Shown here: positions 1 to 64,000 of the stretch, piece after piece
Position numbering within the stretch: the first letter of the stretch is position 1
Layout of the letters: each line of letters starts with the position of its first letter
Source of the DNA: Bacillaceae bacterium IKA-2
GTDB taxonomy: Bacteria > Bacillota > Bacilli > Bacillales > Anaerobacillaceae
Length of the DNA: 64,000 nucleotides
NCBI GenBank assembly: GCA_031761875.1
Contig: CP134492.1
Coordinates: 3,720,001 to 3,784,000 of the forward strand
Reading direction: 5' to 3'
Notes under the pieces: generated by a model
Seen by the model: only the letters and a program-made list of their open reading frames with translations
Database searches by the model: none
Told to the model about the DNA's origin: nothing
Program-made: the position numbers and the translations under genes

Positions 1-1183
1 TTGCCCTTAATAGACCTTCCAATTTCGTATTACCGATTTTAGCAGCGACGAATAGGTTAAGACCTACTGGTGGAGTAATAAAACCAATCGCTAAATTAAC
101 GATCATAATTATCCCAAAATGAACTAGGTCAATACCGAGAGCTTGGGCAATTGGTACGAGAATTGGTGTTAAAATGATAATCGCCGCCGCTGTTTCAAGG
201 AATATACCGACAACTAAAAGAAGTAAGTTAATAAGTAACAAGGCAACAATCCAATTATCCGTGAACCCGAGCATCGCTTCTGTTAATTGAGCAGGGATAC
301 GCTGTCGTGTCAAATAGTAGCCAAAAGCTGAGGCGCCAGCAATTATGAACATAATGACCGCTGATATAATTACAGCTGAATGTAGAGTTTCAATAAGCTG
401 TTTCCAACTAATTTCACGATAAATGAATACTCCAACAATTAAACCATACACAACAGCAACAACGGCAGCTTCGGTCGGTGTAAATATACCGCCATAAATA
501 CCCCCTAAAATGATCACTGGCATAAGTAGGGCTAAAAAAGCATCTTTAAACGCGAAAATAAACTCCCTAAAAGTATGACTTTCACCACCACCATACCCTT
601 TTATTATTGAAACAACATAAACGAAAATAATTAAAGTAACAACAACGAAAAGACCGGGGATAATTCCAGCAATAAATAAATCACTTATCGAAACACCTGC
701 TGCTACACCAAATAAAATCAGCGGTACACTGGGTGGAATCATAATTCCGATCGTTCCACCAGTTGCCTGAATCGCAGTTGCAAAATTTCGGTCATAACCT
801 TTTTTCACCATAACTGGAATTAACAGCGCTCCAACAGCAGCTGTCGTTGCTACGGCAGAACCAGAAATCGCTGCAAAAAAAGCACAAGAAACAACCGAAA
901 CAATTGCTAAACCTCCACGAACCCTTCCCACCATAACCTCAGCTAAGTGTATTAGTCGTTTAGATATGCCACCTGTTTCCATTAGTTTTCCTGCTAAAAT
1001 AAAAAATGGAATGGCCAAAAGCGGAAATGAATCTACTGAGTTAAACATTCTCTGAATGATTGCAACTAATGGTACGGAATCTTCAATCATAAAAACAAAT
1101 GAAGCTGATACTCCTAATGCAATCGCTATAGGTACGTTTATAAAAAACAAAATCATGATAGCTAAAAAAATGAATAAACCCAT
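1..1183 (-). CDS. dctM: TRAP transporter large permease DctM (3' end cut by window)
   Basis: Large membrane subunit of a tripartite ATP-independent periplasmic (TRAP) transporter, which uses an ion gradient to import organic acids delivered by the DctP protein. About 394 codons are present and the frame is still open at base 1; DctM proteins are usually near 425 residues, so roughly 30 are missing. The translation is a run of hydrophobic helices beginning MGLFIFLAIM, with family-typical segments such as FAAISGSAVATTAAVG, GGTIGIMIPPSVP and GGIYGGIFTPTEAA. The start ATG overlaps the dctQ stop (TAATG), which indicates translational coupling. Operon order is dctP-dctQ-dctM. The substrate cannot be read from the sequence; the adjacent 2-hydroxyacid oxidase suggests a hydroxy- or dicarboxylic acid. 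Confidence 0.93.
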   Translation of the reverse strand, partial: MGLFIFLAIMILFFINVPIAIALGVSASFVFMIEDSVPLVAIIQRMFNSVDSFPLLAIPFFILAGKLMETGGISKRLIHLAEVMVGRVRGGLAIVSVVSCAFFAAISGSAVATTAAVGALLIPVMVKKGYDRNFATAIQATGGTIGIMIPPSVPLILFGVAAGVSISDLFIAGIIPGLFVVVTLIIFVYVVSIIKGYGGGESHTFREFIFAFKDAFLALLMPVIILGGIYGGIFTPTEAAVVAVVYGLIVGVFIYREISWKQLIETLHSAVIISAVIMFIIAGASAFGYYLTRQRIPAQLTEAMLGFTDNWIVALLLINLLLLVVGIFLETAAAIIILTPILVPIAQALGIDLVHFGIIMIVNLAIGFITPPVGLNLFVAAKIGNTKLEGLLRA

Positions 1184-1659
1184 TACATTTCCTCCTTACC
1201 AATTACAAACAAGTACGTATGATAGATGTAATTTAACGTAAGTAAAAATCCACTTATTGGAATAACACTGTAAACATACCCCATTGGTAACCGCAGAACA
1301 GGAGAAAGTTGTGTCATAGATTGGCGTGCTAAGGCCATTCCTTCACTCATTAATATGTAAAAAAAATAAAAACAAATAATAGCGACAATAATCATAACCC
1401 CTTTTTGCAATATTAGAGGTAGTTTTTTCACAAAAAAATCAATACTTATGTGTCCCTTAAGCGAAGCAGCATAAGCCGCTCCTAAAAATGTTAACCAAAC
1501 GAGACTATATCGAGACAATTCTTCTGTCCATGCTAACGGTTGATTAATCACAAAACGAAACAACACTTGGCAAAAAACAGAAATTACGATTGTTACCATG
1601 AAAAGGATCAATACGTATTTAACAAAGCTGTTGATATAAAACAAGCCTTTACTTACCAT
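1183..1659 (-). CDS. dctQ: TRAP transporter small permease DctQ
   Basis: Small membrane subunit of the TRAP transporter, 158 residues with four predicted membrane helices, the usual DctQ size. Family features include a first helix after a short basic N-terminus, then WTEELSRYSLVWLTFLGAAY, a conserved DctQ block, and a loop with GHISIDFF. It lies between dctP and dctM, and its stop codon overlaps the dctM start by one base. The start at 1659 has a GGAGG-type ribosome site just upstream (GGGGAGGTCTTGAA). Confidence 0.9.
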   Translation of the reverse strand: MVSKGLFYINSFVKYVLILFMVTIVISVFCQVLFRFVINQPLAWTEELSRYSLVWLTFLGAAYAASLKGHISIDFFVKKLPLILQKGVMIIVAIICFYFFYILMSEGMALARQSMTQLSPVLRLPMGYVYSVIPISGFLLTLNYIYHTYLFVIGKEEM

Positions 1660-1733
1660 TTCAAGACCTCCCCACCATACTTCTTTATGTATAAATGATT
1701 GTAGAGAAGAGTCTCCTCTTCTCTACATCTTAA

Positions 1734-2765
1734 TTACTGTGCATCCAAAATACGGTTTAAAAATTCTTGATTTTCATAGCTGTCAAACACTGTAGAAATA
1801 GCGTTTCTAAACGGTTCAACATCGACGTCTTCAATAATTTCCATTCCTTGATCGCGAAGATTTTGTAATGATTCTTTTTCCATTTCGACGATAAGATCAC
1901 GTTCATAGGCACCAATTTTTTGACCTTCTTCAACGACGATATCAGCTAATTCTTTTGGTAACTTATCATATGTTGCTTGACTCATCATATAGATCGCAAC
2001 AGAATATACATGGCCTGTTAAAGACATATATTTTTGTTTAGCTTCAAAAAGGTTGAATTGATCAGCAACAATTGCTGGGTTTTCTTGGCCATCAACAACA
2101 CCTTGTTGAAGAGCTGTTAATGCTTCTGTCCAAGCCATCGGTGTAGGTTGTGCTCCAAGCGCTTCAAATGCCGCTAAATGAATCGCATTTTCTTGAGTCC
2201 GAAGCTTTAGACCTATTAAATCATCTGGAGTTTCAACAGGACGAATTCCGTTTGTAATATGACGGAAGCCATTTTCGCCCCATGAAAGTCCAATAATTCC
2301 TTGATTATTTAAAGCAGTAAGTAATTCATCACCAATCTCACTTTCTAATACTTTAACCGCTGCATCACGATCGTTGAATAAAAACGGTAAATCTAATACG
2401 CCAAGCTCTGCGACAAAGTTTGTTACTGGAGCAGTTGACGAAACAACTAAATCAACCGTTCCAAGCGATAAGCCCTCTGTTATCTCGCGCTCTGCACCAA
2501 TTTGACTAGCTGGGAACGTTTCAATAATGACACGTCCGTCTGTACGTTCTTCAACAATTTCAGCCATTTTTAGAAAAGCTAGTTCATACGGATGATCTGC
2601 TGGTAAAGAATGGGCAGCTTGAAGCTTATAAACAGTTGTATCTGCTGTATCTCCATTATCTGAGTTTCCCTCATTATTATTACCTTCATTACTAGCACCA
2701 CCACAAGCTGTTAATAAAGCCATTATTACGATTACTACTACTGCAAACCATTTTTTCAATTTCAT
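1734..2765 (-). CDS. dctP: TRAP transporter solute-binding lipoprotein DctP
   Basis: Extracytoplasmic solute receptor of the TRAP system, 343 residues. The N-terminus is a lipoprotein signal peptide ending in the lipobox LLTAC, with the lipidated Cys at residue 21 followed by a Gly/Ser/Asn-rich linker. The mature part shows DctP features: KLQAAHSLPADHPY near the start, then LKLRTQENAIHLAAFEALGAQPTPMAWTE-type text in the middle. The arginine in the LKLRTQ segment is the residue that binds the substrate carboxylate in this family. First gene of a dctP-dctQ-dctM operon, downstream of a FAD oxidase on the same strand. Confidence 0.94.
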   Translation of the reverse strand: MKLKKWFAVVVIVIMALLTACGGASNEGNNNEGNSDNGDTADTTVYKLQAAHSLPADHPYELAFLKMAEIVEERTDGRVIIETFPASQIGAEREITEGLSLGTVDLVVSSTAPVTNFVAELGVLDLPFLFNDRDAAVKVLESEIGDELLTALNNQGIIGLSWGENGFRHITNGIRPVETPDDLIGLKLRTQENAIHLAAFEALGAQPTPMAWTEALTALQQGVVDGQENPAIVADQFNLFEAKQKYMSLTGHVYSVAIYMMSQATYDKLPKELADIVVEEGQKIGAYERDLIVEMEKESLQNLRDQGMEIIEDVDVEPFRNAISTVFDSYENQEFLNRILDAQ

Positions 2766-2834
2766 TTCCCCCTTTTTTTTTTATGAAAAATTAGTAAGTT
2801 AAACCTTAACGTATTTTTACGATCGCCTCCTTTA

Positions 2835-4196
2835 CTAGATAAAGATTTTCCCTGGATTTAATATTCCTAACGGATCTAACGCCAACTTAACCTGCTTCAT
2901 TACATCATAAGCTGCCCCGTGTTCAAGCCTTTGATATTTCCCTTTTCCAAAGCCAACACCATGCTCACCTGTGCACGTTCCACCCCGTTCGAGAGCAAAT
3001 TTAACAATCGTTTCGTTCAATTCGTCTGCTTTTCTTTTTTCTTCTACATTATCTAAGTCTAACATCATTAAAATATGATAATTGCCATCACCTACATGAC
3101 CAACAATTGTGCCATCAAGTCCCGATTTTTCAAGAGCCTCTTTGCCATTCGAAATTGCATTCGCGAGTTCAGACAACGGTACACATACATCTGTTACCAT
3201 CATCTTTCTACCTGGAGCCCCGTGAATGAACGCATAAGCTAAATTATGACGAACTTCCCATAGCTGATGACGTTCTTTCGAGCCAGACTCAAAAAGAAAT
3301 TGACTACAATCATGGCTATTGACGATTTCCTGTGTGAATTCTAAATCTTGTTTTAAGCCAGCTTCATTTCCATGAAATTCTAAAAACAATGTCGGGACTT
3401 CTTCGTAAGTCAATTGAAAATATTTATTTACTTCTTTAACTGAACGGTCATCGACTAGTTCTACTCTAGCAATTGGAATTCCAGCCCTCAAAATGGCGGT
3501 TACAGCGTCGATCGCTGCAGTAATAGATGGGAATGTCGCCCGAGCTGCCATCACGGCTTCAGGAATACCATACAGTCGAAGTGTCAACTTAGTGATTATT
3601 CCAAGCGTTCCTTCTGAACCAACAAATAACCCATTTAAATGATAACCGGATGATGATTTTGCTGCTAAACTTCCTGTCCGGATAATTGTTCCATCTGCTA
3701 AAACTACTTCCATATCTCGGACTTGATCGCGCATAATACCATAACGTACAGAAGTTGTCCCACTAGCATTTGTCGCTGCCATCCCTCCAAGTGTTGCATC
3801 GGCCCCTGGATCGACTGAAAAAAACAAGCCGTATTTCTTTAAATCTTTATTTAATTGAGACCTTGTTACTCCTGGCTCGACCGTTACTAAAAAATCTCCT
3901 TCTCTAACTTCTAAAATTTGATTCATTTGTGATAAGTCCACGGTAATTCCCCCGTTTACTGGAATCACATGCCCCTCTAAGCTTGTCCCTAGTCCAAACG
4001 CGGTAACCGGAATCATATGGCTATGAGCATACTTCATAACCATGCTTACTTCGTCCGTACTCCTAGGAAAAACGACTACATCTGGCTTTTTCGGTTGATG
4101 GTATGATTCATCATGACTATGGCCACTAAGAATTGTTTCATTTATGGTAACTCGATCTTCTCCGATCAATTTTTTTAAATCTACTAATATATTCAT
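2835..4196 (-). CDS. FAD-binding 2-hydroxyacid oxidase/dehydrogenase (GlcD/D-lactate dehydrogenase family)
   Basis: Flavoprotein of the PCMH-type FAD oxidase family, which oxidises D-lactate, glycolate or similar 2-hydroxyacids to 2-oxoacids. With the ATG at 4196 it has 453 residues. That start is preceded by GGGGG at eight-base spacing; the alternative GTG at 4211 contains that ribosome site and is less likely. Visible features are an FAD/PP loop region (VPVTAFGLGTSLEGH-like), VGSEGTLGIIT, and the C-terminal HVGDGNYH and CTGEHGVGFGKG motifs of the GlcD C-domain. It is upstream of and co-directional with dctPQM, 69 bases from dctP, so the TRAP system probably imports its substrate. Whether the substrate is glycolate, D-lactate or another acid cannot be told from the sequence. 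Confidence 0.88.
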   Translation of the reverse strand: MNILVDLKKLIGEDRVTINETILSGHSHDESYHQPKKPDVVVFPRSTDEVSMVMKYAHSHMIPVTAFGLGTSLEGHVIPVNGGITVDLSQMNQILEVREGDFLVTVEPGVTRSQLNKDLKKYGLFFSVDPGADATLGGMAATNASGTTSVRYGIMRDQVRDMEVVLADGTIIRTGSLAAKSSSGYHLNGLFVGSEGTLGIITKLTLRLYGIPEAVMAARATFPSITAAIDAVTAILRAGIPIARVELVDDRSVKEVNKYFQLTYEEVPTLFLEFHGNEAGLKQDLEFTQEIVNSHDCSQFLFESGSKERHQLWEVRHNLAYAFIHGAPGRKMMVTDVCVPLSELANAISNGKEALEKSGLDGTIVGHVGDGNYHILMMLDLDNVEEKRKADELNETIVKFALERGGTCTGEHGVGFGKGKYQRLEHGAAYDVMKQVKLALDPLGILNPGKIFI

Positions 4197-4345
4197 TATT
4201 ACAGCCCCCACTAATTAGTAATACATAATCCTTCTCTAAAATACCAATAATTCAATCATTTAATAAGTCTCTTGATTCTATAGTTTTTTATCTTTTTAGT
4301 CAATTTGTTTCCTTCCTCAAAATAGCAATATTTCGCACAAAAAAA

Positions 4346-4395
4346 ACAAGCCACTATTCTTTCAGTAGAACTACTAGTGGCTATGCTTGATTTTT
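4346..4395 (-). terminator. Probable terminator downstream of pyc
   Basis: An eight-base inverted repeat, AGCCACTA/TAGTGGCT, is extended by CAAG/CTTG and followed on the minus strand by a run of eight T. It lies about 200 bases after the pyc stop. A T-run on the plus side (CTTGATTTTTTT) could make it bidirectional. Confidence 0.5.
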
Positions 4396-4401
4396 TTATA
4401 A

Positions 4402-4519
4402 GAATGAATTTCATAATACCAATAAGCTAGCCACATAAATCTACATCTAGTTGAAGCTTTTTTAATTCAACTAGATGTAGTATCTTAGTGGCACTGAATT
4501 TGAATTATGAAATTCATTC
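4402..4519. repeat. MITE-like dispersed repeat R1, copy 1 (long form, 118 bp)
   Basis: Perfect 16-base terminal inverted repeats GAATGAATTTCATAAT (4402-4417) and ATTATGAAATTCATTC (4504-4519) enclose an inner perfect 15-base inverted repeat CTACATCTAGTTGAA/TTCAACTAGATGTAG (4441-4455 and 4466-4480) and GCCAC/GTGGC arms. Related copies lie near 11927, 22900, 23679, 32051, 57265 and 63837. No coding capacity. Confidence 0.88.
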
Positions 4520-4595
4520 AAACAATTAAATTAATTTATATTTGGTAGGGAATAGCGAGAGAGCCGGTAATAATAAACCCTCTCTCTCAATCCTC

Positions 4596-7500
4596 TTATT
4601 CATGTTTAAGTTCAAGAAGTAAGTCACCTGTTTGAATTGAATCTCCACTTTGAACGTGAACTTGCTGGATAATTCCATCAAACGGTGCTTGTACGGTGGT
4701 TTCCATCTTCATTGCTTCTGTGATCATCAGATGGTTTCCTTTTTTCACCTTGTCGTTAGCGACGACAAGACTCTTGACTACCGTCCCTGGCATCGTTGCT
4801 CCGATATGGCTAGGATTCGCTTTATCTGCTTTTATTTTTGCAACAACCGTTGTTTCAACATTTTGGTCTTTAATAATGATTTCTCGTGGTTGACCATTTA
4901 ATTCAAAGTAATTAACACGTGTTCCATCACCTTGTGCTTCTCCAATCGAAACGAGCTTGACTATTAACGTTTTTCCTTGTTCAATTTCAACTTCAATTTC
5001 TTCGCCGAGGCGAAGTCCGTATAAAAATGTCGGCGTATCTAGAACGGACAGATCACCAAATTGCTCGAAGAAACGCTGGTGCTCTAAATAGACTTTAGGA
5101 TAAATCGCATAGGAAATCAGATCAAAATCAGTTACTTGACGATCAAGAGTTTCAAATAATTCTCCCTTGAGCGCTTCAAAATCAACTGCTGGAAGGTTTT
5201 CTCCTGGTCTTCCCGTAATCGCAACCCGGCCTTTTAAAATCGTCTCTTGAAGCTTTTTAGGGAAGCCTTGATAAGGTTGCCCTAAATAACCTTGGAAAAA
5301 CTCAACAACTGAATCGGGGAAATCTAAAGAATCTCCTCGGTCATAAATGTCCTCTTCAGTCAAATCATTTTGAACCATAAATAACGCCATATCACCAACA
5401 ATTTTTGATGAAGGTGTCACCTTGACAACATCTCCAAACAGATCATTGACGGTACGATACATTGTTTTGACTTCATCCCAACGACTTTTTAAGCCGACAG
5501 CTTTCGCCTGTTGTTGAAGATTACTATATTGTCCACCTGGCATTTCATGTTGGTACACTTCTGAGTGAGGGGCGACCATCCCACTTTCAAAACCTTGATA
5601 GTATTTACGCGTATCTTCCCAGAAAATACCTAGTTTTTCTAAGGCATCAATAGTTACGTTTGGCTGCCGCTCATTTCCTGCTAGGGCATAGTAAAGGGAA
5701 TTAGCACTTGGTTGCGAAGTAAGTCCGGCCATTGAACCTACTGCTACATCAACGATGTCTACACCTGCTTCAATCGCTTTGGCATACGTGTAAATTCCGT
5801 TTCCACTCGTATCGTGGGTGTGTAAGTGAATCGGGATCTCAATCGTTTCTTTAAGCGTCGATACGAGTCTGTAGGCCGCTTCAGGTTTTAACAAGCCAGC
5901 CATATCTTTAATCCCTAAAATATGAGCGCCACTCTGTTCTAATTCTTTAGCTAAGTTTTTATAATAAGTTAAGTCATATTTCGTCCGGCTCGGATCCAAA
6001 ATATCTCCTGTATAGCACATCGCAGCTTCAGCAATTTTCCCTGAATCACGAACGGCATCAATCGTTAACGTCATCCCTGGAACCCAGTTTAAACTATCAA
6101 AAATTCGGAATACGTCAATCCCAGCATCTGCTGATTTCGCTACAAATTCTTTGATTAAATTATCAGGATAATTCGTATAGCCGACCGCATTAGAAGAACG
6201 AAGTAACATTTGTAATAGTAGATTCGGCATCTGCTTTCTCAAGGTTAGGAGACGCTCCCACGGGTCTTCATGTAAAAATCTCATCGCCACATCAAAAGTA
6301 GCCCCGCCCCACATTTCAGAAGAAAAGAGATTCGGTAACATTCTCGCGGTTGGCTCAGCGATCCGTTTTAAATCATTCGTTCGAACGCGTGTTGCCAGAA
6401 GCGATTGGTGAGCATCGCGGAACGTTGTATCGGTTAACAATACTTCCTTTTGCTCTTTGACCCACTTCGCAACTCCTTCTGCGCCTCTCGCTTCTAAAAT
6501 TTGCTTTGTTCCAATCGGCATCGGCTCTAGTAAATTGATCTTCGGTACAATCGGACTATCAAAAATTGGTTTTTTCATTTTTTCTAAACCCGGATAACCA
6601 TTAATCGTCGTTTCTCCAATAAACGTAAGCATTTTCGTGCCCCGGTCTTTTAGCTTTGGAAAAACAAATAATTCTGGAGTTGTATCAATAAAAGAAGTAT
6701 TGTATTCACCTTTTAAGAATTTTTCGTGCTGAACAACTTTTTCCAAAAAAGCGATATTCGTTTTAATGCCACGGATTCTAAACTCTCGTAAATTCCTGAG
6801 CATTTTTGAGGCGGCATCTTCAAAACTTAATGCCCAAGTCGAAAGCTTGACCAAAAGAGAGTCATAATAAGGTGAAATCACCGAGCCTTGGAACCCATTC
6901 TCTGCATCTAGACGAACACCAAAACCTCCACCAGACCGATACACCATGATTTTCCCCGTGTCTGGCATAAAGTTATTGCTTGGATCTTCCGTCGTTACCC
7001 GCGATTGAATCGCAAATCCATGACAGAAAATTTTATCCTGAGACGGGATATTAAGTTTTTTACCCGCAAACTCTTCTCCATCAGCAATGTATAGTTGGGC
7101 CTGAACAATATCAATTCCTGTCACCATTTCGGTAATCGTATGCTCGACTTGGACACGCGGATTGACTTCAATAAAGAAAAATTCGCCACTAGCAGTCACG
7201 AGAAATTCAACGGTTCCCGCATTTATGTAGTTGACTTTTTCCATTAATTGAACGGCTGCTTGACATATTTTTTCACGGACTTCTACTGATAACGACACAC
7301 TTGGGGCAATTTCTACTACTTTTTGATGACGACGCTGAACAGAGCAGTCACGATCATAAAGATGGATGATCTTCCCTGTTGAGTCACCTAAAATTTGGAC
7401 CTCGATATGTTTGGGATTTTCAATAAATTTCTCGATATAAACTTCGTCATTTCCAAAAGCAGATTTAGCTTCACTTTTAGCACGATCATACGCTTCTCTA

Positions 7501-8048
7501 AGCTCTTCTTGAGTGCGGACAATTCTCATGCCGCGGCCCCCGCCACCTAATGAAGCTTTAATGATAAATGGAAACCCAGACTCACTTGCAAATGTTTCTA
7601 CTTCTTCAACCGTTTCTACCGGACCATCACTACCTGGGATAACGGGTAATCCAGCCTTGATTGCTTGCGTTCTAGCTTGGACTTTATCACCGAACATATG
7701 TAAATGCTCGCTTTTCGGACCGATAAAAATAATCCCTTCATCCTCACAGCGCCTTGCAAAGTGAATATTTTCAGAAAGAAAGCCGTAGCCAGGGTGAATC
7801 GCATCGACATCATTTCGTTTCGCAATTTCAATTATTCCATCAATATCTAAATAGGCATCGATTGGTTTTTTTCCTTCACCTACTAAATAGGCTTCATCTG
7901 CTTTATAGCGATGATAAGCACCTGTATCCTCTTTGGAATATAAAGCAACTGTTCGAATATGTAGTTCAGTACAAGCACGGAAAATACGAATGGCAATCTC
8001 ACCACGGTTCGCAACTAAAACTTTTTTTATATTGGTCAACTTATTCAT
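4596..8048 (-). CDS. pyc: Pyruvate carboxylase
   Basis: Biotin enzyme that carboxylates pyruvate to oxaloacetate using ATP and bicarbonate, refilling the TCA cycle. With the ATG at 8048, preceded by AGGAGG at ideal spacing, it has 1150 residues, close to B. subtilis PycA; the longer frame to 8117 has no ribosome site. Domains in order: biotin carboxylase (VLVANRGEIAIR at the start, glycine-rich GGGGRGMRIV ATP-grasp loop, EVNPRVQVEHT), carboxyltransferase (LLTDTTFRDAHQSLLATRVR, metal-binding HLHTHDTSG), and a C-terminal biotinyl domain with the acceptor lysine in TEAMKMET at about residue 1114. All parts are intact. It is transcribed away from the divergent CoA-transferase operon, with a 400-base gap between the start codons. 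Confidence 0.98.
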   Translation of the reverse strand: MNKLTNIKKVLVANRGEIAIRIFRACTELHIRTVALYSKEDTGAYHRYKADEAYLVGEGKKPIDAYLDIDGIIEIAKRNDVDAIHPGYGFLSENIHFARRCEDEGIIFIGPKSEHLHMFGDKVQARTQAIKAGLPVIPGSDGPVETVEEVETFASESGFPFIIKASLGGGGRGMRIVRTQEELREAYDRAKSEAKSAFGNDEVYIEKFIENPKHIEVQILGDSTGKIIHLYDRDCSVQRRHQKVVEIAPSVSLSVEVREKICQAAVQLMEKVNYINAGTVEFLVTASGEFFFIEVNPRVQVEHTITEMVTGIDIVQAQLYIADGEEFAGKKLNIPSQDKIFCHGFAIQSRVTTEDPSNNFMPDTGKIMVYRSGGGFGVRLDAENGFQGSVISPYYDSLLVKLSTWALSFEDAASKMLRNLREFRIRGIKTNIAFLEKVVQHEKFLKGEYNTSFIDTTPELFVFPKLKDRGTKMLTFIGETTINGYPGLEKMKKPIFDSPIVPKINLLEPMPIGTKQILEARGAEGVAKWVKEQKEVLLTDTTFRDAHQSLLATRVRTNDLKRIAEPTARMLPNLFSSEMWGGATFDVAMRFLHEDPWERLLTLRKQMPNLLLQMLLRSSNAVGYTNYPDNLIKEFVAKSADAGIDVFRIFDSLNWVPGMTLTIDAVRDSGKIAEAAMCYTGDILDPSRTKYDLTYYKNLAKELEQSGAHILGIKDMAGLLKPEAAYRLVSTLKETIEIPIHLHTHDTSGNGIYTYAKAIEAGVDIVDVAVGSMAGLTSQPSANSLYYALAGNERQPNVTIDALEKLGIFWEDTRKYYQGFESGMVAPHSEVYQHEMPGGQYSNLQQQAKAVGLKSRWDEVKTMYRTVNDLFGDVVKVTPSSKIVGDMALFMVQNDLTEEDIYDRGDSLDFPDSVVEFFQGYLGQPYQGFPKKLQETILKGRVAITGRPGENLPAVDFEALKGELFETLDRQVTDFDLISYAIYPKVYLEHQRFFEQFGDLSVLDTPTFLYGLRLGEEIEVEIEQGKTLIVKLVSIGEAQGDGTRVNYFELNGQPREIIIKDQNVETTVVAKIKADKANPSHIGATMPGTVVKSLVVANDKVKKGNHLMITEAMKMETTVQAPFDGIIQQVHVQSGDSIQTGDLLLELKHE

Positions 8049-8272
8049 GGAAATCCTCCTAATAATGCTCTTATGAACTTTTATAATATCTGCTGAGGTG
8101 ACAAAATGTCCACTCAAAGAAACTTATTTCATATCATATCATGTATTAAATCAATATTAAAAGTAATTAAACAAAACAATTTGAATTTTTAAAAAAATTT
8201 TAACATTTTTGCTAACTTGCTTGTGCAATATCTACAAATACATTAAATAATCTAAATATTTAAACTTTTTAA

Positions 8273-8301
8273 TTGCAAATTTTGTTATAACCAGTTATTA
8301 T
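8273..8301 (+). promoter_or_regulatory. Putative promoter with operator in the spacer, CoA-transferase operon
   Basis: A -35-like TTGCAA (8273-8278) and a -10-like TATTAT (8296-8301) are 17 bases apart. The spacer holds the palindrome GTTATAAC (8284-8291), read on the minus strand as AACTGGTTATAACA. The same 13-base motif AASTGGTTATAAY lies in the oppA promoter (about 19730) and upstream of the second AtuA gene (20850). Inference: an operator of the GntR regulator encoded at 19992. Confidence 0.45.
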
Positions 8302-8448
8302 AATTACAAGTATATTGTTATATCAATCCGAATAATTTTACTATTTTTATAAAGTCTTGACAATTTAACCTTGAAAAAATTAGCGAGTTATTCGATAAAC
8401 ATGCTGCTGCTATTTTTATTCTTAATCTTCAAAAAAGGAGGAAAAAAA

Positions 8449-9636
8449 ATGTCTGGAACTTTGGAAGGCATTAAGGTACTTGACTTAACAAGGGTGTTAG
8501 CCGGACCCTATTGTACAATGATTCTCGGAGACTTAGGGGCTGATGTGATTAAAGTAGAGGCTCCTGGTGGAAGTGACGATACCCGAGCATGGGGGCCACC
8601 CTATACTGGCGGTGAAAGTGCCTATTATTTATGTGCTAATCGAAATAAGCGAGCCATTACATTAGACTTGAGGTCAGAGGATGGGAAGAATGTTTTAGAA
8701 AAGCTAATTAAACAATCGGACGTAATTATTGAAAACTTCAAACATGGGACGATGGAGAAATGGGGACTTGGTTATGAACAATTAAATACATTGAACCCAC
8801 AAATTGTCCATTGCTCAATTACTGGCTTTGGCCATGAAGGACCCTATAAAGATTTACCAGGTTATGACTTTATTATTCAAGCAATGAGTGGCTTAATGAG
8901 CATTACAGGAAGTGAAGAGTCTGGTCCTATGAAAGTAGGTGTGGCTATTTCAGATATTTTTACTGGCTTATATGCAGCAATCGGTATTCAAGCTGCATTA
9001 ATTGAGCGAAATCAATCGGGGATGGGGCAGAGTATTGATCTATCATTATTCGATTCGCAAATAAGTACTCTTGCTAATGTTGCAAGTAATTATTTAGTTT
9101 CAGAAAAAATACCGAAACGACTAGGTAATCAACATCCTAATATTGTTCCTTATCAATCGTTTGATACGTTAGATGGACAGATCGCTGTAGGTGTTGGAAA
9201 TGACGGTCAGTTTGTGAAGTTTATGAATGTAATAGGTCTTGCTGAATTAAGTAAAAATGAAAAGTATGCTACAAATCCAAAGCGGTTAGAAAATAGGAAA
9301 GAATTAGTTGAATTGATTTCAGGGCAAATGATTAAGAAAGATACCCAGTTTTGGATAACAAATCTTCGCCAGAACGGAATACCGTCTGGACCTATTAATA
9401 CGATTGCAGAAATGTTTGAAGATCCTCATGTGAAAACTAGTGGAATAGTTAAAGAGGTTGCCCACCCAACAGCTGGAACGATCAAACTTGTCGGAAGTCC
9501 ACTCAAACTCTCACGAACACCAACAGCAGTAAGAAAACATCCGCCGTTGGCTGGTGAGCATACTGAAGAAGTTCTAAAAGAAATTGGCTTAAGCAGTAAC
9601 GAAATATCTGAATTAAAAGAAAAAAATATTATTTAG
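8449..9636 (+). CDS. CaiB/BaiF family CoA-transferase
   Basis: Class III CoA-transferase, moving CoA from an acyl-CoA donor to a carboxylic acid. With the ATG at 8449 (AGGAGG seven to eight bases upstream) it has 395 residues; the upstream extension to 8371 is not preceded by a ribosome site. It begins LEGIKVLDLTRVLAGPYCTMILGDLGADVIKVE-like, the N-terminal Rossmann signature of the family. The Asp of AISDIFTG (residue 169) sits where formyl-CoA transferase has its catalytic aspartate. Eleven to fourteen bases separate it from the acyl-CoA dehydrogenase gene, so the two form an operon. That pairing fits activation of an imported acid to its CoA thioester followed by alpha,beta-oxidation. The substrate is unknown. 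Confidence 0.92.
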   Translation: MSGTLEGIKVLDLTRVLAGPYCTMILGDLGADVIKVEAPGGSDDTRAWGPPYTGGESAYYLCANRNKRAITLDLRSEDGKNVLEKLIKQSDVIIENFKHGTMEKWGLGYEQLNTLNPQIVHCSITGFGHEGPYKDLPGYDFIIQAMSGLMSITGSEESGPMKVGVAISDIFTGLYAAIGIQAALIERNQSGMGQSIDLSLFDSQISTLANVASNYLVSEKIPKRLGNQHPNIVPYQSFDTLDGQIAVGVGNDGQFVKFMNVIGLAELSKNEKYATNPKRLENRKELVELISGQMIKKDTQFWITNLRQNGIPSGPINTIAEMFEDPHVKTSGIVKEVAHPTAGTIKLVGSPLKLSRTPTAVRKHPPLAGEHTEEVLKEIGLSSNEISELKEKNII

Positions 9637-9650
9637 GAGGAAGACAATTG

Positions 9651-10862
9651 ATGAATTTTAAATTTTCTGAAGAACAAGAAATGGTAAGAAAGATGGTACG
9701 TAATTTTGTTGATAAGGAGATCATGCCTCATATTGGTGAGTGGGATGCAAAAAGCCACTTTGAAGTAGGAATTATGAAGCGTCTTGCAGAACTAGATTTA
9801 ATGGGTGTCTGTATACCAGAAGAATATGGCGGAAGCGGGATGGATTATAATACACTAGCGATCGTTTGTGAAGAGTTAGAACGTGGTGATACGGCGTTTA
9901 GGACAGCGGTATCTGTTCATATCGGTCTGAGTAGTTTAACGCTCTTACAGTGGGGAAATGAGTATCAAAAACAAAAATACCTAGTCCCACAAGCTAAGGG
10001 TGAAAAGATTGGTGCATTTGGGCTTACTGAACCGAATGCCGGATCTGATGTTGCTGCATTACAAACAACAGCAGTAAAAGATGGCGATGATTATATTCTT
10101 AATGGTTCAAAAACATGGATTTCCCTTTGTGACCATGCCGATAATTTCCTTGTCTTTGCTTATACAGATAAGAGCAAAAAACAAAAAGGTATTTCGGCCT
10201 TTATTGTCGAAAGAACGATGCCTGGTTTCTCTTCTAAAGCCATTAAAGGTAAGTTAGGAATTCGTGCGGGAAATACAGGTGAGACTTTCTTTGAAGATGT
10301 AAGGGTTCCGAAAGAAAATTTACTTGGTGAAGAAGGAGAAGGATTCAAAATTGCTATGGCAGCACTTGATAACGGGAGATTTACGGTCGCAGCTGGGGCT
10401 AGCGGGCAAATTATGGCTTGTTTAGAAGCGAGCGTTTCTTATTGCCATGAAAGAAGTACATTTGGTAAAGAAATTGGGAAACATCAATTAGTCCAACAAA
10501 TGATCGCTAATATGGAAGCTGGATTACAAATGTCACGTCTCCTCGTCTATAAGGCTGGATGGCTTAAAAATGAAGGCGAACGAAACACAAAGGAAACTTC
10601 GCTTGCAAAATGGCAAGCTTGTAATTTTGCAAATCAAGCAGCTAACGATGCTGTCCAAATTTATGGTGCCTATGGCTATTCGAACGAATACCCTGTTGAA
10701 CGTTACTTGAGAAATTCTAAAGCACCAGTTATATATGAAGGAACTAGAGAAATTCATACGCTCATGCAAGCAGATTATGTATTAGGGTATCGTCAAGATA
10801 AACCGATTTCAAAAAAATTACCTGCTTGGCCTTTTGAAGCTGCTACAGACAAAGTTAAATAA
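9651..10862 (+). CDS. Acyl-CoA dehydrogenase family protein
   Basis: FAD enzyme that introduces an alpha,beta double bond into acyl-CoA and passes electrons to ETF. It has 403 residues from the ATG at 9651; a TTG at 9648 directly before it is also possible (AGGAGG at 9635). Family features: GAFGLTEPNAGSDVAAL, the KTWIS segment, FGKEIGKHQLVQQMIA, and the catalytic glutamate in VIYEGTREIHTLMQADYVLG (about residue 363). The glutaryl-CoA/short-branched subfamilies look similar, so chain specificity is open. It is co-transcribed with the CoA-transferase. The electron acceptor may be a conventional ETF encoded elsewhere; the FixAB proteins in this window belong to a different, bifurcating type. Confidence 0.93.
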   Translation: MNFKFSEEQEMVRKMVRNFVDKEIMPHIGEWDAKSHFEVGIMKRLAELDLMGVCIPEEYGGSGMDYNTLAIVCEELERGDTAFRTAVSVHIGLSSLTLLQWGNEYQKQKYLVPQAKGEKIGAFGLTEPNAGSDVAALQTTAVKDGDDYILNGSKTWISLCDHADNFLVFAYTDKSKKQKGISAFIVERTMPGFSSKAIKGKLGIRAGNTGETFFEDVRVPKENLLGEEGEGFKIAMAALDNGRFTVAAGASGQIMACLEASVSYCHERSTFGKEIGKHQLVQQMIANMEAGLQMSRLLVYKAGWLKNEGERNTKETSLAKWQACNFANQAANDAVQIYGAYGYSNEYPVERYLRNSKAPVIYEGTREIHTLMQADYVLGYRQDKPISKKLPAWPFEAATDKVK

Positions 10863-10868
10863 TTAACA

Positions 10869-11066
10869 AGAAAAAGCGCAAGCGCCTTGGTCAGCCGCGA
10901 CAAGCACTGGAGGCCTATGACATGTAGCCCGCCACTCGGCTACATGTCATAGGGTGAAGTGACCTCGAGCGGCTAGGCGCTGCTCCTGCGGTTACTCGTC
11001 GCAAAACCAGCTATGAAGTAACTCAAGGATGTGTCTTGAAGCTAGACAGACGCGAAAATTATATAC
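10869..11066 (+). repeat. Dispersed repeat R2, copy A (about 200 bp)
   Basis: A GC-richer non-coding segment beginning GAAAAAGCGCAAGCGCCTTG and ending GTCTTGAAGCTAGACAGACG. It contains a perfect 16-base stem (10914-10929 with 10938-10953, CCTATGACATGTAGCC arm) and the core CTCGTCGCAAAACC. The core and the GATGTGTCTTG(A/G)AGCTAGAC tail recur at 56254-56345, inverted at 62497-62647, and in part at 31923 and 63779. Confidence 0.8.
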
Positions 11067-11081
11067 TTTCTTATCTCTTCA

Positions 11082-11133
11082 AAAAAAAGCACTTCACTTC
11101 TCTTTAATAACAAAGAAGTGAAGTGCTTTTTTT
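11082..11133. terminator. Bidirectional Rho-independent terminator
   Basis: A perfect 20-base stem (arms 11082-11101 and 11114-11133, core AGCACTTCACTTCT) is flanked by A and T runs on both sides. It lies between the converging acyl-CoA dehydrogenase and amidotransferase genes. Confidence 0.9.
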
Positions 11134-11872
11134 ATTTCTTATTTTGGCTATATAATTTTGTAGCTTCATACATACTAGTAAATAAATTGGACCAACTAGA
11201 ATCTTTTTTCCATAGTTTCTCTGGATGAAACTGTAATCCAATTAACCATGGATGCTCTTCTCCTTCAATTGCTTCGATAATGTCATCCTCTATTGATAAG
11301 GCGGATACTTTTAACCCCTCACCTAAACGGTCTATACATTGGCGGTGGAAAGAGTTTACTTTTACTGCTTTTTTTCCAAGGATATTTCCAAGCAGACTGC
11401 TTGTTTCAACTTTTAGTTCATGAGTTGGCGTATCCCCAGGAATATTATTTTTTTCTTGATGATGTTCAATTATACTTTCTATACTTTTTAATGTCCCACC
11501 ACAAACCTCGTTAATCATTTGTTTGCCTCTACAAACTCCGAGGATGGGGATTTCTAGAGGCAGAGCTTCCTCTAGTAAGCTTAACTCAAAATTATAACGC
11601 TCACTTCCGGTATCTTTTAATCCAAGTGATACATTCGATGATTTTTTTAACGGTAAAAATCCACCTCCTGATATTAATAGACCGTCTAGCTTACCTAAAT
11701 AACTTTGTATTTCAGACCTATCAGAGATTGGCGGTAATATAATTGGTATCATATTATGGCTTTGTAAAGCTTCTATATAATGACGTTCTATATAGAGAAG
11801 AGGGTGATTTGGATAAATATCTTGAAGCTCACCTTTATCAATATGAGTTGTAACACCAATCCACGGTTTCAT
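11132..11872 (-). CDS. Class I glutamine amidotransferase-like protein (peptidase C26, gamma-glutamyl hydrolase type)
   Basis: A 246-residue protein of the PuuD-like gamma-glutamyl-GABA hydrolase / peptidase C26 group. The catalytic triad is visible: the nucleophile Cys in GVCRGKQ (C114), and His plus Glu in LQFHPEK near the C-terminus. The oxyanion region ISGGG (residues 68-72) and NSFHRQ are also typical. Family members cleave gamma-glutamyl amide bonds, as in the gamma-glutamyl putrescine pathway. No putrescine genes are adjacent; it sits downstream of the AtuA-a/DUF4387-a pair on the same strand, separated by an R1 repeat, so it may be a separate transcription unit. Its substrate could be a gamma-glutamylated compound brought in by the neighbouring ABC importer, but this is speculation. 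Confidence 0.85.
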   Translation of the reverse strand: MKPWIGVTTHIDKGELQDIYPNHPLLYIERHYIEALQSHNMIPIILPPISDRSEIQSYLGKLDGLLISGGGFLPLKKSSNVSLGLKDTGSERYNFELSLLEEALPLEIPILGVCRGKQMINEVCGGTLKSIESIIEHHQEKNNIPGDTPTHELKVETSSLLGNILGKKAVKVNSFHRQCIDRLGEGLKVSALSIEDDIIEAIEGEEHPWLIGLQFHPEKLWKKDSSWSNLFTSMYEATKLYSQNKK

Positions 11873-11926
11873 ATAATAGCAACTCCTTATTCTACAAAAT
11901 AGTAAGTTAATGATTCATTAACTGAG

Positions 11927-12037
11927 TGAATTTCATCATACCAATAATTAACCACATACAGCTACATCTAGTTGAGAACCGTTCAACTCAACTAGATGTA
12001 GCCTCTTAGTGGCATTGAATCAGGATGATGAAATTCA
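11927..12037. repeat. MITE-like dispersed repeat R1, copy 2 (long form)
   Basis: Terminal inverted repeats TGAATTTCATCAT (11927-11939) and ATGATGAAATTCA (12025-12037) enclose the inner hairpin CTACATCTAGTTGA/TCAACTAGATGTAG and a TTAGTGGC segment as in copy 1. The right end abuts the TAA stop (12038-12040) of the DUF4387-a gene. Confidence 0.85.
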
Positions 12038-12358
12038 TTAAACCGGAATTTCAATTCCTAATAGCGGAGAATACTGCTGACAACCAAATATGTCTCGATC
12101 ACCAAAACTACCACTGCGAATCGTTCGGTAAATGGTAAATTTTATCGCAAATGCAGGGTCGTATTCAACAAAATCACAAATTCTCTCTAATGGTATGTTA
12201 TATAACTTTGCTACTGTTTCTTTCGTAATACAGCGACTTTCCTTTACTAGTTCATAATTCTCTCTGCCCCTGAAAATAATATCAAAGGTAATTTTATCTG
12301 TACTGGCATTCTTGCTTCTAATCGTCTTAGCTAAATCTATCAACATTTTTGTTTTCAT
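12038..12358 (-). CDS. DUF4387 family protein, copy a
   Basis: A small cytoplasmic protein of 106 residues with no signal or membrane segment. The near N-terminal TIRSKNASTDKITFDIIF block is the conserved signature of DUF4387. It is the downstream partner of an AtuA-like protein gene (21 bases apart) and is closely similar to the second copy at 22308-22631 (TIRSKNAGTDRITFDIIF). DUF4387 genes are commonly found next to or fused with AtuA-like/DUF1446 genes, so the two proteins probably act as one enzyme or complex. The reaction is not known to me. The start ATG at 12358 follows GGGAGGG. The R1 repeat inserts directly at its stop codon. Confidence 0.82.
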   Translation of the reverse strand: MKTKMLIDLAKTIRSKNASTDKITFDIIFRGRENYELVKESRCITKETVAKLYNIPLERICDFVEYDPAFAIKFTIYRTIRSGSFGDRDIFGCQQYSPLLGIEIPV

Positions 12359-12379
12359 GATTATTCCCTCCCTTTCTTA

Positions 12380-13765
12380 TTATTTGTGCGCTACAGATTT
12401 CCCTACTTCTATCAGTTCTACATTAAACAACTCTAGAGGATCATCAACAGGAATTATGTGGTGAATTGTCCAATCGTAAGCTGCTGTTGCTGGTAGCGCC
12501 TCGTCAATAATAAATGATGCTCCTCCGGCCGTTCCTTTAACTTCTGGAAGTCTAGCATAAAAAATCTGTCTAGATGCCATCAAGGCTATCTCCTCAGCTA
12601 CTGCTTTTGTTGGTGCAACTGCTTCGATAATGATACACAGTTCATGAGGTACTACGTCTTTTACAGGTTCTAAATCTCCCATTACTCCGTTCTTCCCAAA
12701 TATTTTATAATCTACATAATACTTTAAATCTGGAAAGCTCTCATGAATTTGATCTTTTGCCCATTGAATGACTTTATCAATATTTTCTATCGTATAAGGA
12801 TCTCGGATACCTGCAAAGCTGTAAAATCTCTCCCCAAGTTTCCCAGCACCCTCCAATTTCACTTTCACTTTCCCTTCAATTGGGAAAAACTCTGGCCCTG
12901 TGATACGACAAGTTTTTTCATTAAACTGCTCATATGAGCAGTTTGTCATATCTAACATTCCGCCTGCTACATACTCAAAAAATGGATTTGAGCGCTCATA
13001 CATCGCATGGCCAGCTACAGACGAAACTGTACAAAACTGCTCTGGGTGCATGGCTTCAACTTTTACATCATCTTGTGTAATCGTTCCAATGACACTTTCT
13101 TTAGCCCCATAAGGTTCAGCACAAAAGGACGCACATTCTAACAACTTCCCTAAATAATAAGATAAACTTTCTGGAAACCCTTCTCTAATCGCCGGTGCTC
13201 CAAAGACAGCACAATCACTAGATCGGCCACCTATAATTACATCAGCCCCCAAATCCAAAGCCTTAATATAAGGGTGGACTCCTGCTACAGCAACTATTCT
13301 ATCTGTTTTTTCAAGTTCATCCAACGTTAGATTATCCCTGCCATCTAATCCTTCAAAAGCTATTCCGTTATTCATTTTATTGATCAAGTAATCTTTATCT
13401 ACTTCAGAATAAAAGTAGGCTAACTTAAAATTTGGTATGTCATGTTTTTCTGCTAAATCTTTAATTATTTGAACATACATATCGACTCTACTATTTGAAC
13501 CAGTATCTCCTGCCGAGCCAATGATCATTGGCACCCCTTGCTCACGTGATGCCAGCAACATTAATTCAAGATCGTGTTTTTGCCATTCATACATACTTGA
13601 AGATTGATCTGAACCCAAAGGCGCCGGGCCAATGTCATCACTTCCTGAATCAGCACAATAATAATCTGGAAAGGTTGCTTTACCTATTTTAAAACTTTCT
13701 ACCTTCGTTTTCCCAAACCCCAACGCACCATTTGGACAGATAATTGATAATTTTTTTTTGCTCAT
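12380..13765 (-). CDS. AtuA-like (DUF1446) protein, copy a
   Basis: A 461-residue protein of the acyclic terpene utilisation AtuA-like / DUF1446 family. The start is the ATG at 13765, with GGAGGG eight bases upstream; a TTG at 13798 lacks a ribosome site. Conserved segments are an N-terminal CPNGALGFG, DYYCADSGSDDIGPAPLGSD, IIGSAGDTGSNSRVD, DVIIGGRSSDCAVFGAPA and a C-terminal LPEVKGTAG. The repeated Gly/Ser/Asp loops look like a ligand- or phosphate-binding site. The second copy at 20905-22287 is alike along its full length. AtuA was named from the Pseudomonas terpene-degradation cluster, but its chemical role there is not established. Here it follows the ABC importer on the same strand (36 bases from dppF), so its substrate probably arrives through that importer. 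Confidence 0.85.
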   Translation of the reverse strand: MSKKKLSIICPNGALGFGKTKVESFKIGKATFPDYYCADSGSDDIGPAPLGSDQSSSMYEWQKHDLELMLLASREQGVPMIIGSAGDTGSNSRVDMYVQIIKDLAEKHDIPNFKLAYFYSEVDKDYLINKMNNGIAFEGLDGRDNLTLDELEKTDRIVAVAGVHPYIKALDLGADVIIGGRSSDCAVFGAPAIREGFPESLSYYLGKLLECASFCAEPYGAKESVIGTITQDDVKVEAMHPEQFCTVSSVAGHAMYERSNPFFEYVAGGMLDMTNCSYEQFNEKTCRITGPEFFPIEGKVKVKLEGAGKLGERFYSFAGIRDPYTIENIDKVIQWAKDQIHESFPDLKYYVDYKIFGKNGVMGDLEPVKDVVPHELCIIIEAVAPTKAVAEEIALMASRQIFYARLPEVKGTAGGASFIIDEALPATAAYDWTIHHIIPVDDPLELFNVELIEVGKSVAHK

Positions 13766-13801
13766 AATACTTTCCCTCCGTTTATTCATTTTCTTCAAAA
13801 G

Positions 13802-14809
13802 TTATTCGTTATATAAGTGACAGGCTGCACCATGTCCGTCTTTTTCAGTCCATTTCGGTTGAACCTGCTCACAAATTTCTCCAATTTTCAAAAAGCAACG
13901 AGTGTGAAATTTACACCCTTTTGGTGCATCTGTTGGTGTCGGAACCGTTCCAGTTAAGATAATTCGTTCTTTAGCATTTATTCTTTCATCTTTATCGACA
14001 ATCGGAATTGATGATAAAAGCGATTGTGTGTATGGATGCAAAGGATTATTAAATAATTCTTTCGTCTCAGCCAATTCAACTATTTCTCCCAAATACATAA
14101 CAGCTACCCTATCGCTAACGTAATGAACAACACTTAAGTCATGTGCGACAAACAGATAGGTTAAATCTAATTCTTCTTTTAAATCTTCTAATAAATTTAT
14201 GATTTGCGCTTGTACTGAAACGTCTAGAGCTGATACGGGTTCATCTGCTACTATGAATTCTGGATTCATAGCTATCGTTCGTGCAATCCCAATTCTTTGG
14301 CGTTGCCCACCACTAAATTGGTGAGGATAATTGTCCATATGTCGTTTATTTAAACCAACCTTGTCAAGCAAGGAAATTATTTCTCGCTCTTGATCAATGA
14401 AATTTGTTACCCCCCTACTTTGTAACGCAACTTGGATAATCTCGCGAACAGTTTTCCTTGGATTTAATGAAGCATATGGGTTTTGGAAAATAATCTGCGC
14501 TTTTTGACGAAAAGACTTTAATTCATTATTATCAAATTTTGATATATCTTCATTTCTGTAAAGAATTTTCCCGTCAGTTATCTCGTGTAACCTAATAATT
14601 GCTCTACCAAGAGTTGATTTACCACAACCACTTTCTCCAACGATGCTTAATGTTTCTTTGGGGCGGATATCCAAGTTAATACCATCAACTGCGTAAACGG
14701 TTTGATCTTTCTTGCCTGCTAATTTTTTTTCTAAGAAGGAGGATTTTTTAAGAAAATGCTTCTTAACTCCTCTAAGTTTAATGAGCGGTTCTACTTCGTT
14801 GCTTTTCAT
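13802..14809 (-). CDS. Oligopeptide/dipeptide ABC transporter ATP-binding protein (DppF/OppF type)
   Basis: A 335-residue cytoplasmic ATPase. It has Walker A GESGCGKS, the Q-loop in IFQNPYASLNPR, signature FSGGQRQRIGIART, Walker B plus DEPVSALD and the H-loop VAHDLS. The C-terminal oligopeptide/dipeptide extension carries the Cys motif PKGCKFHTRCF...C. It is the second ATPase of a full Opp/Dpp importer; its start overlaps the end of the DppD-type gene by four bases (ATGA). Confidence 0.95.
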   Translation of the reverse strand: MKSNEVEPLIKLRGVKKHFLKKSSFLEKKLAGKKDQTVYAVDGINLDIRPKETLSIVGESGCGKSTLGRAIIRLHEITDGKILYRNEDISKFDNNELKSFRQKAQIIFQNPYASLNPRKTVREIIQVALQSRGVTNFIDQEREIISLLDKVGLNKRHMDNYPHQFSGGQRQRIGIARTIAMNPEFIVADEPVSALDVSVQAQIINLLEDLKEELDLTYLFVAHDLSVVHYVSDRVAVMYLGEIVELAETKELFNNPLHPYTQSLLSSIPIVDKDERINAKERIILTGTVPTPTDAPKGCKFHTRCFLKIGEICEQVQPKWTEKDGHGAACHLYNE

Positions 14810-15813
14810 TGCACCTCACTTCCTTTCTCATATAAAACACATCGCACTTGATGATGATTTCCTAAATCAGTCATCTCTATTGGTCTAAGACAAGATGGAT
14901 TTGCATGAGGACACCTCGAATAATATGGACAATCATCACCTAATTCGAATAAATCTATTACGCTACCCGGAATCGGTTCAATCTTCTCTTTCTCATTTGT
15001 GATACGTGGAATAGATTTAAATAGTCCTTGAGTGTATGGGTGCTTGGGATTTTTAATAACATCTTCAGTAACACCTTGCTCTACAATTACACCAGCGTAC
15101 ATTACCGTTATTTCATCACAAAATTCAGAAGCAACAGCTAAATCATGGGTCACAAGGATGATACTTGTTGATCGTTCTCTGTTGATTTTTTTTAGCAAAT
15201 CAAGAATCTGATTTTGTATCGTAACATCTAATGCTGTAGTTGGTTCATCTGCTAAAATTAATTCTGGTTCAGATGCTAAAGCCATTGCAATTAACATCCG
15301 TTGCTGCATACCCCCACTAAATTGATGTGGATAGTCATTGTAACGCTTTTCTGGTGAAGGTATTCCTACTTCAGCCATCAAACTATGAACGCGTTTTACT
15401 TCTTCTTTTTTCAAACCTAAGCGACGGAACCAACCCTTTATTTCAGGTTTAACAATACAATGATTGATTAATACTTCTCTAATTTGGTGACCTACTGAAT
15501 ATGCAGGATTTAATGTAGTCATCGGATCTTGGAAAATCATCGATATATCTCTGCCACGTATTTTTCGCCATTGTTCGTTTGAGTTTTTTACTTGATCCTT
15601 ACCATTAAAAAGTATATTTCCTTCGATAAGTTTTCCTGATTTCCCCAATAATCCAATAATAGAGAATAAAAATGAACTCTTACCGCATCCGGATTCTCCT
15701 ACTAAACCAACAATTTGTCCCTTTTTAACTTGTAAATTTGCTTTTCTAACAGCTTTTACAATCCCTTTTCCTGTCTCGTAACCAACAGTTAATCCATTTA
15801 TTTCAAGTGCCAT
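14806..15813 (-). CDS. Oligopeptide/dipeptide ABC transporter ATP-binding protein (DppD/OppD type)
   Basis: A 335-residue ATPase paired with the DppF-type subunit. Walker A is GESGCGKS, the signature FSGGMQQRMLIAMALA, and Walker B/D-loop ILADEPTTALD. The C-terminal Cys cluster DDCPYYSRCPHANPSCL is typical of OppD/DppD. The ATG at 15813 sits seven bases after GGAGG; a GTG directly before it (15816) is the alternative start. It overlaps the next gene by four bases. Confidence 0.95.
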   Translation of the reverse strand: MALEINGLTVGYETGKGIVKAVRKANLQVKKGQIVGLVGESGCGKSSFLFSIIGLLGKSGKLIEGNILFNGKDQVKNSNEQWRKIRGRDISMIFQDPMTTLNPAYSVGHQIREVLINHCIVKPEIKGWFRRLGLKKEEVKRVHSLMAEVGIPSPEKRYNDYPHQFSGGMQQRMLIAMALASEPELILADEPTTALDVTIQNQILDLLKKINRERSTSIILVTHDLAVASEFCDEITVMYAGVIVEQGVTEDVIKNPKHPYTQGLFKSIPRITNEKEKIEPIPGSVIDLFELGDDCPYYSRCPHANPSCLRPIEMTDLGNHHQVRCVLYEKGSEVQ

Positions 15814-15829
15814 CACAATCCCTCCTTCC

Positions 15830-16771
15830 TTATCTTTTAGTCTTCAATCGAGGGTCTAGAAGATCTCTTAATCCTTCTCCAAACAAGTTAATACTCAATA
15901 CTAAAATTAGTAAGGCAATTCCTGGAAACGTCGAAAGCCACCAGCCATTTAGAATATAATCTCTTCCTGAAGCAATCATCGATCCCCAAGCAGGTGTAGG
16001 CGGTTGTATTCCTAATCCTAGGAAACTTAAAGAAGATTCCATAATCATCATATAACCTAATCGCAAAGTTGCTAGCACAACAATTGAATGGACAATATTG
16101 GGTAAAATTTCACTTATTATTATAAGATACTTAGGTCTACCTAATGATTTGGCTGCTTCCACATATTCCTTAGACTGCTCTCCCATAACTTCACCACGTG
16201 ATATTCTAAAGAATTCAACCCAACCTTTAAAAGCTAAAGCAAAGATTAGATTAATAAATCCAGGCCCTAAAAATGCCATCATACCGATTGCAAAAATAAG
16301 AAAAGGAAATGCAAGCAGTAAATCTGCAAGTCGGGAAACAATACTATCAAACCAACCTCTAAAATAACCTGCGATTAACCCTAATAGTGTTCCAAAAACA
16401 ACAGATATCGTCGTTACGATCACACCAACCGCCAAAGATACTCGGGTACCATAGATGATTCTTGACAATAAATCCGTACCCTGTTGATCAGTTCCCAATA
16501 TGTTTTCCCAACTACCTCCCTCTAACCAAGCTGGGGGGGCAATTCTATTTGTCAAGTCACCTGTAACATGACTTTGTGGAGCAATATATGGAGCAAAGAT
16601 AGCCAATATGAAGTAGATAATAATAATAATTAATCCCCCCACGACTGACGGGTGCTTAGAAATGCTTTTTAAAAATTCTTTTGTATTTCTTAAGAACTTT
16701 TTTATTTTGTACATTGTTTGATTAGTAATGATAGTTTCTTCCTCTTCTTGTACTTCTTTGTTAGGAATCAT
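15830..16771 (-). CDS. ABC transporter permease (DppC/OppC type)
   Basis: A 313-residue inner-membrane subunit. The ATG at 16771 is chosen because GGAGG lies six to seven bases upstream; the longer frame to 16789 starts inside that ribosome site. It has an N-terminal cytoplasmic segment, a first membrane helix, the OppC N-terminal domain with NILGTDQQGTDLLSRIIYGTRVSL, and the EAA loop EYVEAAKSLGRPKYLIIISEILPN that contacts the ATPases. It works with the DppB-type permease encoded just upstream. Confidence 0.94.
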   Translation of the reverse strand: MIPNKEVQEEEETIITNQTMYKIKKFLRNTKEFLKSISKHPSVVGGLIIIIIYFILAIFAPYIAPQSHVTGDLTNRIAPPAWLEGGSWENILGTDQQGTDLLSRIIYGTRVSLAVGVIVTTISVVFGTLLGLIAGYFRGWFDSIVSRLADLLLAFPFLIFAIGMMAFLGPGFINLIFALAFKGWVEFFRISRGEVMGEQSKEYVEAAKSLGRPKYLIIISEILPNIVHSIVVLATLRLGYMMIMESSLSFLGLGIQPPTPAWGSMIASGRDYILNGWWLSTFPGIALLILVLSINLFGEGLRDLLDPRLKTKR

Positions 16772-16796
16772 TATATCCTCCCCCCGCATCTCATAT

Positions 16797-17807
16797 TTAC
16801 ATCCCGATTCTCGGGTTCAAATATGTGTAAATAATATCTACCATTAAATTTATTAAAACAAATACAATCGCATAAAACATAACTACACCTTGAACCAACG
16901 GATAATCTCTATTAAATATTCCTTCAACGACAAGTCTACCTAATCCAGGCCATCCAAAAACAGTTTCTACTAACATATTACCTCCCAATAATGCACCGAT
17001 TTCTAGACCTACTACTGTAATTGTAGGAATTAGTGCATTACGCAGAGTATGAATCATGATTACTCTCCATTCTTTAAGGCCTTTAGCCCTAGCCAATTTA
17101 ACATAATCCATTTGCAAGGCTTCCAGCATACTTGATCGTACAACTCGAGCGACAATTGCTCCCATAGCAGCCCCTAACGTTATAGCTGGAAGGATTAAGT
17201 GATTAGCAGCATTTTTAAAGCCTTCCCAATTTAGGGTTAGCAAACTGTCTAACAAATATAGACCGGTGATTGTTTGTATATCAATTCCAAAATCTAAGCG
17301 TCCTTTAACTGGAGTCCATCCTAATTTAACAGAAAATATTAAGATCAAAACTATTCCTAACCAAAAGGGTGGAACTGATATTCCGAAAAAAGAACCTCCC
17401 ATACCTAACCGATCTATAAAACTATTTTGTTTAACTGCTGAGTAAACACCGATCGGTATTCCTACTAGTAAGGCAAAAAACATTGCTGCTAAAGCAAGTT
17501 CTACCGTTGCAGCCGTTGTTCTTGCAATTAAAGTAGTAACAGGTTGGCCTTTATTATATGAGTTACCCAAATCTCCTTTCAATATTCCACCACCATAATC
17601 AACCAATTGAATGTGGAGGGGTTTATCCAAACCTAGTTCTGACGTAAGGTTATCAATTTCTGCTTGAGATACGTTTCCTGCATTACCCATCATCATGTCT
17701 ACTGGGTCACCAGGAGTTAATCTCATAAATAGAAAAACAATCAAAGCAACGCCTAACATTATCGGTATCGCAACTAAAATTCGCTCTAGTACTTTAATTG
17801 ATCTCAT
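16797..17807 (-). CDS. ABC transporter permease (DppB/OppB type)
   Basis: A 336-residue membrane subunit with the DppB N-terminal helix, FMRLTPGDPVD, and the EAA-type loop DYVKLARAKGLKEWRVIMIHTLRNA. The C-terminus ends in the family-typical YTYLNPRIGM. It follows the solute-binding gene after a terminator-like hairpin and is 25 bases from the DppC-type gene. Confidence 0.95.
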   Translation of the reverse strand: MRSIKVLERILVAIPIMLGVALIVFLFMRLTPGDPVDMMMGNAGNVSQAEIDNLTSELGLDKPLHIQLVDYGGGILKGDLGNSYNKGQPVTTLIARTTAATVELALAAMFFALLVGIPIGVYSAVKQNSFIDRLGMGGSFFGISVPPFWLGIVLILIFSVKLGWTPVKGRLDFGIDIQTITGLYLLDSLLTLNWEGFKNAANHLILPAITLGAAMGAIVARVVRSSMLEALQMDYVKLARAKGLKEWRVIMIHTLRNALIPTITVVGLEIGALLGGNMLVETVFGWPGLGRLVVEGIFNRDYPLVQGVVMFYAIVFVLINLMVDIIYTYLNPRIGM

Positions 17808-17835
17808 ATTTGTTCTTTATCCTCCTTTCAAAAAT

Positions 17836-17872
17836 AAAAAATAGGGGCCGAACCCCTATTTTTTATTTAAAT
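17836..17872 (-). terminator. Intra-operon attenuating terminator between solute-binding and permease genes
   Basis: On the minus strand AAATAGGGG-TTCGG-CCCCTATTT forms a strong stem followed by TTTTATTTTT. Its place between the binding-protein gene and the permease genes would let partial read-through give an excess of binding protein. Confidence 0.85.
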
Positions 17873-17886
17873 TTGAGCACTATCTA

Positions 17887-19479
17887 TTATTCAGACATCG
17901 TCGCATGAGGCATATACAACATTCCATCTGGACTAGGTGCCCAGTTACCAAGTTGTTTCACTCCAGCTTCAAGCTCCTGCATAACAAAACTAAATACCCA
18001 CGGAGCTTCAACATAGATAATTTCTTGAGCTTCATAGTAAATTTCTTCCCTCTTTGTAACATCATCTTCTGACATACCAGCATTTAGCAATTCATCGACT
18101 CTATCGTTACTATATTGGCTAAAATTTCCACGTGCATCAGTCACTAATTTGGCATCTAAAAAACCAAATGGATCTAGTGCTGAAGCACCCCAATCATCAA
18201 TGGACATTATTCTCTCACCATTGAGTAACATCGGTCTGATGACTCCTGCATCCCAAATTCGTGAACTTGCATCAATACCAATTTCTCTCAATTGTGGAGC
18301 TACAGCTTCAGCGATATCTCTAAACGTCTCATGCGTATCGATCACAACTTGAAACCCATCTTCATACCCAGCTTCAGCTAATAGTTGTTTCGCTTTTTCA
18401 GGGTTGTATTCATAAGGTTGAAGATCCTCATTAATCCCAAAAGAACTATGAAGTAAGGCTCCATTTGTTCTTGAAGCGTAACCACCTAATATTGCATCTA
18501 TAACTAAATCCATATTAATTGCATGATTCATCGCTTGACGAACTCTTACATCATCAAATGGTGGTTCCAGCGTATTCATTTCCATCATCGTAACTCTAGT
18601 ACCTTCAGATACTTTTACTTCTATATTCGCATCGTTTTCAAGTACGCTGACAAGATCAGGCGATATACCTGTTATCCTTTGAACTTCGCCAGCCTGCAAA
18701 GCAGCTATACGTGATGACACTTCAGGTATTACATCAAAAACTAAGTTTTTGATACTTGGTGCACCTTCATAATAATCATCAAAGCGCTCAAATACGATCC
18801 GCTCATCAAGTTCTGCACTAACAAACTTATATGGTCCAGCACCAATTGGATTCTCTCTCCACTCAGGATCCCCTACTTCTTCTATATAAGCTTGAGGTAA
18901 TATTTGTTGATGAGGAATCATTTTTAATAAAATCGGCCAAGGTTCAGCTAACAAAAACTTAACTGTGTAGTCATCTACTAGTTCTACTCCTTCAACAGGG
19001 CCCATTAAGCCTAAACGTGGAGAAGTTTCACCCGCCATAGCACCCTCTTTTATGATTCTATCAAATGTAAATTTAACGTCATGAGCTGTAAGATCACTTC
19101 CATCATGAAATTTTACTCCTTCACGAATATTAAAAATCCATTCAGTTGGAGTCGTATTTTCCCACGATTCAGCAATTTTAGGGATAATCTCTCCGTCAAC
19201 ACCAAGCATAACTAAACCATCATAGAGATTACGTAAAACTGATTCAGTTGTACGATCACGATGATTAGCTGGGTCAAGAGTGAGTATCGAGGATCTAATT
19301 CCGGTTATAACGTTCGAGTCAACTTGTTCTGATAAACTTCCCTCATTTTCTTCAACATTATTTTGGGAATTATCATTTTTGGCAGTATCTTCTGGCTCAT
19401 CATTTGATGAACACGCTGTCATAAATAACAGAAGTGACAAAATAACGGAAAATAATAAAATGAAATTCTTTCTTTTCAT
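17887..19479 (-). CDS. Extracellular solute-binding lipoprotein (family 5, DppA/OppA type)
   Basis: The receptor of the ABC importer, 530 residues. A lipoprotein signal peptide ends LLLFMTAC (Cys at about residue 23), followed by an acidic, Asn-rich linker. The mature protein has family 5 features: VITGIRSSILTLDPANH, then FNIREGVKFHDGSDLTAHDVKFTFDRI, the SBP_bac_5 signature. Family 5 receptors bind di- and oligopeptides but also opines, nickel, sugars and other organic ligands, so ligand identity cannot be assumed. It is the first gene of an operon that continues through the two permeases, two ATPases, AtuA-a and DUF4387-a. Confidence 0.93.
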   Translation of the reverse strand: MKRKNFILLFSVILSLLLFMTACSSNDEPEDTAKNDNSQNNVEENEGSLSEQVDSNVITGIRSSILTLDPANHRDRTTESVLRNLYDGLVMLGVDGEIIPKIAESWENTTPTEWIFNIREGVKFHDGSDLTAHDVKFTFDRIIKEGAMAGETSPRLGLMGPVEGVELVDDYTVKFLLAEPWPILLKMIPHQQILPQAYIEEVGDPEWRENPIGAGPYKFVSAELDERIVFERFDDYYEGAPSIKNLVFDVIPEVSSRIAALQAGEVQRITGISPDLVSVLENDANIEVKVSEGTRVTMMEMNTLEPPFDDVRVRQAMNHAINMDLVIDAILGGYASRTNGALLHSSFGINEDLQPYEYNPEKAKQLLAEAGYEDGFQVVIDTHETFRDIAEAVAPQLREIGIDASSRIWDAGVIRPMLLNGERIMSIDDWGASALDPFGFLDAKLVTDARGNFSQYSNDRVDELLNAGMSEDDVTKREEIYYEAQEIIYVEAPWVFSFVMQELEAGVKQLGNWAPSPDGMLYMPHATMSE

Positions 19480-19719
19480 ATTACCCCTCCTAAATTTGAT
19501 TTATCAAATACTAGATGTAAACATTCATTCTGTTGGTGTTTGGGATTAACTGTTTAGCAATTTGTCGTTCACTACAGTGCCATCTGAGGCACTTGTAACA
19601 AAGCCGTCAAAAACAAACTTGATATAACAATACAAAATTAAATTACTACATCAAAGCTCCCCTTTCTGAAATTAATTGTATTTTCTTTGTATTCAAAAGA
19701 TACTGACAACTTAATTTAG

Positions 19720-19749
19720 ATTATAAGTGGTTATAATGTGTACTGTCAA
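19720..19749 (-). promoter_or_regulatory. Promoter of the ABC/AtuA-a operon with operator in the spacer
   Basis: On the minus strand TTGACA (19744-19749) and TATAAT (19720-19725) are perfect consensus boxes with an 18-base spacer. The spacer contains the palindrome-like GTTATAAT (19730-19737) within AAGTGGTTATAAT. A repressor bound there would block RNA polymerase. The predicted leader is about 230 bases long; I saw no riboswitch fold in it. Confidence 0.72.
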
Positions 19750-19949
19750 TACCTTTATTTATTTTTAATAAAACTGCTAAATTGTACTAAATTTGTTGTT
19801 ATTGTACTAAATTAATAGTTATTTTACTTATAATGATGTTATAGTATTATATAAATAAGGTGTTAACATTTTCTTTAATACCAGCTAATTTAAGGTGCTT
19901 AATAATCTATTAACCTTAATAATTGCACAAACATAAGAGCTTGCCTACA

Positions 19950-19957
19950 GTTATAAT
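19950..19957 (+). promoter_or_regulatory. Possible autoregulatory operator upstream of gntR
   Basis: GTTATAAT lies 35 bases before the gntR start, between TTGCCT (19941) and a TATATC-like -10. It matches only the 8-base core of the motif and may be coincidence. Confidence 0.3.
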
Positions 19958-19991
19958 CTGTTATATCTAACGTAAAAAGGAAGGTGATAAA

Positions 19992-20735
19992 ATGTTCCTA
20001 GATCGTAATAGTGCCACTCCATTATATGAACAGTTAAAAAAAGTAATTGAACACCAAATTAAAACTGGAGAATTGAAAGTTGATGAACAACTCCCCTCTG
20101 AAAGAGAGCTTTGTGAACTGTATAAAGTAAGTAGAATTACGGTTCGTCAAGCAATTTCATTAGCAGGAAATGAAGGTTTATTATATAGGAAACATGGGAT
20201 CGGTACGTTTATTACAAAACCAAAAATTAAGGTAGAATTAAGCACAGTAGATAATTTTCAAACTTCATTATCCCAACAGGGTCTGATCGCAAAGACAGAA
20301 AAATGGAGTTCTGATATTATATCCTCTAACTTTCAAACTTCTCGAGTTTTAAACGTGAGTATTATGGAAAAAATTGCAAACCTCAAGCTAGTTGGTTTTG
20401 CTGACGATAGTCCATTTGTTTTTTATGATAGTTATTTCACTTATGAGATAGGAAAAAAAATATTAATAGCCGCTGAAGAGGCTCTCTTAAAGAATATGCC
20501 ATTTTCGACACTGGATTTGTACAAAGGAATTCTAGAAGTTTCTCCGACTCATATAGAACAAACTTTTGAGGCACATGTTTCAAACGAACATTTATCTAAA
20601 ATATTAAAAATTGAACACGGGTCGCCGATTCTTCGAGTAACTTCTATCGTCTACAGTAATGACAAGCCTATTGAATACAGGGAAAATCATTATCGAGGAG
20701 ATAAATATAAATTCTTCGTTACACGGAATTTGTAA
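19992..20735 (+). CDS. GntR family transcriptional regulator, HutC/UTRA subfamily
   Basis: A 247-residue regulator. The N-terminal winged helix (residues 8-73) has the GntR signature ATPLYEQLKKVIEHQI, LPSERELCELYKVSRITVRQAI and GIGTFI. The C-terminal UTRA ligand-binding domain ends with the typical PIEYRENHYRGDKYKF. HutC-type regulators usually repress the adjacent transport and catabolic genes until a small-molecule effector binds. It lies between the divergent ABC importer operon and the second AtuA/DUF4387 pair, and candidate operators GTTATAAY occur in the promoters on both sides and at the CoA-transferase operon. Confidence 0.93.
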   Translation: MFLDRNSATPLYEQLKKVIEHQIKTGELKVDEQLPSERELCELYKVSRITVRQAISLAGNEGLLYRKHGIGTFITKPKIKVELSTVDNFQTSLSQQGLIAKTEKWSSDIISSNFQTSRVLNVSIMEKIANLKLVGFADDSPFVFYDSYFTYEIGKKILIAAEEALLKNMPFSTLDLYKGILEVSPTHIEQTFEAHVSNEHLSKILKIEHGSPILRVTSIVYSNDKPIEYRENHYRGDKYKFFVTRNL

Positions 20736-20748
20736 TTAAATATCATTT

Positions 20749-20783
20749 AAACCTATCAAACAACATTTGATAGGTTTTTTTAA
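20749..20783 (+). terminator. Rho-independent terminator of gntR
   Basis: A perfect 12-base stem AAACCTATCAAA/TTTGATAGGTTT (20749-20760 with 20766-20777) with a five-base loop, followed by T residues. It ends the gntR transcript, so AtuA-b needs its own promoter. Confidence 0.9.
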
Positions 20784-20806
20784 ATATATTTTTTTAAAAA
20801 TTCTAA

Positions 20807-20857
20807 TTGACAAAATAGTGAAAACGTTTTAAGCTTTGAGTAACAAGTGGTTATAAC
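20807..20857 (+). promoter_or_regulatory. Control region of the AtuA-b operon: -35 box, cre site and operator
   Basis: TTGACA at 20807-20812 is a perfect -35; the -10 17 bases later (TAAGCT) is poor. TGAAAACGTTTTAA (20819-20832) matches the CcpA cre consensus TGWAANCGNTNWCA at all but one position. AAGTGGTTATAAC with the perfect palindrome GTTATAAC (20850-20857) follows. Together they suggest substrate-dependent induction plus carbon catabolite repression. Confidence 0.6.
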
Positions 20858-20904
20858 ATGTGATTACAAAAAATGTTTTAATTTTGAAAGGAGACTCATT
20901 AACT

Positions 20905-22287
20905 ATGAGAAAAAAAGAACTTCGCATCGTTTGTCCCAATGGACATTTAGGATTTGCACCAACGAAAGAGGAAAGTTTTTATATTGCCGCAGCAACAAAA
21001 CCGGATTACTATTGTTGTGACTCCGGAAGTGATGACATCGGCGCTTCTGCTCTTGGATCTGACAGATCTGTGAGTATGTACAAATGGCAGAAACATGATT
21101 TAGAACTTATGTTACTTGCAGCAATTGAACAGGGGGCTCCAATGTTAATTGGATCATCTGGCGATACTGGAGCAAATAGTCGTGTCGACATGTATGTTCA
21201 GATTATTAAAGATTTAGCAAAAGAACATAATCTACCTAGCTTCAAACTAGCTTACTTTTATTCAGAAGTAGACAAGAGTTATTTAAAAGACAAGATGCAA
21301 CAAGAGATTACAATTGAAGGTCTTGACGACAGAAGCTCGTTAACAGAAGCGGATCTTGAAAAAACAAACCGTATTGTCGCTGTTGCTGGTGTTCATCCAT
21401 TCATTAAAGCATTAGATATGGGTGCCGATGTAGTAATTGGCGGTCGTTCTAGTGATTGCGCAATTTTTGCCGCTCCCGCTATCCGTGAAGGTTTTCCAGA
21501 AGAGTTAGCCTATTATCTTGGAAAGGTTCTTGAATGCGCAAGCTTCTGTGCAGAACCTTATGGGGCAAAAGAAAGTGTCATTGGTACAATTACTCAAGAT
21601 GATGTCAAAGTAACCGCTATGCATCCAGAACAACGTTGTACAATTGCCTCTGTTGCAGGTCATGCCATGTATGAGCGTTCAAATCCCTATTTTGAATTTG
21701 TTGCTGGCGGAATGATGGATATGACACATTGTAAATATGAACAATTTGATGAAAAAACGACTAGAATTACTGGATCTAAATTTATTCCAATTGAAGGTGA
21801 AGTAAAAGTAAAATTAGAAGGGGCTGGCATACTCGGAGAGAAGTACATTGGAATTGCCGGGATAAGAGATCCTTATACGATTAAAAACGTCGATAAGGTA
21901 GTTGAACTAACCCGCGAACAAGTTGCTCAAGAGTTTGAAGGTCATGACTATCACTTGAATTTCAGAATATTCGGTAAAGATGGTGTAATGGGTGAATTAG
22001 AACCTGTTAAAGAAATTAAATCACATGAACTAGGTATTGTTATCGAAGGTATTGCAGCTACAAAAGAAGTTTCAGAAGCCCTTACATTATTTGCAACTAG
22101 ACAAATATTCTATGCTCGTTTACCAGAAGTAAAAGGCACAGCTGGTACAGCCGCATTTATTGTCGATGATGTTGTCTATGCTGGAAGCGCTTGTTCTTGG
22201 ACGATGAACCACATCGTTCCGGTTGCCGATCCATTAGAATTATTTGATGTAAAGCTAATCGAAATTAACAATACCATTAATGCCTAA
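20905..22287 (+). CDS. AtuA-like (DUF1446) protein, copy b
   Basis: A 460-residue paralogue of the 12380-13765 protein, collinear from end to end: CPNGHLGFA, DYYCCDSGSDDIGASALGSD, LIGSSGDTGANSRVD, DVVIGGRSSDCAIFAAPA and LPEVKGTAG. The start at 20905 is an ATG preceded by AAGGAGA at about ten bases; the frame upstream to 20860 has no ribosome site. Differences from copy a are scattered, as in functional paralogues, and no frame damage is seen. It is followed 20 bases later by its own DUF4387 partner. Function is unknown to me beyond family membership; the gene pair was probably duplicated as a unit. Confidence 0.85.
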   Translation: MRKKELRIVCPNGHLGFAPTKEESFYIAAATKPDYYCCDSGSDDIGASALGSDRSVSMYKWQKHDLELMLLAAIEQGAPMLIGSSGDTGANSRVDMYVQIIKDLAKEHNLPSFKLAYFYSEVDKSYLKDKMQQEITIEGLDDRSSLTEADLEKTNRIVAVAGVHPFIKALDMGADVVIGGRSSDCAIFAAPAIREGFPEELAYYLGKVLECASFCAEPYGAKESVIGTITQDDVKVTAMHPEQRCTIASVAGHAMYERSNPYFEFVAGGMMDMTHCKYEQFDEKTTRITGSKFIPIEGEVKVKLEGAGILGEKYIGIAGIRDPYTIKNVDKVVELTREQVAQEFEGHDYHLNFRIFGKDGVMGELEPVKEIKSHELGIVIEGIAATKEVSEALTLFATRQIFYARLPEVKGTAGTAAFIVDDVVYAGSACSWTMNHIVPVADPLELFDVKLIEINNTINA

Positions 22288-22307
22288 TAGAAAGGGGAAT
22301 GTACGCT

Positions 22308-22631
22308 ATGCAAACAAAAACACTTAATGATTTAGCAAAAACAATTCGTAGTAAAAATGCCGGTACTGATAGAATTACCTTTGATATTATCTTTAGAGAA
22401 AAAGAAAATTATGATCTTGTTATTAATAGTAAATGTATTACAAAAAAATCAGTTGCTAGTCTCTATGGAATTTCTGAAGAACAAATCACGGATTTTGTCC
22501 ATTTCGATCCTGCTTACGCCATTAAATTTACCATAAAAAGACCAAGACCAAGTGGGGACCCTGGCGAAGGTGATATTTTTGGATCACAACAATATCCGCC
22601 ATTATTAGATATTGAAATTCCTATTGCTTAG
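22308..22631 (+). CDS. DUF4387 family protein, copy b
   Basis: A 107-residue partner of AtuA-b. The ATG at 22308 aligns with the start of copy a and lies ten bases after GGGG; the ATG at 22299 is too close to the ribosome site. It has the same TIRSKNAGTDRITFDIIF signature, and the C-terminus SQQYPPLLDIEIP matches copy a (CQQYSPLLGIEIP). It is the last gene of the cluster, followed by a strong terminator. Confidence 0.83.
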   Translation: MQTKTLNDLAKTIRSKNAGTDRITFDIIFREKENYDLVINSKCITKKSVASLYGISEEQITDFVHFDPAYAIKFTIKRPRPSGDPGEGDIFGSQQYPPLLDIEIPIA

Positions 22632-22652
22632 GAATAAACTTGAATTAACTCT

Positions 22653-22695
22653 AAAATAAATCCTACCTTTATCCAAGTAGGATTTATTTTTATTG
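22653..22695 (+). terminator. Terminator after DUF4387-b
   Basis: A 14-base perfect stem (22653-22666 with 22677-22690, AAATAAATCCTAC arm), a ten-base loop, and the T-rich tail TTTTATT. Confidence 0.9.
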
Positions 22696-22856
22696 GTCAT
22701 AGTTTATTTTCCTGAACTTATAACCCAATAAAAACATATTTTGTTTCTAGGAAAGCTTCCAGTCCTTCTATACCACCTTCACGACCTTAATGAACTGAAC
22801 TAAAATCAAACCCTTAAAAACACAAAAAAACCTTGTATACCGAGGGTTTTCATCAC

Positions 22857-22885
22857 TTATGTATTTGGTGGAGACTAGCGGGATC
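22857..22885. repeat. Duplicated tRNA-Ala 3' end (attachment-site-like direct repeat, left)
   Basis: Twenty-eight of 29 bases match 23771-23799, which covers the last 20 bases of the tRNA-Ala(GGC) gene and 9 bases beyond. The rest of the tRNA is absent here. Same orientation; the copies are 914 bases apart and bound the toxin-antitoxin pair. Confidence 0.75.
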
Positions 22886-22889
22886 CTTC

Positions 22890-22976
22890 TTAAACAAATC
22901 TGCGTTGGGTTGCAGCAGTTTCTGCGCAACTAGGAAGCTTCATGTGGCTAGTTTATTGGTATTATGAAACTCATTC
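22890..22976. repeat. MITE-like repeat R1, copy 3 (short form, left end decayed)
   Basis: Contains TCTGCGCAACTAGGAAGCTT, CATGTGGCTAGTTTATTGGT and the right end ATTATGAAACTCATTC (22961-22976), matching the short copy at 32051. The toxin stop codon TGA (22975-22977) lies inside this end. Confidence 0.7.
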
Positions 22977-23280
22977 ATTTAAGATGATTTTCTAAATTTA
23001 CTTTTGCATAAGTTATTCTGTGTATTTCTACTTCATCATTATTAACAACATAAAATACAAGATAGTTTTTCACTGGAAGTATTCTATACTCTCCATCAAC
23101 TGATTTTATTGGTTGATATACCTTAGATGAATACGGAAAATTCTCGAGTTTTGATATCGAAAAATCCAGTGCATCAATAAAATCTAAGGCAGCTTTTGGT
23201 GCCTTAAGTATATCAGTGATATAGTCTGTAATATTTCTTAGATCTTTTAGAGATATGGGTAGATATTTAATTTTATACAT
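22975..23280 (-). CDS. RelE/ParE family toxin
   Basis: A 101-residue protein starting MYKIKYLPISLKDLRNITDYI, with the RelE/ParE core ...YRILPVKNYLVFYVVNNDEVEIHRITYAK. ParE members poison gyrase and RelE members cut mRNA at the ribosome; which applies cannot be decided here. The ATG at 23280 overlaps the end of the antitoxin gene by eight bases, the usual arrangement; an upstream start at 23304 is unlikely. The stop codon is provided by the end of an R1 repeat. Confidence 0.88.
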   Translation of the reverse strand: MYKIKYLPISLKDLRNITDYITDILKAPKAALDFIDALDFSISKLENFPYSSKVYQPIKSVDGEYRILPVKNYLVFYVVNNDEVEIHRITYAKVNLENHLK

Positions 23281-23560
23281 CACCTTTATCCAACTTGTTA
23301 GCAAGCCTTACTCTTAAATCAGAAATTACTTCATCGTGTGTATATCGTTTATTAGTCGTTTTGGCTTCTAATTCCGCTTCCTTTAATTTGAAAAAGACCT
23401 CACTTTCAAAAAGTTTGCCTTCATAGGCTTCAATGCTCATAACAACCATATCACCATAACCATTCTTAGTTAAATATACTGGTTCAGCTGTTTCCCGTAC
23501 AATCCTTGAAATTTCCGCGAAATTATTTCTTAAATCTGAAACCGGTCGAATTTGTGGCAC
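23273..23560 (-). CDS. Phd/YefM family antitoxin
   Basis: A 95-residue protein. The N-terminal MPQIRPVSDLRNNFAEISRIV and the EPVYLTKNGYGDMVVMSIEAYE segment form the Phd/YefM DNA-binding fold; the C-terminus is charged and would wrap the toxin. It is the first gene of the toxin-antitoxin operon and probably autorepresses it. Confidence 0.9.
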   Translation of the reverse strand: MPQIRPVSDLRNNFAEISRIVRETAEPVYLTKNGYGDMVVMSIEAYEGKLFESEVFFKLKEAELEAKTTNKRYTHDEVISDLRVRLANKLDKGDV

Positions 23561-23678
23561 AATATCACCTCTTCCTTATCATTTAATTAGCATAATTTTA
23601 TCATAATTACGCTAATTTAACAACAAATAAAACTAATTTATCACTTTGATAAATCATTACACCCTATTTTTTGTAACG

Positions 23679-23716
23679 AGTGAATTTTATATTACCAATA
23701 AACTAGCTACATCAGG
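23679..23716. repeat. MITE-like repeat R1, copy 4 (left end only)
   Basis: GAGTGAATTTTATATTACCAATAAACTAGCTACAT resembles the first 35 bases of copy 1; no right end follows. It flanks the toxin-antitoxin pair on the other side from copy 3. Confidence 0.6.
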
Positions 23717-23720
23717 CAAT

Positions 23721-23765
23721 AAAAAAACGACCCAACTTCTCGCTTTAGCGAAAAACTGCGTCGTT
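23721..23765 (-). terminator. Terminator of tRNA-Ala(GGC)
   Basis: On the minus strand an 18-base imperfect stem beginning AACGACGCAG closes over TAAA and is followed by seven T, just downstream of the tRNA-Ala 3' end. Confidence 0.85.
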
Positions 23766-23770
23766 ATGCA

Positions 23771-23799
23771 TTATGTACTTGGTGGAGACTAGCGGGATC
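23771..23799. repeat. tRNA-Ala 3'-end direct repeat (right copy)
   Basis: The genuine tRNA 3' end (23780-23799) plus nine downstream bases, repeated at 22857-22885 with one mismatch. Confidence 0.75.
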
Positions 23800-23855
23800 G
23801 AACCGCTGACCTTTTGGCTGCCAGCCAAACGCTCTCCCAGCTGAGCTAAGCCCCC
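23780..23855 (-). tRNA. tRNA-Ala (GGC)
   Basis: A 76-base cloverleaf with encoded CCA. Acceptor GGGGGCT, T-loop TTCGATC, and anticodon loop CTGGCAG give GGC. It stands alone, away from the rrn-linked tRNA cluster, and its 3' end is duplicated 0.9 kb away. Confidence 0.95.
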
Positions 23856-23942
23856 ACATTTTAGATCACTTTATGATTATAGACAAAACGAAACTAAATT
23901 TCAACCTAATTTTTTTAGTTGTCTAAGAAATTTTTTCATTTT

Positions 23943-24101
23943 CTAAAACAACCAATACAAAACATAGTAAGCAACTCCGGCAATAAGCGCTGTTATAAAC
24001 GCTGTAAAGACATTTTCTTTGTTAAATTTCTTATGCTTTACAAAATCAAAAATCAACCAGCCAGCGAAAATTGTAAAAATTAAAACGATAACTTGAAACA
24101 A
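23943..24101 (-). CDS. Small membrane protein, 52 residues (unrecognised)
   Basis: TTG start at 24101 with AGGGGG seven bases upstream. The product MFQVIVLIFTIFAGWLIFDF then has a basic stretch KHKKFNK and a second hydrophobic helix TALIAGVAYYVLYWLF, so it looks like a two-helix membrane protein with a short basic loop. The good ribosome site and clean amphipathic layout support translation. I do not recognise the family. It lies between tRNA-Ala and a long hairpin, divergent from the potassium channel gene. Confidence 0.6.
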   Translation of the reverse strand: MFQVIVLIFTIFAGWLIFDFVKHKKFNKENVFTAFITALIAGVAYYVLYWLF

Positions 24102-24119
24102 ATTTATTCCCCCTAATTG

Positions 24120-24165
24120 GGCAACAGCAAGAAAATAACGGATGCGTTATTTTCTTGCTGTTGCC
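24120..24165. other. Perfect 21-bp hairpin
   Basis: Arms 24120-24140 and 24145-24165 (arm begins GGCAACAGCAAGAAAATAAC) are perfectly complementary around a four-base GATG loop. The plus side is followed by TTTGTTTT, so terminator activity on that strand is possible, but no plus-strand gene ends here. It sits between two divergent genes, where a terminator is unexpected. Confidence 0.6.
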
Positions 24166-24295
24166 TTTGTTTTGCTCCTCCTATCTTAATATGTTTTGCC
24201 CATTAAGTAAAACAGACTAGTTTTTTTCGACGAAATGGTCATACTAAGCAATGCAACTATTTTTTAACAATTTTCTTGAGGAGAGAGGGAGCTAA

Positions 24296-25291
24296 GTGAA
24301 TTTTTCTGCTGTCACTCATACGTATGCTCGCTTTCCTGTGGTGCTGCGCTTATTTTTACTTGTTATTTTTTTAATTATTACCGCTGGAGTCGGGATGCAT
24401 TTTATTGAACCTGAAACGTTTCCAACTGTTTTTGAAGGAGTTTGGTGGGCCATTGTAACTGCTTCAACTGTCGGCTATGGCGATTATGCACCGAAAACTA
24501 CGTTTGGACGGTTATTAGCTTTTTTAGTGATCATGTTCGGAATTGGTGTTGTCTCAATTTTTGTAACATCATTAGCTTCTTCGGCGATCACGACAAGAAA
24601 CTCCTTCATACATGGTGAACTTGCTTTTAAAAAGGAGAGTCATTACGTTGTGATTGGTTGGAATGAACGGGCAAAAAATATGATTCTTCATTTACAAAAA
24701 CTTGATCCACGTCTACATATTGTTTTAGTTGATAAAACTCTAAAGCAATGTCCCTTAAATGATTCTTTTATTCATTTTATTCGTGGTAATCCTCTTGAAG
24801 ATCTTACGCTAAAACGGGCGAATATTGAAAAAGCTGATACCGTGATCATTACCGCCAATCTTCACGGAAACGAAACTGAAAGTGATGCTGCTACTATTAT
24901 TACTTTAATTGCCATTAAGGGTTTGAATCCGACTATTTATAGTATTGTTGAAATTCTAACTCCTGAACAAAAAAATAACTGTATCCGTGCTGGTGCTGAT
25001 GAAATAATTGAAACATCATTGCTTTCTAGCTTAGCGATGGTAAATAGTACGTTGTATCACGGTATCACATCTGTTATTTACCAGCTTCTCGATCATCAAA
25101 ATGATCATATGTTACTCTATGACAAAATCCCTAATCACTTCACGGGAAAAACACTTTCAGAAGCTACTCTCAGTTACGAAGACAACCATAAGTTAATTAT
25201 TGGGATCCGTAGCCAATCTGAAATCCATTTACATCCAGCGTCCACTTATCAAATTAAAGAAGGCGATCAGTTTATCGTAATTAGGCGCTAA
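24296..25291 (+). CDS. yugO: Potassium channel protein (YugO-like)
   Basis: A two-helix K+ channel fused to cytoplasmic RCK domains, 331 residues. Helix 1 is about residues 17-37, the pore filter TVGYGD is residues 58-63, and helix 2 about 70-92. An RCK N-domain (HYVVIGWNERAKNMILHLQ, a Rossmann-type fold) and an RCK C-domain follow. B. subtilis YugO releases potassium and carries electrical signals in biofilms. The start is GTG at 24296, after GAGGAGAGAGGGAG. Its position next to yugN and pgi matches the B. subtilis order. Confidence 0.93.
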   Translation: MNFSAVTHTYARFPVVLRLFLLVIFLIITAGVGMHFIEPETFPTVFEGVWWAIVTASTVGYGDYAPKTTFGRLLAFLVIMFGIGVVSIFVTSLASSAITTRNSFIHGELAFKKESHYVVIGWNERAKNMILHLQKLDPRLHIVLVDKTLKQCPLNDSFIHFIRGNPLEDLTLKRANIEKADTVIITANLHGNETESDAATIITLIAIKGLNPTIYSIVEILTPEQKNNCIRAGADEIIETSLLSSLAMVNSTLYHGITSVIYQLLDHQNDHMLLYDKIPNHFTGKTLSEATLSYEDNHKLIIGIRSQSEIHLHPASTYQIKEGDQFIVIRR

Positions 25292-25334
25292 AAAGGCCAA
25301 ATTGTGATAAGTTCACATTCTTTTATGCAAGACA

Positions 25335-25366
25335 AAACCAGGTAAGGCGTACCACTTACCTGGTTT
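25335..25366. terminator. Bidirectional terminator between yugO and yugN
   Basis: A perfect 12-base stem AAACCAGGTAAG/CTTACCTGGTTT between the converging genes; flanking A/T runs are short. Confidence 0.75.
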
Positions 25367-25369
25367 CCA

Positions 25370-25777
25370 TTAACCGAATGTATCCACTAACACTGCTTCA
25401 AGTTCAGTTACTAAGTTTTTTCCTATCAAAACCCATTTTTGTGGGAACTCGCCGTCTTTGTCAACAGGCTCTGAAAATTGATTTACCCACGGGTTTGGAT
25501 CATCGGCGTGGTCGTCTAAACCTTTATTATATACATGCGAAAGTAAAAATGGTCGACCTAACTGGACTATGACTCCCCGTTCATCTAGCTGTCCATCAAT
25601 GGCTGTAAATGGTACTCGTAAAAATAAGTAACTTACTTCATCATCGATTTTGTAATCGAAGTAGCCATGGTCATAATCCCAGTTACCGCCAATGTCATAG
25701 CCTAACGGTTTTAATTTATTTTCCAGATCAATTAATTCAAATTGCCGATTCTCAATTTGTGATGGTAGTTGAAGCAT
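25370..25777 (-). CDS. yugN: YugN-like family protein
   Basis: A 135-residue soluble protein, MLQLPSQIENRQFELIDLENKL at the N-terminus, with GNWDYDHGYFDYK and WVLIGKNLVTELEAVL. Length, sequence and position beside yugO and pgi identify it as YugN, a Bacillaceae family without known function. No catalytic motif is evident. Confidence 0.85.
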   Translation of the reverse strand: MLQLPSQIENRQFELIDLENKLKPLGYDIGGNWDYDHGYFDYKIDDEVSYLFLRVPFTAIDGQLDERGVIVQLGRPFLLSHVYNKGLDDHADDPNPWVNQFSEPVDKDGEFPQKWVLIGKNLVTELEAVLVDTFG

Positions 25778-25953
25778 CGTTTAAACCTCCTATAAAAAAC
25801 TTATTCCTTATAGGTTCTCCAATTTACTGCAAAAAATTTATTTGTTATCTTTAAATTATGTTCATTTTATTTTTCAGTTTGAAAATTCCTTCTATCATTG
25901 TTAATCACATCTATCTCTGATTTAATTGCATCTATCTTAAATTAATTGCATCG

Positions 25954-25985
25954 AAAAAAACCAGCCCTATTAAAAAGGCTGGTTT
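25954..25985 (-). terminator. Terminator of pgi
   Basis: A nine-base stem AAACCAGCC/GGCTGGTTT followed on the minus strand by seven T, nine bases past the pgi stop. Confidence 0.9.
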
Positions 25986-25993
25986 CACTTCTG

Positions 25994-27346
25994 CTATTTT
26001 AATCGTGCTTCTAGTTTCGCTTTCTCCGCCTCATAGCCGGGCTTACCAAGAAGCGCAAAGACATTTTTCTTGTATGCCTCTACACCTGGTTGATCAAATG
26101 GATTTACCCCTAGCAAGTAGCCACTGATCGCACACGCTTTTTCAAGAAAATAAATCATGTAACCCAAGTGATAAGGTGTTAACGCCGGTATAGAGATAAT
26201 TAGGTTAGGTACACCGCCATCGGTATGAGCGAGCATTGTTCCTTGAAATGCTTTTTTGTTAACAAAGTCCATTGTTTTTCCAGCTAAATAATTTAATCCG
26301 TCTAAATCACTAGCTGCCTCTTCAATAATAATTTCTTTTTCAACTTTTTCAACATGAAGAATCGTCTCGAATAAATCGCGGCGACCATCCTGAACATACT
26401 GACCCATTGAATGCAAGTCTGTAGAAAAGTCTACTGAAGCAGGGAAAATTCCTTTTTGGTCTTTTCCTTCACTTTCTCCGTATAACTGCTTCCACCATTC
26501 AGCAACAAAATGTAGCGATGGTTCATAATTTACCATTAATTCAATTGTTTTCCCTTTATTATAAAGGACATTACGAACAGCTGCATATTGATAAGCATTG
26601 TTTGTCTTTAGATCTGGGTTATCTAAGTCTAGGCAGGCTTGTTCTGCTCCTTGCATCATTGCATCGATATCAACACCACTAACCGCAATTGGTAACAATC
26701 CAACAGCTGTTAGTACAGAGAATCTACCGCCAACGTCATCTGGGACAACAAATGACTCGTAACCTTCTTCCGTCGCTAACGTTTTTAAGGCTCCACGTTC
26801 TTTATCAGTCGTCGCATAAATACGTTTACGTGCCTCTTCAACACCATACTTTTTCTCGACGTAATCACGGAAAATCCGGAATGCAATTGCTGGCTCGGTT
26901 GTCGTTCCAGATTTAGAAATGACATTAATAGAAACATCTTTTCCTTCTAGTACGTCTAATAAATCTTTAATATAAGTTGAACTAATATTATGACCGACAA
27001 ATATTACTTGTGGTGTTTTACGAACTTCTTTAGATAATACGTTATAAAATGTGTGGCTTAACGCTTCAATAGCGGCTCTTGCCCCTAAATATGATCCTCC
27101 AATTCCAACTACTAAAAGGACATCCGAATCCCCTTTAATTTTCTCGGCAGCTAACTTAATTCGTGCAAACTCTTCATTATGATAGTTTTTTGGTAAGTCA
27201 ATCCAACCAAGAAATTCATTTCCTGCTCCAGTTTTATTATGTAAGGCAGTGTGAGCCATTGCAACTGCGTCGTCTAAATATGCTACCTCGTGTTCCTGAA
27301 TAAAGCTTACTGCTTTTGAATAGTCAAAATGTAATTTTTCACTCAA
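25994..27346 (-). CDS. pgi: Glucose-6-phosphate isomerase
   Basis: Interconverts glucose-6-phosphate and fructose-6-phosphate in glycolysis and gluconeogenesis. 450 residues, the Bacillus size. Signature segments are [28 protein letters not shown] (phosphate-binding Ser/Thr), the active-site region [13 protein letters not shown], and [12 protein letters not shown]. Own ribosome site (AGGAGG) and terminator, so probably monocistronic. Confidence 0.98.
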
Positions 27347-27500
27347 TCATAAAACCTCCTAAAGTTTATCTTGCTTAAGTATTATTATTGTCATCATGCT
27401 AGTATATGTGAAGCTAAAACCTTACAACACTCACTTTATAATAAGCAGCCGTACAAATCAAGCTACCTTTTCTCATGTAAGCGTCAACAAAAATGTAATA

Positions 27501-27539
27501 ATAAATAAAAAACATCAGGTCATTTTTTGACCCGATGTT
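27501..27539 (-). terminator. Terminator of the Fe-alcohol dehydrogenase gene
   Basis: A 12-base stem AACATCGGGTCA/TGACCTGATGTT (one G-U pair) over a short loop, followed on the minus strand by TTTTTATTTATT. Confidence 0.85.
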
Positions 27540-27600
27540 CATCACTTTACTTACAGATATGTGTTTCAAAAGGAGGAAAGTAGAACTTTTCAAATCACTT

Positions 27601-28764
27601 CTATAGTGATTTCGTTAAAATCTCAATAACATTTTCCTTATTAAGCTTTTTGAAGTTACCAAATTCGCCTCCGACCATTGCTTTATCGGCAATTAAATTG
27701 ATGTTTGTATCATCAATTTGATAATCTTTTAGCTGACTTGGAGCTCCAAGGCTTTGCCAAAACTGTTCAAGTTTCTCAATTCCCGCTTCAGCAATTTCCA
27801 TGTCTGTTTTTCCGCTAGGGTCTATATTCCAAACACGAATAGCCAATTGAATATGCTTACGTAACCCTAATTCCTTCACGTGACGTAACCATTGTGGATA
27901 GATAATCGCTAAGCCACCTGCATGCGGGATATCGTAAACTGCCGATATCGAATGTTCAATATTATGAGATGCCCAATCTCCCTTTACACCCATTTGCAAA
28001 AAGCCATTTAAAGCAATTGTACCGGAATACAGAATCGTCTCTCGGAGTTCGTGATTTTCAAGATTGTTAAGTAAATTCGGTGTTGCATCAATAACTGTTT
28101 GGAGAACTGCTTCACACATTCTTTCTTGTAATGGCGCATTGGTTGTTGGATGAAAATATTGCTCTAAGACATGTGTCATCATATCGACAACACCATACAC
28201 AGTATGATCCTTTGGAACGGTAAATGTATTCACTGGATCTAAAATTGAGAACTTAGGAAGTGCAAGTGGACTCCCCCAACCATATTTCTCTTTTGTTTCC
28301 CAATTGGTGATAACAGAGTTTGCATTCATTTCTGAACCTGTCGCCGCTAGCGTTAGTACCGTTCCAAACGGCACAGCTTCTTTCGGACGATGTTTTCTAG
28401 TAACAATATCCCAAGCATCACCTTCATATTTTGCACCTACAGCAATGGCCTTTGTGCAATCGATAACACTACCACCACCAACAGCCAAGATAAAGTCAAT
28501 TTGTTCTTTTTTACAAATATCCACACCTTTATGGACTGTCGTTAATCTCGGATTAGGTTCAACTCCAGCTAATTCAAAAACTTCAGAGCCAACAATTTTT
28601 AACTGTTCAAGAACACTTTCATATAAACCATTTTTCTTAATACTTCCTCCTCCATAAACAAGGAGCACCTTTTTTCCGTATTTCGGGACTTCCTTTTGAA
28701 GCTGTTCTATTTGACCTTTACCAAAAATTAATTTCGTTGGATTTTGAAAAATAAAGTTATCCAC
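27601..28764 (-). CDS. yugJ: Iron-containing alcohol dehydrogenase (NADH-dependent butanol dehydrogenase type)
   Basis: A group III alcohol dehydrogenase, 387 residues, reducing aldehydes with NAD(P)H. Features: GKGQIEQL at the N-terminus, the dinucleotide-binding [15 protein letters not shown], and the metal-binding histidines in [15 protein letters not shown] and [20 protein letters not shown]. The start is GTG at 28764 with AAAGGAAG upstream. B. subtilis has two such genes, yugJ and yugK, at this place; only one is present here, and its length fits YugJ. Confidence 0.92.
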
Positions 28765-29080
28765 TACAAGAACACTTCCTTTCTACTGACTATTATGTAC
28801 GATTTTAGTTTTTTACGTAAAGTAATAAGGCGTCGTAAAGAAAATAAAAGATCAAAGATCATTATTAAATATCTTCTTTATGAAATTCAAATTACCAAAA
28901 TGTATAAATATCGCAGTTGTTTGTCATTCTAACAGTAGAAGCAGTTACGCTTCTTTTGCTATCACTCAAAGTACGGTAGCGAGTTGACGGATAAGAAAAA
29001 CTTACATACGCTCATATGCGCTATGGCAAGTTCTTCTAGTACTAGAATTTACGATTCCCCTGTTTAAGGAGGTGAGAGAA
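28765..29080. other. Intergenic region between yugJ and yuzA
   Basis: Divergent promoter region. It holds a small hairpin AGAAGC/GCTTCT (28937-28954) followed by TTTGC. An open frame of 45-62 codons on the plus strand has no ribosome site and is not called. Nothing else recognised. Confidence 0.4.
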
Positions 29081-29308
29081 ATGAGCGGAATTCAACGCGT
29101 TGCTTTAGTTCTTGTAATTATTGGTGCAGTTAATTGGGGCTTAATTGGGTTCTTTCGCTTCGATTTAGTTGCTGCTATCTTTGGTGGTCAAGCAGCCGGA
29201 TTTTCAAGAATTATTTATGCATTAGTTGGACTTGCTGGCTTATATTCTATTTCGATCCTTTTCAAGCCTGATGAGGAACTAGCAAGAAGTCCACAACCTG
29301 AAAGATAG
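29081..29308 (+). CDS. yuzA: DUF378 family membrane protein (YuzA-like)
   Basis: A 75-residue protein with two membrane helices: MSGIQRVALVLVIIGAVNWG and a second ending GLAGLYSISILF. The GAVNWGLIGFF segment is the DUF378 signature. The ATG at 29081 follows AAGGAGGTGA; the GTG at 29072 lies inside that ribosome site. Function unknown. Position between yugJ and yugI matches B. subtilis yuzA. Confidence 0.88.
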   Translation: MSGIQRVALVLVIIGAVNWGLIGFFRFDLVAAIFGGQAAGFSRIIYALVGLAGLYSISILFKPDEELARSPQPER

Positions 29309-29322
29309 CCTTCTTTCGACTG

Positions 29323-29348
29323 GGCACTCACTTATTGAGTGCCTTTTT
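29323..29348 (+). terminator. Terminator of yuzA
   Basis: Eight-base stem GGCACTCA/TGAGTGCC with a five-base loop and five T. Confidence 0.9.
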
Positions 29349-29397
29349 ATTGTATTAAAAAACAACCGAACTACAAAAGTTCGATTGTACTCTAAAA

Positions 29398-29823
29398 TTA
29401 TTTTTTTGTACGTTTGTTTAAATCAGCTTGAATTTCATTTGACTGTTTTAACCACGTTTTTAATTTTTCTTCTAACGTATTAAAACCTTGACCCTTGTCT
29501 TGACTACTACCTTTTGATTCCATCTTTTTAGGCTTATCAAAACGCGGCTTTGCTGCCGGACGAACTGGTCTCTCTGGCGCTTCAACAGTTTCACGAATTG
29601 AAAGCGAAATTTTCCCTGTATCTTCGTCAACACTCATAATTTTCACTTTAACTTCACTACCAACAGATAGGATGTCATTAATATCTTTAACAAATCCGTG
29701 AGCAACTTGAGAAATATGAACTAAACCTTGCTTTTTTTCATCAAGAGCTACAAAAGCTCCAAAAGGTTTAATACCTGTAACTTTACCTTCTACTATATTT
29801 CCAACTTCTAATTGACCCGACAT
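29398..29823 (-). CDS. yugI: S1 RNA-binding domain protein (YugI, general stress protein 13 type)
   Basis: A 141-residue protein. The S1 domain covers residues 4-75 (VGNIVEGKVTGIKPFGAFVAL, GLVHISQVAH, VKVKIMSVDEDTGKISLSIR), followed by a basic, proline-rich linker and a charged C-terminal tail. S1 proteins of this kind associate with ribosomes or mRNA. Ribosome site AGGAGTTG; gene order as in B. subtilis. Confidence 0.92.
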   Translation of the reverse strand: MSGQLEVGNIVEGKVTGIKPFGAFVALDEKKQGLVHISQVAHGFVKDINDILSVGSEVKVKIMSVDEDTGKISLSIRETVEAPERPVRPAAKPRFDKPKKMESKGSSQDKGQGFNTLEEKLKTWLKQSNEIQADLNKRTKK

Positions 29824-29909
29824 GAAAACAACTCCTAATATTTTTTAACTTATTTAGTATAGCATATATTTAATAATAAAAAAAGCAGTTACTTTCGATA
29901 ATTCCACAT

Positions 29910-29938
29910 AATGATCTGATATCAGATCATTTTTTTTG
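29910..29938 (+). terminator. Orphan plus-strand terminator
   Basis: An 11-base perfect palindromic stem AATGATCTGAT/ATCAGATCATT is followed on the plus strand by eight T. No plus-strand gene lies upstream within 600 bases apart from yuzA, which has its own terminator. Confidence 0.55.
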
Positions 29939-30094
29939 AAAATTGCCTATAATCTTTATTTTTTAGACTCTTTGAAGCATTTTTAATAGTCTCTTTACCG
30001 TTAAGGTAAGTCAAACTCATTTGTGAATATAGAAAATCTGTTAATTTGACAAGATTAAACTACTATAATGAGCTTTTTCTTTGTATTTTTACAT

Positions 30095-31249
30095 TTATTT
30101 GGAATTAATTTCCGTATCGTAAGTTTTTCCAAAAGATATTTCTTTTTCTACCATTTTAAGATCTAATTTTTTTTCAAATTTATTAATAATAAAAAGCTCC
30201 TGAGGAGTTATTAAAGTAATAACTTCTCCTTTCTTACCCATTCTGCCAGTTCGACCAGCTCGGTGTACATACGCATCTTCATTAACAGGGGGATGAAGAT
30301 TGATAATATGTGTGACATCGTCTACATCTAGACCTCTTGACGCGATATCTGAGGCCACAATTATTTCGACTTCTCCATTTTGAATTTGTTGCATCACCTT
30401 TGCTCGTTGTATTTTGTCACTATCACTCGATAACGCCGCTACTTTCATGCCTTTATATTCAAATTTCTTTACAGTTTCAGCAACTTTATCTAAATGGTTA
30501 ACAAAAATAATTCCTCGTTTTATATCTAAACTATGGACAAGACGTCTTGCTATATCAATTCGTTCACGATCATCACATTTTAAAAATCCATGCTGTACAG
30601 TTACTGTCTCAAGCTTTTCATCGCTAGATACATATGTCACTGTATCTCGGATAATCGCTTCAATATCAGTCATTAAGTCAGCAAGAATTGTTGCTGAAAA
30701 AAATAGATATTTCGAACCTTTATCCATCCGTTTTGTCATTTCCAGAAATGATCGTCTGGTTTCTCGTTCTTGAAGTATCCGATCTGCTTCATCAACAACA
30801 ATCATCTTACATTGATGAATTTTCAGCTTTTTTTGTTGGGCAAGTTCTAATACTCGACCAGGTGTCCCTACAATAACTTGAGGTTTCTGTTTTTTTAATT
30901 TTTCTATCTGCCTTTTAATGTTAGCATTACCAATAAAAACATCTACTTGAATATTCGTTTCCTCAACAAGTTCTTCCATTACCCGATAAATTTGCATCGC
31001 TAACTCTTGAGTTGGCGCTAGTATCATTGCTTGCAATTCCTTATTATTTTCATCAAGTTTCGTCAATAGCGGTAATAGGTAAGCTAACGTTTTACCAGAT
31101 CCAGTTTTCGATCTTCCAATCACATTTTCTCCAGCTAATATTTTGGGAATTGCTTCATGTTGTATATTTGTCGGTGTCACAATCTTCATTTTTTCTAAAC
31201 CTTTATATAAAAAAGGAGCTAATTCATATTGTGTAAATATTTTTTCCAT
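30095..31249 (-). CDS. DEAD-box RNA helicase (single core, YfmL-like)
   Basis: An ATP-dependent RNA helicase of 384 residues, almost only the two RecA-like domains. Visible motifs are Q (VTPTNIQHEAIP), I (RSKTGSGKT), Ia (APTQELAMQ), II (VDEADRIL), III (SAT), IV-V (IIFVNHLDKVAE, ASDIASRGLDVDDV) and VI (HRAGRTGRMG). The short C-terminus argues against CshA or DbpA and fits YfmL, which helps ribosome assembly in B. subtilis; I hold that name tentative. It is not part of the B. subtilis yug order, so it was inserted or moved here. Confidence 0.92.
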   Translation of the reverse strand: MEKIFTQYELAPFLYKGLEKMKIVTPTNIQHEAIPKILAGENVIGRSKTGSGKTLAYLLPLLTKLDENNKELQAMILAPTQELAMQIYRVMEELVEETNIQVDVFIGNANIKRQIEKLKKQKPQVIVGTPGRVLELAQQKKLKIHQCKMIVVDEADRILQERETRRSFLEMTKRMDKGSKYLFFSATILADLMTDIEAIIRDTVTYVSSDEKLETVTVQHGFLKCDDRERIDIARRLVHSLDIKRGIIFVNHLDKVAETVKKFEYKGMKVAALSSDSDKIQRAKVMQQIQNGEVEIIVASDIASRGLDVDDVTHIINLHPPVNEDAYVHRAGRTGRMGKKGEVITLITPQELFIINKFEKKLDLKMVEKEISFGKTYDTEINSK

Positions 31250-31342
31250 TTATATCGCCCTTTCAATCCGTTAATTTCCTCTACTAGCTACTATACCTAA
31301 AAGATACAAAAAGAACAAATACTATAGAAAAGCATAAGTACC

Positions 31343-31922
31343 CCTTCGGACAAGATTGCGCTTTCCACTCTTCGTCTAGTCCGAACACAGAACACCTTCG
31401 GACAAGATCGTACTCTCCACCCTTCGTCCTGTCCGAACAAGGCACACCTTCGGACAAGATCGCACTTTCCACCCTTCGTCCTGTCCGAACAAGGCACACC
31501 TTCGGACAAGATTGCGCTTTCCACTCTTCGTCCTTTCCGAACAAGGCACACCTTCGGACAAGATCGTACTTTCCACTCTTCGTCCTGTCCGAACAAGGCA
31601 CACCTTCGGACAAGATTGAGCTTTCCACCCTTCGACCTGTCCGAACAAGGCACACCTTCGGACAAGATTGAGCTTTCCACCCTTCGACCTGTCCGAACAC
31701 AGAACACCTTCGGACAAGATCGTACTTTCCACTCTTCGTCCTGTCCGAATAAGGCACACCTTCGGACAAGATTGAGCTTTCCACCCTTCGTCCTGTCCGA
31801 ACACAGTACCCCTTCGGACAAGATTGCGCTTTCCACTCTTCGTCTAGTCCGAACACAGTACCCCTTCGGACAAGATCGTACTTTCCAATCTTCGTCTAGT
31901 CCGAACACAGAACACCTTCGGA
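31343..31922. repeat. Tandem array of eleven 52-bp units
   Basis: Eleven complete 52-base units (31343, 31395, 31447 and so on to 31863) and an eight-base partial at 31915. Each unit starts CCTTCGGACAAGAT, has CTTTCCA(C/A)(C/T)CTTCG in the middle and (C/A)(T/G)(G/T)TCCGAA near its end. TCGGACA and TGTCCGA arms make each unit and each unit junction potentially hairpin-forming. Units differ at a few positions and fall into subtypes (ends GGCACA, CAGAACA, CAGTACC). Because 52 is not a multiple of three, all three minus-strand frames are open without meaning; I call no gene here. Confidence 0.95.
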
Positions 31923-32005
31923 AGCTGCTTTGAAGTAGCTCACTGCTCTGTTCTGTCTTGAAGCTAGACAAAGGGAAGCACAAGCGCATAATCCCGCCTA
32001 GTAGC
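31923..32005. repeat. Dispersed repeat R2, partial copy E
   Basis: GAAGTAGCTCACTG, then TGTCTTGAAGCTAGACA and AAGCACAAGCGC match the tail of R2 copies A and B. It sits directly after the 52-bp array. Confidence 0.6.
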
Positions 32006-32050
32006 TTACTAGGCACCTTTCTTAGCTAAATTGTTTATATTTTCTTGCTT

Positions 32051-32126
32051 GAATGAATTTCATAATGCAGATTCTGCGCCACTAGGTAGCTTGATGTGGC
32101 TAGTTTTTGGTTTATGAAATTCATTC
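32051..32126. repeat. MITE-like repeat R1, copy 5 (short form, 76 bp)
   Basis: Perfect 15-base ends GAATGAATTTCATAA (32051-32065) and TTATGAAATTCATTC (32112-32126) around GCAGATTCTGCGCCACTAGG and TGATGTGGCTAG. Lacks the CTACATCTAGTTGAA hairpin of the long form. Confidence 0.88.
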
Positions 32127-32216
32127 GCTTTTGTAAAAAAAGTTTTTTTTAATGAATAAAACTAGTGATGTTGGTAAAGATATAGATGTATACAATTTAG
32201 TATTCCCCCTATTTAA

Positions 32217-32248
32217 GCGAAACTCAATATTGAGTTTCGCTTTTTTTT
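32217..32248 (+). terminator. Orphan plus-strand terminator
   Basis: A 24-base perfect palindrome (12-base arm GCGAAACTCAAT) followed by eight T on the plus strand, with no plus-strand gene upstream. It may close a small unannotated transcript or be a relic. Confidence 0.6.
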
Positions 32249-32279
32249 GTTTGTCCTGTATTAAAGACAACCAATAGTC

Positions 32280-32314
32280 AAAAAAAAAAGCAACTAGTTA
32301 CCTAACTAGTCGCT
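32280..32314 (-). terminator. Terminator of the alaR-alaT operon
   Basis: Stem AGCGACTAGTTA/TAACTAGTTGCT on the minus strand (one wobble) followed by nine T, 13 bases after the alaT stop. Confidence 0.88.
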
Positions 32315-32326
32315 CGCAATTTTCAT

Positions 32327-33502
32327 TTATAACTTTTCCATAAATCGCCCTATTCTAGTAACAGCTTCTTTTAAATTATCTAACGAAGTTGCATAGGAAC
32401 AACGAATATGCCCTTCACCACCACTACCAAAAACATGCCCTGGTACAACGGCGACTCGTTCTTCTAATAGAAGTTGTTCAGCAAATTTCTCTGAAGTTAA
32501 CCCTGTTCCTTTAATAGAAGGAAATGCATAAAATGCTCCGCCAGGATTGTGGCACGGAAGTCCAATTTCTTGAAATGACTTGACGATGTAATTACGACGC
32601 TGTTTATAACTTTGCACCATCTTCCTCACATCTTCCATACCATTTTGAAGAGCCTCTATCGCAGCGTGTTGCGCCATAGTTGGAGCACACATCATCGAAT
32701 ATTGATGGATTTTTAACATTGCACTGATGATATCAGCTGGCCCTGTAACAAAACCTAAACGCCAACCCGTCATAGCAAATGCTTTGGAGAAACCTGATAT
32801 AATAATCGTTCGTTCTCTCATATCTTTAATGTTTGCAATACTCGCATGCTTACCGTCGTAAGTCATTTCTGCATAAATTTCATCGGAAAGAACAATCAAA
32901 TCATGTTCTTCAACAATTTTAGCAATTTCCAAAAGCTCCTCACTAGTCATTGTTGAACCAGTTGGGTTGTTAGGAAAACTTAACATAATTGCCTTTGTTT
33001 TTGGTGTAATCGCGTTAATCAATTGAGTGGGTGTTAGTCGAAAGTTTGATTCAACCGTTGTCGCTACAGAAATAGGCTTCCCACCTGAAAGAGTAACTAA
33101 CGGGGCATAGGAAACAAAAGTCGGTTCAACAACTATAACCTCATCACCTGGATCTATAATGGCACGTAAGGCAATGTCAATCGCTTCACTGGCTCCAACA
33201 GTTACAATGATCTCTTCGTCGGGGTTGTAGCTTAATTGAAACTGTTTTCTCAGATAATTAGCTATACCAACTCTCAACTCATACATGCCTGCATTGGCAG
33301 TGTATGACGTGTATCCCCTTTCCAAAGATGATATACAGGCTTCACGAATAACCCATGGTGTAATAAAATCTGGTTCACCAACCCCAAGCGAAATGATATT
33401 ATCCATTGATGTGGCTAAATCAAAAAATTTACGGATCCCAGATGGCTGGATTTCATTGACAAGCTTTGACGTTCTAATACTTTTTTTTAATTTTGCTGTC
33501 AT
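32327..33502 (-). CDS. alaT: Class I/II PLP aminotransferase (AlaT-like)
   Basis: A 391-residue cytoplasmic aminotransferase; the B. subtilis orthologue YugH/AlaT is an alanine transaminase. Features: SLGVGEPDF near the N-terminus, FPNNPTGS, LSDEIYAEMTYDG, and the PLP-binding lysine in IISGFSKAFAMTGWRLGF. The start overlaps the alaR stop by four bases (ATGA), so the genes are translationally coupled. Confidence 0.92.
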   Translation of the reverse strand: MTAKLKKSIRTSKLVNEIQPSGIRKFFDLATSMDNIISLGVGEPDFITPWVIREACISSLERGYTSYTANAGMYELRVGIANYLRKQFQLSYNPDEEIIVTVGASEAIDIALRAIIDPGDEVIVVEPTFVSYAPLVTLSGGKPISVATTVESNFRLTPTQLINAITPKTKAIMLSFPNNPTGSTMTSEELLEIAKIVEEHDLIVLSDEIYAEMTYDGKHASIANIKDMRERTIIISGFSKAFAMTGWRLGFVTGPADIISAMLKIHQYSMMCAPTMAQHAAIEALQNGMEDVRKMVQSYKQRRNYIVKSFQEIGLPCHNPGGAFYAFPSIKGTGLTSEKFAEQLLLEERVAVVPGHVFGSGGEGHIRCSYATSLDNLKEAVTRIGRFMEKL

Positions 33503-33993
33503 GGAGTTATCACGATCCTATGATCCCGATCATTATCACCAAAAGTAACTCCGTCGTGCTTATACTTCTTTAGTTGGAAATGAGTTGTTGTAGAAATAAC
33601 AGAATCAATAGTTGATAGTTTATCAGACACGAAACGAGCGACCTCGTTCATCGTTTTTCCTTCGATCACAACTGATAAGTCATACGCACCTGACATTAAA
33701 TATAGTGCTCTCACTTCTGAAAAACGATATATTCGTTCGGCAACATCATCAAAACCAACACCACGCTTTGGTGTAACTTTTACATCAATCATCGCTGTAA
33801 CTGTTTCTGTTGAAGTAACTTTAGTCCAATCAATAACAGTTGCGTAACCTAAAATTACCTTTCTTTCTTCTAATTCTTTAATGATTAATGCTGTTTCTTC
33901 AACTGATAAATCAACCATCTTCGCTAATTCAGCAACAGAAATCCTTGCATTTTCTTCAATTAAATGTAATATTTCTTGATCTTTTTCGTCCAA
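33499..33993 (-). CDS. alaR: Lrp/AsnC family regulator (AlaR-like)
   Basis: A 164-residue regulator. The N-terminal helix-turn-helix MDEKDQEILHLIEENARISVAELAKM is followed by a RAM ligand-binding domain (residues 70-150). In B. subtilis AlaR activates the alaR-alaT operon in response to alanine; the same gene order here supports that role. Ribosome site AAGGGGGACTT. Confidence 0.9.
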   Translation of the reverse strand: MDEKDQEILHLIEENARISVAELAKMVDLSVEETALIIKELEERKVILGYATVIDWTKVTSTETVTAMIDVKVTPKRGVGFDDVAERIYRFSEVRALYLMSGAYDLSVVIEGKTMNEVARFVSDKLSTIDSVISTTTHFQLKKYKHDGVTFGDNDRDHRIVITP

Positions 33994-34377
33994 AAGAAGT
34001 CCCCCTTATCTTGCAATAAAAATAATTTATGGAATACATCATATCATAATTAAAACTAACATGTGACTAACTTTTAGTTAATTCTGAACTTTTTGAAGTT
34101 ATGAACGACTATAATTGAAGATTTTATAATAAAAGGATGAATATTTGCAATCATTATAGTTTGCACTATAGTGATAGTGTAATGTATAATAACTACAGAA
34201 CCTACGACAGTTATTAATTAGGGTTTTGAAAGAAAATAACCGATCAAAGATCATTCAAATAGACCATCTTTACTGAACCATTATTTTTCGGATGCAATTT
34301 ACTTAAATTAAAAGAACCTCAAGGAAATCACAGTTCCCCAAGGCTCTTCATTAGTTTATCTCTTTAAACAGTTTCCC
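33994..34377. other. Intergenic region between alaR and fixX
   Basis: AT-rich upstream region of alaR. TTTGCACTATAGTG followed by ATAGTGTAATG (about 34161-34186) is a partly symmetrical stretch that might bind AlaR. A terminator for fixX is at its left end. No gene seen. Confidence 0.4.
34310..34350 (-). terminator. Terminator of the fixABCX operon
   Basis: On the minus strand an AAGAGCCTTGGGGAA arm pairs with TTTCCTTGAGGTTCTT (wobbles) and is followed by TTAATT. It lies 27 bases after the fixX stop. Confidence 0.75.
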
Positions 34378-34671
34378 TTAAGCTAAACGGAAAACAATGC
34401 CGTGACCGCCTTTTGGATACTCCCATTTAATATTATCGTTAGGACAGCCAATACGACAGCTTCCGCACTCATGACAAGCTTCGTAACCAACAAACATACG
34501 GCTTGCGTCGCCTTCCCATTTGTATACTTCACCTGGGCAGAATATTGTACAAATCTTGTCATCACAGTTAATTAAACATTCCTGATGGTCTAAGATTGTT
34601 AAATGAGATTTTTTATCTGCTTTATAGCGGATGAGATACATTTTCTCTTCGATAGTCATAGGCTTTGCCAT
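34378..34671 (-). CDS. fixX: Ferredoxin-like protein FixX
   Basis: A 97-residue ferredoxin-type subunit of the FixABCX complex. The ATG at 34671 overlaps the fixC stop (TAATG). The cysteine pattern is DHQECLINCDDKICTIFCPGEV and, further on, CHECGSCRIGCP, suited to [4Fe-4S] binding. FixX passes electrons between the FixC flavin and the quinone pool. The last gene of the operon. Confidence 0.93.
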   Translation of the reverse strand: MAKPMTIEEKMYLIRYKADKKSHLTILDHQECLINCDDKICTIFCPGEVYKWEGDASRMFVGYEACHECGSCRIGCPNDNIKWEYPKGGHGIVFRLA

Positions 34672-35966
34672 TATTTCATCACCTTCCAAGCTTTATAGAT
34701 ATCTTTTGCTACACCTAACTTGCCTCGGCCTTCAGTAAAGGATTTCATAATAGCAGCTTGTTTTTCCCACTTAGTTGTACCATCAATTGAAAAGAACGTA
34801 TTAGCTGCTTTATTCATTAACGGAATATACTCATTCATATATTGAGGATTGTTCTCAAATGTGTGGGTAAGATCTTTGTACTTCTTCAGATCTTGACCAA
34901 TAAAGCTATCATAAATACTAGTGCGATAAGAGTCTAAAGCCGCTTCCGAGAAGTCATTTTTAGCTTTTGCTTTTACAATCGCTTCTGATGCCATTTTACC
35001 TGAAGCCATTGCCATGTTAGAACCTTCACGGTGAATCGCATTGACTAATTGTGCTGCATCTCCAATAACGAGGACGCCGTTTCCAACTAGTTTAGGAATA
35101 GAATGAAAACCACCTTCAGGAATTAAGTGAGCTAAATACTCAACTGGCTCGCCACCCTCAATATAAGGACGAATCATCGGATGATTTTTTACATATTCCA
35201 ATAGTTCATATGGTTTAATTTTTGAACGAATCATACCTGAAAGAGTCGTACCAACACCAATATTGATACTGTCTTTGTTCGTATACAAGAATGCTGTGCC
35301 TAGTTCACCTTTTGTTCCATCACCAAAGATCTCAACTGAACAGCCTTCATTACCTTCTAAACCAAAGCGATCATTAATTTTTCCTTTTGGCATATTCAAT
35401 ACTTCCATTGCAGTAAGAGCGACTTCGTCTGGCTTAAATTCTTTATGGAAGCCAAGCGATTTTGCTAAAAGTGAGTTTACACCATCAGCCAAAACAACTA
35501 CATTAGCGTAAAGGTCTCCATCTGGACGGTCAGTACGAACACCAACAACTTTTCCGTTTTCTAAAATACAGTCTAATACAACTGTTTCATTTATTAGCGT
35601 AACACCTTTTTCAACGGCCTTCTTTGCAAACCATGGATCAAAATGAGCGCGAAGCACAGTAAAGTTATTAAAAGGCTCTTGGCCCCACTCTTTGCTTTTG
35701 TAACCCATTGACACCATTGATTCTTTGTCTAAAAGCCAGAAGCGTTGTTCAACAACTGTTCTTTCAAGTGGAGCGTCCTTCCAAAATTCTGGGATAATTT
35801 CTTCCGTTTGTTTACGGTATAAAATACCACCCATTACATTTTTCGATCCTGGATATTCACCACGTTCAATTAATAAAACATTTAGCCCATTCTCGGCACA
35901 TTTATACGCACACGCTGTTCCACCAGGACCAGCTCCAACTACAATTACATCATATTGCTCAGGCAT
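34671..35966 (-). CDS. fixC: FixC, ETF-quinone oxidoreductase-like flavoprotein
   Basis: A 431-residue FAD protein. The start ATG at 35966 gives MPEQYDVIVVGAGPGGTACAY, with GGAGGT ten bases upstream; the frame to 35990 begins before that site. The N-terminal dinucleotide fold GAGPGG and the ETF-QO-type VIGDAAQLVNAIHREGSNMAM segment are present. In FixABCX it receives electrons from FixAB and, with FixX, reduces quinone. Confidence 0.94.
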   Translation of the reverse strand: MPEQYDVIVVGAGPGGTACAYKCAENGLNVLLIERGEYPGSKNVMGGILYRKQTEEIIPEFWKDAPLERTVVEQRFWLLDKESMVSMGYKSKEWGQEPFNNFTVLRAHFDPWFAKKAVEKGVTLINETVVLDCILENGKVVGVRTDRPDGDLYANVVVLADGVNSLLAKSLGFHKEFKPDEVALTAMEVLNMPKGKINDRFGLEGNEGCSVEIFGDGTKGELGTAFLYTNKDSINIGVGTTLSGMIRSKIKPYELLEYVKNHPMIRPYIEGGEPVEYLAHLIPEGGFHSIPKLVGNGVLVIGDAAQLVNAIHREGSNMAMASGKMASEAIVKAKAKNDFSEAALDSYRTSIYDSFIGQDLKKYKDLTHTFENNPQYMNEYIPLMNKAANTFFSIDGTTKWEKQAAIMKSFTEGRGKLGVAKDIYKAWKVMK

Positions 35967-36996
35967 TAGATTTGACACCTCCAACTTCATTTAACGCTGC
36001 TTTAAATTCTTTTGTAAGCATTGGAACGATTTCAAATAAATCGCCAACTATTCCATAATGTGCTGCATTAAAGATTGTTGCTTCTGGATCTTTATTAATT
36101 GCAATGATTGTTTCAGAACTGTTCATCCCAACAACGTGTTGGATAGCTCCTGAAATACCAATTGCAAAATACAGTTTCGGTGTAACCGTTTCTCCAGTTT
36201 GACCAACTTGGTTAGCATGACCGATTAACCCTGCTTCAACAACATCACGACTGGCTCCAACTGTAGCATTAAGGACCTCTGCAAGGTCAGAAATAAGCTT
36301 TAAACCAGCTGCATCCTTTACTCCCTTACCAGCTGCAACGATAATTTCTGCATCTGCTAAGTCTACCGCTTTAGACGTATCACGAACTATTTGTAAAACT
36401 TTTGTGCGTAAATCTTCTTCTTTTATAGTAATAGTTTCCTCAATCACTTCACCAGTACGTCCAGTAACTGGCTCTAGTTTCTTCATTACTTTTGAACGAA
36501 CTGTCGCCATTTGTGGACGATGCTTTTTGCAAAGAATTGTCGCCATAATGTTTCCGCCAAAGGCTGGGCGACTTGCTTCAAATAAGCGTTTTTCTAAATC
36601 AATATCTAACAACGTTGTATCTGCAGTAAGACCTGTCATTACTTCTGTAGCAACAGCACTAGCTAAATCTTTCCCGTTAGCAGTAGCGCCATAAAGAAAA
36701 ATTTCAGGCTTGTATTTGCGCACAAGATCACCGACAGCTACCATATATGTTTCAGAACGATATTGTTCAAGAACTGGATTATCAATGACGTAAACTTTGT
36801 CCGCGCCATACTCAAAAAGTTCTGAAGTTAGTCCTTTGACGTCGTGACCTAGTAGTACTCCGCAAAGTTCTACACCTAGCTTATCTGCTAGTTTACGTCC
36901 TGCTCCAAGTAACTCTAGAGATACGCCTACTATATCTCCTTCAATTTGTTCAATAAATACCCAGACACCTCTGTATTCTTCAATATTCATAGCCAT
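35959..36996 (-). CDS. fixB: FixB, electron transfer flavoprotein alpha subunit
   Basis: A 345-residue ETF alpha-type subunit. The C-terminal FAD domain has the signature LYFAIGISGAIQHVVGMNSSETIIAINKDP, and the middle has RPAFGGNIMATI. It pairs with FixA. Start ATG at 36996 directly follows the fixA stop; an in-frame ATG at 36990 is possible. It overlaps fixC by eight bases. Confidence 0.95.
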   Translation of the reverse strand: MAMNIEEYRGVWVFIEQIEGDIVGVSLELLGAGRKLADKLGVELCGVLLGHDVKGLTSELFEYGADKVYVIDNPVLEQYRSETYMVAVGDLVRKYKPEIFLYGATANGKDLASAVATEVMTGLTADTTLLDIDLEKRLFEASRPAFGGNIMATILCKKHRPQMATVRSKVMKKLEPVTGRTGEVIEETITIKEEDLRTKVLQIVRDTSKAVDLADAEIIVAAGKGVKDAAGLKLISDLAEVLNATVGASRDVVEAGLIGHANQVGQTGETVTPKLYFAIGISGAIQHVVGMNSSETIIAINKDPEATIFNAAHYGIVGDLFEIVPMLTKEFKAALNEVGGVKSNA

Positions 36997-37821
36997 CTAC
37001 TTACCGCCTTTCTGTTCAAATAGCTCACGTTTCTCAAGAACTATTGAAATAAGTTGCGTCACCTGAGATTTTGCATCGCCTTCAATTAGCTTTGCACCTG
37101 CACTCTTTGCTGGCGGCCACATTTTTCCAACAATTGTTGGTGAGCCCTTCATACCAAGTTGCTCAATGTCAGCACCATCAAGATCAGCTACTGACCAAAC
37201 AGTCGGTTTATACTTAGTTGCTTTGATCATATTTGGCAGTGGAGAATAAGCAACTTCATTTATCTCTTTTTCTACTGTCAATAAACATGGCATTGCAGAT
37301 TGAATAATTTCATATCCGTTTTCTATTTTACGGCGAAGCTCAACTTTGTTATTTTTAACATCTAGTTGCTCGATGTTAATGACATTTGTAATTGGTGGTA
37401 TACTTAAACGACGCGCGATACCAGGACCTACTTGACCTGTATCCCCATCAATTGCGTGTTTCCCACAGATAATTAATGAAATCGGCTCTTGCTTTTGAAT
37501 TTTTTCCAAAGCTTGAGTCAAAGCATAACTAGTTGCTAACGTATCCGCTCCTGCAAAGGCACGGTCTGAAATCAGTATTCCTTCATCTGCACCAATTTCG
37601 ATACACTTTTTAATGGAAACAACCGCTTGTGGGGGTCCCATTGATAATACAGTAACCTTACCACCATGCACCTTTCTTAAACGAACCGCTTCCTCAACTC
37701 CATGTGCATCGTACGGATTTAAAATAGCTGGTGCACTTGAACGATCCAAAGTATTCGTTTTTGGGTTTATTTTAATAACCTTTGTATCTGGTACTTGCTT
37801 AATACAAACGACAATATGCAT
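36997..37821 (-). CDS. fixA: FixA, electron transfer flavoprotein beta subunit
   Basis: A 274-residue ETF beta-type subunit, first gene of the operon. N-terminus MHIVVCIKQVPDTKV; the nucleotide-binding VSLIICGKHAIDGDTGQVGPG-like region follows GADTLATSYALTQAL. In the bifurcating Fix/EtfABCX enzymes, FixAB oxidises NADH and splits the electrons between ferredoxin or flavodoxin (low potential) and quinone. Ribosome site GAGGAGTG. Confidence 0.94.
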   Translation of the reverse strand: MHIVVCIKQVPDTKVIKINPKTNTLDRSSAPAILNPYDAHGVEEAVRLRKVHGGKVTVLSMGPPQAVVSIKKCIEIGADEGILISDRAFAGADTLATSYALTQALEKIQKQEPISLIICGKHAIDGDTGQVGPGIARRLSIPPITNVINIEQLDVKNNKVELRRKIENGYEIIQSAMPCLLTVEKEINEVAYSPLPNMIKATKYKPTVWSVADLDGADIEQLGMKGSPTIVGKMWPPAKSAGAKLIEGDAKSQVTQLISIVLEKRELFEQKGGK

Positions 37822-39083
37822 TGGTTCACACTCCTCACGTTTACTTCTATTTACTACATTGTTTTAGTTTTTTTGAAAGCATCTTAACATTAACTACAAA
37901 ATCACTTTCGGAAATATGAGATTTCTTAAAAAATATAATACTATTTTTTTGCCTACTATCATTCTATTTTTCAATAGCAGCACTCATAAAGAGTTCCGGA
38001 CTTGAAGAAGTAAGTTCAATTGTTCACTAACTTTTTCATAAAAAAGCTTTACAAATTTTCTAGGACAGCTCTTAAAAAATTTTCCTTATCACTATTACTC
38101 TTTATTATCTGAAGTCGGTTTTGATGATGAACAAGGGTCTGTAAATTCTTTTCTAGTTGAGAAACCTCCTCCCAAACATGCTTTCATAGTTTTGAAACAG
38201 AAACTATTTCCTAAGGGAACATGACTGGCTCCCGCAATTGAGAAATCGCCAGTTTTCATCTAACTTTAAAGGACATACGTTTCTCTGACACTATCATTGT
38301 TAAAGCTTACTAAAATTTTTGATAGCATAAAAACAAGATTCACCAAATGTCTTTGTGGTTTTTAAAAAAGACATTTGTAATTTTGGCGACTGTAAACGAT
38401 TACTTAGTCTATTTATACCAAAATAAATGCATTACAACAACCATAATTTAGAGAGTAATACAGATTAAAAAAATGTTTTCTTACTTTGTGATAACAATAT
38501 TACATATATCTCCTGTTCACAGATGCGTCGGGTGTGGCTTTATTTGTGAATGACTGCACAATAATATTATTCTAAAATATATATTTTTCCAATATAAATT
38601 TTATTTTTTTTGTGAAATCTTTATATTTTTTATGGGATTTGTTTAATTTTATTTTTTGTTAATTACTATTCTTTTTTATATTTAATTTTTTAAATAGCAA
38701 GTTGAATTTCTGCGGTAAAACATAGGGGTTATTTAAGCTATATGAAGTGTATTATAGATATTTCCGTCACCAAACAACTGATTTAAAGAAACCAGTCTTA
38801 GGTCAGTTGCAGACTTAAATTACCATTAATTGTAATGATTTTAATAGTACCACTTCTTCAATTAACAGTGAACTTAACATTAGTTGAGCTTTTTAAAAAA
38901 GTTTTGTCACGAATAGGAGTACACCCTTTTCAAGTGAAAAAATGTTATATTCAAAGCATGATGTTCTTATTCTAGGGTCTTAACGAATTAATAAAGCTGT
39001 TTATAATCAACGCTTTTAGATAATTTATTGCAAATACATGATCAACAAAAAAACTTCCTCGTTTCCAAGGAAGTTCTCAGTAG
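37822..39083. other. 1.26-kb AT-rich non-coding region between fixA and the tRNA cluster
   Basis: No frame with a convincing start and ribosome site was found on either strand. It holds a hairpin CAAATGTCTTT/AAAGACATTTG (38344-38377), a weaker ACTGGC/GCCAGT hairpin (38225-38257), and a stretch of nearly pure A/T at 38570-38700. An Fnr/Rex-like half-perfect site TGTGA-N6-GCACA lies at 38545-38560. The fixA promoter must be near 37830-37900 but no clear boxes are seen. Confidence 0.5.
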
Positions 39084-39164
39084 TGCGGGTGAAGGGACTC
39101 GAACCCCCACGTCAAAGACACTAGATCCTAAGTCTAGCGCGTCTGCCAATTCCGCCACACCCGC
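39084..39164 (-). tRNA. tRNA-Leu (TAG)
   Basis: Cloverleaf with long variable arm; acceptor GCGGGTG/CACCCGC, anticodon loop CTTAGGA. CCA not encoded (CTA follows). Last tRNA of the cluster in transcription order. Confidence 0.93.
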
Positions 39165-39255
39165 AAATGGAAAGTTATTTTGCTTACGCAAACTTTGGAA
39201 GGTTATTTTGCCTTGCAAACCTATGGAAAGTATTTTGCTTTGCAAAAAACTCTGA
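39165..39255. repeat. Short hairpin repeats between tRNA-Leu and tRNA-Lys
   Basis: Three successive degenerate units resembling GGAAAGTTATTTTGCTTACG CAAACTTT, each with TTTTGC/GCAAA arms. Similar single units sit beside tRNA-Met (41275-41304) and tRNA-Ala (41395-41427). They look like spacer hairpins copied along the tRNA transcript. Confidence 0.55.
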
Positions 39256-39328
39256 TGAGCCATGAAGGATTCGAACCTTCGACCCTCTGATTAAAAGTCA
39301 GATGCTCTACCAACTGAGCTAATGGCTC
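39256..39328 (-). tRNA. tRNA-Lys (TTT)
   Basis: Acceptor GAGCCAT/ATGGCTC, anticodon loop CTTTTAA, T-loop TTCGAAT. TCA instead of CCA follows. Confidence 0.94.
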
Positions 39329-39412
39329 CTAAATTAAAAAAATTGTACAAAAGTAGAATATTACTTTAATAGTAATTTTCCTACCAAGTGCTTACTTTTC
39401 TTTTAAAAATAA

Positions 39413-39488
39413 TGGTGGAGGATGACGGGCTCGAACCGCCGACCCCCTGCTTGTAAGGCAGGTGCTCTCCCAGCTGAGCTAATCCTCC
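39413..39488 (-). tRNA. tRNA-Val (TAC)
   Basis: Acceptor GGAGGAT, anticodon loop CTTACAA, CCA encoded. Confidence 0.95.
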
Positions 39489-39559
39489 GTTAAAGTAGCT
39501 CTGCTATTAGCCTCACAGAAATTGAATGTGTAACCTTAGTAAAATATTCAATAAGTTGA

Positions 39560-39631
39560 TGACCCGTACAGGACTCGAACCCATGTTACCGCCGTGAAAG
39601 GGCAGTGTCTTAACCGCTTGACCAACGGGCC
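39560..39631 (-). tRNA. tRNA-Glu (TTC)
   Basis: Acceptor GGCCCGT/ACGGGTC, anticodon loop CTTTCAC. CCA not encoded (TCA). Confidence 0.94.
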
Positions 39632-39654
39632 AGATGTAAAAATTTAAAAGTGGC

Positions 39655-39745
39655 TGGCGGAGAAGGAGGGATTTGAACCCTCGCGCCGCTCACACGACCT
39701 ACACCCTTAGCAGGGGCGCCTCTTAAGCCACTTGAGTACTTCCCC
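39655..39745 (-). tRNA. tRNA-Ser (GCT)
   Basis: 91 bases with long variable arm; anticodon loop CTGCTAA; CCA encoded. Confidence 0.94.
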
Positions 39746-39750
39746 ATTTA

Positions 39751-39825
39751 TGGCTCCACAGGTAGGACTCGAACCTACGACCGATCGGTTAACAGCCGAT
39801 AGCTCTACCACTGAGCTACTGTGGA
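39751..39825 (-). tRNA. tRNA-Asn (GTT)
   Basis: Acceptor TCCACAG/CTGTGGA, anticodon loop CTGTTAA, CCA encoded. Confidence 0.95.
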
Positions 39826-39841
39826 ATAAAATTAATTTGTA

Positions 39842-39918
<77 letters not shown>

Positions 39919-39932
39919 ATAATATGGAAAAA

Positions 39933-40003
39933 AGCGGGTGATGAGAATCGAACTCACGACCAGAGCTTGGAAGGCTCTTGTTTTACCACTAAACTACACC
40001 CGC
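39933..40003 (-). tRNA. tRNA-Gly (TCC)
   Basis: Acceptor GCGGGTG/CACCCGC, anticodon loop CTTCCAA; CCA not encoded. Confidence 0.94.
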
Positions 40004-40098
40004 ATATTAGAAAAGTGCGAGCCTTTGGTAGCTTGGAAATAATCGGCTACAAAGTAACTCACTGTTAAATCTTACATCAATATTTTTTTAAAAAACAA

Positions 40099-40175
40099 TG
40101 GTCGGGAAGACAGGATTTGAACCTGCGACCCCCTGGTCCCAAACCAGGTGCTCTACCAAGCTGAGCCACTTCCCG
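40099..40175 (-). tRNA. tRNA-Pro (TGG)
   Basis: Acceptor CGGGAAG, anticodon loop TTTGGGA, CCA encoded. The spacer before the next gene (40004-40098) has R2-like words such as AAAGTAACTCACTG. Confidence 0.95.
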
Positions 40176-40298
40176 ATAATTATAGCCTTTTTTAATCGTA
40201 CCCACAAACAGTTTTAACAGAAACAATAAATAAAAATATGCTGCTGTGCCGCTTGCTCGTCGCAAATCTGCGAGGATGCTTACTCGGGGCAGTTGATT

Positions 40299-40375
40299 TG
40301 GTGCGCCCTGAGAGATTCGAACTCCCGACCTTTTGATTCGTAGTCAAATACTCTATCCAGCTGAGCTAAGGGCGC
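40299..40375 (-). tRNA. tRNA-Arg (ACG)
   Basis: Acceptor GCGCCCT, anticodon loop CTACGAA, CCA encoded. The spacer 40176-40298 contains a R2-like CTCGTCGCAAA segment. Confidence 0.95.
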
Positions 40376-40386
40376 ATATTAGAGAG

Positions 40387-40472
40387 TACCGAGAGCCGGA
40401 CTTGAACCGGCACGATAGTCACCTACCGCAGGATTTTAAGTCCTGTGTGTCTACCACTTCCACCACCCCGGC
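40387..40472 (-). tRNA. tRNA-Leu (TAA)
   Basis: Long variable arm; acceptor GCCGGGG pairs with TCTCGGT through several wobbles; anticodon loop CTTAAAA; CCA not encoded. Confidence 0.93.
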
Positions 40473-40507
40473 ATAACGAAAAGACTTACATGAGTTTTTT
40501 AAAACGA

Positions 40508-40555
40508 GGATACGGATTTTCCAGACCGATACCTTTCCACTTGGCTATAATCCCA
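40508..40555 (-). pseudogene. Decayed tRNA-Cys (5' half only)
   Basis: On the minus strand the D-arm and anticodon-arm text ATAGCCAAGTGGAAAGG and GGTCTGGAAAA aligns with Bacillus tRNA-Cys (ATAGCCAAGTGGTAAGG, GGTCTGCAAAA). The acceptor has mutated, the anticodon reads GGA instead of GCA, the anticodon stem is mismatched, and no T-arm follows. It lies between tRNA-Gly(GCC) and tRNA-Leu(TAA), where B. subtilis trnD carries tRNA-Cys. Confidence 0.75.
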
Positions 40556-40585
40556 AGCACTTTACACTCAATATAAAATTAACGA

Positions 40586-40657
40586 AGCGGAAGACGAGAT
40601 TCGAACTCGCGACCCCCACCTTGGCAAGGTGGTGTTCTACCACTGAACTACTCCCGC
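40586..40657 (-). tRNA. tRNA-Gly (GCC)
   Basis: Acceptor GCGGGAG/CTTCCGC, anticodon loop TTGCCAA; CCA not encoded. Confidence 0.94.
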
Positions 40658-40664
40658 ATAAAAA

Positions 40665-40739
40665 TGGCTGGGCTAGAAGGATTCGAACCTTCGCATGACG
40701 GAGTCAAAGTCCGATGCCTTACCGCTTGGCTATAGCCCA
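40665..40739 (-). tRNA. tRNA-Gln (TTG)
   Basis: Acceptor TGGGCTA, anticodon loop CTTTGAC, CCA encoded. Confidence 0.95.
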
Positions 40740-40761
40740 ATAAAAACTTATATTATTTAAA

Positions 40762-40838
40762 TGGGGCGACTGATGGGTCTCGAACCCACGAATGCCGGAA
40801 CCACAATCCGGTGCGTTAACCACTTCGCCACAATCGCC
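40762..40838 (-). tRNA. tRNA-His (GTG)
   Basis: Extra 5' G (-1) opposite C73 as in all tRNA-His; anticodon loop TTGTGGT; CCA encoded. Confidence 0.95.
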
Positions 40839-40858
40839 ATTTCATTGTATTTATATTT

Positions 40859-40932
40859 TGGCAGGGGCAGTAGGAATTGAACCCACACTGGAGGTTTTGG
40901 AGACCTCAGTTCTACCTTTAAACTATGCCCCT
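40859..40932 (-). tRNA. tRNA-Trp (CCA)
   Basis: Acceptor AGGGGCA, anticodon loop CTCCAAA, 3' CCA encoded. Confidence 0.95.
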
Positions 40933-40952
40933 AAAGGCCTTATATTATAAAT

Positions 40953-41037
40953 TGGTGGAGGGAGACGGTTTCGAACCGCCGAACCCGAAAGGAGCGGATT
41001 TACAGTCCGCCGCGTTTAGCCACTTCGCTACCCCTCC
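40953..41037 (-). tRNA. tRNA-Tyr (GTA)
   Basis: Long variable arm; acceptor GGAGGGG; anticodon loop CTGTAAA; CCA encoded. Confidence 0.95.
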
Positions 41038-41071
41038 ATAATATATTATTGTTACTTAATTTAAATAAAAA

Positions 41072-41147
41072 TGGCGGACCCGACCGGGATCGAACCGGCG
41101 ATCTCCTGCGTGACAGGCAGGCATGTTAACCGCTACACCACGGGTCC
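41072..41147 (-). tRNA. tRNA-Asp (GTC)
   Basis: Acceptor GGACCCG, anticodon loop CTGTCAC, CCA encoded. Confidence 0.95.
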
Positions 41148-41156
41148 AATAAAAAA

Positions 41157-41249
41157 TGGAAGAGGAAGAGGGATTCGAACCCCCGCGCGGTTTGACCCGC
41201 CTGTCGGTTTTCAAGACCGATCCCTTCAGCCAAACTTGGGTATTCCTCC
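41157..41249 (-). tRNA. tRNA-Ser (TGA)
   Basis: 93 bases with long variable arm; anticodon loop CTTGAAA; CCA encoded. Confidence 0.94.
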
Positions 41250-41304
41250 ATATTAAATAGATTAAATTAAATTGGTAAGTTATTTTCGCTTCGCGAAAAA
41301 ACTT

Positions 41305-41381
41305 TGGTAGCGGCAGAGGGGTTCGAACCCCCGACCTCACGGGTATGAACCGTACGCTCTAGCCAGCTGAGCTACGCCGCC
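41305..41381 (-). tRNA. tRNA-Met (CAT), elongator
   Basis: Acceptor GGCGGCG, anticodon loop TTCATAC. The paired first base and the D-arm AGCTCAGCTGGCTAGAGC mark it as elongator rather than initiator. Confidence 0.93.
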
Positions 41382-41427
41382 AAAATAAAAATGGTAAGGT
41401 AAGTAATTTTTGTTCCGCAAAAAACTC

Positions 41428-41503
41428 TGGTGGAGCCTAGCGGGATCGAACCGCTGACCTCCTGCGTGCAAGGCAGGCGCTCTCCCAGCTGAGCTAAGGC
41501 CCC
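41428..41503 (-). tRNA. tRNA-Ala (TGC)
   Basis: Acceptor GGGGCCT, anticodon loop CTTGCAC, CCA encoded. First tRNA after 5S rRNA; no tRNA lies in the 16S-23S spacer. Confidence 0.95.
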
Positions 41504-41512
41504 TTATAATTT

Positions 41513-41628
<116 letters not shown>

Positions 41629-41773
41629 CTATTTTCAGTCAAAGAAATTGTCCAGCTCCAACACCTAACTCCTTGTGACGCTTCAACTCACATTCAGAAG
41701 TTAAAAAACAACTTCTTCGGTAAGTCTCCATCGCACTGCGAAGTTGACCAAGGTGTTTCCGCTTTTCGTTTCA

Positions 41774-41796
41774 TTCTTTGAAAACTAGATAACAAC
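41774..41796. other. Pre-23S processing stalk, 3' arm
   Basis: A 23-base block (TTCTTTGAAAACTAGATAAC and three more bases) is perfectly complementary to 45062-45084 on the other side of 23S. The pair would form the long double strand cut by RNase III-type enzymes; Mini-III then trims 23S. Confidence 0.85.
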
Positions 41797-41850
41797 CGTA
41801 CACACATTCAAGATTTGAGCTTCATTGAATTCAATTCGTCTTATTTTTAG

Positions 41851-44806
<2,956 letters not shown>

Positions 44807-45061
44807 TAATCTTTTTGTGATAAGCTTCGCATTTCTTCGTCAACTGACGCTCAGAACTCGTCCTCATGTACCCAAAAGTACATTGCGGGGATCGCCTCGC
44901 TTGTTTCCTTGAACTCCTCGCTTCTCTCCAAAAAAATACCTGGTGTCTTTTTACAAAAACACCTGTTAAAAGGATTTCTACGTCGAATTGAATTCTTGAC
45001 TACTCAAATTTACCTTCACGTTTTTACAAACTTTCCGGTAAAACTTAAATGTGTTGTTATT

Positions 45062-45084
45062 GTTGTTATCTAGTTTTCAAAGAA
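45062..45084. other. Pre-23S processing stalk, 5' arm
   Basis: Perfect 23-base complement of 41774-41796, with further partial pairing (CGAAAAGC against GCTTTTCG) beyond it. Confidence 0.85.
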
Positions 45085-45237
45085 CGAAAAGCCAATTGAT
45101 AAGCTTCGTATTTCTTCGTCAGCGGCGTGTGCCAATCGTCCTCATGTACCTTATGTACATTCCGGGGATTGTCCCACTTGCTTTCTCGAACTACTTGCTT
45201 CTAAATTGCCTTTATTAAATTGGAAGATTATTCTTCC

Positions 45238-45254
45238 AAAACTGAACACACAGC
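45238..45254. other. Pre-16S processing stalk, 3' arm
   Basis: AAAACTGAACACACAGC is the perfect complement of GCTGTGTGTTCAGTTTT at 46983-46999; the pair brackets 16S rRNA. Confidence 0.85.
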
Positions 45255-45308
45255 GTAAGCGTACTTCTACTAATGAAAGCAAAAGTATCGACTAGAGTTT
45301 TAACTCCA

Positions 45309-46868
<1,560 letters not shown>

Positions 46869-47072
46869 TAAAGTGTTGTTTGATTTAGCTCTTCTTACAT
46901 AAGATGTGTTCGCTTCGACGTTAGTCGGGCTCTCACTCCTATTTCTTGCATTGACGAGATATTACTATCTCTACTTCGCTTGGCTGTGTGTTCAGTTTTC
47001 AAAGAACAAAGTTAATATTTCTACTTCATAAAAATTGTCGATATGTTGTATCTCTTTTTGGCGACAAAATTA
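46869..47072. other. rrn leader
   Basis: Untranslated leader between the rrn promoter and 16S, holding the 5' arm of the pre-16S stalk (46983-46999) and the boxA-like GTTCTTTGAAAACT on the minus strand (46993-47007). Confidence 0.75.
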
Positions 47073-47101
47073 ATTATACCACAATACCTTTGTCATGACA
47101 A
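47073..47101 (-). promoter_or_regulatory. rrn operon promoter
   Basis: On the minus strand TTGTCA (47096-47101), a 17-base spacer ending TGTGG, and a perfect TATAAT (47073-47078). It drives 16S-23S-5S and probably the tRNA cluster. Confidence 0.85.
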
Positions 47102-47375
47102 GGATTTTTTTAAATGAATTATTTGTTGATCTTATATCTTTGCCCAACAAAGATTTATTTTACTTTGTTTTTTAGTTTTAGTCAATATCAAAAATCAAAT
47201 TAGAGTAACTTCTATCTTCATTTACTCAAATATTAATCATTCGCAAATTCTTTTCTTCGTTTAGCCATTAAATATTCTACCACCATTAACTATAATTATT
47301 AGTCTCCCTTACCTTTGAATTTTTCATAAAATTTCTAAACTTTTAAAATAATTGTCACCTTTTTAAGAATATTAG

Positions 47376-47418
47376 TTGACAATAAGTTTTTTGTTTTTTA
47401 TTATTAATGTAAACTTAT
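47376..47418 (+). promoter_or_regulatory. bioY promoter overlapping an inverted repeat
   Basis: TTGACA (47376-47381), a 17-base spacer and TATTAT (47399-47404). The inverted repeat ATAAGTTT/AAACTTAT (47382-47389 and 47411-47418) starts directly after the -35 and ends past the -10. BirA is the known biotin repressor of bioY genes in bacilli, so this is a candidate BirA site, though the arms are only partly like TTGTTAACCT. Confidence 0.55.
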
Positions 47419-47441
47419 ATCTAAAAGGGGTGGACAATTGA

Positions 47442-48032
47442 ATGGATAAACAAAGATTCCGTACCGTTGATATTACATATGTAGCAATGTTTGCTGCGTT
47501 GATGGCCATTGGCGCTAATGCAACATCTTTCATTATGATCGGGCCTGTCCCACTAACACTGCAAACATTTTTTGCAATATTAGCGGGAGCACTACTAGGA
47601 TCGCGTCTCGGAAGTATGTCAATGATCATCTACACATTAGTAGGTTTTATGGGGGTTCCTGTATTTGCCCAAATGAGTGGCGGTTTTGCCACTCTAACTA
47701 AACCTACATTCGGTTTTATTATTTCTTTTATTATCATTGCATACGTAGCAGGTAAAATTGTCGAATCAAAACCAAAGCCAACATTAGTTACATTTTTCAT
47801 CGCTTGTTATGTAGGTTTGATTCTGAATTACCTAATCGGTACTACCTATTTATTTGCTTCATTAAAATATTTTTTAGGTATGGAACAATTAACCTACTTA
47901 AGCGCTTGGAAAATGATGGTTATATTTATCTATAAAGATATTGTAGTTACATTCATAGCGGCGCTACTCTGCCCTAAAATTTATCGTGCAGTAAATAAGT
48001 CCACACAACACAGACCAAGTTCAGCTGCATAG
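47442..48032 (+). CDS. bioY: Biotin transporter BioY
   Basis: S-component of an ECF-type biotin importer, 196 residues, six membrane helices. Signature regions: GPVPLTLQTFFAILAGALLG and the Gly-rich segment YTLVGFMGVPVFAQMSGG. In B. subtilis the YuiG BioY protein sits at the same place. ATG at 47442 behind AAAAGGGGTGG. No EcfAT genes are adjacent, so it uses shared or no energising modules. Confidence 0.93.
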   Translation: MDKQRFRTVDITYVAMFAALMAIGANATSFIMIGPVPLTLQTFFAILAGALLGSRLGSMSMIIYTLVGFMGVPVFAQMSGGFATLTKPTFGFIISFIIIAYVAGKIVESKPKPTLVTFFIACYVGLILNYLIGTTYLFASLKYFLGMEQLTYLSAWKMMVIFIYKDIVVTFIAALLCPKIYRAVNKSTQHRPSSAA

Positions 48033-48033
48033 T

Positions 48034-48074
48034 AAAAAAGGCTCATCGCAAATTTAATGCGATGAGCCTTTTTA
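48034..48074 (+). terminator. Terminator of bioY
   Basis: Stem GGCTCATCGCA/TGCGATGAGCC with flanking A and T runs, just after the bioY stop. Confidence 0.92.
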
Positions 48075-48310
48075 CATACCGTGAGGCCTTACTTCGAATT
48101 CATCTAAGCGATTTTTATCACCTTCATAGATCAAAGATTAAGGTTAGTGACAAACTTATAATATCTATTGCCAGAAAACTATAACGAGAATATTGATGAT
48201 GTTTACTTTCTTTATCACTGTCATCATGAACCGTAATTTCCATTTTTTCTGCAACAACTGTTATAAAAGAGTTTTGATCGCTTCTAAGTCAACTTAAAAC
48301 TAATTTCTAA

Positions 48311-49633
48311 TTAAAGTACCATTGCCGCTATCCAACCAAAGATGATTAGCGGAATATTAAAATGCAAGAATGTTGGAACACATGTATCCCAAATATGATT
48401 GTGCTGCCCGTCAGCATTTAAACCCGCTGTCGGTCCTAACGTACTATCTGAAGCTGGCGATCCAGCATCTCCTAACGCTGCTGCCGTTCCAATTAATGCA
48501 ATGGTAGCCATTGGACTAAACCCTACAGCTAACGAAAGCGGAACAAACAGCGTTGCAATAATCGGGATCGTTGAAAAAGATGAACCGATACCCATTGTGA
48601 TAAACAACCCAACAAGTAGCATTAATATAGCAGCTAGACCTTGATTAGCGCCAATTATACCGACTGATTGCTCAACAAGTAAATCAACATGCCCTGTTTC
48701 TCTAATAACCGCTGCAAACCCAGACGCTGTAATCATTACAAAGCCAATAAACGCCATCATTTTCATCCCATCAGTTAAATATTCTTCTGTGTTTTTCACG
48801 TTCATCTTGCCGCTAAATAATAAAATCACTATTCCGACAAGCGCACTTAAAATCATTGATTCTGTTACTATTTGAGCAACGAGCGCTGCAATGATTGCAA
48901 CCAATGAGACAACGATCGCCCGTCGTGATATCGGTTCCACTGATACAGCTACCTCTTGATTAATTTGCTTATTTTTATAGATACGGCTTTTTCTGTAAGA
49001 GAACAACAATGCAAAAATTAAACCAACTACCATCCCTAAAATAGGTAAAAGCATCGCCACTGGGATATCCGACATTTTAATAATCAAACCGCTTTCTTCC
49101 ATATTTATTTGAATAATTTCATGAAATATCAACCCGAATCCAGCCGGAATTAAAATGTAGGGAGCCTTTAAACCGAATGTTATCACCGTTGCGATCGCTC
49201 GGCGATCCACTTTAAGTTCATTTAACACTTGTAGTAAAGGTGGAATCAATATAGGTATGAAAGCAATATGAATTGGAATGACGTTTTGAGAAAAGATCGA
49301 AATTGTTAAGATTACTAGTATTAACAATACTTTTGATAAACTCTTTTTTCGAGTTTCATCATCTTTACCTACCATTTTAACAGCCAAATCAACGATTACT
49401 CTTGGTAACCCAGTCTTCGAAAGCGCAACTGCAAAGCCACCTAGCAAGGCGTAACTTAATGCAACAACCGCATTTCCTCCTAAACCACCTGAAAAAATAT
49501 CAATCGTTTCTAAAATTGTAAAATCAGCTATAAAACCACCCGCAAGCGCTCCTAATAATAATGCGATGACAACATGAACTCTAAATAAGCTTAGAACTAG
49601 CATGATCGCAACTGCTACTATAACCGCATTCAT
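48311..49633 (-). CDS. yuiF: Na+/H+ antiporter family / amino-acid transporter (YuiF-like)
   Basis: A 440-residue membrane protein with about eleven helices, of the NhaC/ion-transporter superfamily. Segments such as ALSYALLGGFAVALSKTG, a central basic loop (SYRKSRIYKNKQ) and GTAAALGDAGSPASDSTLGP are typical. The same position beside bioY and pepA identifies it as YuiF. Whether it exchanges protons for sodium or carries an amino acid is not settled by the sequence. Confidence 0.88.
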   Translation of the reverse strand: MNAVIVAVAIMLVLSLFRVHVVIALLLGALAGGFIADFTILETIDIFSGGLGGNAVVALSYALLGGFAVALSKTGLPRVIVDLAVKMVGKDDETRKKSLSKVLLILVILTISIFSQNVIPIHIAFIPILIPPLLQVLNELKVDRRAIATVITFGLKAPYILIPAGFGLIFHEIIQINMEESGLIIKMSDIPVAMLLPILGMVVGLIFALLFSYRKSRIYKNKQINQEVAVSVEPISRRAIVVSLVAIIAALVAQIVTESMILSALVGIVILLFSGKMNVKNTEEYLTDGMKMMAFIGFVMITASGFAAVIRETGHVDLLVEQSVGIIGANQGLAAILMLLVGLFITMGIGSSFSTIPIIATLFVPLSLAVGFSPMATIALIGTAAALGDAGSPASDSTLGPTAGLNADGQHNHIWDTCVPTFLHFNIPLIIFGWIAAMVL

Positions 49634-49823
49634 ATCCAGCCAACTCTCCTTCTCTTTTTTGATTTACTTTAGTCTGATAAATCAATAACGTACTAAAATC
49701 ATCACTAACATTATCACGCAATCTAGTATTATGTCAATATACTTTTTATTGTTAATTATGATACAAATAGCAACAATTAAAAAAATCAAATTATCGGTAG
49801 GTCCTATTAATTTGCCAAATTAA

Positions 49824-49861
49824 TAAAAAAAACCTAGTTGAGCAAGCCCAACTAGATTTTT
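49824..49861 (-). terminator. Terminator of the second TRAP operon
   Basis: On the minus strand AATCTAGTTG/CAACTAGGTT closes over GGCTTGCT and is followed by TTTTTT, 13 bases after the dctP stop. Confidence 0.88.
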
Positions 49862-49873
49862 ACTTAAAATATA

Positions 49874-50941
49874 TTATTGTGCAGCTTCAATTTCCTCAAT
49901 TAACATATTTAAAATCATTTCTGCGTCAGCACCAACATCATCAATAAAGAATTGACGAACTGGGATTGCTAACTCTCTAAATGCGTCTCTTTCAGCGGCA
50001 CTTAGTTCAATAACTTCTGTTGGATGTGTATCGTTATTTTTGATACTATCTAACAGTTCTTCGTTCATGCGTTCTTGCATCTCATAGGCAACAGGACGCA
50101 TTTCTTCTACTGTTTCATCAATCATCGCTTGGATATCAGCAGGTAGCCCTTGATAGAAATCTGAATTTACTGTTGTCATCGCCACATAAATGTTATGCTC
50201 TGAAATCGTCATATGATCTTGCACTTCATGAAACTTAGCATCTTCAATAAAGAAAATTGGATTTTCCTGACCCTCAACAATCCCTTGTTGTAAACTCGTA
50301 TAAAGCTCGCCCCAACTCATTTCAGTAGGGTTTGCATTGTAAGCTTCGTAAGACCGTAAAATTAACGGCGAAGATTGTGTTCTCATTTTTAAACTGTCAA
50401 AATCTGCTGGTGTACGTAATTCCCTACTACCAGTCCACTGCATCGCACCTTCTGTCCAATAAGCAAGTGGTTTAATGTTAAAGTTCTCATACTTCTCTGT
50501 TAAGTGAACATTTAAAGCCTCACTTGTATCAAGAACATGTTGATTTACTTCCATATCATCACTAAATAAAAAGTGTAGCGCAAATAATTGACCTTCACTT
50601 ACCATCGTACCCGTAAACCCCGGTGAAACAATCGCAAATTCTACTCCACCACTTTGTAATAATTCAACTTGGTTGACTTCACTCCCTAGACCACCAAATT
50701 GATATACTTCCATATTAATTTTGCCGTCTGACTTTTCCTTTAAGCGATCAGCAAATTCAGCTGCATACTCATATTGAACTTGCCCTTCGTACTCTTCAGT
50801 TACAAACTTCCAGTCATACGTTTCTTGATCGTTCGCAGAAGCATCACCATCATTACTATCGCTACTACCACATGCCACTAAAACTAAACTAAACACAAAC
50901 ATTAAAACTAGCGCTAAAATTCCTTTTTTATTTACTATCAT
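49874..50941 (-). CDS. dctP: TRAP transporter solute-binding lipoprotein (second system)
   Basis: A 355-residue receptor starting at ATG 50941 (GGGGG six bases upstream); a TTG precedes it. Lipobox LVLVAC gives the lipidated Cys near residue 24. DctP features: FDSLKMRTQSSPLILRSYEAYNANPTEMSWGELYTSLQQG-like region with the carboxylate-binding Arg, and GLGSEVNQVELLQSGG. It differs clearly from the DctP at 1734-2765, so a different ligand is likely. Third gene of the order dctQ-dctM-dctP. Confidence 0.92.
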   Translation of the reverse strand: MIVNKKGILALVLMFVFSLVLVACGSSDSNDGDASANDQETYDWKFVTEEYEGQVQYEYAAEFADRLKEKSDGKINMEVYQFGGLGSEVNQVELLQSGGVEFAIVSPGFTGTMVSEGQLFALHFLFSDDMEVNQHVLDTSEALNVHLTEKYENFNIKPLAYWTEGAMQWTGSRELRTPADFDSLKMRTQSSPLILRSYEAYNANPTEMSWGELYTSLQQGIVEGQENPIFFIEDAKFHEVQDHMTISEHNIYVAMTTVNSDFYQGLPADIQAMIDETVEEMRPVAYEMQERMNEELLDSIKNNDTHPTEVIELSAAERDAFRELAIPVRQFFIDDVGADAEMILNMLIEEIEAAQ

Positions 50942-51010
50942 CAAATACCCCCATGTTTTTTATATTTATACTAGCATTAGAAATACTAGGCCTTACTAAT
51001 TTAAGTTTCA

Positions 51011-52291
51011 TTATATAACGATAAAATAACGATAAAATAATGAAATATCTTCAAACAAAATCACTAAAATCGCAACGATAATTAACATTACAATGTAAGG
51101 CGGTGTTCCTCTTATTACCTCTAAATAAGGACGTTCAAAAACTGCACTTGCCGTAAAAATGTCCACTCCAAATGGAGGCGTTGCAGAACCAAGTGCTGCT
51201 TGAAAAACAATAACTACACCTAAGTGAACCGGGTCTACGCCGGCCATCATAGCCACTGGGTAGAAAATCGGTGTTAAGATTAAAATGACGACAATTGGAT
51301 CGACAAACATACATCCGATAAAGAAAAAAATCGCGACCATCATCAAGACATAAAGCGCTGTTGGCTCAGCCGAAAAAACAGCTGACGTGATCATTTGAGG
51401 AATTCTTGCATACGAGATTACCCAAGAGAACGCTTGACCACCGGCAACAAGAACAAAAACAGCTGATGTAACTAAGCCTGTTGATAACGCTATTTTTGGA
51501 ACGTCAGTTATTTTAATTGAACGAAAAATAAGAACCTCTAAAATAAGCGCATATAAAACTGAAATAGCCGCTGCCTCTGTCGGCGTAAAATATCCAGTAT
51601 AAATACCACCAACTATGATGATCGGAAATCCTAGCGGCAACAAGGCTTTTTTCGTAAAGGTAATGCGTTCAGCCCAAGATGCTTTTTCTGCCAATGGAAT
51701 TTTATACCACCTAGCATATAAATAACTATAAGTGGCAAAAAACAAGAAAATTAATAGCCCAGGACCAATACCAGCAATAAATAATTCACCAGGTGATGTT
51801 CCTGAAACGACCGCATAAACGATCATCCCAATACTAGGCGGGATTAATAAGGCAATATCACTGGCATTAATGATTAAGGCAATTGCACTTGAATCTTTAT
51901 ATCCAACCGATAACAACCGTTGCCGCATCGGCTTTCCTATTGCAACAACAGTTGCTTGGGTAGAACCAGAAATCGAACCAAATAATGTACAAGCTGCCGC
52001 TGTTGTAATTGCATAGCCTCCGCGGACATGACCAATAAATCCGCCGATAAAATCTAATAGCCGTTGCGATGTTTTTCCGGTAGACATGATGTCTGCTGCA
52101 AAGATAAACAGCGGAACCGCTAATAGAACATAACCACTAACACCTTCGATCATTTGTTGAATCATAAACCAAGCATCAATAGCAGGGAAGTAGATTAGTA
52201 ATACTAGTAATGGTGCTGCAATTAAAGGAATCATCATCGGAAATCCTAACAGTAATAAGACCACCATGATTGTTAAAAGTGTTACAACCAT
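51011..52291 (-). CDS. dctM: TRAP transporter large permease DctM (second system)
   Basis: A 426-residue membrane protein with many helices; family segments TLFGSISGSTQATVVAIGKPM, LLIPPSIGMIVYA, GGIYTGYFTPTEAAAIS and SATPPFGVDIFTASAVF. It lies between dctQ and dctP. Confidence 0.94.
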   Translation of the reverse strand: MVVTLLTIMVVLLLLGFPMMIPLIAAPLLVLLIYFPAIDAWFMIQQMIEGVSGYVLLAVPLFIFAADIMSTGKTSQRLLDFIGGFIGHVRGGYAITTAAACTLFGSISGSTQATVVAIGKPMRQRLLSVGYKDSSAIALIINASDIALLIPPSIGMIVYAVVSGTSPGELFIAGIGPGLLIFLFFATYSYLYARWYKIPLAEKASWAERITFTKKALLPLGFPIIIVGGIYTGYFTPTEAAAISVLYALILEVLIFRSIKITDVPKIALSTGLVTSAVFVLVAGGQAFSWVISYARIPQMITSAVFSAEPTALYVLMMVAIFFFIGCMFVDPIVVILILTPIFYPVAMMAGVDPVHLGVVIVFQAALGSATPPFGVDIFTASAVFERPYLEVIRGTPPYIVMLIIVAILVILFEDISLFYRYFIVI

Positions 52292-52313
52292 AATTTTTTC
52301 CCTCTCTATTCTA

Positions 52314-52874
52314 TTAAATTATTTGCGCTTGGGTTTTAGGATCGTTGTCGGTTTCTTTTTCGGAAAAATCTAATTTCTCGGTACCAATATAGATCTCATC
52401 TTCTTTAATGTTAATCCAGACATTTCGGAAGTATTGAAGAGCTCCTAATACAAAGCCTATTGGTAAAAAAATTGCCATAAAATATGCTGGTACTTGTAGC
52501 GCTGTCGTCACTCGACCTGTATTCATTGTCCATAACACGTATTCGAAGGAGTAGTAAGCCAATACAAGTAAAACAAACGCCGTTACTGCCGAAATCATAA
52601 TCGCAAGAAACTTTTTTACTCGCTGTGGTGCTAGATCAAAAAATGCACTCATCCGAATATGCCTTCCTTTTCTTGCTGCATAACTAATTCCCATAAACGT
52701 TGCAATGATTACCGCAAACTGACTAACTTCAGCGGAAAATGACCAACTATTCTTGGTAATCACCCGACTAAGGACGTTCCCAGCTACCATAACAAAAATT
52801 AATATTACCGAATAACTTAAAATAAACTCTTCAATTTTCATTAGGTAGCGATCAAGCCTGCTTATCACTGCCAA
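52314..52874 (-). CDS. dctQ: TRAP transporter small permease DctQ (second system)
   Basis: A small four-helix permease of about 186 residues if it starts at TTG 52874, which has GGAGGGG eight bases upstream; the frame is open to 52892 and a GTG at 52883 is another option. Core segment WSFSAEVSQFAVIIATFMGISYAARKGRHIRMSAFFD is the DctQ signature. The charged C-terminal tail is longer than usual. First gene of the operon. Confidence 0.88.
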   Translation of the reverse strand: MAVISRLDRYLMKIEEFILSYSVILIFVMVAGNVLSRVITKNSWSFSAEVSQFAVIIATFMGISYAARKGRHIRMSAFFDLAPQRVKKFLAIMISAVTAFVLLVLAYYSFEYVLWTMNTGRVTTALQVPAYFMAIFLPIGFVLGALQYFRNVWINIKEDEIYIGTEKLDFSEKETDNDPKTQAQII

Positions 52875-52892
52875 CTGTTTCACCCCTCCCAA

Positions 52893-53198
52893 GTTAGGTT
52901 CACGTCAAAAAAAAAAAAGCAAAGAACCGATATATATATCATAACGAAACCTACATTTGTCCTCAAATACCAAATTCTTGCTTTAACTCCGATATTATTA
53001 GGTAACATCCCCTCATTAATGATAGGGAATGTTTTATATAAAAATACCCCCTATATCTCCCATATACACCCATACATTATAATATCTATAATTCACTAAA
53101 ATTACGTACCTCCTATCATTTTTTATATTTAATCTTCACCTTTTATTTACTTTTAATTTAAAAAGCTGATCCTCATACTCGAGAACCAGCCTTTTAAA
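52893..53198. other. Intergenic region between pepA and the TRAP operon
   Basis: About 300 bases upstream of dctQ, AT-rich with a short (TA)n tract near 52932 and poly-A at 52905. The pepA terminator is at its right end. No gene or clear promoter seen. Confidence 0.4.
53157..53197 (-). terminator. Terminator of pepA
   Basis: On the minus strand AAAAGGCTGGTTCTC pairs with GAGGATCAGCTTTTT around a six-base loop; it begins right after the pepA stop. Confidence 0.85.
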
Positions 53199-54686
53199 TT
53201 AAAAGTTTCTTGCCAAAGTAGCAAGCGTACGAACCATTGAACCTGTTCCACCCTTCGGACCAAAATCACTGGCCTTCTTTGCCCAACCAGTACCGGCAAT
53301 GTCTAAATGAACCCACGGTGTATCACCAGCAAATTCGCCAACAAACAGTCCAGCAGTAATAGCGCCACCTTCACGACCTGGGGAATTATTCAAATCAGCA
53401 ACATCACTAGATCGCAGCATTTCTTTGTATGGATCAAAGTTAGGAAGTCTCCATAATAATTCTCCAGCTTCTCCAGCAGCTACTAATACATCTCCAACAA
53501 ATTCTTCATCATTTGTCACCGCTCCGGTTGTAACATCCGCTAAAGCAACGATAACTGCTCCTGTTAGTGTCGCTACATCAACAAGGTAATCAGCTCCTAG
53601 TTGCTTTGCATAGGTGATACCATCTGCCAAAATCAGGCGCCCTTCTGCATCTGTATTGCGAACCTCAATCGTTTTCCCACTTAGTGAAGTAATCACGTCA
53701 CCAGGTTTTAAAGCACTACCATTAATTAAATTTTCCGTCGAAGGAATGACTGCCATAACGTTAACGTCTGGTTTAAGAGAGCCAATCACTTCCATCGCCC
53801 CTAATACTGTCGCAGCTCCTCCCATATCCATTTTCATCTCATGCATATTTAGTGCCGGCTTAATGGAAATCCCACCTGAATCAAAAGTTAAACCTTTACC
53901 AACAAAACTTAAAACGTTTTCCCACTTTTCCTGGCCACGATATTTAAGGACGATCATTTTTGGCGGTTGATCAGATCCTTTAGCAACCGCTAAAAGAGCT
54001 CCCATCCCTAGTTCTTCCATTTCAGCTCGCTCAAGAACAGAAAATTCCATCCCATATCGAAGTGCCACTTCTTTAGCCGCTGTTGCTAAATCTGTTGGTG
54101 TCATATAGTTAGCAGGTGCATTAACGAGCTTACGCGCTAAGTTTGTCCCGTTACTATAAGCAACGCCGACCGCAATGCTTTCTTCTATTGCTTCTTTATC
54201 TAACCCTGTATAAATGACTAGGCTTTCAATTGTCGTTACTTCTTCTATTGCTTCTTTATAGGTAAGCGTATTGTAACTCACTAAACCAATTGCTTCTGAT
54301 AATGCCCTAGCAAAAAGTTCACCACCTTTTTTCTCCCTTAAAAAAGTATCAAAAGCTATTCCTACTTCTTTTTGTCGATCCTTTTTTAAACTTTTTGTTA
54401 AAGCTGCAAAAGCTTCGCGAACTTTTTCAAATGTTAAGGCTTGTTTTTTTCCAAGACCAACAAAATAAATTACTTTGGCTTCTAACTTGCCAAGTGTATG
54501 TATTTTAGTTACTTTTTTAAACTTTGTCGAAATTTCATTTTCAATCAAAAGTTCGACAATACTACCATCCATTTTTTTATCAATTTCTTTAACAATACCT
54601 TCTGGTTTATTATCATCTTCAAATAGGCCGACAACAATAGCTCCAATCTTTTTCGATAAAATATCACTATCTTTCACTTTGTACAT
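53199..54686 (-). CDS. pepA: Leucyl aminopeptidase (M17)
   Basis: A cytosolic metallo-aminopeptidase, 495 residues. The catalytic domain has the metal ligands in GKGLTFDSGGISIKP and the family signature NTDAEGRLILADG. The N-terminal macro-like domain precedes it. Corresponds to B. subtilis YuiE, in the same neighbourhood. Ribosome site AGGAGTTGG. Confidence 0.96.
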   Translation of the reverse strand: MYKVKDSDILSKKIGAIVVGLFEDDNKPEGIVKEIDKKMDGSIVELLIENEISTKFKKVTKIHTLGKLEAKVIYFVGLGKKQALTFEKVREAFAALTKSLKKDRQKEVGIAFDTFLREKKGGELFARALSEAIGLVSYNTLTYKEAIEEVTTIESLVIYTGLDKEAIEESIAVGVAYSNGTNLARKLVNAPANYMTPTDLATAAKEVALRYGMEFSVLERAEMEELGMGALLAVAKGSDQPPKMIVLKYRGQEKWENVLSFVGKGLTFDSGGISIKPALNMHEMKMDMGGAATVLGAMEVIGSLKPDVNVMAVIPSTENLINGSALKPGDVITSLSGKTIEVRNTDAEGRLILADGITYAKQLGADYLVDVATLTGAVIVALADVTTGAVTNDEEFVGDVLVAAGEAGELLWRLPNFDPYKEMLRSSDVADLNNSPGREGGAITAGLFVGEFAGDTPWVHLDIAGTGWAKKASDFGPKGGTGSMVRTLATLARNF

Positions 54687-54926
54687 AATACCAACTCCTA
54701 AGGATAATTTTTACTATTACTATTATAGCTTGTTTTCTAATTTATTTCGAGTAACTAAGTTTCTTGAACATTCTTGTTTGTTGTTAATCTGTTATAATGT
54801 AAACAACTTTTCACTTTTTAAATAGAAAAGTTTTTTCCAATAAAATATAATTAACTAAATGGAGAAACGGGTATCAATAAAAGGACGAGATTTTTACGAC
54901 CAATCAGGAAGGGAATTCATTAAACT

Positions 54927-55403
54927 ATGGAGATACTGACAAATTTTCCTTTATGGGCTGCTTTAATAGCTATAGGATTGGCACAATTTATCAAAGTACC
55001 ACTTCAATATATTGCAACGAAAAGATTTGATTGGACATTGATTACGAGCACTGGTGGCATGCCAAGTTCACATTCAGCCGCCGTTACCGCTTTGAGTACG
55101 GCTTTCGCTCTTACAGAAGGTTTAGAATCGCCCTACTTCGCCATTTCAGCAATTTTTGGAGTTATTGTTATGTTTGATGCGTCTGGAGTACGCCGCCATG
55201 CTGGCGAACAAGCCACTGTCCTAAATCGATTAGTTGCTGATTTTAATAAACTTCTAACCGAAGTAAAATCGTGGCCCGAGAAAAAAGAGCAAGAAAAACG
55301 TAAAGAACTAAAAGAACTGTTAGGACACCAACCAATTGAAGTGTTTTTCGGTGGTTTAACAGGTATATTGTTAACGTTTTTATTACATTTTTTATTATTT
55401 TAA
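54927..55403 (+). CDS. yuiD: Divergent PAP2 family protein (YuiD-like)
   Basis: A 158-residue membrane protein (DUF212). Segments: LAQFIKVPLQYIATKRFDW, TGGMPSSHSAAVTALSTAF (the phosphatase-like SSHSA motif) and DASGVRRHAGEQA. Helices flank a charged loop. A phosphatidic-acid-phosphatase-like activity is plausible but unproven. Divergent from pepA, as in B. subtilis. Confidence 0.9.
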   Translation: MEILTNFPLWAALIAIGLAQFIKVPLQYIATKRFDWTLITSTGGMPSSHSAAVTALSTAFALTEGLESPYFAISAIFGVIVMFDASGVRRHAGEQATVLNRLVADFNKLLTEVKSWPEKKEQEKRKELKELLGHQPIEVFFGGLTGILLTFLLHFLLF

Positions 55404-55420
55404 TTGAATGAATTTCATTT
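55404..55420. repeat. Solo end of repeat R1
   Basis: TGAATGAATTTCATTTT after the yuiD stop matches the left end of R1; no second end is seen nearby. Confidence 0.4.
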
Positions 55421-55487
55421 TATTGTTTTTCTTTATCTTTTTAATAATCATCTTGCTTATTTTTCACTACAATTTGGGGGTTAATAT

Positions 55488-56249
55488 ATGAGACTAATTT
55501 CAATCTGTCCTAGTAATACTGAACTTCTTGCTTATTTAGGTTTAACTGAACAACTTGTTGCTGTAGACGATTTTTCTGATTGGCCGGAGGAAATCAATAG
55601 CTTGCCGCGTCTTGGTTCTGATTTGTCTATTGATATGGATAAGCTTCAAGCTTTAAAGCCAGACCTTGTACTCGCCTCGCTGAGTGTCCCAGGTATGGAG
55701 CGTAATGTGGAGGAGCTTGAGAAAAGAAATATTCCCCACATCGTTCTTAATCCTAATTCACTTCAAGAAATTTACGAAGACCTGCTCACAGTCGGAGAGA
55801 AAACCGGTACTGCCATAAAGGCAAAAGAAGTAGCTGAGAAATTTCTAGCAGAAATAAATTATTATAAAGAGTTACATAAAGAAGATACTAATGGACTTAT
55901 TTATTGGGAATGGTGGCCTAAACCAATTTTCACTCCAGGAAAATATAATTGGTTAACAGATGTCAGTGAAATAGTTGGTGGTGAAAACTGTTTTTCGGAC
56001 TATGAAAAATCAAGTGTTCAAACTGACTGGGCAACAGTAATCGAAAAAAATCCAGATCATATATGCATGGTCTGGGTCGGAGTTAAAGAAGAAAAAATGA
56101 AGCTTGCAGCAATCACAAAGCGCGAAAAAGCAAACGAAATTAAAGCTGTTCAAAATAATAACCTTTACATACTTGAAGAAGCCCTCTTTTGTCGTCCGTC
56201 TCCAAGAATAATTGATGGAATTAAAAAGCTATCTTCTATATTGAAGTGA
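55488..56249 (+). CDS. Cobalamin-binding protein (BtuF/helical backbone metal receptor type, cytoplasmic form)
   Basis: A 253-residue protein of the periplasmic-binding type III fold. It starts MRLISICPSNTELLAYLGL and has LPRLGSDLSIDMDKLQALKPDLVLAS, both characteristic of BtuF/FecB-type receptors. It has no signal peptide or lipobox, unlike a true receptor, so it may act in the cytoplasm or be a sensor or chaperone of corrinoids. No ABC partner is adjacent. Good ribosome site (GGGGG). Confidence 0.82.
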   Translation: MRLISICPSNTELLAYLGLTEQLVAVDDFSDWPEEINSLPRLGSDLSIDMDKLQALKPDLVLASLSVPGMERNVEELEKRNIPHIVLNPNSLQEIYEDLLTVGEKTGTAIKAKEVAEKFLAEINYYKELHKEDTNGLIYWEWWPKPIFTPGKYNWLTDVSEIVGGENCFSDYEKSSVQTDWATVIEKNPDHICMVWVGVKEEKMKLAAITKREKANEIKAVQNNNLYILEEALFCRPSPRIIDGIKKLSSILK

Positions 56250-56253
56250 GCAT

Positions 56254-56345
56254 CTAGGCGCTGCTCCTGCGGTTACTCGTCGCAAAACCTACTATGAAGT
56301 AATTCAAAGATGTGTCTTGGAGCTAGACAAAGAAAAGCACAAGCG
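56254..56345 (+). repeat. Dispersed repeat R2, copy B
   Basis: CTAGGCGCTGCTCCTGCGGT, CTCGTCGCAAAACC and GATGTGTCTTGGAGCTAGAC match copy A closely; followed by AAAGCACAAGCGTCTTGG. Confidence 0.78.
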
Positions 56346-56448
56346 TCTTGGTAGATTCGAGTATGTTGGAGACTTGACAACACAAATGTCCATATGCATT
56401 GAAATCGCATATGGACATTTTAACCATTTATCTGTAACCCACCAACAC

Positions 56449-57159
56449 TTATCTAGCAAAAGAAAGTTGTCTTCGAAATACTTGAACTGCTTCTGCCTCA
56501 TTCAAATTTTTCAGATCATGGTCAGTTAAACGACCATTTCCTTTTTCGACAAGGTAGACTTCCACTTCTTTTTTACCCCACTGACTGTAGACATCATCTA
56601 CTGTCTCATAATAGAGGTCTATTTTTTTACCTTTAATCGCTGATCCAGTATCTGCTACCACTCCATAACCATAACCTGGAATGAACAAAATTGAACCGAT
56701 TGGAAATGTACTTGTATCTGCTGCGATCGTCGAATATAAGTCACGCTTTACTGTAACTCCAGAAAATGTAATTCCATACTGTGGATGACCAGGATTTTTC
56801 CCAGTTGACTCAACCCCAGCAGTATATCCAGTTGCAACTACCGTTTCCGAAGGATATTGACTCCAATCAATGGCGTCCTCTAGAGTTAACGGCTCTGATT
56901 TCACTACTTCATGACTCATAATTTTTTCTTCGTTACCAAAAATAGGTAGGCTCCTTACTCTCAAAGTAAATTTTTTGAAGCCCGTGTCAGCACTAGTACG
57001 CTCCTCGACTTTATTAAGGAACGAATAATTATCTGCACTTAACAAATTATTTATCTGTTTTGCATTAACACCCGAGACTGATTCGAGCGTTGTCATTAAC
57101 GCTAAACTAAACAAAAAGGTCATCGTAACTCGTCTAACTATTGTTTTGATTATTTTCAT
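56449..57159 (-). CDS. yuiC: 3D domain protein (YuiC-like, Sps murein hydrolase family)
   Basis: A 236-residue exported protein. A signal peptide (about residues 1-33) precedes a linker and a C-terminal 3D domain, named after conserved aspartates; [20 protein letters not shown] carries two of them. B. subtilis YuiC is a stationary-phase muramidase-like enzyme that cleaves peptidoglycan to 1,6-anhydro ends. Ribosome site GGGGTG. Position in the yui block fits. Confidence 0.88.
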
Positions 57160-57555
57160 TTATTTTCACCCCTCTCAATGAATAATCTTCTCCAAAAAAG
57201 AAAAGGTTTATTCATTTCGACGTGAAAAAAGGTTAATTTTTACTAAAATGAAAGGATTTGTCCAAACCAATAAAGTAGCCACATAGATCCACGCGGCACA
57301 GAATCTGTATTATGAAATTCATTTAAATGTTGTTAAAAAAAACCAATTCAGGACACTCCTTCGAGTGAAATAGCTTCTAAGTGGCGGTGATACAATTTTA
57401 TGAGATTCAATCATTATTAAGATTATTTTTTAATTCATTTTTAAACATTAAAGCAATCGTTAATAAGATTTGACTAAATATAGATTTATTAAGTAAACTT
57501 GCATTAATGTATTTTTCCTAATCAAGGACGTTCAAAAAGTCCGGGGGGTGAAGTT
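57160..57555. other. Intergenic region between yuiC and yuiB
   Basis: Divergent control region with an R1 remnant at 57265-57322. No further gene or clear promoter seen. Confidence 0.4.
57265..57322. repeat. MITE-like repeat R1, copy 6 (left end lost)
   Basis: ACCAATAAAGTAGCCACAT and the intact right end ATTATGAAATTCAT (57309-57322) match copy 1; the left terminal repeat is missing. Confidence 0.65.
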
Positions 57556-57876
57556 TTGATAAGTATTCCACAGTTAATTATTTCTGTCTTATTATTTGTT
57601 GTCTTATTTTTTGGCATTGGTTTTTTAATAAACATGTTATTACGCGCTACTTGGGTGATGGCCGTTATTTACCCTATTATCGTTATTCGCATCGTTGATG
57701 ATGTAAAATTCCTCGAATATTTTACTGCACCAATTACATCTTTTTCGCTATTAGGTTCAAAATTAATTGCTCTACAAATCGCTGATATTATTGTTTTATC
57801 TTCCGGATTATTAGGGGCAATTATTGCTGGTTTTATTATTAAATTGCTCCGTAATAATGGCTATCAAATGTTTTAA
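57556..57876 (+). CDS. yuiB: YuiB-like membrane protein
   Basis: A 106-residue protein with three hydrophobic helices, MISIPQLIISVLLFVVLFFG at the N-terminus. The start is TTG at 57556 with GGGGGGTGA six bases upstream. Length and context match B. subtilis YuiB, which has no assigned function. No catalytic motif. Confidence 0.85.
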   Translation: MISIPQLIISVLLFVVLFFGIGFLINMLLRATWVMAVIYPIIVIRIVDDVKFLEYFTAPITSFSLLGSKLIALQIADIIVLSSGLLGAIIAGFIIKLLRNNGYQMF

Positions 57877-57905
57877 ACTAGATATACGCTTTTCTAGCTT
57901 CGAAA

Positions 57906-57943
57906 AATGCAAAAAAATGTACTGCTTGATTAAGTAGTACATT
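57906..57943. terminator. Probable terminator between yuiB and the NUDIX gene
   Basis: Stem AAATGTACT/AGTACATTT around GCTTGATTAA with a plus-side A run on the left; converging genes. Confidence 0.5.
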
Positions 57944-58006
57944 TCCCCCTCATTATTTTTATTATTCCCCATTTCCTTGGCACTTATTATTAGGTCGGCC
58001 ACCCAT

Positions 58007-58483
58007 TTAAAAAAATATTTTATAACTGGAATATAGAAATACGTCACCTGGATTTGGGGATAGTTTTTGAAATGATTTTTCTTTTAATTGCTGTAAGAAT
58101 AGGCGAACCATCGTCGAGCTATTAGTATCCGCTTCTAGCTGTTCTTTCGTCATGTAGGCTACGTCCTCAATTTCACCTTCCTGAGCCCTTAGTGAACCAC
58201 CAATATCTACTAATAGAAAGACGATCAAATTGTCGCTAACCACTTCATCGATTACTCCAGATCTCACACCAACAATGTCTTTTACTTTCGTAATGATACC
58301 TGTTTCCTCGAAAACTTCTCGACTCGCTGCCTCATCTACTGTTTCACCTTCATTAACAAAACCTGCCGGAAACGACCAGCGACCTTTAAGCCCACCATAA
58401 TTTTTCTTGACAACAAGCCATTTGTCATCCTTAATAACAATTCCCGCTGCTGCCAGCCATACATTACTGCGATCTTTCTTCAA
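58007..58483 (-). CDS. NUDIX hydrolase
   Basis: A 158-residue hydrolase of nucleoside diphosphate-linked compounds. The Nudix box GFVNEGETVDEAASREVFEETGI is complete (residues about 41-63), with the catalytic REVFEE. Specificity unknown; the N-terminus VWLAAAGIVIKDDKWLVVKK is typical. Ribosome site GGAGGG. Confidence 0.93.
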   Translation of the reverse strand: MKKDRSNVWLAAAGIVIKDDKWLVVKKNYGGLKGRWSFPAGFVNEGETVDEAASREVFEETGIITKVKDIVGVRSGVIDEVVSDNLIVFLLVDIGGSLRAQEGEIEDVAYMTKEQLEADTNSSTMVRLFLQQLKEKSFQKLSPNPGDVFLYSSYKIFF

Positions 58484-58742
58484 AAAACGGATCCTCCCTC
58501 CAACAATTTCTGATCTATGCTCACCCTTAATTATTCATATGTGCGTTTACAAAGAGGCGGAAAATCAAACTTTCTCAAGGGTTTAACTGCAATGATTACC
58601 AAACTCTTGAACTTCTCCTACATGTATTAATCTTATCGCAATGGTTTAAGAAAATAAAGAACTAACTCGATAAGTCGTCTTCGGCGCATACTCAAGTCGA
58701 GGTCGCACGTTAACGATAAGAAGTTAGCTCATATAAAACATT

Positions 58743-59954
58743 TTATGAAAATATATTTAATTTTCCTTTTTTGACAACTAAAGGTACACCACCAAGAAGA
58801 TAAAGATAACGGTTGTCAATGATTTTTTTCACCGCCGAAGCTGATGAACCGTATAATTTCCTTGAACCAACAATACCAATAGCTTCTTTTCCGCCTAATG
58901 AAGCAACAGTTCCCTTAATATCCGCTTTAAAGGCTTCAAGGTTATTATCTCCAGATAGTAACTTTTGAAGGTTTTTTGCTAATGTTCCTGACTGTTGAAT
59001 GGCAATTTGTGCAGTTGGTGGATATGGACGATTACTTTCTTCATCAATAATTAAAGCACAGTCACCGATAACAAAGACGTCTTCATAACCCGGTATTCTT
59101 AAATCCGCTTCAACTTTAATTCTACCACGCATCGTTTCAAAACCAGATTTATCTAAGATCGCACTTCCACGAACACCCGTTGTCCAGACAATTGTTTTCG
59201 TACGAATTTCCTCACCTGACGCTAAGAAAACACCATCTTTTGTAACTTCTTTAATAGGTGTGCTAATTAAAAATTCAACCCCGCGGCTTTCCAATAAATT
59301 CATTGCATAATCAACTAATTCAGGGTCAAAACCTGGTAAAGCTGTAGGAGCTGCTTCAACACTAAGAATTCGAACTTTACTACGATCGATATCATATTCT
59401 TTACAAAGCTCTGGAATTCTTTCAGTTAATTCTCCTACAAACTCGATACCCGTAAAGCCTGCACCCGCTATTACAAACGTTAAATTTTCATCATGCTTAA
59501 TATCGGAATTATTATAAGAAGCAAACATATACTCAATGTGCTCACGAATTTGCCGTACCGAGTTAACACTGCGGATAGCAAATGCATGTTCCACAACTCC
59601 TGGAATTCCAAATGTTTCAGGTTCAGATCCGAGACCAACGACTAAATAATCGTACTCAAGCTCTCTACTTTCTAGAATTACCTTCTTCTCTGAAGTCTTA
59701 ATTTCGACAACAAGATCTTTTATAAATTTGACTTTATTTGTATCGATAACACTATCAATCCGCATTCTTGTACGGTCATGATGAAGCGTTCCTGCCGCAG
59801 GCTCATGCAACCATGTTGTTTGGTAGTGGTAGTTGTGTTTATTTACTAATATAATTTCAGCGTCATTTAACGCAAGTTGCTTCGATAATTTAGAAGCTGT
59901 CATCATTCCACCGTAACCCGCACCTAAAATTAAAATTCTCGGTTTTTTCATCAT
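58743..59954 (-). CDS. ndh: Type II NADH dehydrogenase (NDH-2)
   Basis: A single-subunit, non-proton-pumping NADH:menaquinone oxidoreductase, 403 residues. FAD-binding PRILILGAGYGGMMTASKL at the N-terminus, NAD-binding FVIAGAGFTGIEFVGELTE in the middle, VFVIGDCALI and the C-terminal quinone/membrane part. It is the YumB homologue by position. ATG at 59954 after GGAGTG (a second ATG follows). Two Rex/Fnr-like sites lie 100-160 bases upstream. Confidence 0.94.
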   Translation of the reverse strand: MMKKPRILILGAGYGGMMTASKLSKQLALNDAEIILVNKHNYHYQTTWLHEPAAGTLHHDRTRMRIDSVIDTNKVKFIKDLVVEIKTSEKKVILESRELEYDYLVVGLGSEPETFGIPGVVEHAFAIRSVNSVRQIREHIEYMFASYNNSDIKHDENLTFVIAGAGFTGIEFVGELTERIPELCKEYDIDRSKVRILSVEAAPTALPGFDPELVDYAMNLLESRGVEFLISTPIKEVTKDGVFLASGEEIRTKTIVWTTGVRGSAILDKSGFETMRGRIKVEADLRIPGYEDVFVIGDCALIIDEESNRPYPPTAQIAIQQSGTLAKNLQKLLSGDNNLEAFKADIKGTVASLGGKEAIGIVGSRKLYGSSASAVKKIIDNRYLYLLGGVPLVVKKGKLNIFS

Positions 59955-60054
59955 ATTGAATCACTCCATTTTTATATTTTACGCATAGGATAAGTAACGT
60001 TATTTTTTCCCGTTACATTTGAACCTAAAGCAAGAGGTTTTTACCATGTCTAAT

Positions 60055-60110
60055 TTGTGATTGTTTTCACTTATCTTTACAAGACAATAATTTTGTGATG
60101 TTTTTCACTT
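60055..60110. promoter_or_regulatory. Two Rex/Fnr-like operator sites upstream of ndh
   Basis: TTGTGATTGTTTTCACTT (60055-60072) and TTGTGATGTTTTTCACTT (60093-60110) have the TGTGA-N6-TCAC(A) layout of the redox repressor Rex and of Fnr, each one base short of the consensus TGTGA-N6-TCACA. The centres are 38 bases apart. Confidence 0.6.
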
Positions 60111-60506
60111 ACTAAGCGAAAAAAACTGTCTCCAAATCTTAATCACTTGAATTTTAGCCGTGAATTTTTAAATTGTCATAAAATATTCACATTTAACTTC
60201 TTAATTCAATAATAATCCCTAATCGAAATAAAATCAACCATTTTAGCTTACTTTTTATACTTTTTTTATATTAATGTATTCAAATGATATCAACTATAGA
60301 TGGTTGCTTAGCTCTTACACAGAACACTTCCATTGATTTTAATTTTTTTAAGTTAAAACACTGAAAAACCAGTAGTGTAAGCGTTCTTATTTCGAATTTT
60401 TTGTTTTGTATTGCTAATTATTTTTTTAGTCTTTCAATTGTAGAACTTAACCTTTATAATATTATATGTAATGATCAATCGTTAAAATTTATTGGGGGTG
60501 CTAGTC

Positions 60507-61517
60507 TTGGTTCAAGATACAAATGTATATGATATTACGGTTATCGGTGGTGGCCCTGTGGGGATTTTCACTGCTTTTTATGCCGGTATGAGACAGGCTA
60601 AAGTAAAAATTATTGAAGCAATGCCGCAATTAGGAGGGCAACTTTCGGCTCTATATCCAGAAAAATACATATATGATATTGCTGGATTTCCTAAAATCCG
60701 TGCTCAGGAATTGATTGACAATTTAACTGAACAAGCAAAGCAATTTGAACCGACTGTCGTTTTAGAACAAACAGTTGAAAAAATTGTAAAAATTACTAAA
60801 GATGGCGAAGAAATATTTCAGCTAACTACAAAGAATGGCGTTCATTTATCAAAAACAATTATATTAACTGCTGGTATTGGTGCATTCCAACCGCGCCGTA
60901 TTGAAAACGAAGGCGCTGATAAGTACGAAGGTAAAAATCTTCACTACTTCGTTGACGACTTAAACGTTTTTGCTGGTGAAAATGTACTAGTTAATGGTGG
61001 TGGAGACTCTGCTGTTGACTGGGCGTTAATGCTTGGAGATATTGCGGAAAAAGTAACAATTGTTCACCGCCGTGAAATGTTTAGAGCTCACGAGCACAGC
61101 GTTGAGTTACTAATGAATTCAGAGAAAATTGATGTTCGTACGCCTTACACAATCTCAGAACTTATCGGTGATGATGAGAAAGTAAATAAAGTTGTCATTA
61201 GTGAAGTACGTGGCGACAAATCAGAAACAATTGAAGTTGATTCTGTTGTTGTTAACTTCGGTTTTATCTCAGCACTTGGTCCAATTAAAGATTGGGGCCT
61301 TGAAATCGAGAAAAACTGCGTTGTTGTTAACTCGAAGATGGAAACGAACATCCCTGGTATTTATGCTTCGGGAGATATCGCTACTTATGAGGGTAAAATG
61401 AAGTTAATTGCATCTGGTTTCGGGGAAGCTCCAACTGCAGTTAACAGCGCAAAAGACTTTATTGATCCTGATAGAGCTAAAGCCCACGCACATAGCTCGA
61501 GTATGTTTTCTAAATAA
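60507..61517 (+). CDS. yumC: Ferredoxin/flavodoxin-NADP+ reductase, thioredoxin-reductase type
   Basis: A 336-residue flavoenzyme exchanging electrons between NADPH and ferredoxin or flavodoxin. FAD-binding [17 protein letters not shown] and [24 protein letters not shown]-binding [14 protein letters not shown] and [12 protein letters not shown]; it lacks the CxxC of thioredoxin reductases, as expected. The start is TTG 60507 with GGGGG eight bases upstream, not TTG 60492. Orthologue of essential B. subtilis YumC. Confidence 0.96.
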
Positions 61518-61539
61518 ATCATTGTAAATTGATATTTCC

Positions 61540-61570
61540 AAAGGGTTAAGTCAATACTTAACCCTTTTTT
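61540..61570 (+). terminator. Terminator of yumC
   Basis: Stem AAGGGTTAAG/CTTAACCCTT followed by six T. Confidence 0.92.
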
Positions 61571-61587
61571 ACTAGAAAAAATATCAA

Positions 61588-61625
61588 AATGAGAGTAACG
61601 CTTAGAGCGTCACTCTCATTTTTTA
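61588..61625 (-). terminator. Terminator of the HesB gene
   Basis: Stem AATGAGAGTGACGCT/AGCGTTACTCTCATT (one wobble) on the minus strand, then TTTTGAT. Confidence 0.82.
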
Positions 61626-61639
61626 ATACTATTCGCTTT

Positions 61640-61999
61640 TTAGCAATCCTCAGGTGTTCCTGCGTTTTCCTTCGTTCTAAATGAAGAACCACACCCGCAA
61701 CTAGCAACTGCATTAGGATTATCGATGGTAAAACCGCCACCCATCTCATTTTCTTTAAAATCGATGTTGACACCTTCTAGCATTGGCACGTTTTCACTAT
61801 CTACAATAACATCTATTCCATGCTGTTCTAATTTCAAGTCCTGTTCCTCGACGTTACTATCAAAGCCCATACCATAAGAAAGACCACTACAGCCTCCACC
61901 TTTAACGCCGATACGAAGATAAAGCTTTTGTCCCTCTTCTTGCTGATCTGTTAACATCTCTTTAATTTTAACTGCTGCTTGCTCAGTAATTATAATCAT
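61640..61999 (-). CDS. HesB/IscA/ErpA family iron-sulfur assembly protein (YutM-like)
   Basis: A 119-residue A-type carrier for Fe-S clusters. The three conserved cysteines are C37 (GGGCSGLSYGM) and C101/C103 in ASCGCGSSF. The ATG at 61999 follows AAGGAGG at a good distance; the frame upstream to 62023 has no ribosome site of its own. Located as B. subtilis yutM, near yumC. Confidence 0.92.
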   Translation of the reverse strand: MIIITEQAAVKIKEMLTDQQEEGQKLYLRIGVKGGGCSGLSYGMGFDSNVEEQDLKLEQHGIDVIVDSENVPMLEGVNIDFKENEMGGGFTIDNPNAVASCGCGSSFRTKENAGTPEDC

Positions 62000-62096
62000 T
62001 ATTTTTTCCTCCTTTTTAAACACGCTCTACTATATAGTATACAAACCATATAAAAAAAGCACAAGAAAACAAGTCCCTCGTGCCGTTTAATTTATT

Positions 62097-62264
62097 TTAT
62101 GTTAATTTATTTTTTAATATAAAATTATGTTTTTTATCAATTTCTTGACTATAGGATAATACTTTTTGGTGATTTATTCCATACACAAGAGCAGCTGCAA
62201 TCATTTTTTCACGTAGTTTTTCAATTTCATCTAATTCGTCATTTTGCAAACCATCTCTATTCAT
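62097..62264 (-). CDS. Spo0E-like aspartyl-phosphate phosphatase, 55 residues
   Basis: MNRDGLQNDELDEIEKLREK begins a short two-helix protein that contains the Spo0E signature SQEID in LSYSQEIDKKHN (residues 39-43). Spo0E-type proteins dephosphorylate Spo0A~P and so delay sporulation. The ATG at 62264 follows AAGGGGTG. Missed by length-limited gene finders. Confidence 0.85.
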   Translation of the reverse strand: MNRDGLQNDELDEIEKLREKMIAAALVYGINHQKVLSYSQEIDKKHNFILKNKLT

Positions 62265-62496
62265 TTGTACACCCCTTGTCCTATTAATAGATACAGGCTG
62301 TAAATCTGTATATCCACTCTCTTTATTTTAACGAATTTACAAGGAATTTACAATTTTTTTCATGAATGTTCCTAAAAAATTATTTTTAATTCTACTTTTA
62401 TTCGATATTGTTTTACGTTCAATTAGGAAAATGATAATATAAAGAAGACGTTTTTCGTTTGTCGAAATAATCAAGCTACTAATTATTGCCGATACT

Positions 62497-62647
62497 AAAG
62501 CGCTTGCGCTTTTCTTCTCTAGCTCCAAGACACATCTTTGGATTACTTCATAGCAGGTTTTGCGACGAGTATACCGCTGGAACAGCCCCTAGCTTCTCGG
62601 ATGTTTCAACTTACTTGTAATCTACCAAGGGGCTTGTGCTTTTCTTG
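62497..62647 (-). repeat. Dispersed repeat R2, copy C (inverted)
   Basis: Read on the minus strand it gives GAAAAGCACAAGC, CTCGTCGCAAAACC, GATGTGTCTTGGAGCTAGAG and GAAAAGCGCAAGCGCTTTAG, matching copies A and B. Confidence 0.78.
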
Positions 62648-62683
62648 TTATAATTACCTATTAAGAACGGAGGAATGTTCATT

Positions 62684-63778
62684 ATGTCTACACTACTTTT
62701 AGATAAAAAAACGCAAGAAATTTGGGAAAAGATACAGCATGGTCAACGTCTTACTATTGAAGATGGCCTATACTTATATGAAACTCCTGACCTACTCACT
62801 ATTGGTCAACTCGCTAACCATGTTAACAACAAAAAAAACGGTGATAACGTTTATTTTATTGAAAATATGTATATCAATCCGACAAATGTTTGTGAGGCTT
62901 CATGTAGCTTTTGTCATTTTAAACGAAAAGAGGGCGAAGAAGGGGCTTATACAATGAGCATGGAGGAATTACTCCATTACGTTGAACAACGCTGGAACCC
63001 TAATATCCGTGAATTTCACATTGTCGGCGGCCATAACAATGATGTTCCTTTCGACTATTATTTAGATACGATCCGAACATTGAAGAAGCACTATCCGAAT
63101 TGTACTGTAAAAGCTTACACGGGTGCAGAAATCGAATTTTTCGCACGTATCTCAGGACTTTCTATGGAAGAGGTACTAAAAGAATTAATCAAAGCTGGGC
63201 TTGATACATTACCTGGTGGTGGCGCTGAAATTCTAACTGAGAATTATCGCTTAAAAATGAGTCCTGATAAAGCTTCTACCGATGAGTGGTTACAAGCTCA
63301 TGAGCTTGCTCATGGTTTGGGTTTAAGAACTCATGCAACAATGCTTTATGGATTAATTGAATCTCATGAAGAGCGACTGATTCATATGGATCGTTTGCGT
63401 CAACTCCAAGACAAAACAAATGGTTTTATGGTATTTATTCCTTTAGCAGTCCAACCAAAAAATGTTAACGATAGTTTAAAACGTCGTACATCTGCATTTG
63501 ATGATATGCGGACATTAGCGATCAGCCGCTTAATGTTGGACAACTTTGACCACATAAAAGCATATTGGATTAATATCGGTGTTCAGTTGACACAAATGGC
63601 CTTAACATTTGGTTCAAGTGATATTCACGGCACGCTAATTGAAGAGCGTATCTCCCATTCAGCTGGTGCAGTAACTTCTCAAGGGCTAACAAGAGACGAG
63701 CTTGTTCATCTTATTAAAGGGGCTAACAAAAAACCAATAGAACGCGATACATTTTATAATATTATTAAAGAGTACTAA
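62684..63778 (+). CDS. mqnE: Aminodeoxyfutalosine synthase
   Basis: A radical SAM enzyme of the futalosine menaquinone pathway that joins SAM with the chorismate-derived enolpyruvyl benzoate made by MqnA. 364 residues from the ATG at 62684; the ATG at 62675 lies too close to GGAGGA. The [4Fe-4S] motif CEASCSFC has C70, C74 and C77. Also typical are GGHNNDVPFDYYLD, GGGAEILTENYR and the ITEERISHSAGA-type C-terminal block (IEERISHSAGAVTS). No other mqn gene is in the window. Confidence 0.93.
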   Translation: MSTLLLDKKTQEIWEKIQHGQRLTIEDGLYLYETPDLLTIGQLANHVNNKKNGDNVYFIENMYINPTNVCEASCSFCHFKRKEGEEGAYTMSMEELLHYVEQRWNPNIREFHIVGGHNNDVPFDYYLDTIRTLKKHYPNCTVKAYTGAEIEFFARISGLSMEEVLKELIKAGLDTLPGGGAEILTENYRLKMSPDKASTDEWLQAHELAHGLGLRTHATMLYGLIESHEERLIHMDRLRQLQDKTNGFMVFIPLAVQPKNVNDSLKRRTSAFDDMRTLAISRLMLDNFDHIKAYWINIGVQLTQMALTFGSSDIHGTLIEERISHSAGAVTSQGLTRDELVHLIKGANKKPIERDTFYNIIKEY

Positions 63779-63830
63779 GAAAAGCGCAAGGCGCCTGAAG
63801 CTAGACAGACACGAAAATTTTTATGCTTTC
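63779..63830 (+). repeat. Dispersed repeat R2, partial copy D
   Basis: GAAAAGCGCAAGGCGCCTGAAGCTAGACAGACACG begins right after the mqnE stop; the middle of R2 is deleted. Confidence 0.65.
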
Positions 63831-63836
63831 TTACCT

Positions 63837-63951
63837 GAATGAATTTTATAATGCAGATTCTACGCCACTAAGATACTACATATAGTTGAATTAAAACATT
63901 TTCAACTATATGTAGATTTATGTTGCTGGTTTTTGGTATTATAAAATTCAT
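63837..63951. repeat. MITE-like repeat R1, copy 7 (long form)
   Basis: Left end GAATGAATTTTATAAT (63837-63852), right end ATTATAAAATTCA (63938-63950), inner perfect 15-base hairpin CTACATATAGTTGAA/TTCAACTATATGTAG (63876-63890, 63901-63915). Changes in one arm are matched in the other. Confidence 0.85.
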
Positions 63952-63960
63952 ACACCTACT

Positions 63961-63987
63961 AAAAAAAGGCCATTACGGCCTTTTTTT
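63961..63987. terminator. Terminator, probably shared by mqnE and the next gene
   Basis: AAAAAAGGCC-ATTAC-GGCCTTTTTTT is symmetrical and could work on both strands. Confidence 0.82.
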
Positions 63988-64000
63988 AGTTAGATAAGTA

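Follow-up and report, generated by a model that had tools for sequence, protein, structure and literature searches.

AtuA/DUF4387 gene pairs beside a family-5 importer in Bacillaceae bacterium IKA-2: relation to citramalate lyase and a possible link to glutarate catabolism

Described systems related to the locus

A heteromer of an AtuA and a DUF4387 protein has been solved as the citramalate lyase CmlAB (structure release 2025; PDB 9ERQ and 9EVF), the identity of which is taken here from the titles and molecule names of the PDB entries alone. The enzyme is composed of a large subunit with the AtuA fold and a small DUF4387 subunit, and entry 9EVF contains ADP and pyruvate. In Pfam, DUF4387 is still labelled as a domain of unknown function and AtuA carries a pathway name only. 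The original prediction for the locus described here considered both proteins to be without an assigned reaction, a view that the two structures make out of date, whereas its proposal of a two-subunit enzyme is backed by the same solved heteromer.

A further AtuA, by name also a member of PF07287, belongs to acyclic terpene utilisation, a pathway whose enzymes have been characterized or tentatively identified. According to PMC4847356, this AtuA is assigned to the acetate-releasing lyase step; the Thauera protein is 615 residues long, and the enzyme has a CoA ester as substrate and a carboxylase and a hydratase as partners. The genes typed here include none of these features (CoA-ester AtuA, carboxylase, hydratase). 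Glutarate catabolism proceeds either via GlaH/CsiD and LhgO or via a CoA-transferase and glutaryl-CoA dehydrogenase, and is entered mainly by lysine degradation (PMC5974017 and PMC6265302). The same kinds of enzymes occur in or beside AtuA/DUF4387 gene runs of relatives of the present locus, where the entry would be formed by an importer, an amide hydrolase and AtuA/DUF4387. In a literature word search, neither DUF1446 nor DUF4387 was found in the searched text of the latter two papers.

Gene pairs, importer and relation to CmlAB

The window, a stretch of 64,000 nucleotides of contig CP134492.1, contains every predicted gene in intact form: a UTRA-type GntR gene and the full gene set of a family-5 ABC importer lie between two AtuA/DUF4387 pairs. 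On the minus strand, AtuA copy a (CmlA-like large subunit, 12380–13765, with an ATG behind GGAGG at 13765 and a mechanical ORF to 13798) is directly followed, after 21 bp, by DUF4387 copy a (CmlB-like small subunit, 12038–12358). On the plus strand, AtuA copy b (large subunit, 20905–22287, likely ATG at 20905, mechanical ORF start 20860) and DUF4387 copy b (small subunit, 22299–22631) are separated by 11 bp. The pairs score 71.1 and 78.7 bits against PF07287 (gathering cut-off 22.8) and 121.5 and 125.3 bits against PF14330 (cut-off 27), and no other AtuA or DUF4387 genes were found in the 4.42-Mb genome. Among relatives the gap between the two genes has a median of 13 bp and is at most 100 bp in 74 of 75 cases; the DUF4387 cluster is missing at 6 of 80 AtuA loci.

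Copies a and b share 69% (AtuA) and 68% (DUF4387) identity. The second copy could, as originally proposed, serve a different substrate or mode of control. A simple duplication is doubtful, because in a quick tree AtuAa, the placement of which is weakly supported, is not the sister of AtuAb. The latter groups with copies from Bacilli that mostly adjoin a TRAP-type permease (an Opp importer in L081), and AtuAa stands in the order importer-AtuA-DUF4387-C26 that also occurs in Peptococcaceae and Desulfosporosinus.

As in other family-5 (Opp/Dpp/Nik-type) ABC importers, the five-gene set is complete and forms one operon, here on the minus strand, with genes for an SBP_bac_5 solute-binding protein (17887–19479, lipobox read by eye), DppB- and DppC-type permeases (16797–17807 and 15830–16789, with BPD_transp_1 domains at 16806–17462 and 15842–16393) and OppD- and OppF-type ATPases (14806–15816 and 13802–14809). 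Among binding proteins of solved structure, those closest to it by PDB sequence match are 5u4o, heme-binding protein A (6ofq) and DppA. The regulator gene (19992–20735, plus strand) encodes GntR and UTRA domains. The predicted HutC identity did not hold, with 107 bits against the TIGR02018 equivalog (cut-off 220), so that 'HutC-type' is valid as a domain label only. Beyond the range of the original prediction, yet part of the system, lie a C26 gene (11132–11872) and the CaiB/acyl-CoA dehydrogenase genes (8449–10862).

Both subunits of the window pairs match citramalate lyase subunits A and B (9ERQ/9EVF) by sequence, with 32–33% (AtuA) and 40% (DUF4387) identity, and they are alike in fold: models superpose on 9EVF with TM scores of 0.89/0.92 for AtuA and 0.83/0.87 for DUF4387, these being the sole PDB matches at E <= 0.001 for either subunit. 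For CmlA, the identity corresponds to 144 of 438 columns (33%). At the thresholds used, 55 columns are conserved across the window clade, the outgroup and CmlA, whereas 39 clade-wide substitutions set the window clade apart from the CmlA group, among them charge changes such as E to H at position 179 and G to R at position 420 (CmlA residue first). In a quick LG+G4 tree in which CmlA is flagged as a long branch, CmlA falls in a group of 33 rows and the window pairs in one of 88 rows, and the single long branch between the two groups has an SH-aLRT of 100%. Since the window pairs belong to another clade, citramalate cannot be carried over as their substrate.

It is unlikely that the pairs are plain citramalate lyases forming acetate and pyruvate, with the glutarate genes discussed below serving a second, co-imported dicarboxylate. 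No other close homologue that has been named is of solved structure than CmlAB, citramalate is likewise a C5 dicarboxylate, and the fold and the 55 conserved columns are shared, but the separate clade with its 39 differences argues against it and the glutarate link would be left unexplained. In addition, the row nearest to CmlA (L052, 53% identity) adjoins a 2-hydroxycarboxylate transporter, a family not met among the typed neighbours of the window clade. The typed window genes include no methylaspartate or mesaconate gene; in their place, transporters and enzymes of the glutarate type adjoin the pairs.

A shared operator and the CaiB/acyl-CoA dehydrogenase operon

The shared motif mentioned in the original prediction is real. 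In other genomes, the operator TTATAACNNGTTATAA is found at the promoters of AtuA, GntR and importer genes. The 80 loci other than the window contain 10 exact sites, each at a core-gene promoter and in a locus with this GntR, whereas none of three control patterns had an exact site. In the window, the site TTATAACCAGTTATTA (8285–8300, plus strand), with one mismatch to TTATAACNNGTTATAA, lies upstream of the CaiB/acyl-CoA dehydrogenase operon. Three further operator-like sites, without assigned strand, lie between the importer operon and gntR (19721–19736, one mismatch), directly before gntR (19951–19966, a weaker site with two mismatches) and before AtuA copy b (20851–20866, two mismatches). 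Throughout the host genome the operator occurs at 3 places with at most one mismatch versus 6 for the reversed control; because it is no commoner than this control, it is the placement alone that speaks for it.

The operon encodes a CaiB family III CoA-transferase, probably of the succinyl-CoA:glutarate type (8449–9636, plus strand, ATG behind AGGAGG, mechanical ORF start 8371), and an acyl-CoA dehydrogenase, possibly a glutaryl-CoA dehydrogenase (9648–10862, plus strand). For CaiB the best family is NF052585 (succinate--glutarate CoA-transferase), albeit with 472 bits and thus under the cut-off of 750, and the best PDB match is human SUGCT (9br6). The dehydrogenase reaches 386 bits with the glutaryl-CoA dehydrogenase model NF045552 (cut-off 470) and 401 bits with an acryloyl-CoA reductase model (cut-off 640), and its first NCBIfam and PDB matches are other acyl-CoA dehydrogenases. 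The catalytic Glu of YEGT is kept, as is the Arg of FRTAVSV, a motif that aligns with LRVQLNM of 3mpi and YRSMMSV of the homolog in L140; by comparison with human GCDH we take this Arg to be the one that binds the distal carboxylate. The two genes are a second copy, with 91% DNA identity to a set elsewhere in the genome. The upstream regions of the copies differ, and the operator is present in the window copy and absent from the other. The shared operator thus backs the predicted membership of the operon in the system. A point on the other side is that CaiB genes with this degree of similarity (E <= 1e-150) are widespread in the order, where 66 of 397 genomes have one.

Genomic context in relatives and proposed pathway

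The predicted linkage of AtuA/DUF4387 with importers is conserved in several phyla, far above chance. SBP5 genes occur in 23 of 81 loci versus 1.6 expected and C26 genes in 33 versus 1.0 expected, as calculated for 18 kb per locus from own-genome densities, for which 6 SBP5 matches were counted as 5 genes and 8 C26 matches as 3 full-length genes. Transporter clusters, the broad ABC-ATPase cluster excluded, are found in 72 of the 81 loci and an amide hydrolase gene (C26, C45 or amidohydrolase) in 51. Ten gene runs include another recognised enzyme, in six of them a glutarate enzyme, and 13 of 80 AtuA runs include a hydrolase. This genomic context of importers, amide hydrolases and glutarate genes is new. 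The importer type varies by locus (Opp, TRAP, DcuC, SSF, TctC, TAXI) and 51 of 80 AtuA runs have no transporter cluster, as might be expected of two independent neighbouring systems, a peptide importer with its hydrolase and a metabolically separate AtuA/DUF4387 enzyme. Such independence is most improbable in view of the linkage well over chance in several phyla, the 29 of 80 runs that do include a transporter and the shared operator.

Glutarate genes directly adjoin the pairs in several relatives. In L078, L079 and L080 the order is AtuA-DUF4387-LhgO-(DUF3870)-CsiD, with 0–37 bp between DUF4387 and LhgO and CsiD separated from the preceding gene by about 290 bp at most, and L022 has AtuA-DUF4387-CsiD-LhgO. 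In the two loci tested, L022 and L079, GlaH (450 and 448 bits, cut-off 333) and LhgO (607 and 609 bits, cut-off 299) pass the curated cut-offs. The other type of glutarate genes occurs as AtuA-DUF4387-CaiB-ACAD (ACAD, acyl-CoA dehydrogenase) in L077 and as AtuA-DUF4387-ACAD-CaiB in L140 and L148, where ACAD follows after 11 bp and directly touches CaiB; L148 has the single run OppDF-OppDF-AAT-sigma54-AtuA-DUF4387-ACAD-CaiB (labels by BLAST cluster). The L140 dehydrogenase scores 571–606 bits to PDB glutaryl-CoA dehydrogenases, behind 4w9u (695 bits, named acyl-CoA dehydrogenase only), and 229 bits to NF045552 (cut-off 470); neither it nor the L140 CaiB reaches NCBIfam equivalog cut-offs. Clusters of CaiB, ACAD, LhgO, CsiD or DUF3870 are confined to 11 of 81 loci, or 9 without L106 and L128, the dehydrogenases of which have no glutaryl-type Arg.

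Of the 397 genomes examined in the order, 8 belong to the window clade, and 6 of these have full-length CsiD, compared with 43 of the remaining 389 (Fisher p 6e-5, for genomes that are not independent, G023 and G067 being of the same family), and with 1 of 30 genomes that have other AtuA/DUF4387 clades only. Both window-clade genomes without CsiD (G000 and G275) have CaiB/ACAD in the cluster. CsiD lies away from the AtuA locus in 3 of the 6 positive genomes. The AtuA proteins of L078, L079, L082 and L084 are identical to those of G117, G033, G275 and G067, so that the locus and genome-wide evidence overlap.

The C26 gene (11132–11872, minus strand) encodes a Peptidase_C26 or class I glutamine-amidotransferase-like amide hydrolase with GVCRG and QFHPE motifs read by eye. 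PuuD is among its relatives and the importer is of the peptide type, which would suit catabolism of a gamma-glutamyl or D-glutamate/5-oxoproline type, with C26 as gamma-glutamyl hydrolase, AtuA/DUF4387 acting on a glutamate-derived acid and the glutarate genes as a side link. A D-glutamate-cyclase-like gene (PF14336) follows DUF4387 in L106, and L114 has a gene of the same BLAST cluster in that position. We consider this reading improbable: although the C26 domain is present, the window protein scores 75 bits against the PuuD gamma-glutamyl-GABA hydrolase model NF008471, far under the cut-off of 266, PF14336 is rare (one BLAST cluster in three of 81 loci, L098, L106 and L114, of which the L106 member is typed), and GlaH, LhgO and CaiB/ACAD in the same runs are not accounted for. 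Taken by itself, the L106 gene would equally fit a glutamate-type substrate.

Computation shows that both subunits resemble CmlAB in sequence and fold, and it establishes the linkages, the operator and the presence of glutarate-type enzymes in related operons. These results point to one regulon for import of a conjugate, its trimming, cleavage by a CmlAB-like lyase and feeding of glutarate catabolism, a reading to which we assign a probability of about 55%. Uptake of the compound would proceed through the family-5 importer, probably in part in the form of an amide or peptide-like conjugate, from which the C26 hydrolase would remove the amide part, presumably upstream of the lyase. Each AtuA/DUF4387 pair may then act as a heteromeric, nucleotide-dependent C-C lyase of the CmlAB type, using ATP/ADP and acting on a hydroxy acid whose carbinol carbon has a carboxylate in the beta position, which it would split into a short carboxylate and an oxo product. 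The relevant product would be, or lead to, glutarate, which the CaiB CoA-transferase could convert to glutaryl-CoA for oxidation by the acyl-CoA dehydrogenase; in some relatives GlaH and LhgO may take the place of these two enzymes. The UTRA-type GntR is predicted to control the whole regulon by binding TTATAACNNGTTATAA. We know of no common nutrient that gives glutarate by citramalate-like cleavage. Of the import-activation-oxidation pathway originally put forward, the two-subunit enzyme, the importer linkage and, via the operator, the inclusion of CaiB/ACAD stand, and the unassigned reaction class does not. The present analysis extends it by the amide hydrolases, the link to glutarate, a consensus for the operator and the finding that another part of the genome has a second CaiB/ACAD set.

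More tentatively, and with the balance somewhat against it, the 88-row clade with both window pairs could represent another type of AtuA/DUF4387 lyase that has a substrate of its own, a nucleotide-activated hydroxy di- or tricarboxylate that is imported, amide-trimmed and cleaved to glutarate or a precursor. If so, glutarate catabolism would be entered through this lyase by a route so far undescribed, in a clade that has members in at least Bacillota, Actinomycetota, Pseudomonadota, Thermodesulfobacteriota and Deinococcota, into which differing importers and hydrolases are plugged. Through its operator, importers, amide hydrolase and glutarate-type enzymes, the locus gives the sister clade of CmlAB a narrow, testable role, which, if right, would mean a bacterial route to glutarate other than that from lysine and a CoA-independent cleavage of a C-C bond.

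Two AtuA/DUF4387 pairs and their solved relative

All ORFs of the window cluster are intact. The genes for a CoA-transferase (CaiB) and an acyl-CoA dehydrogenase (ACAD) lie on the plus strand (8449-10862), followed on the minus strand by a Peptidase_C26 gene (C26, 11132-11872), DUF4387a with AtuAa (12038-13765) and the importer genes OppF, OppD, DppC, DppB and SBP_bac_5 (SBP5, 13802-19479), and again on the plus strand by GntR/UTRA (19992-20735) and AtuAb with DUF4387b (20905-22631). Inverted repeats were read by eye at 10863-11131, between ACAD and C26, and at 11962-12003, between C26 and DUF4387a; the latter may keep C26 off the transcript of the importer operon. Just downstream of the cluster, two small overlapping ORFs (22975-23560) resemble, by eye, a RelE/ParE-like toxin-antitoxin pair. 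A genome search found no AtuA or DUF4387 genes in strain IKA-2 beyond the window copies; another SBP5/permease/C26 group, without AtuA, is present at 3504921-3513020. Six further genomes of the genus, two of which are only 62% and 80% complete, yielded no DUF4387, and across the order it is present in 38 of the 397 sampled genomes, so the cluster is patchily distributed.

A phmmer search of the PDB (E <= 0.01) gave a single solved relative for each subunit, the chains of 9ERQ/9EVF, which are named subunits A and B of citramalate lyase (CmlAB), with E-values of 2.8e-72 and 1.3e-72 for AtuA and 1.1e-20 and 3.2e-23 for DUF4387. AlphaFold models of AtuAb (pLDDT 90.3) and DUF4387b (pLDDT 86.8) superimpose on 9EVF chain A (TM 0.89/0.92) and chain B (TM 0.83/0.87), and structure comparison of both models with the PDB returned nothing besides 9EVF at E 0.001. 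From the PDB entry title, "Citramalate lyase - ADP - pyruvate complex", we infer that a nucleotide takes part in the CmlAB reaction. A passage in a 2015 paper treats the fate of citramalate in Enterobacteriaceae as still open and describes a DUF1446 gene adjoining methylaspartate ammonia-lyase (PMC4682846), and a passage elsewhere calls the enzymes of the acyclic terpene utilisation pathway, to which AtuA belongs, "characterized or tentatively identified" (PMC4847356). By our own comparison, both named activities, citramalate lyase and AtuA, release acetate from a HOOC-CH2-C(OH)< group.

A quick AtuA tree was built from 121 of 122 collected rows, one row of <380 residues being dropped; no AtuA ORF was obtained at locus L116. 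The tree is divided by an internal branch with 100% SH-aLRT and a length of about 1.06 changes per column (0.40 + 0.66 on the two sides of the midpoint root) into 33 rows including CmlA and 88 rows including both window copies (the window clade). CmlA was flagged as a long branch, and its join to the AtuA of L052 carries a tool warning. When 39 window-clade rows were aligned with CmlA and 10 outgroup rows, 55 columns passed the conservation thresholds across the whole set and 39 were clade-specific. Fold and core are common to the window clade and CmlA, and the substrate is not transferable between them. AtuAb is one of 19 rows, from Bacilli and Actinomycetota, that form a set (99*) to which AtuAa does not belong; a recent tandem duplication was rejected since the two are not joined in the tree, though AtuAa falls in no starred set.

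At L052, where AtuA is the nearest to CmlA, a methylaspartate cluster guessed from gene lengths was rejected: the genes encode an MFS protein, an FCD-GntR regulator and a 2-hydroxycarboxylate transporter, the last split into two ORFs (L052:11542-12845). In another AtuA/DUF4387 clade, represented by L018:5339-9549 and comparable loci of the order, genes for a ribokinase-like kinase and a sugar-type ABC importer come after the pair (as typed in L018 alone); the family therefore probably has further substrates.

Importers, hydrolases and a candidate GntR site

Neighbourhoods of up to 10 kb on each side (26 kb for the window) were compared in the best 80 of 221 relatives from one scan, counts per 81 adding the window. 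Genes were taken from our own ORF picking and BLAST clustering, and each cluster label was taken from one or a few members that were typed. Of these 81 loci, 77 carry a gene from ten transporter clusters, or 72 when a broad ABC-ATPase cluster is left out. The feature seen in the window is genuine and conserved. The OppDF-labelled cluster, which also gathers ABC ATPases of other systems, occurs in 38 loci, 23 of them with SBP5. A C26, C45/AAT or Amidohydro_3 hydrolase is found in 51/81 loci. SBP5 (23/81 loci) and C26 (33/81) far exceed the 1.6 and 1.0 expected by chance if IKA-2 gene densities stand for all genomes. Within same-strand runs with gaps of up to 120 bp, AtuA is accompanied by a transporter in 29/80 cases and by a hydrolase in 13/80.

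The window minus-strand order SBP5-DppB-DppC-OppD-OppF-AtuA-DUF4387-C26 is shared by L104 and, with larger gaps, L103. Among Bacillaceae relatives, the divergently transcribed operon mostly encodes C26 and a TRAP-type permease, usually together with a 104-residue protein; one exception is L081, which has an Opp importer. The window thus appears to unite two layouts. At L067, CoA-transferase subunits guessed from ORF length downstream of DUF4387 proved to be deoxynucleoside kinases.

A 16-bp candidate GntR operator, TTATAACNNGTTATAA, occurs four times in the window: the sites before CaiB and in the importer-gntR interval have one mismatch each, and those before gntR and before AtuAb have two. 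The number expected is 0.68, and 1 of 100 shuffles gave as many. In the 80 other loci (1.41 Mb) there are 10 exact sites in 8 loci, and each falls in the stretch from 250 bp before the start of a core gene (AtuA, GntR or importer gene) to 60 bp into that gene. With at most one mismatch, 19 of 20 sites, in 14 loci, lie at core-gene starts. GntR is present in 8/8 and 13/14 of these loci, and in 33/80 overall. The consensus was refined on the same loci, so that the count is descriptive and the test lies in placement and controls: three control patterns gave no exact site in the same 80 loci and one site with a mismatch, none of them at a core gene. Across the IKA-2 genome, sites with at most one mismatch occur at three places versus six for the reversed control. 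Two are in the window; the third (518552) falls within the first part of an ORF that is MmgE/PrpD-like by eye, and was taken as chance. The region around it (510500-528500, L177) also holds, by eye, an opine-dehydrogenase-like ORF, an RpiR-type regulator and TRAP/TAXI importer ORFs; neither the opine-dehydrogenase-like nor the MmgE/PrpD-like ORF matched NCBIfam at E 1e-20. A perfect palindrome at 19720 was discarded as consensus because its genome-wide matches with three mismatches were too many (122 versus 216 for the control); the footprint in other genomes gave a better one.

Glutarate-type genes beside the pair

Glutarate-type genes adjoin the pair in several relatives. The order is AtuA-DUF4387-LhgO-(DUF3870)-CsiD in L078, L079 and L080, AtuA-DUF4387-CsiD-LhgO in L022, AtuA-DUF4387-CaiB-ACAD in L077 and AtuA-DUF4387-ACAD-CaiB, with an 11-bp gap before ACAD, in L140 and L148. 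Tested in two loci, L022 and L079, GlaH (CsiD) and LhgO both score above their curated cut-offs. The L140 ACAD scores 571-606 bits against solved glutaryl-CoA dehydrogenases and 695 bits against its top match 4w9u, named acyl-CoA dehydrogenase; it is below all NCBIfam cut-offs and only 34% identical to the window ACAD. Ten AtuA runs hold another recognised enzyme, a count based on typing 12 of 20 unlabelled ORFs, and in six the enzymes are of glutarate type; the other four hold a D-glutamate-cyclase-like protein (L106), a URO-D-like protein (L111), a hexapeptide transferase (L087) and an aminotransferase (L133). Over whole loci, a CaiB, ACAD, LhgO, CsiD or DUF3870 cluster occurs in 11/81, or 9 without L106 and L128, whose ACADs lack the Arg and were rejected as glutaryl-CoA dehydrogenases. 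That three different glutarate-consuming sets adjoin one enzyme pair is difficult to account for without glutarate, or a compound very close to it, on the path.

Among the genomes of the order, full-length CsiD is present in 6/8 window-clade genomes versus 43/389 others (Fisher p 6e-5, the genomes not being independent) and in 1/30 genomes with only other AtuA/DUF4387 clades; these full-length matches account for 49 of the 58 genomes having any match. CsiD lies beside the pair in three of the six and elsewhere in three, and in the two window-clade genomes without it, one of them IKA-2, the cluster includes CaiB/ACAD. Clades were assigned from the tree, apart from that of G136 (L063, AtuA cut by the contig end), which was assigned by identity; the test overlaps the named loci, as the AtuA proteins of L078, L079, L082 and L084 are identical to those of loci in G117, G033, G275 and G067.

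The closest solved protein to the window CaiB is human SUGCT, and the window ACAD retains the Arg and Glu expected in glutaryl-CoA dehydrogenase; both proteins are below NCBIfam cut-offs. CaiB presence alone says little, because such genes (E <= 1e-150) occur in 66/397 genomes of the order. A second CaiB-ACAD-DUF3870 set lies in the IKA-2 genome at 1829860-1832794 (L198:8861-11795), next to several genes, one of them for a class III aminotransferase, and is 91% identical in DNA to window 8482-10837 over 2357 bases, the identity starting a short way into the CaiB gene. Upstream of CaiB, the operator is present in the window copy alone; the second locus has two overlapping operator-like sites with two mismatches (L198:13553, 13563) before an aminotransferase further on. 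No DUF3870 relic was found behind the window ACAD. G006, a 62% complete genome of the same genus in which no DUF4387 was found, has GABA-transaminase gene-CaiB-ACAD-DUF3870, the first gene scoring 625 bits against a cut-off of 507 (TIGR00700), an arrangement that would suit conversion of 5-aminovalerate to glutarate. We read the window CaiB/ACAD as a copy of a glutarate pair placed under the AtuA/GntR regulon. At L153, a GABA transaminase and SSADH were rejected as members of the system, being separate and more distant.

Glutarate modules of the LhgO/CsiD and of the CaiB/ACAD kind both come with DUF3870 (L024:11416-11763, L066:1124-1444, L198:11400-11795, L199:8652-9011; mutual identity 63-78%), a candidate third glutarate gene. 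In L106 a PF14336 D-glutamate-cyclase-like gene (L106:10631-11662) comes immediately after AtuA/DUF4387, as does, by BLAST cluster, a gene in L114; L098 has a gene of the same cluster. With these genes in a few loci, the substrate could also be of glutamate type.

Proposed pathway

The steps would likely run from import through amide removal and a nucleotide-dependent AtuA/DUF4387 cleavage to CoA transfer and then dehydrogenation. A retro-aldol reaction of the CmlAB type would yield glutarate only if the substrate were a glutarate with a hydroxyalkyl substituent at C2, for which chemical reasoning offers homoisocitrate as an example. The predicted route from import to oxidation is in good part supported: homology, fold, linkage and the shared promoter motif are directly supported, and we infer the activity of AtuA/DUF4387, its nucleotide use, its substrate and its product. 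The family has a known relative in CmlAB, and the window clade would have a related but new role.
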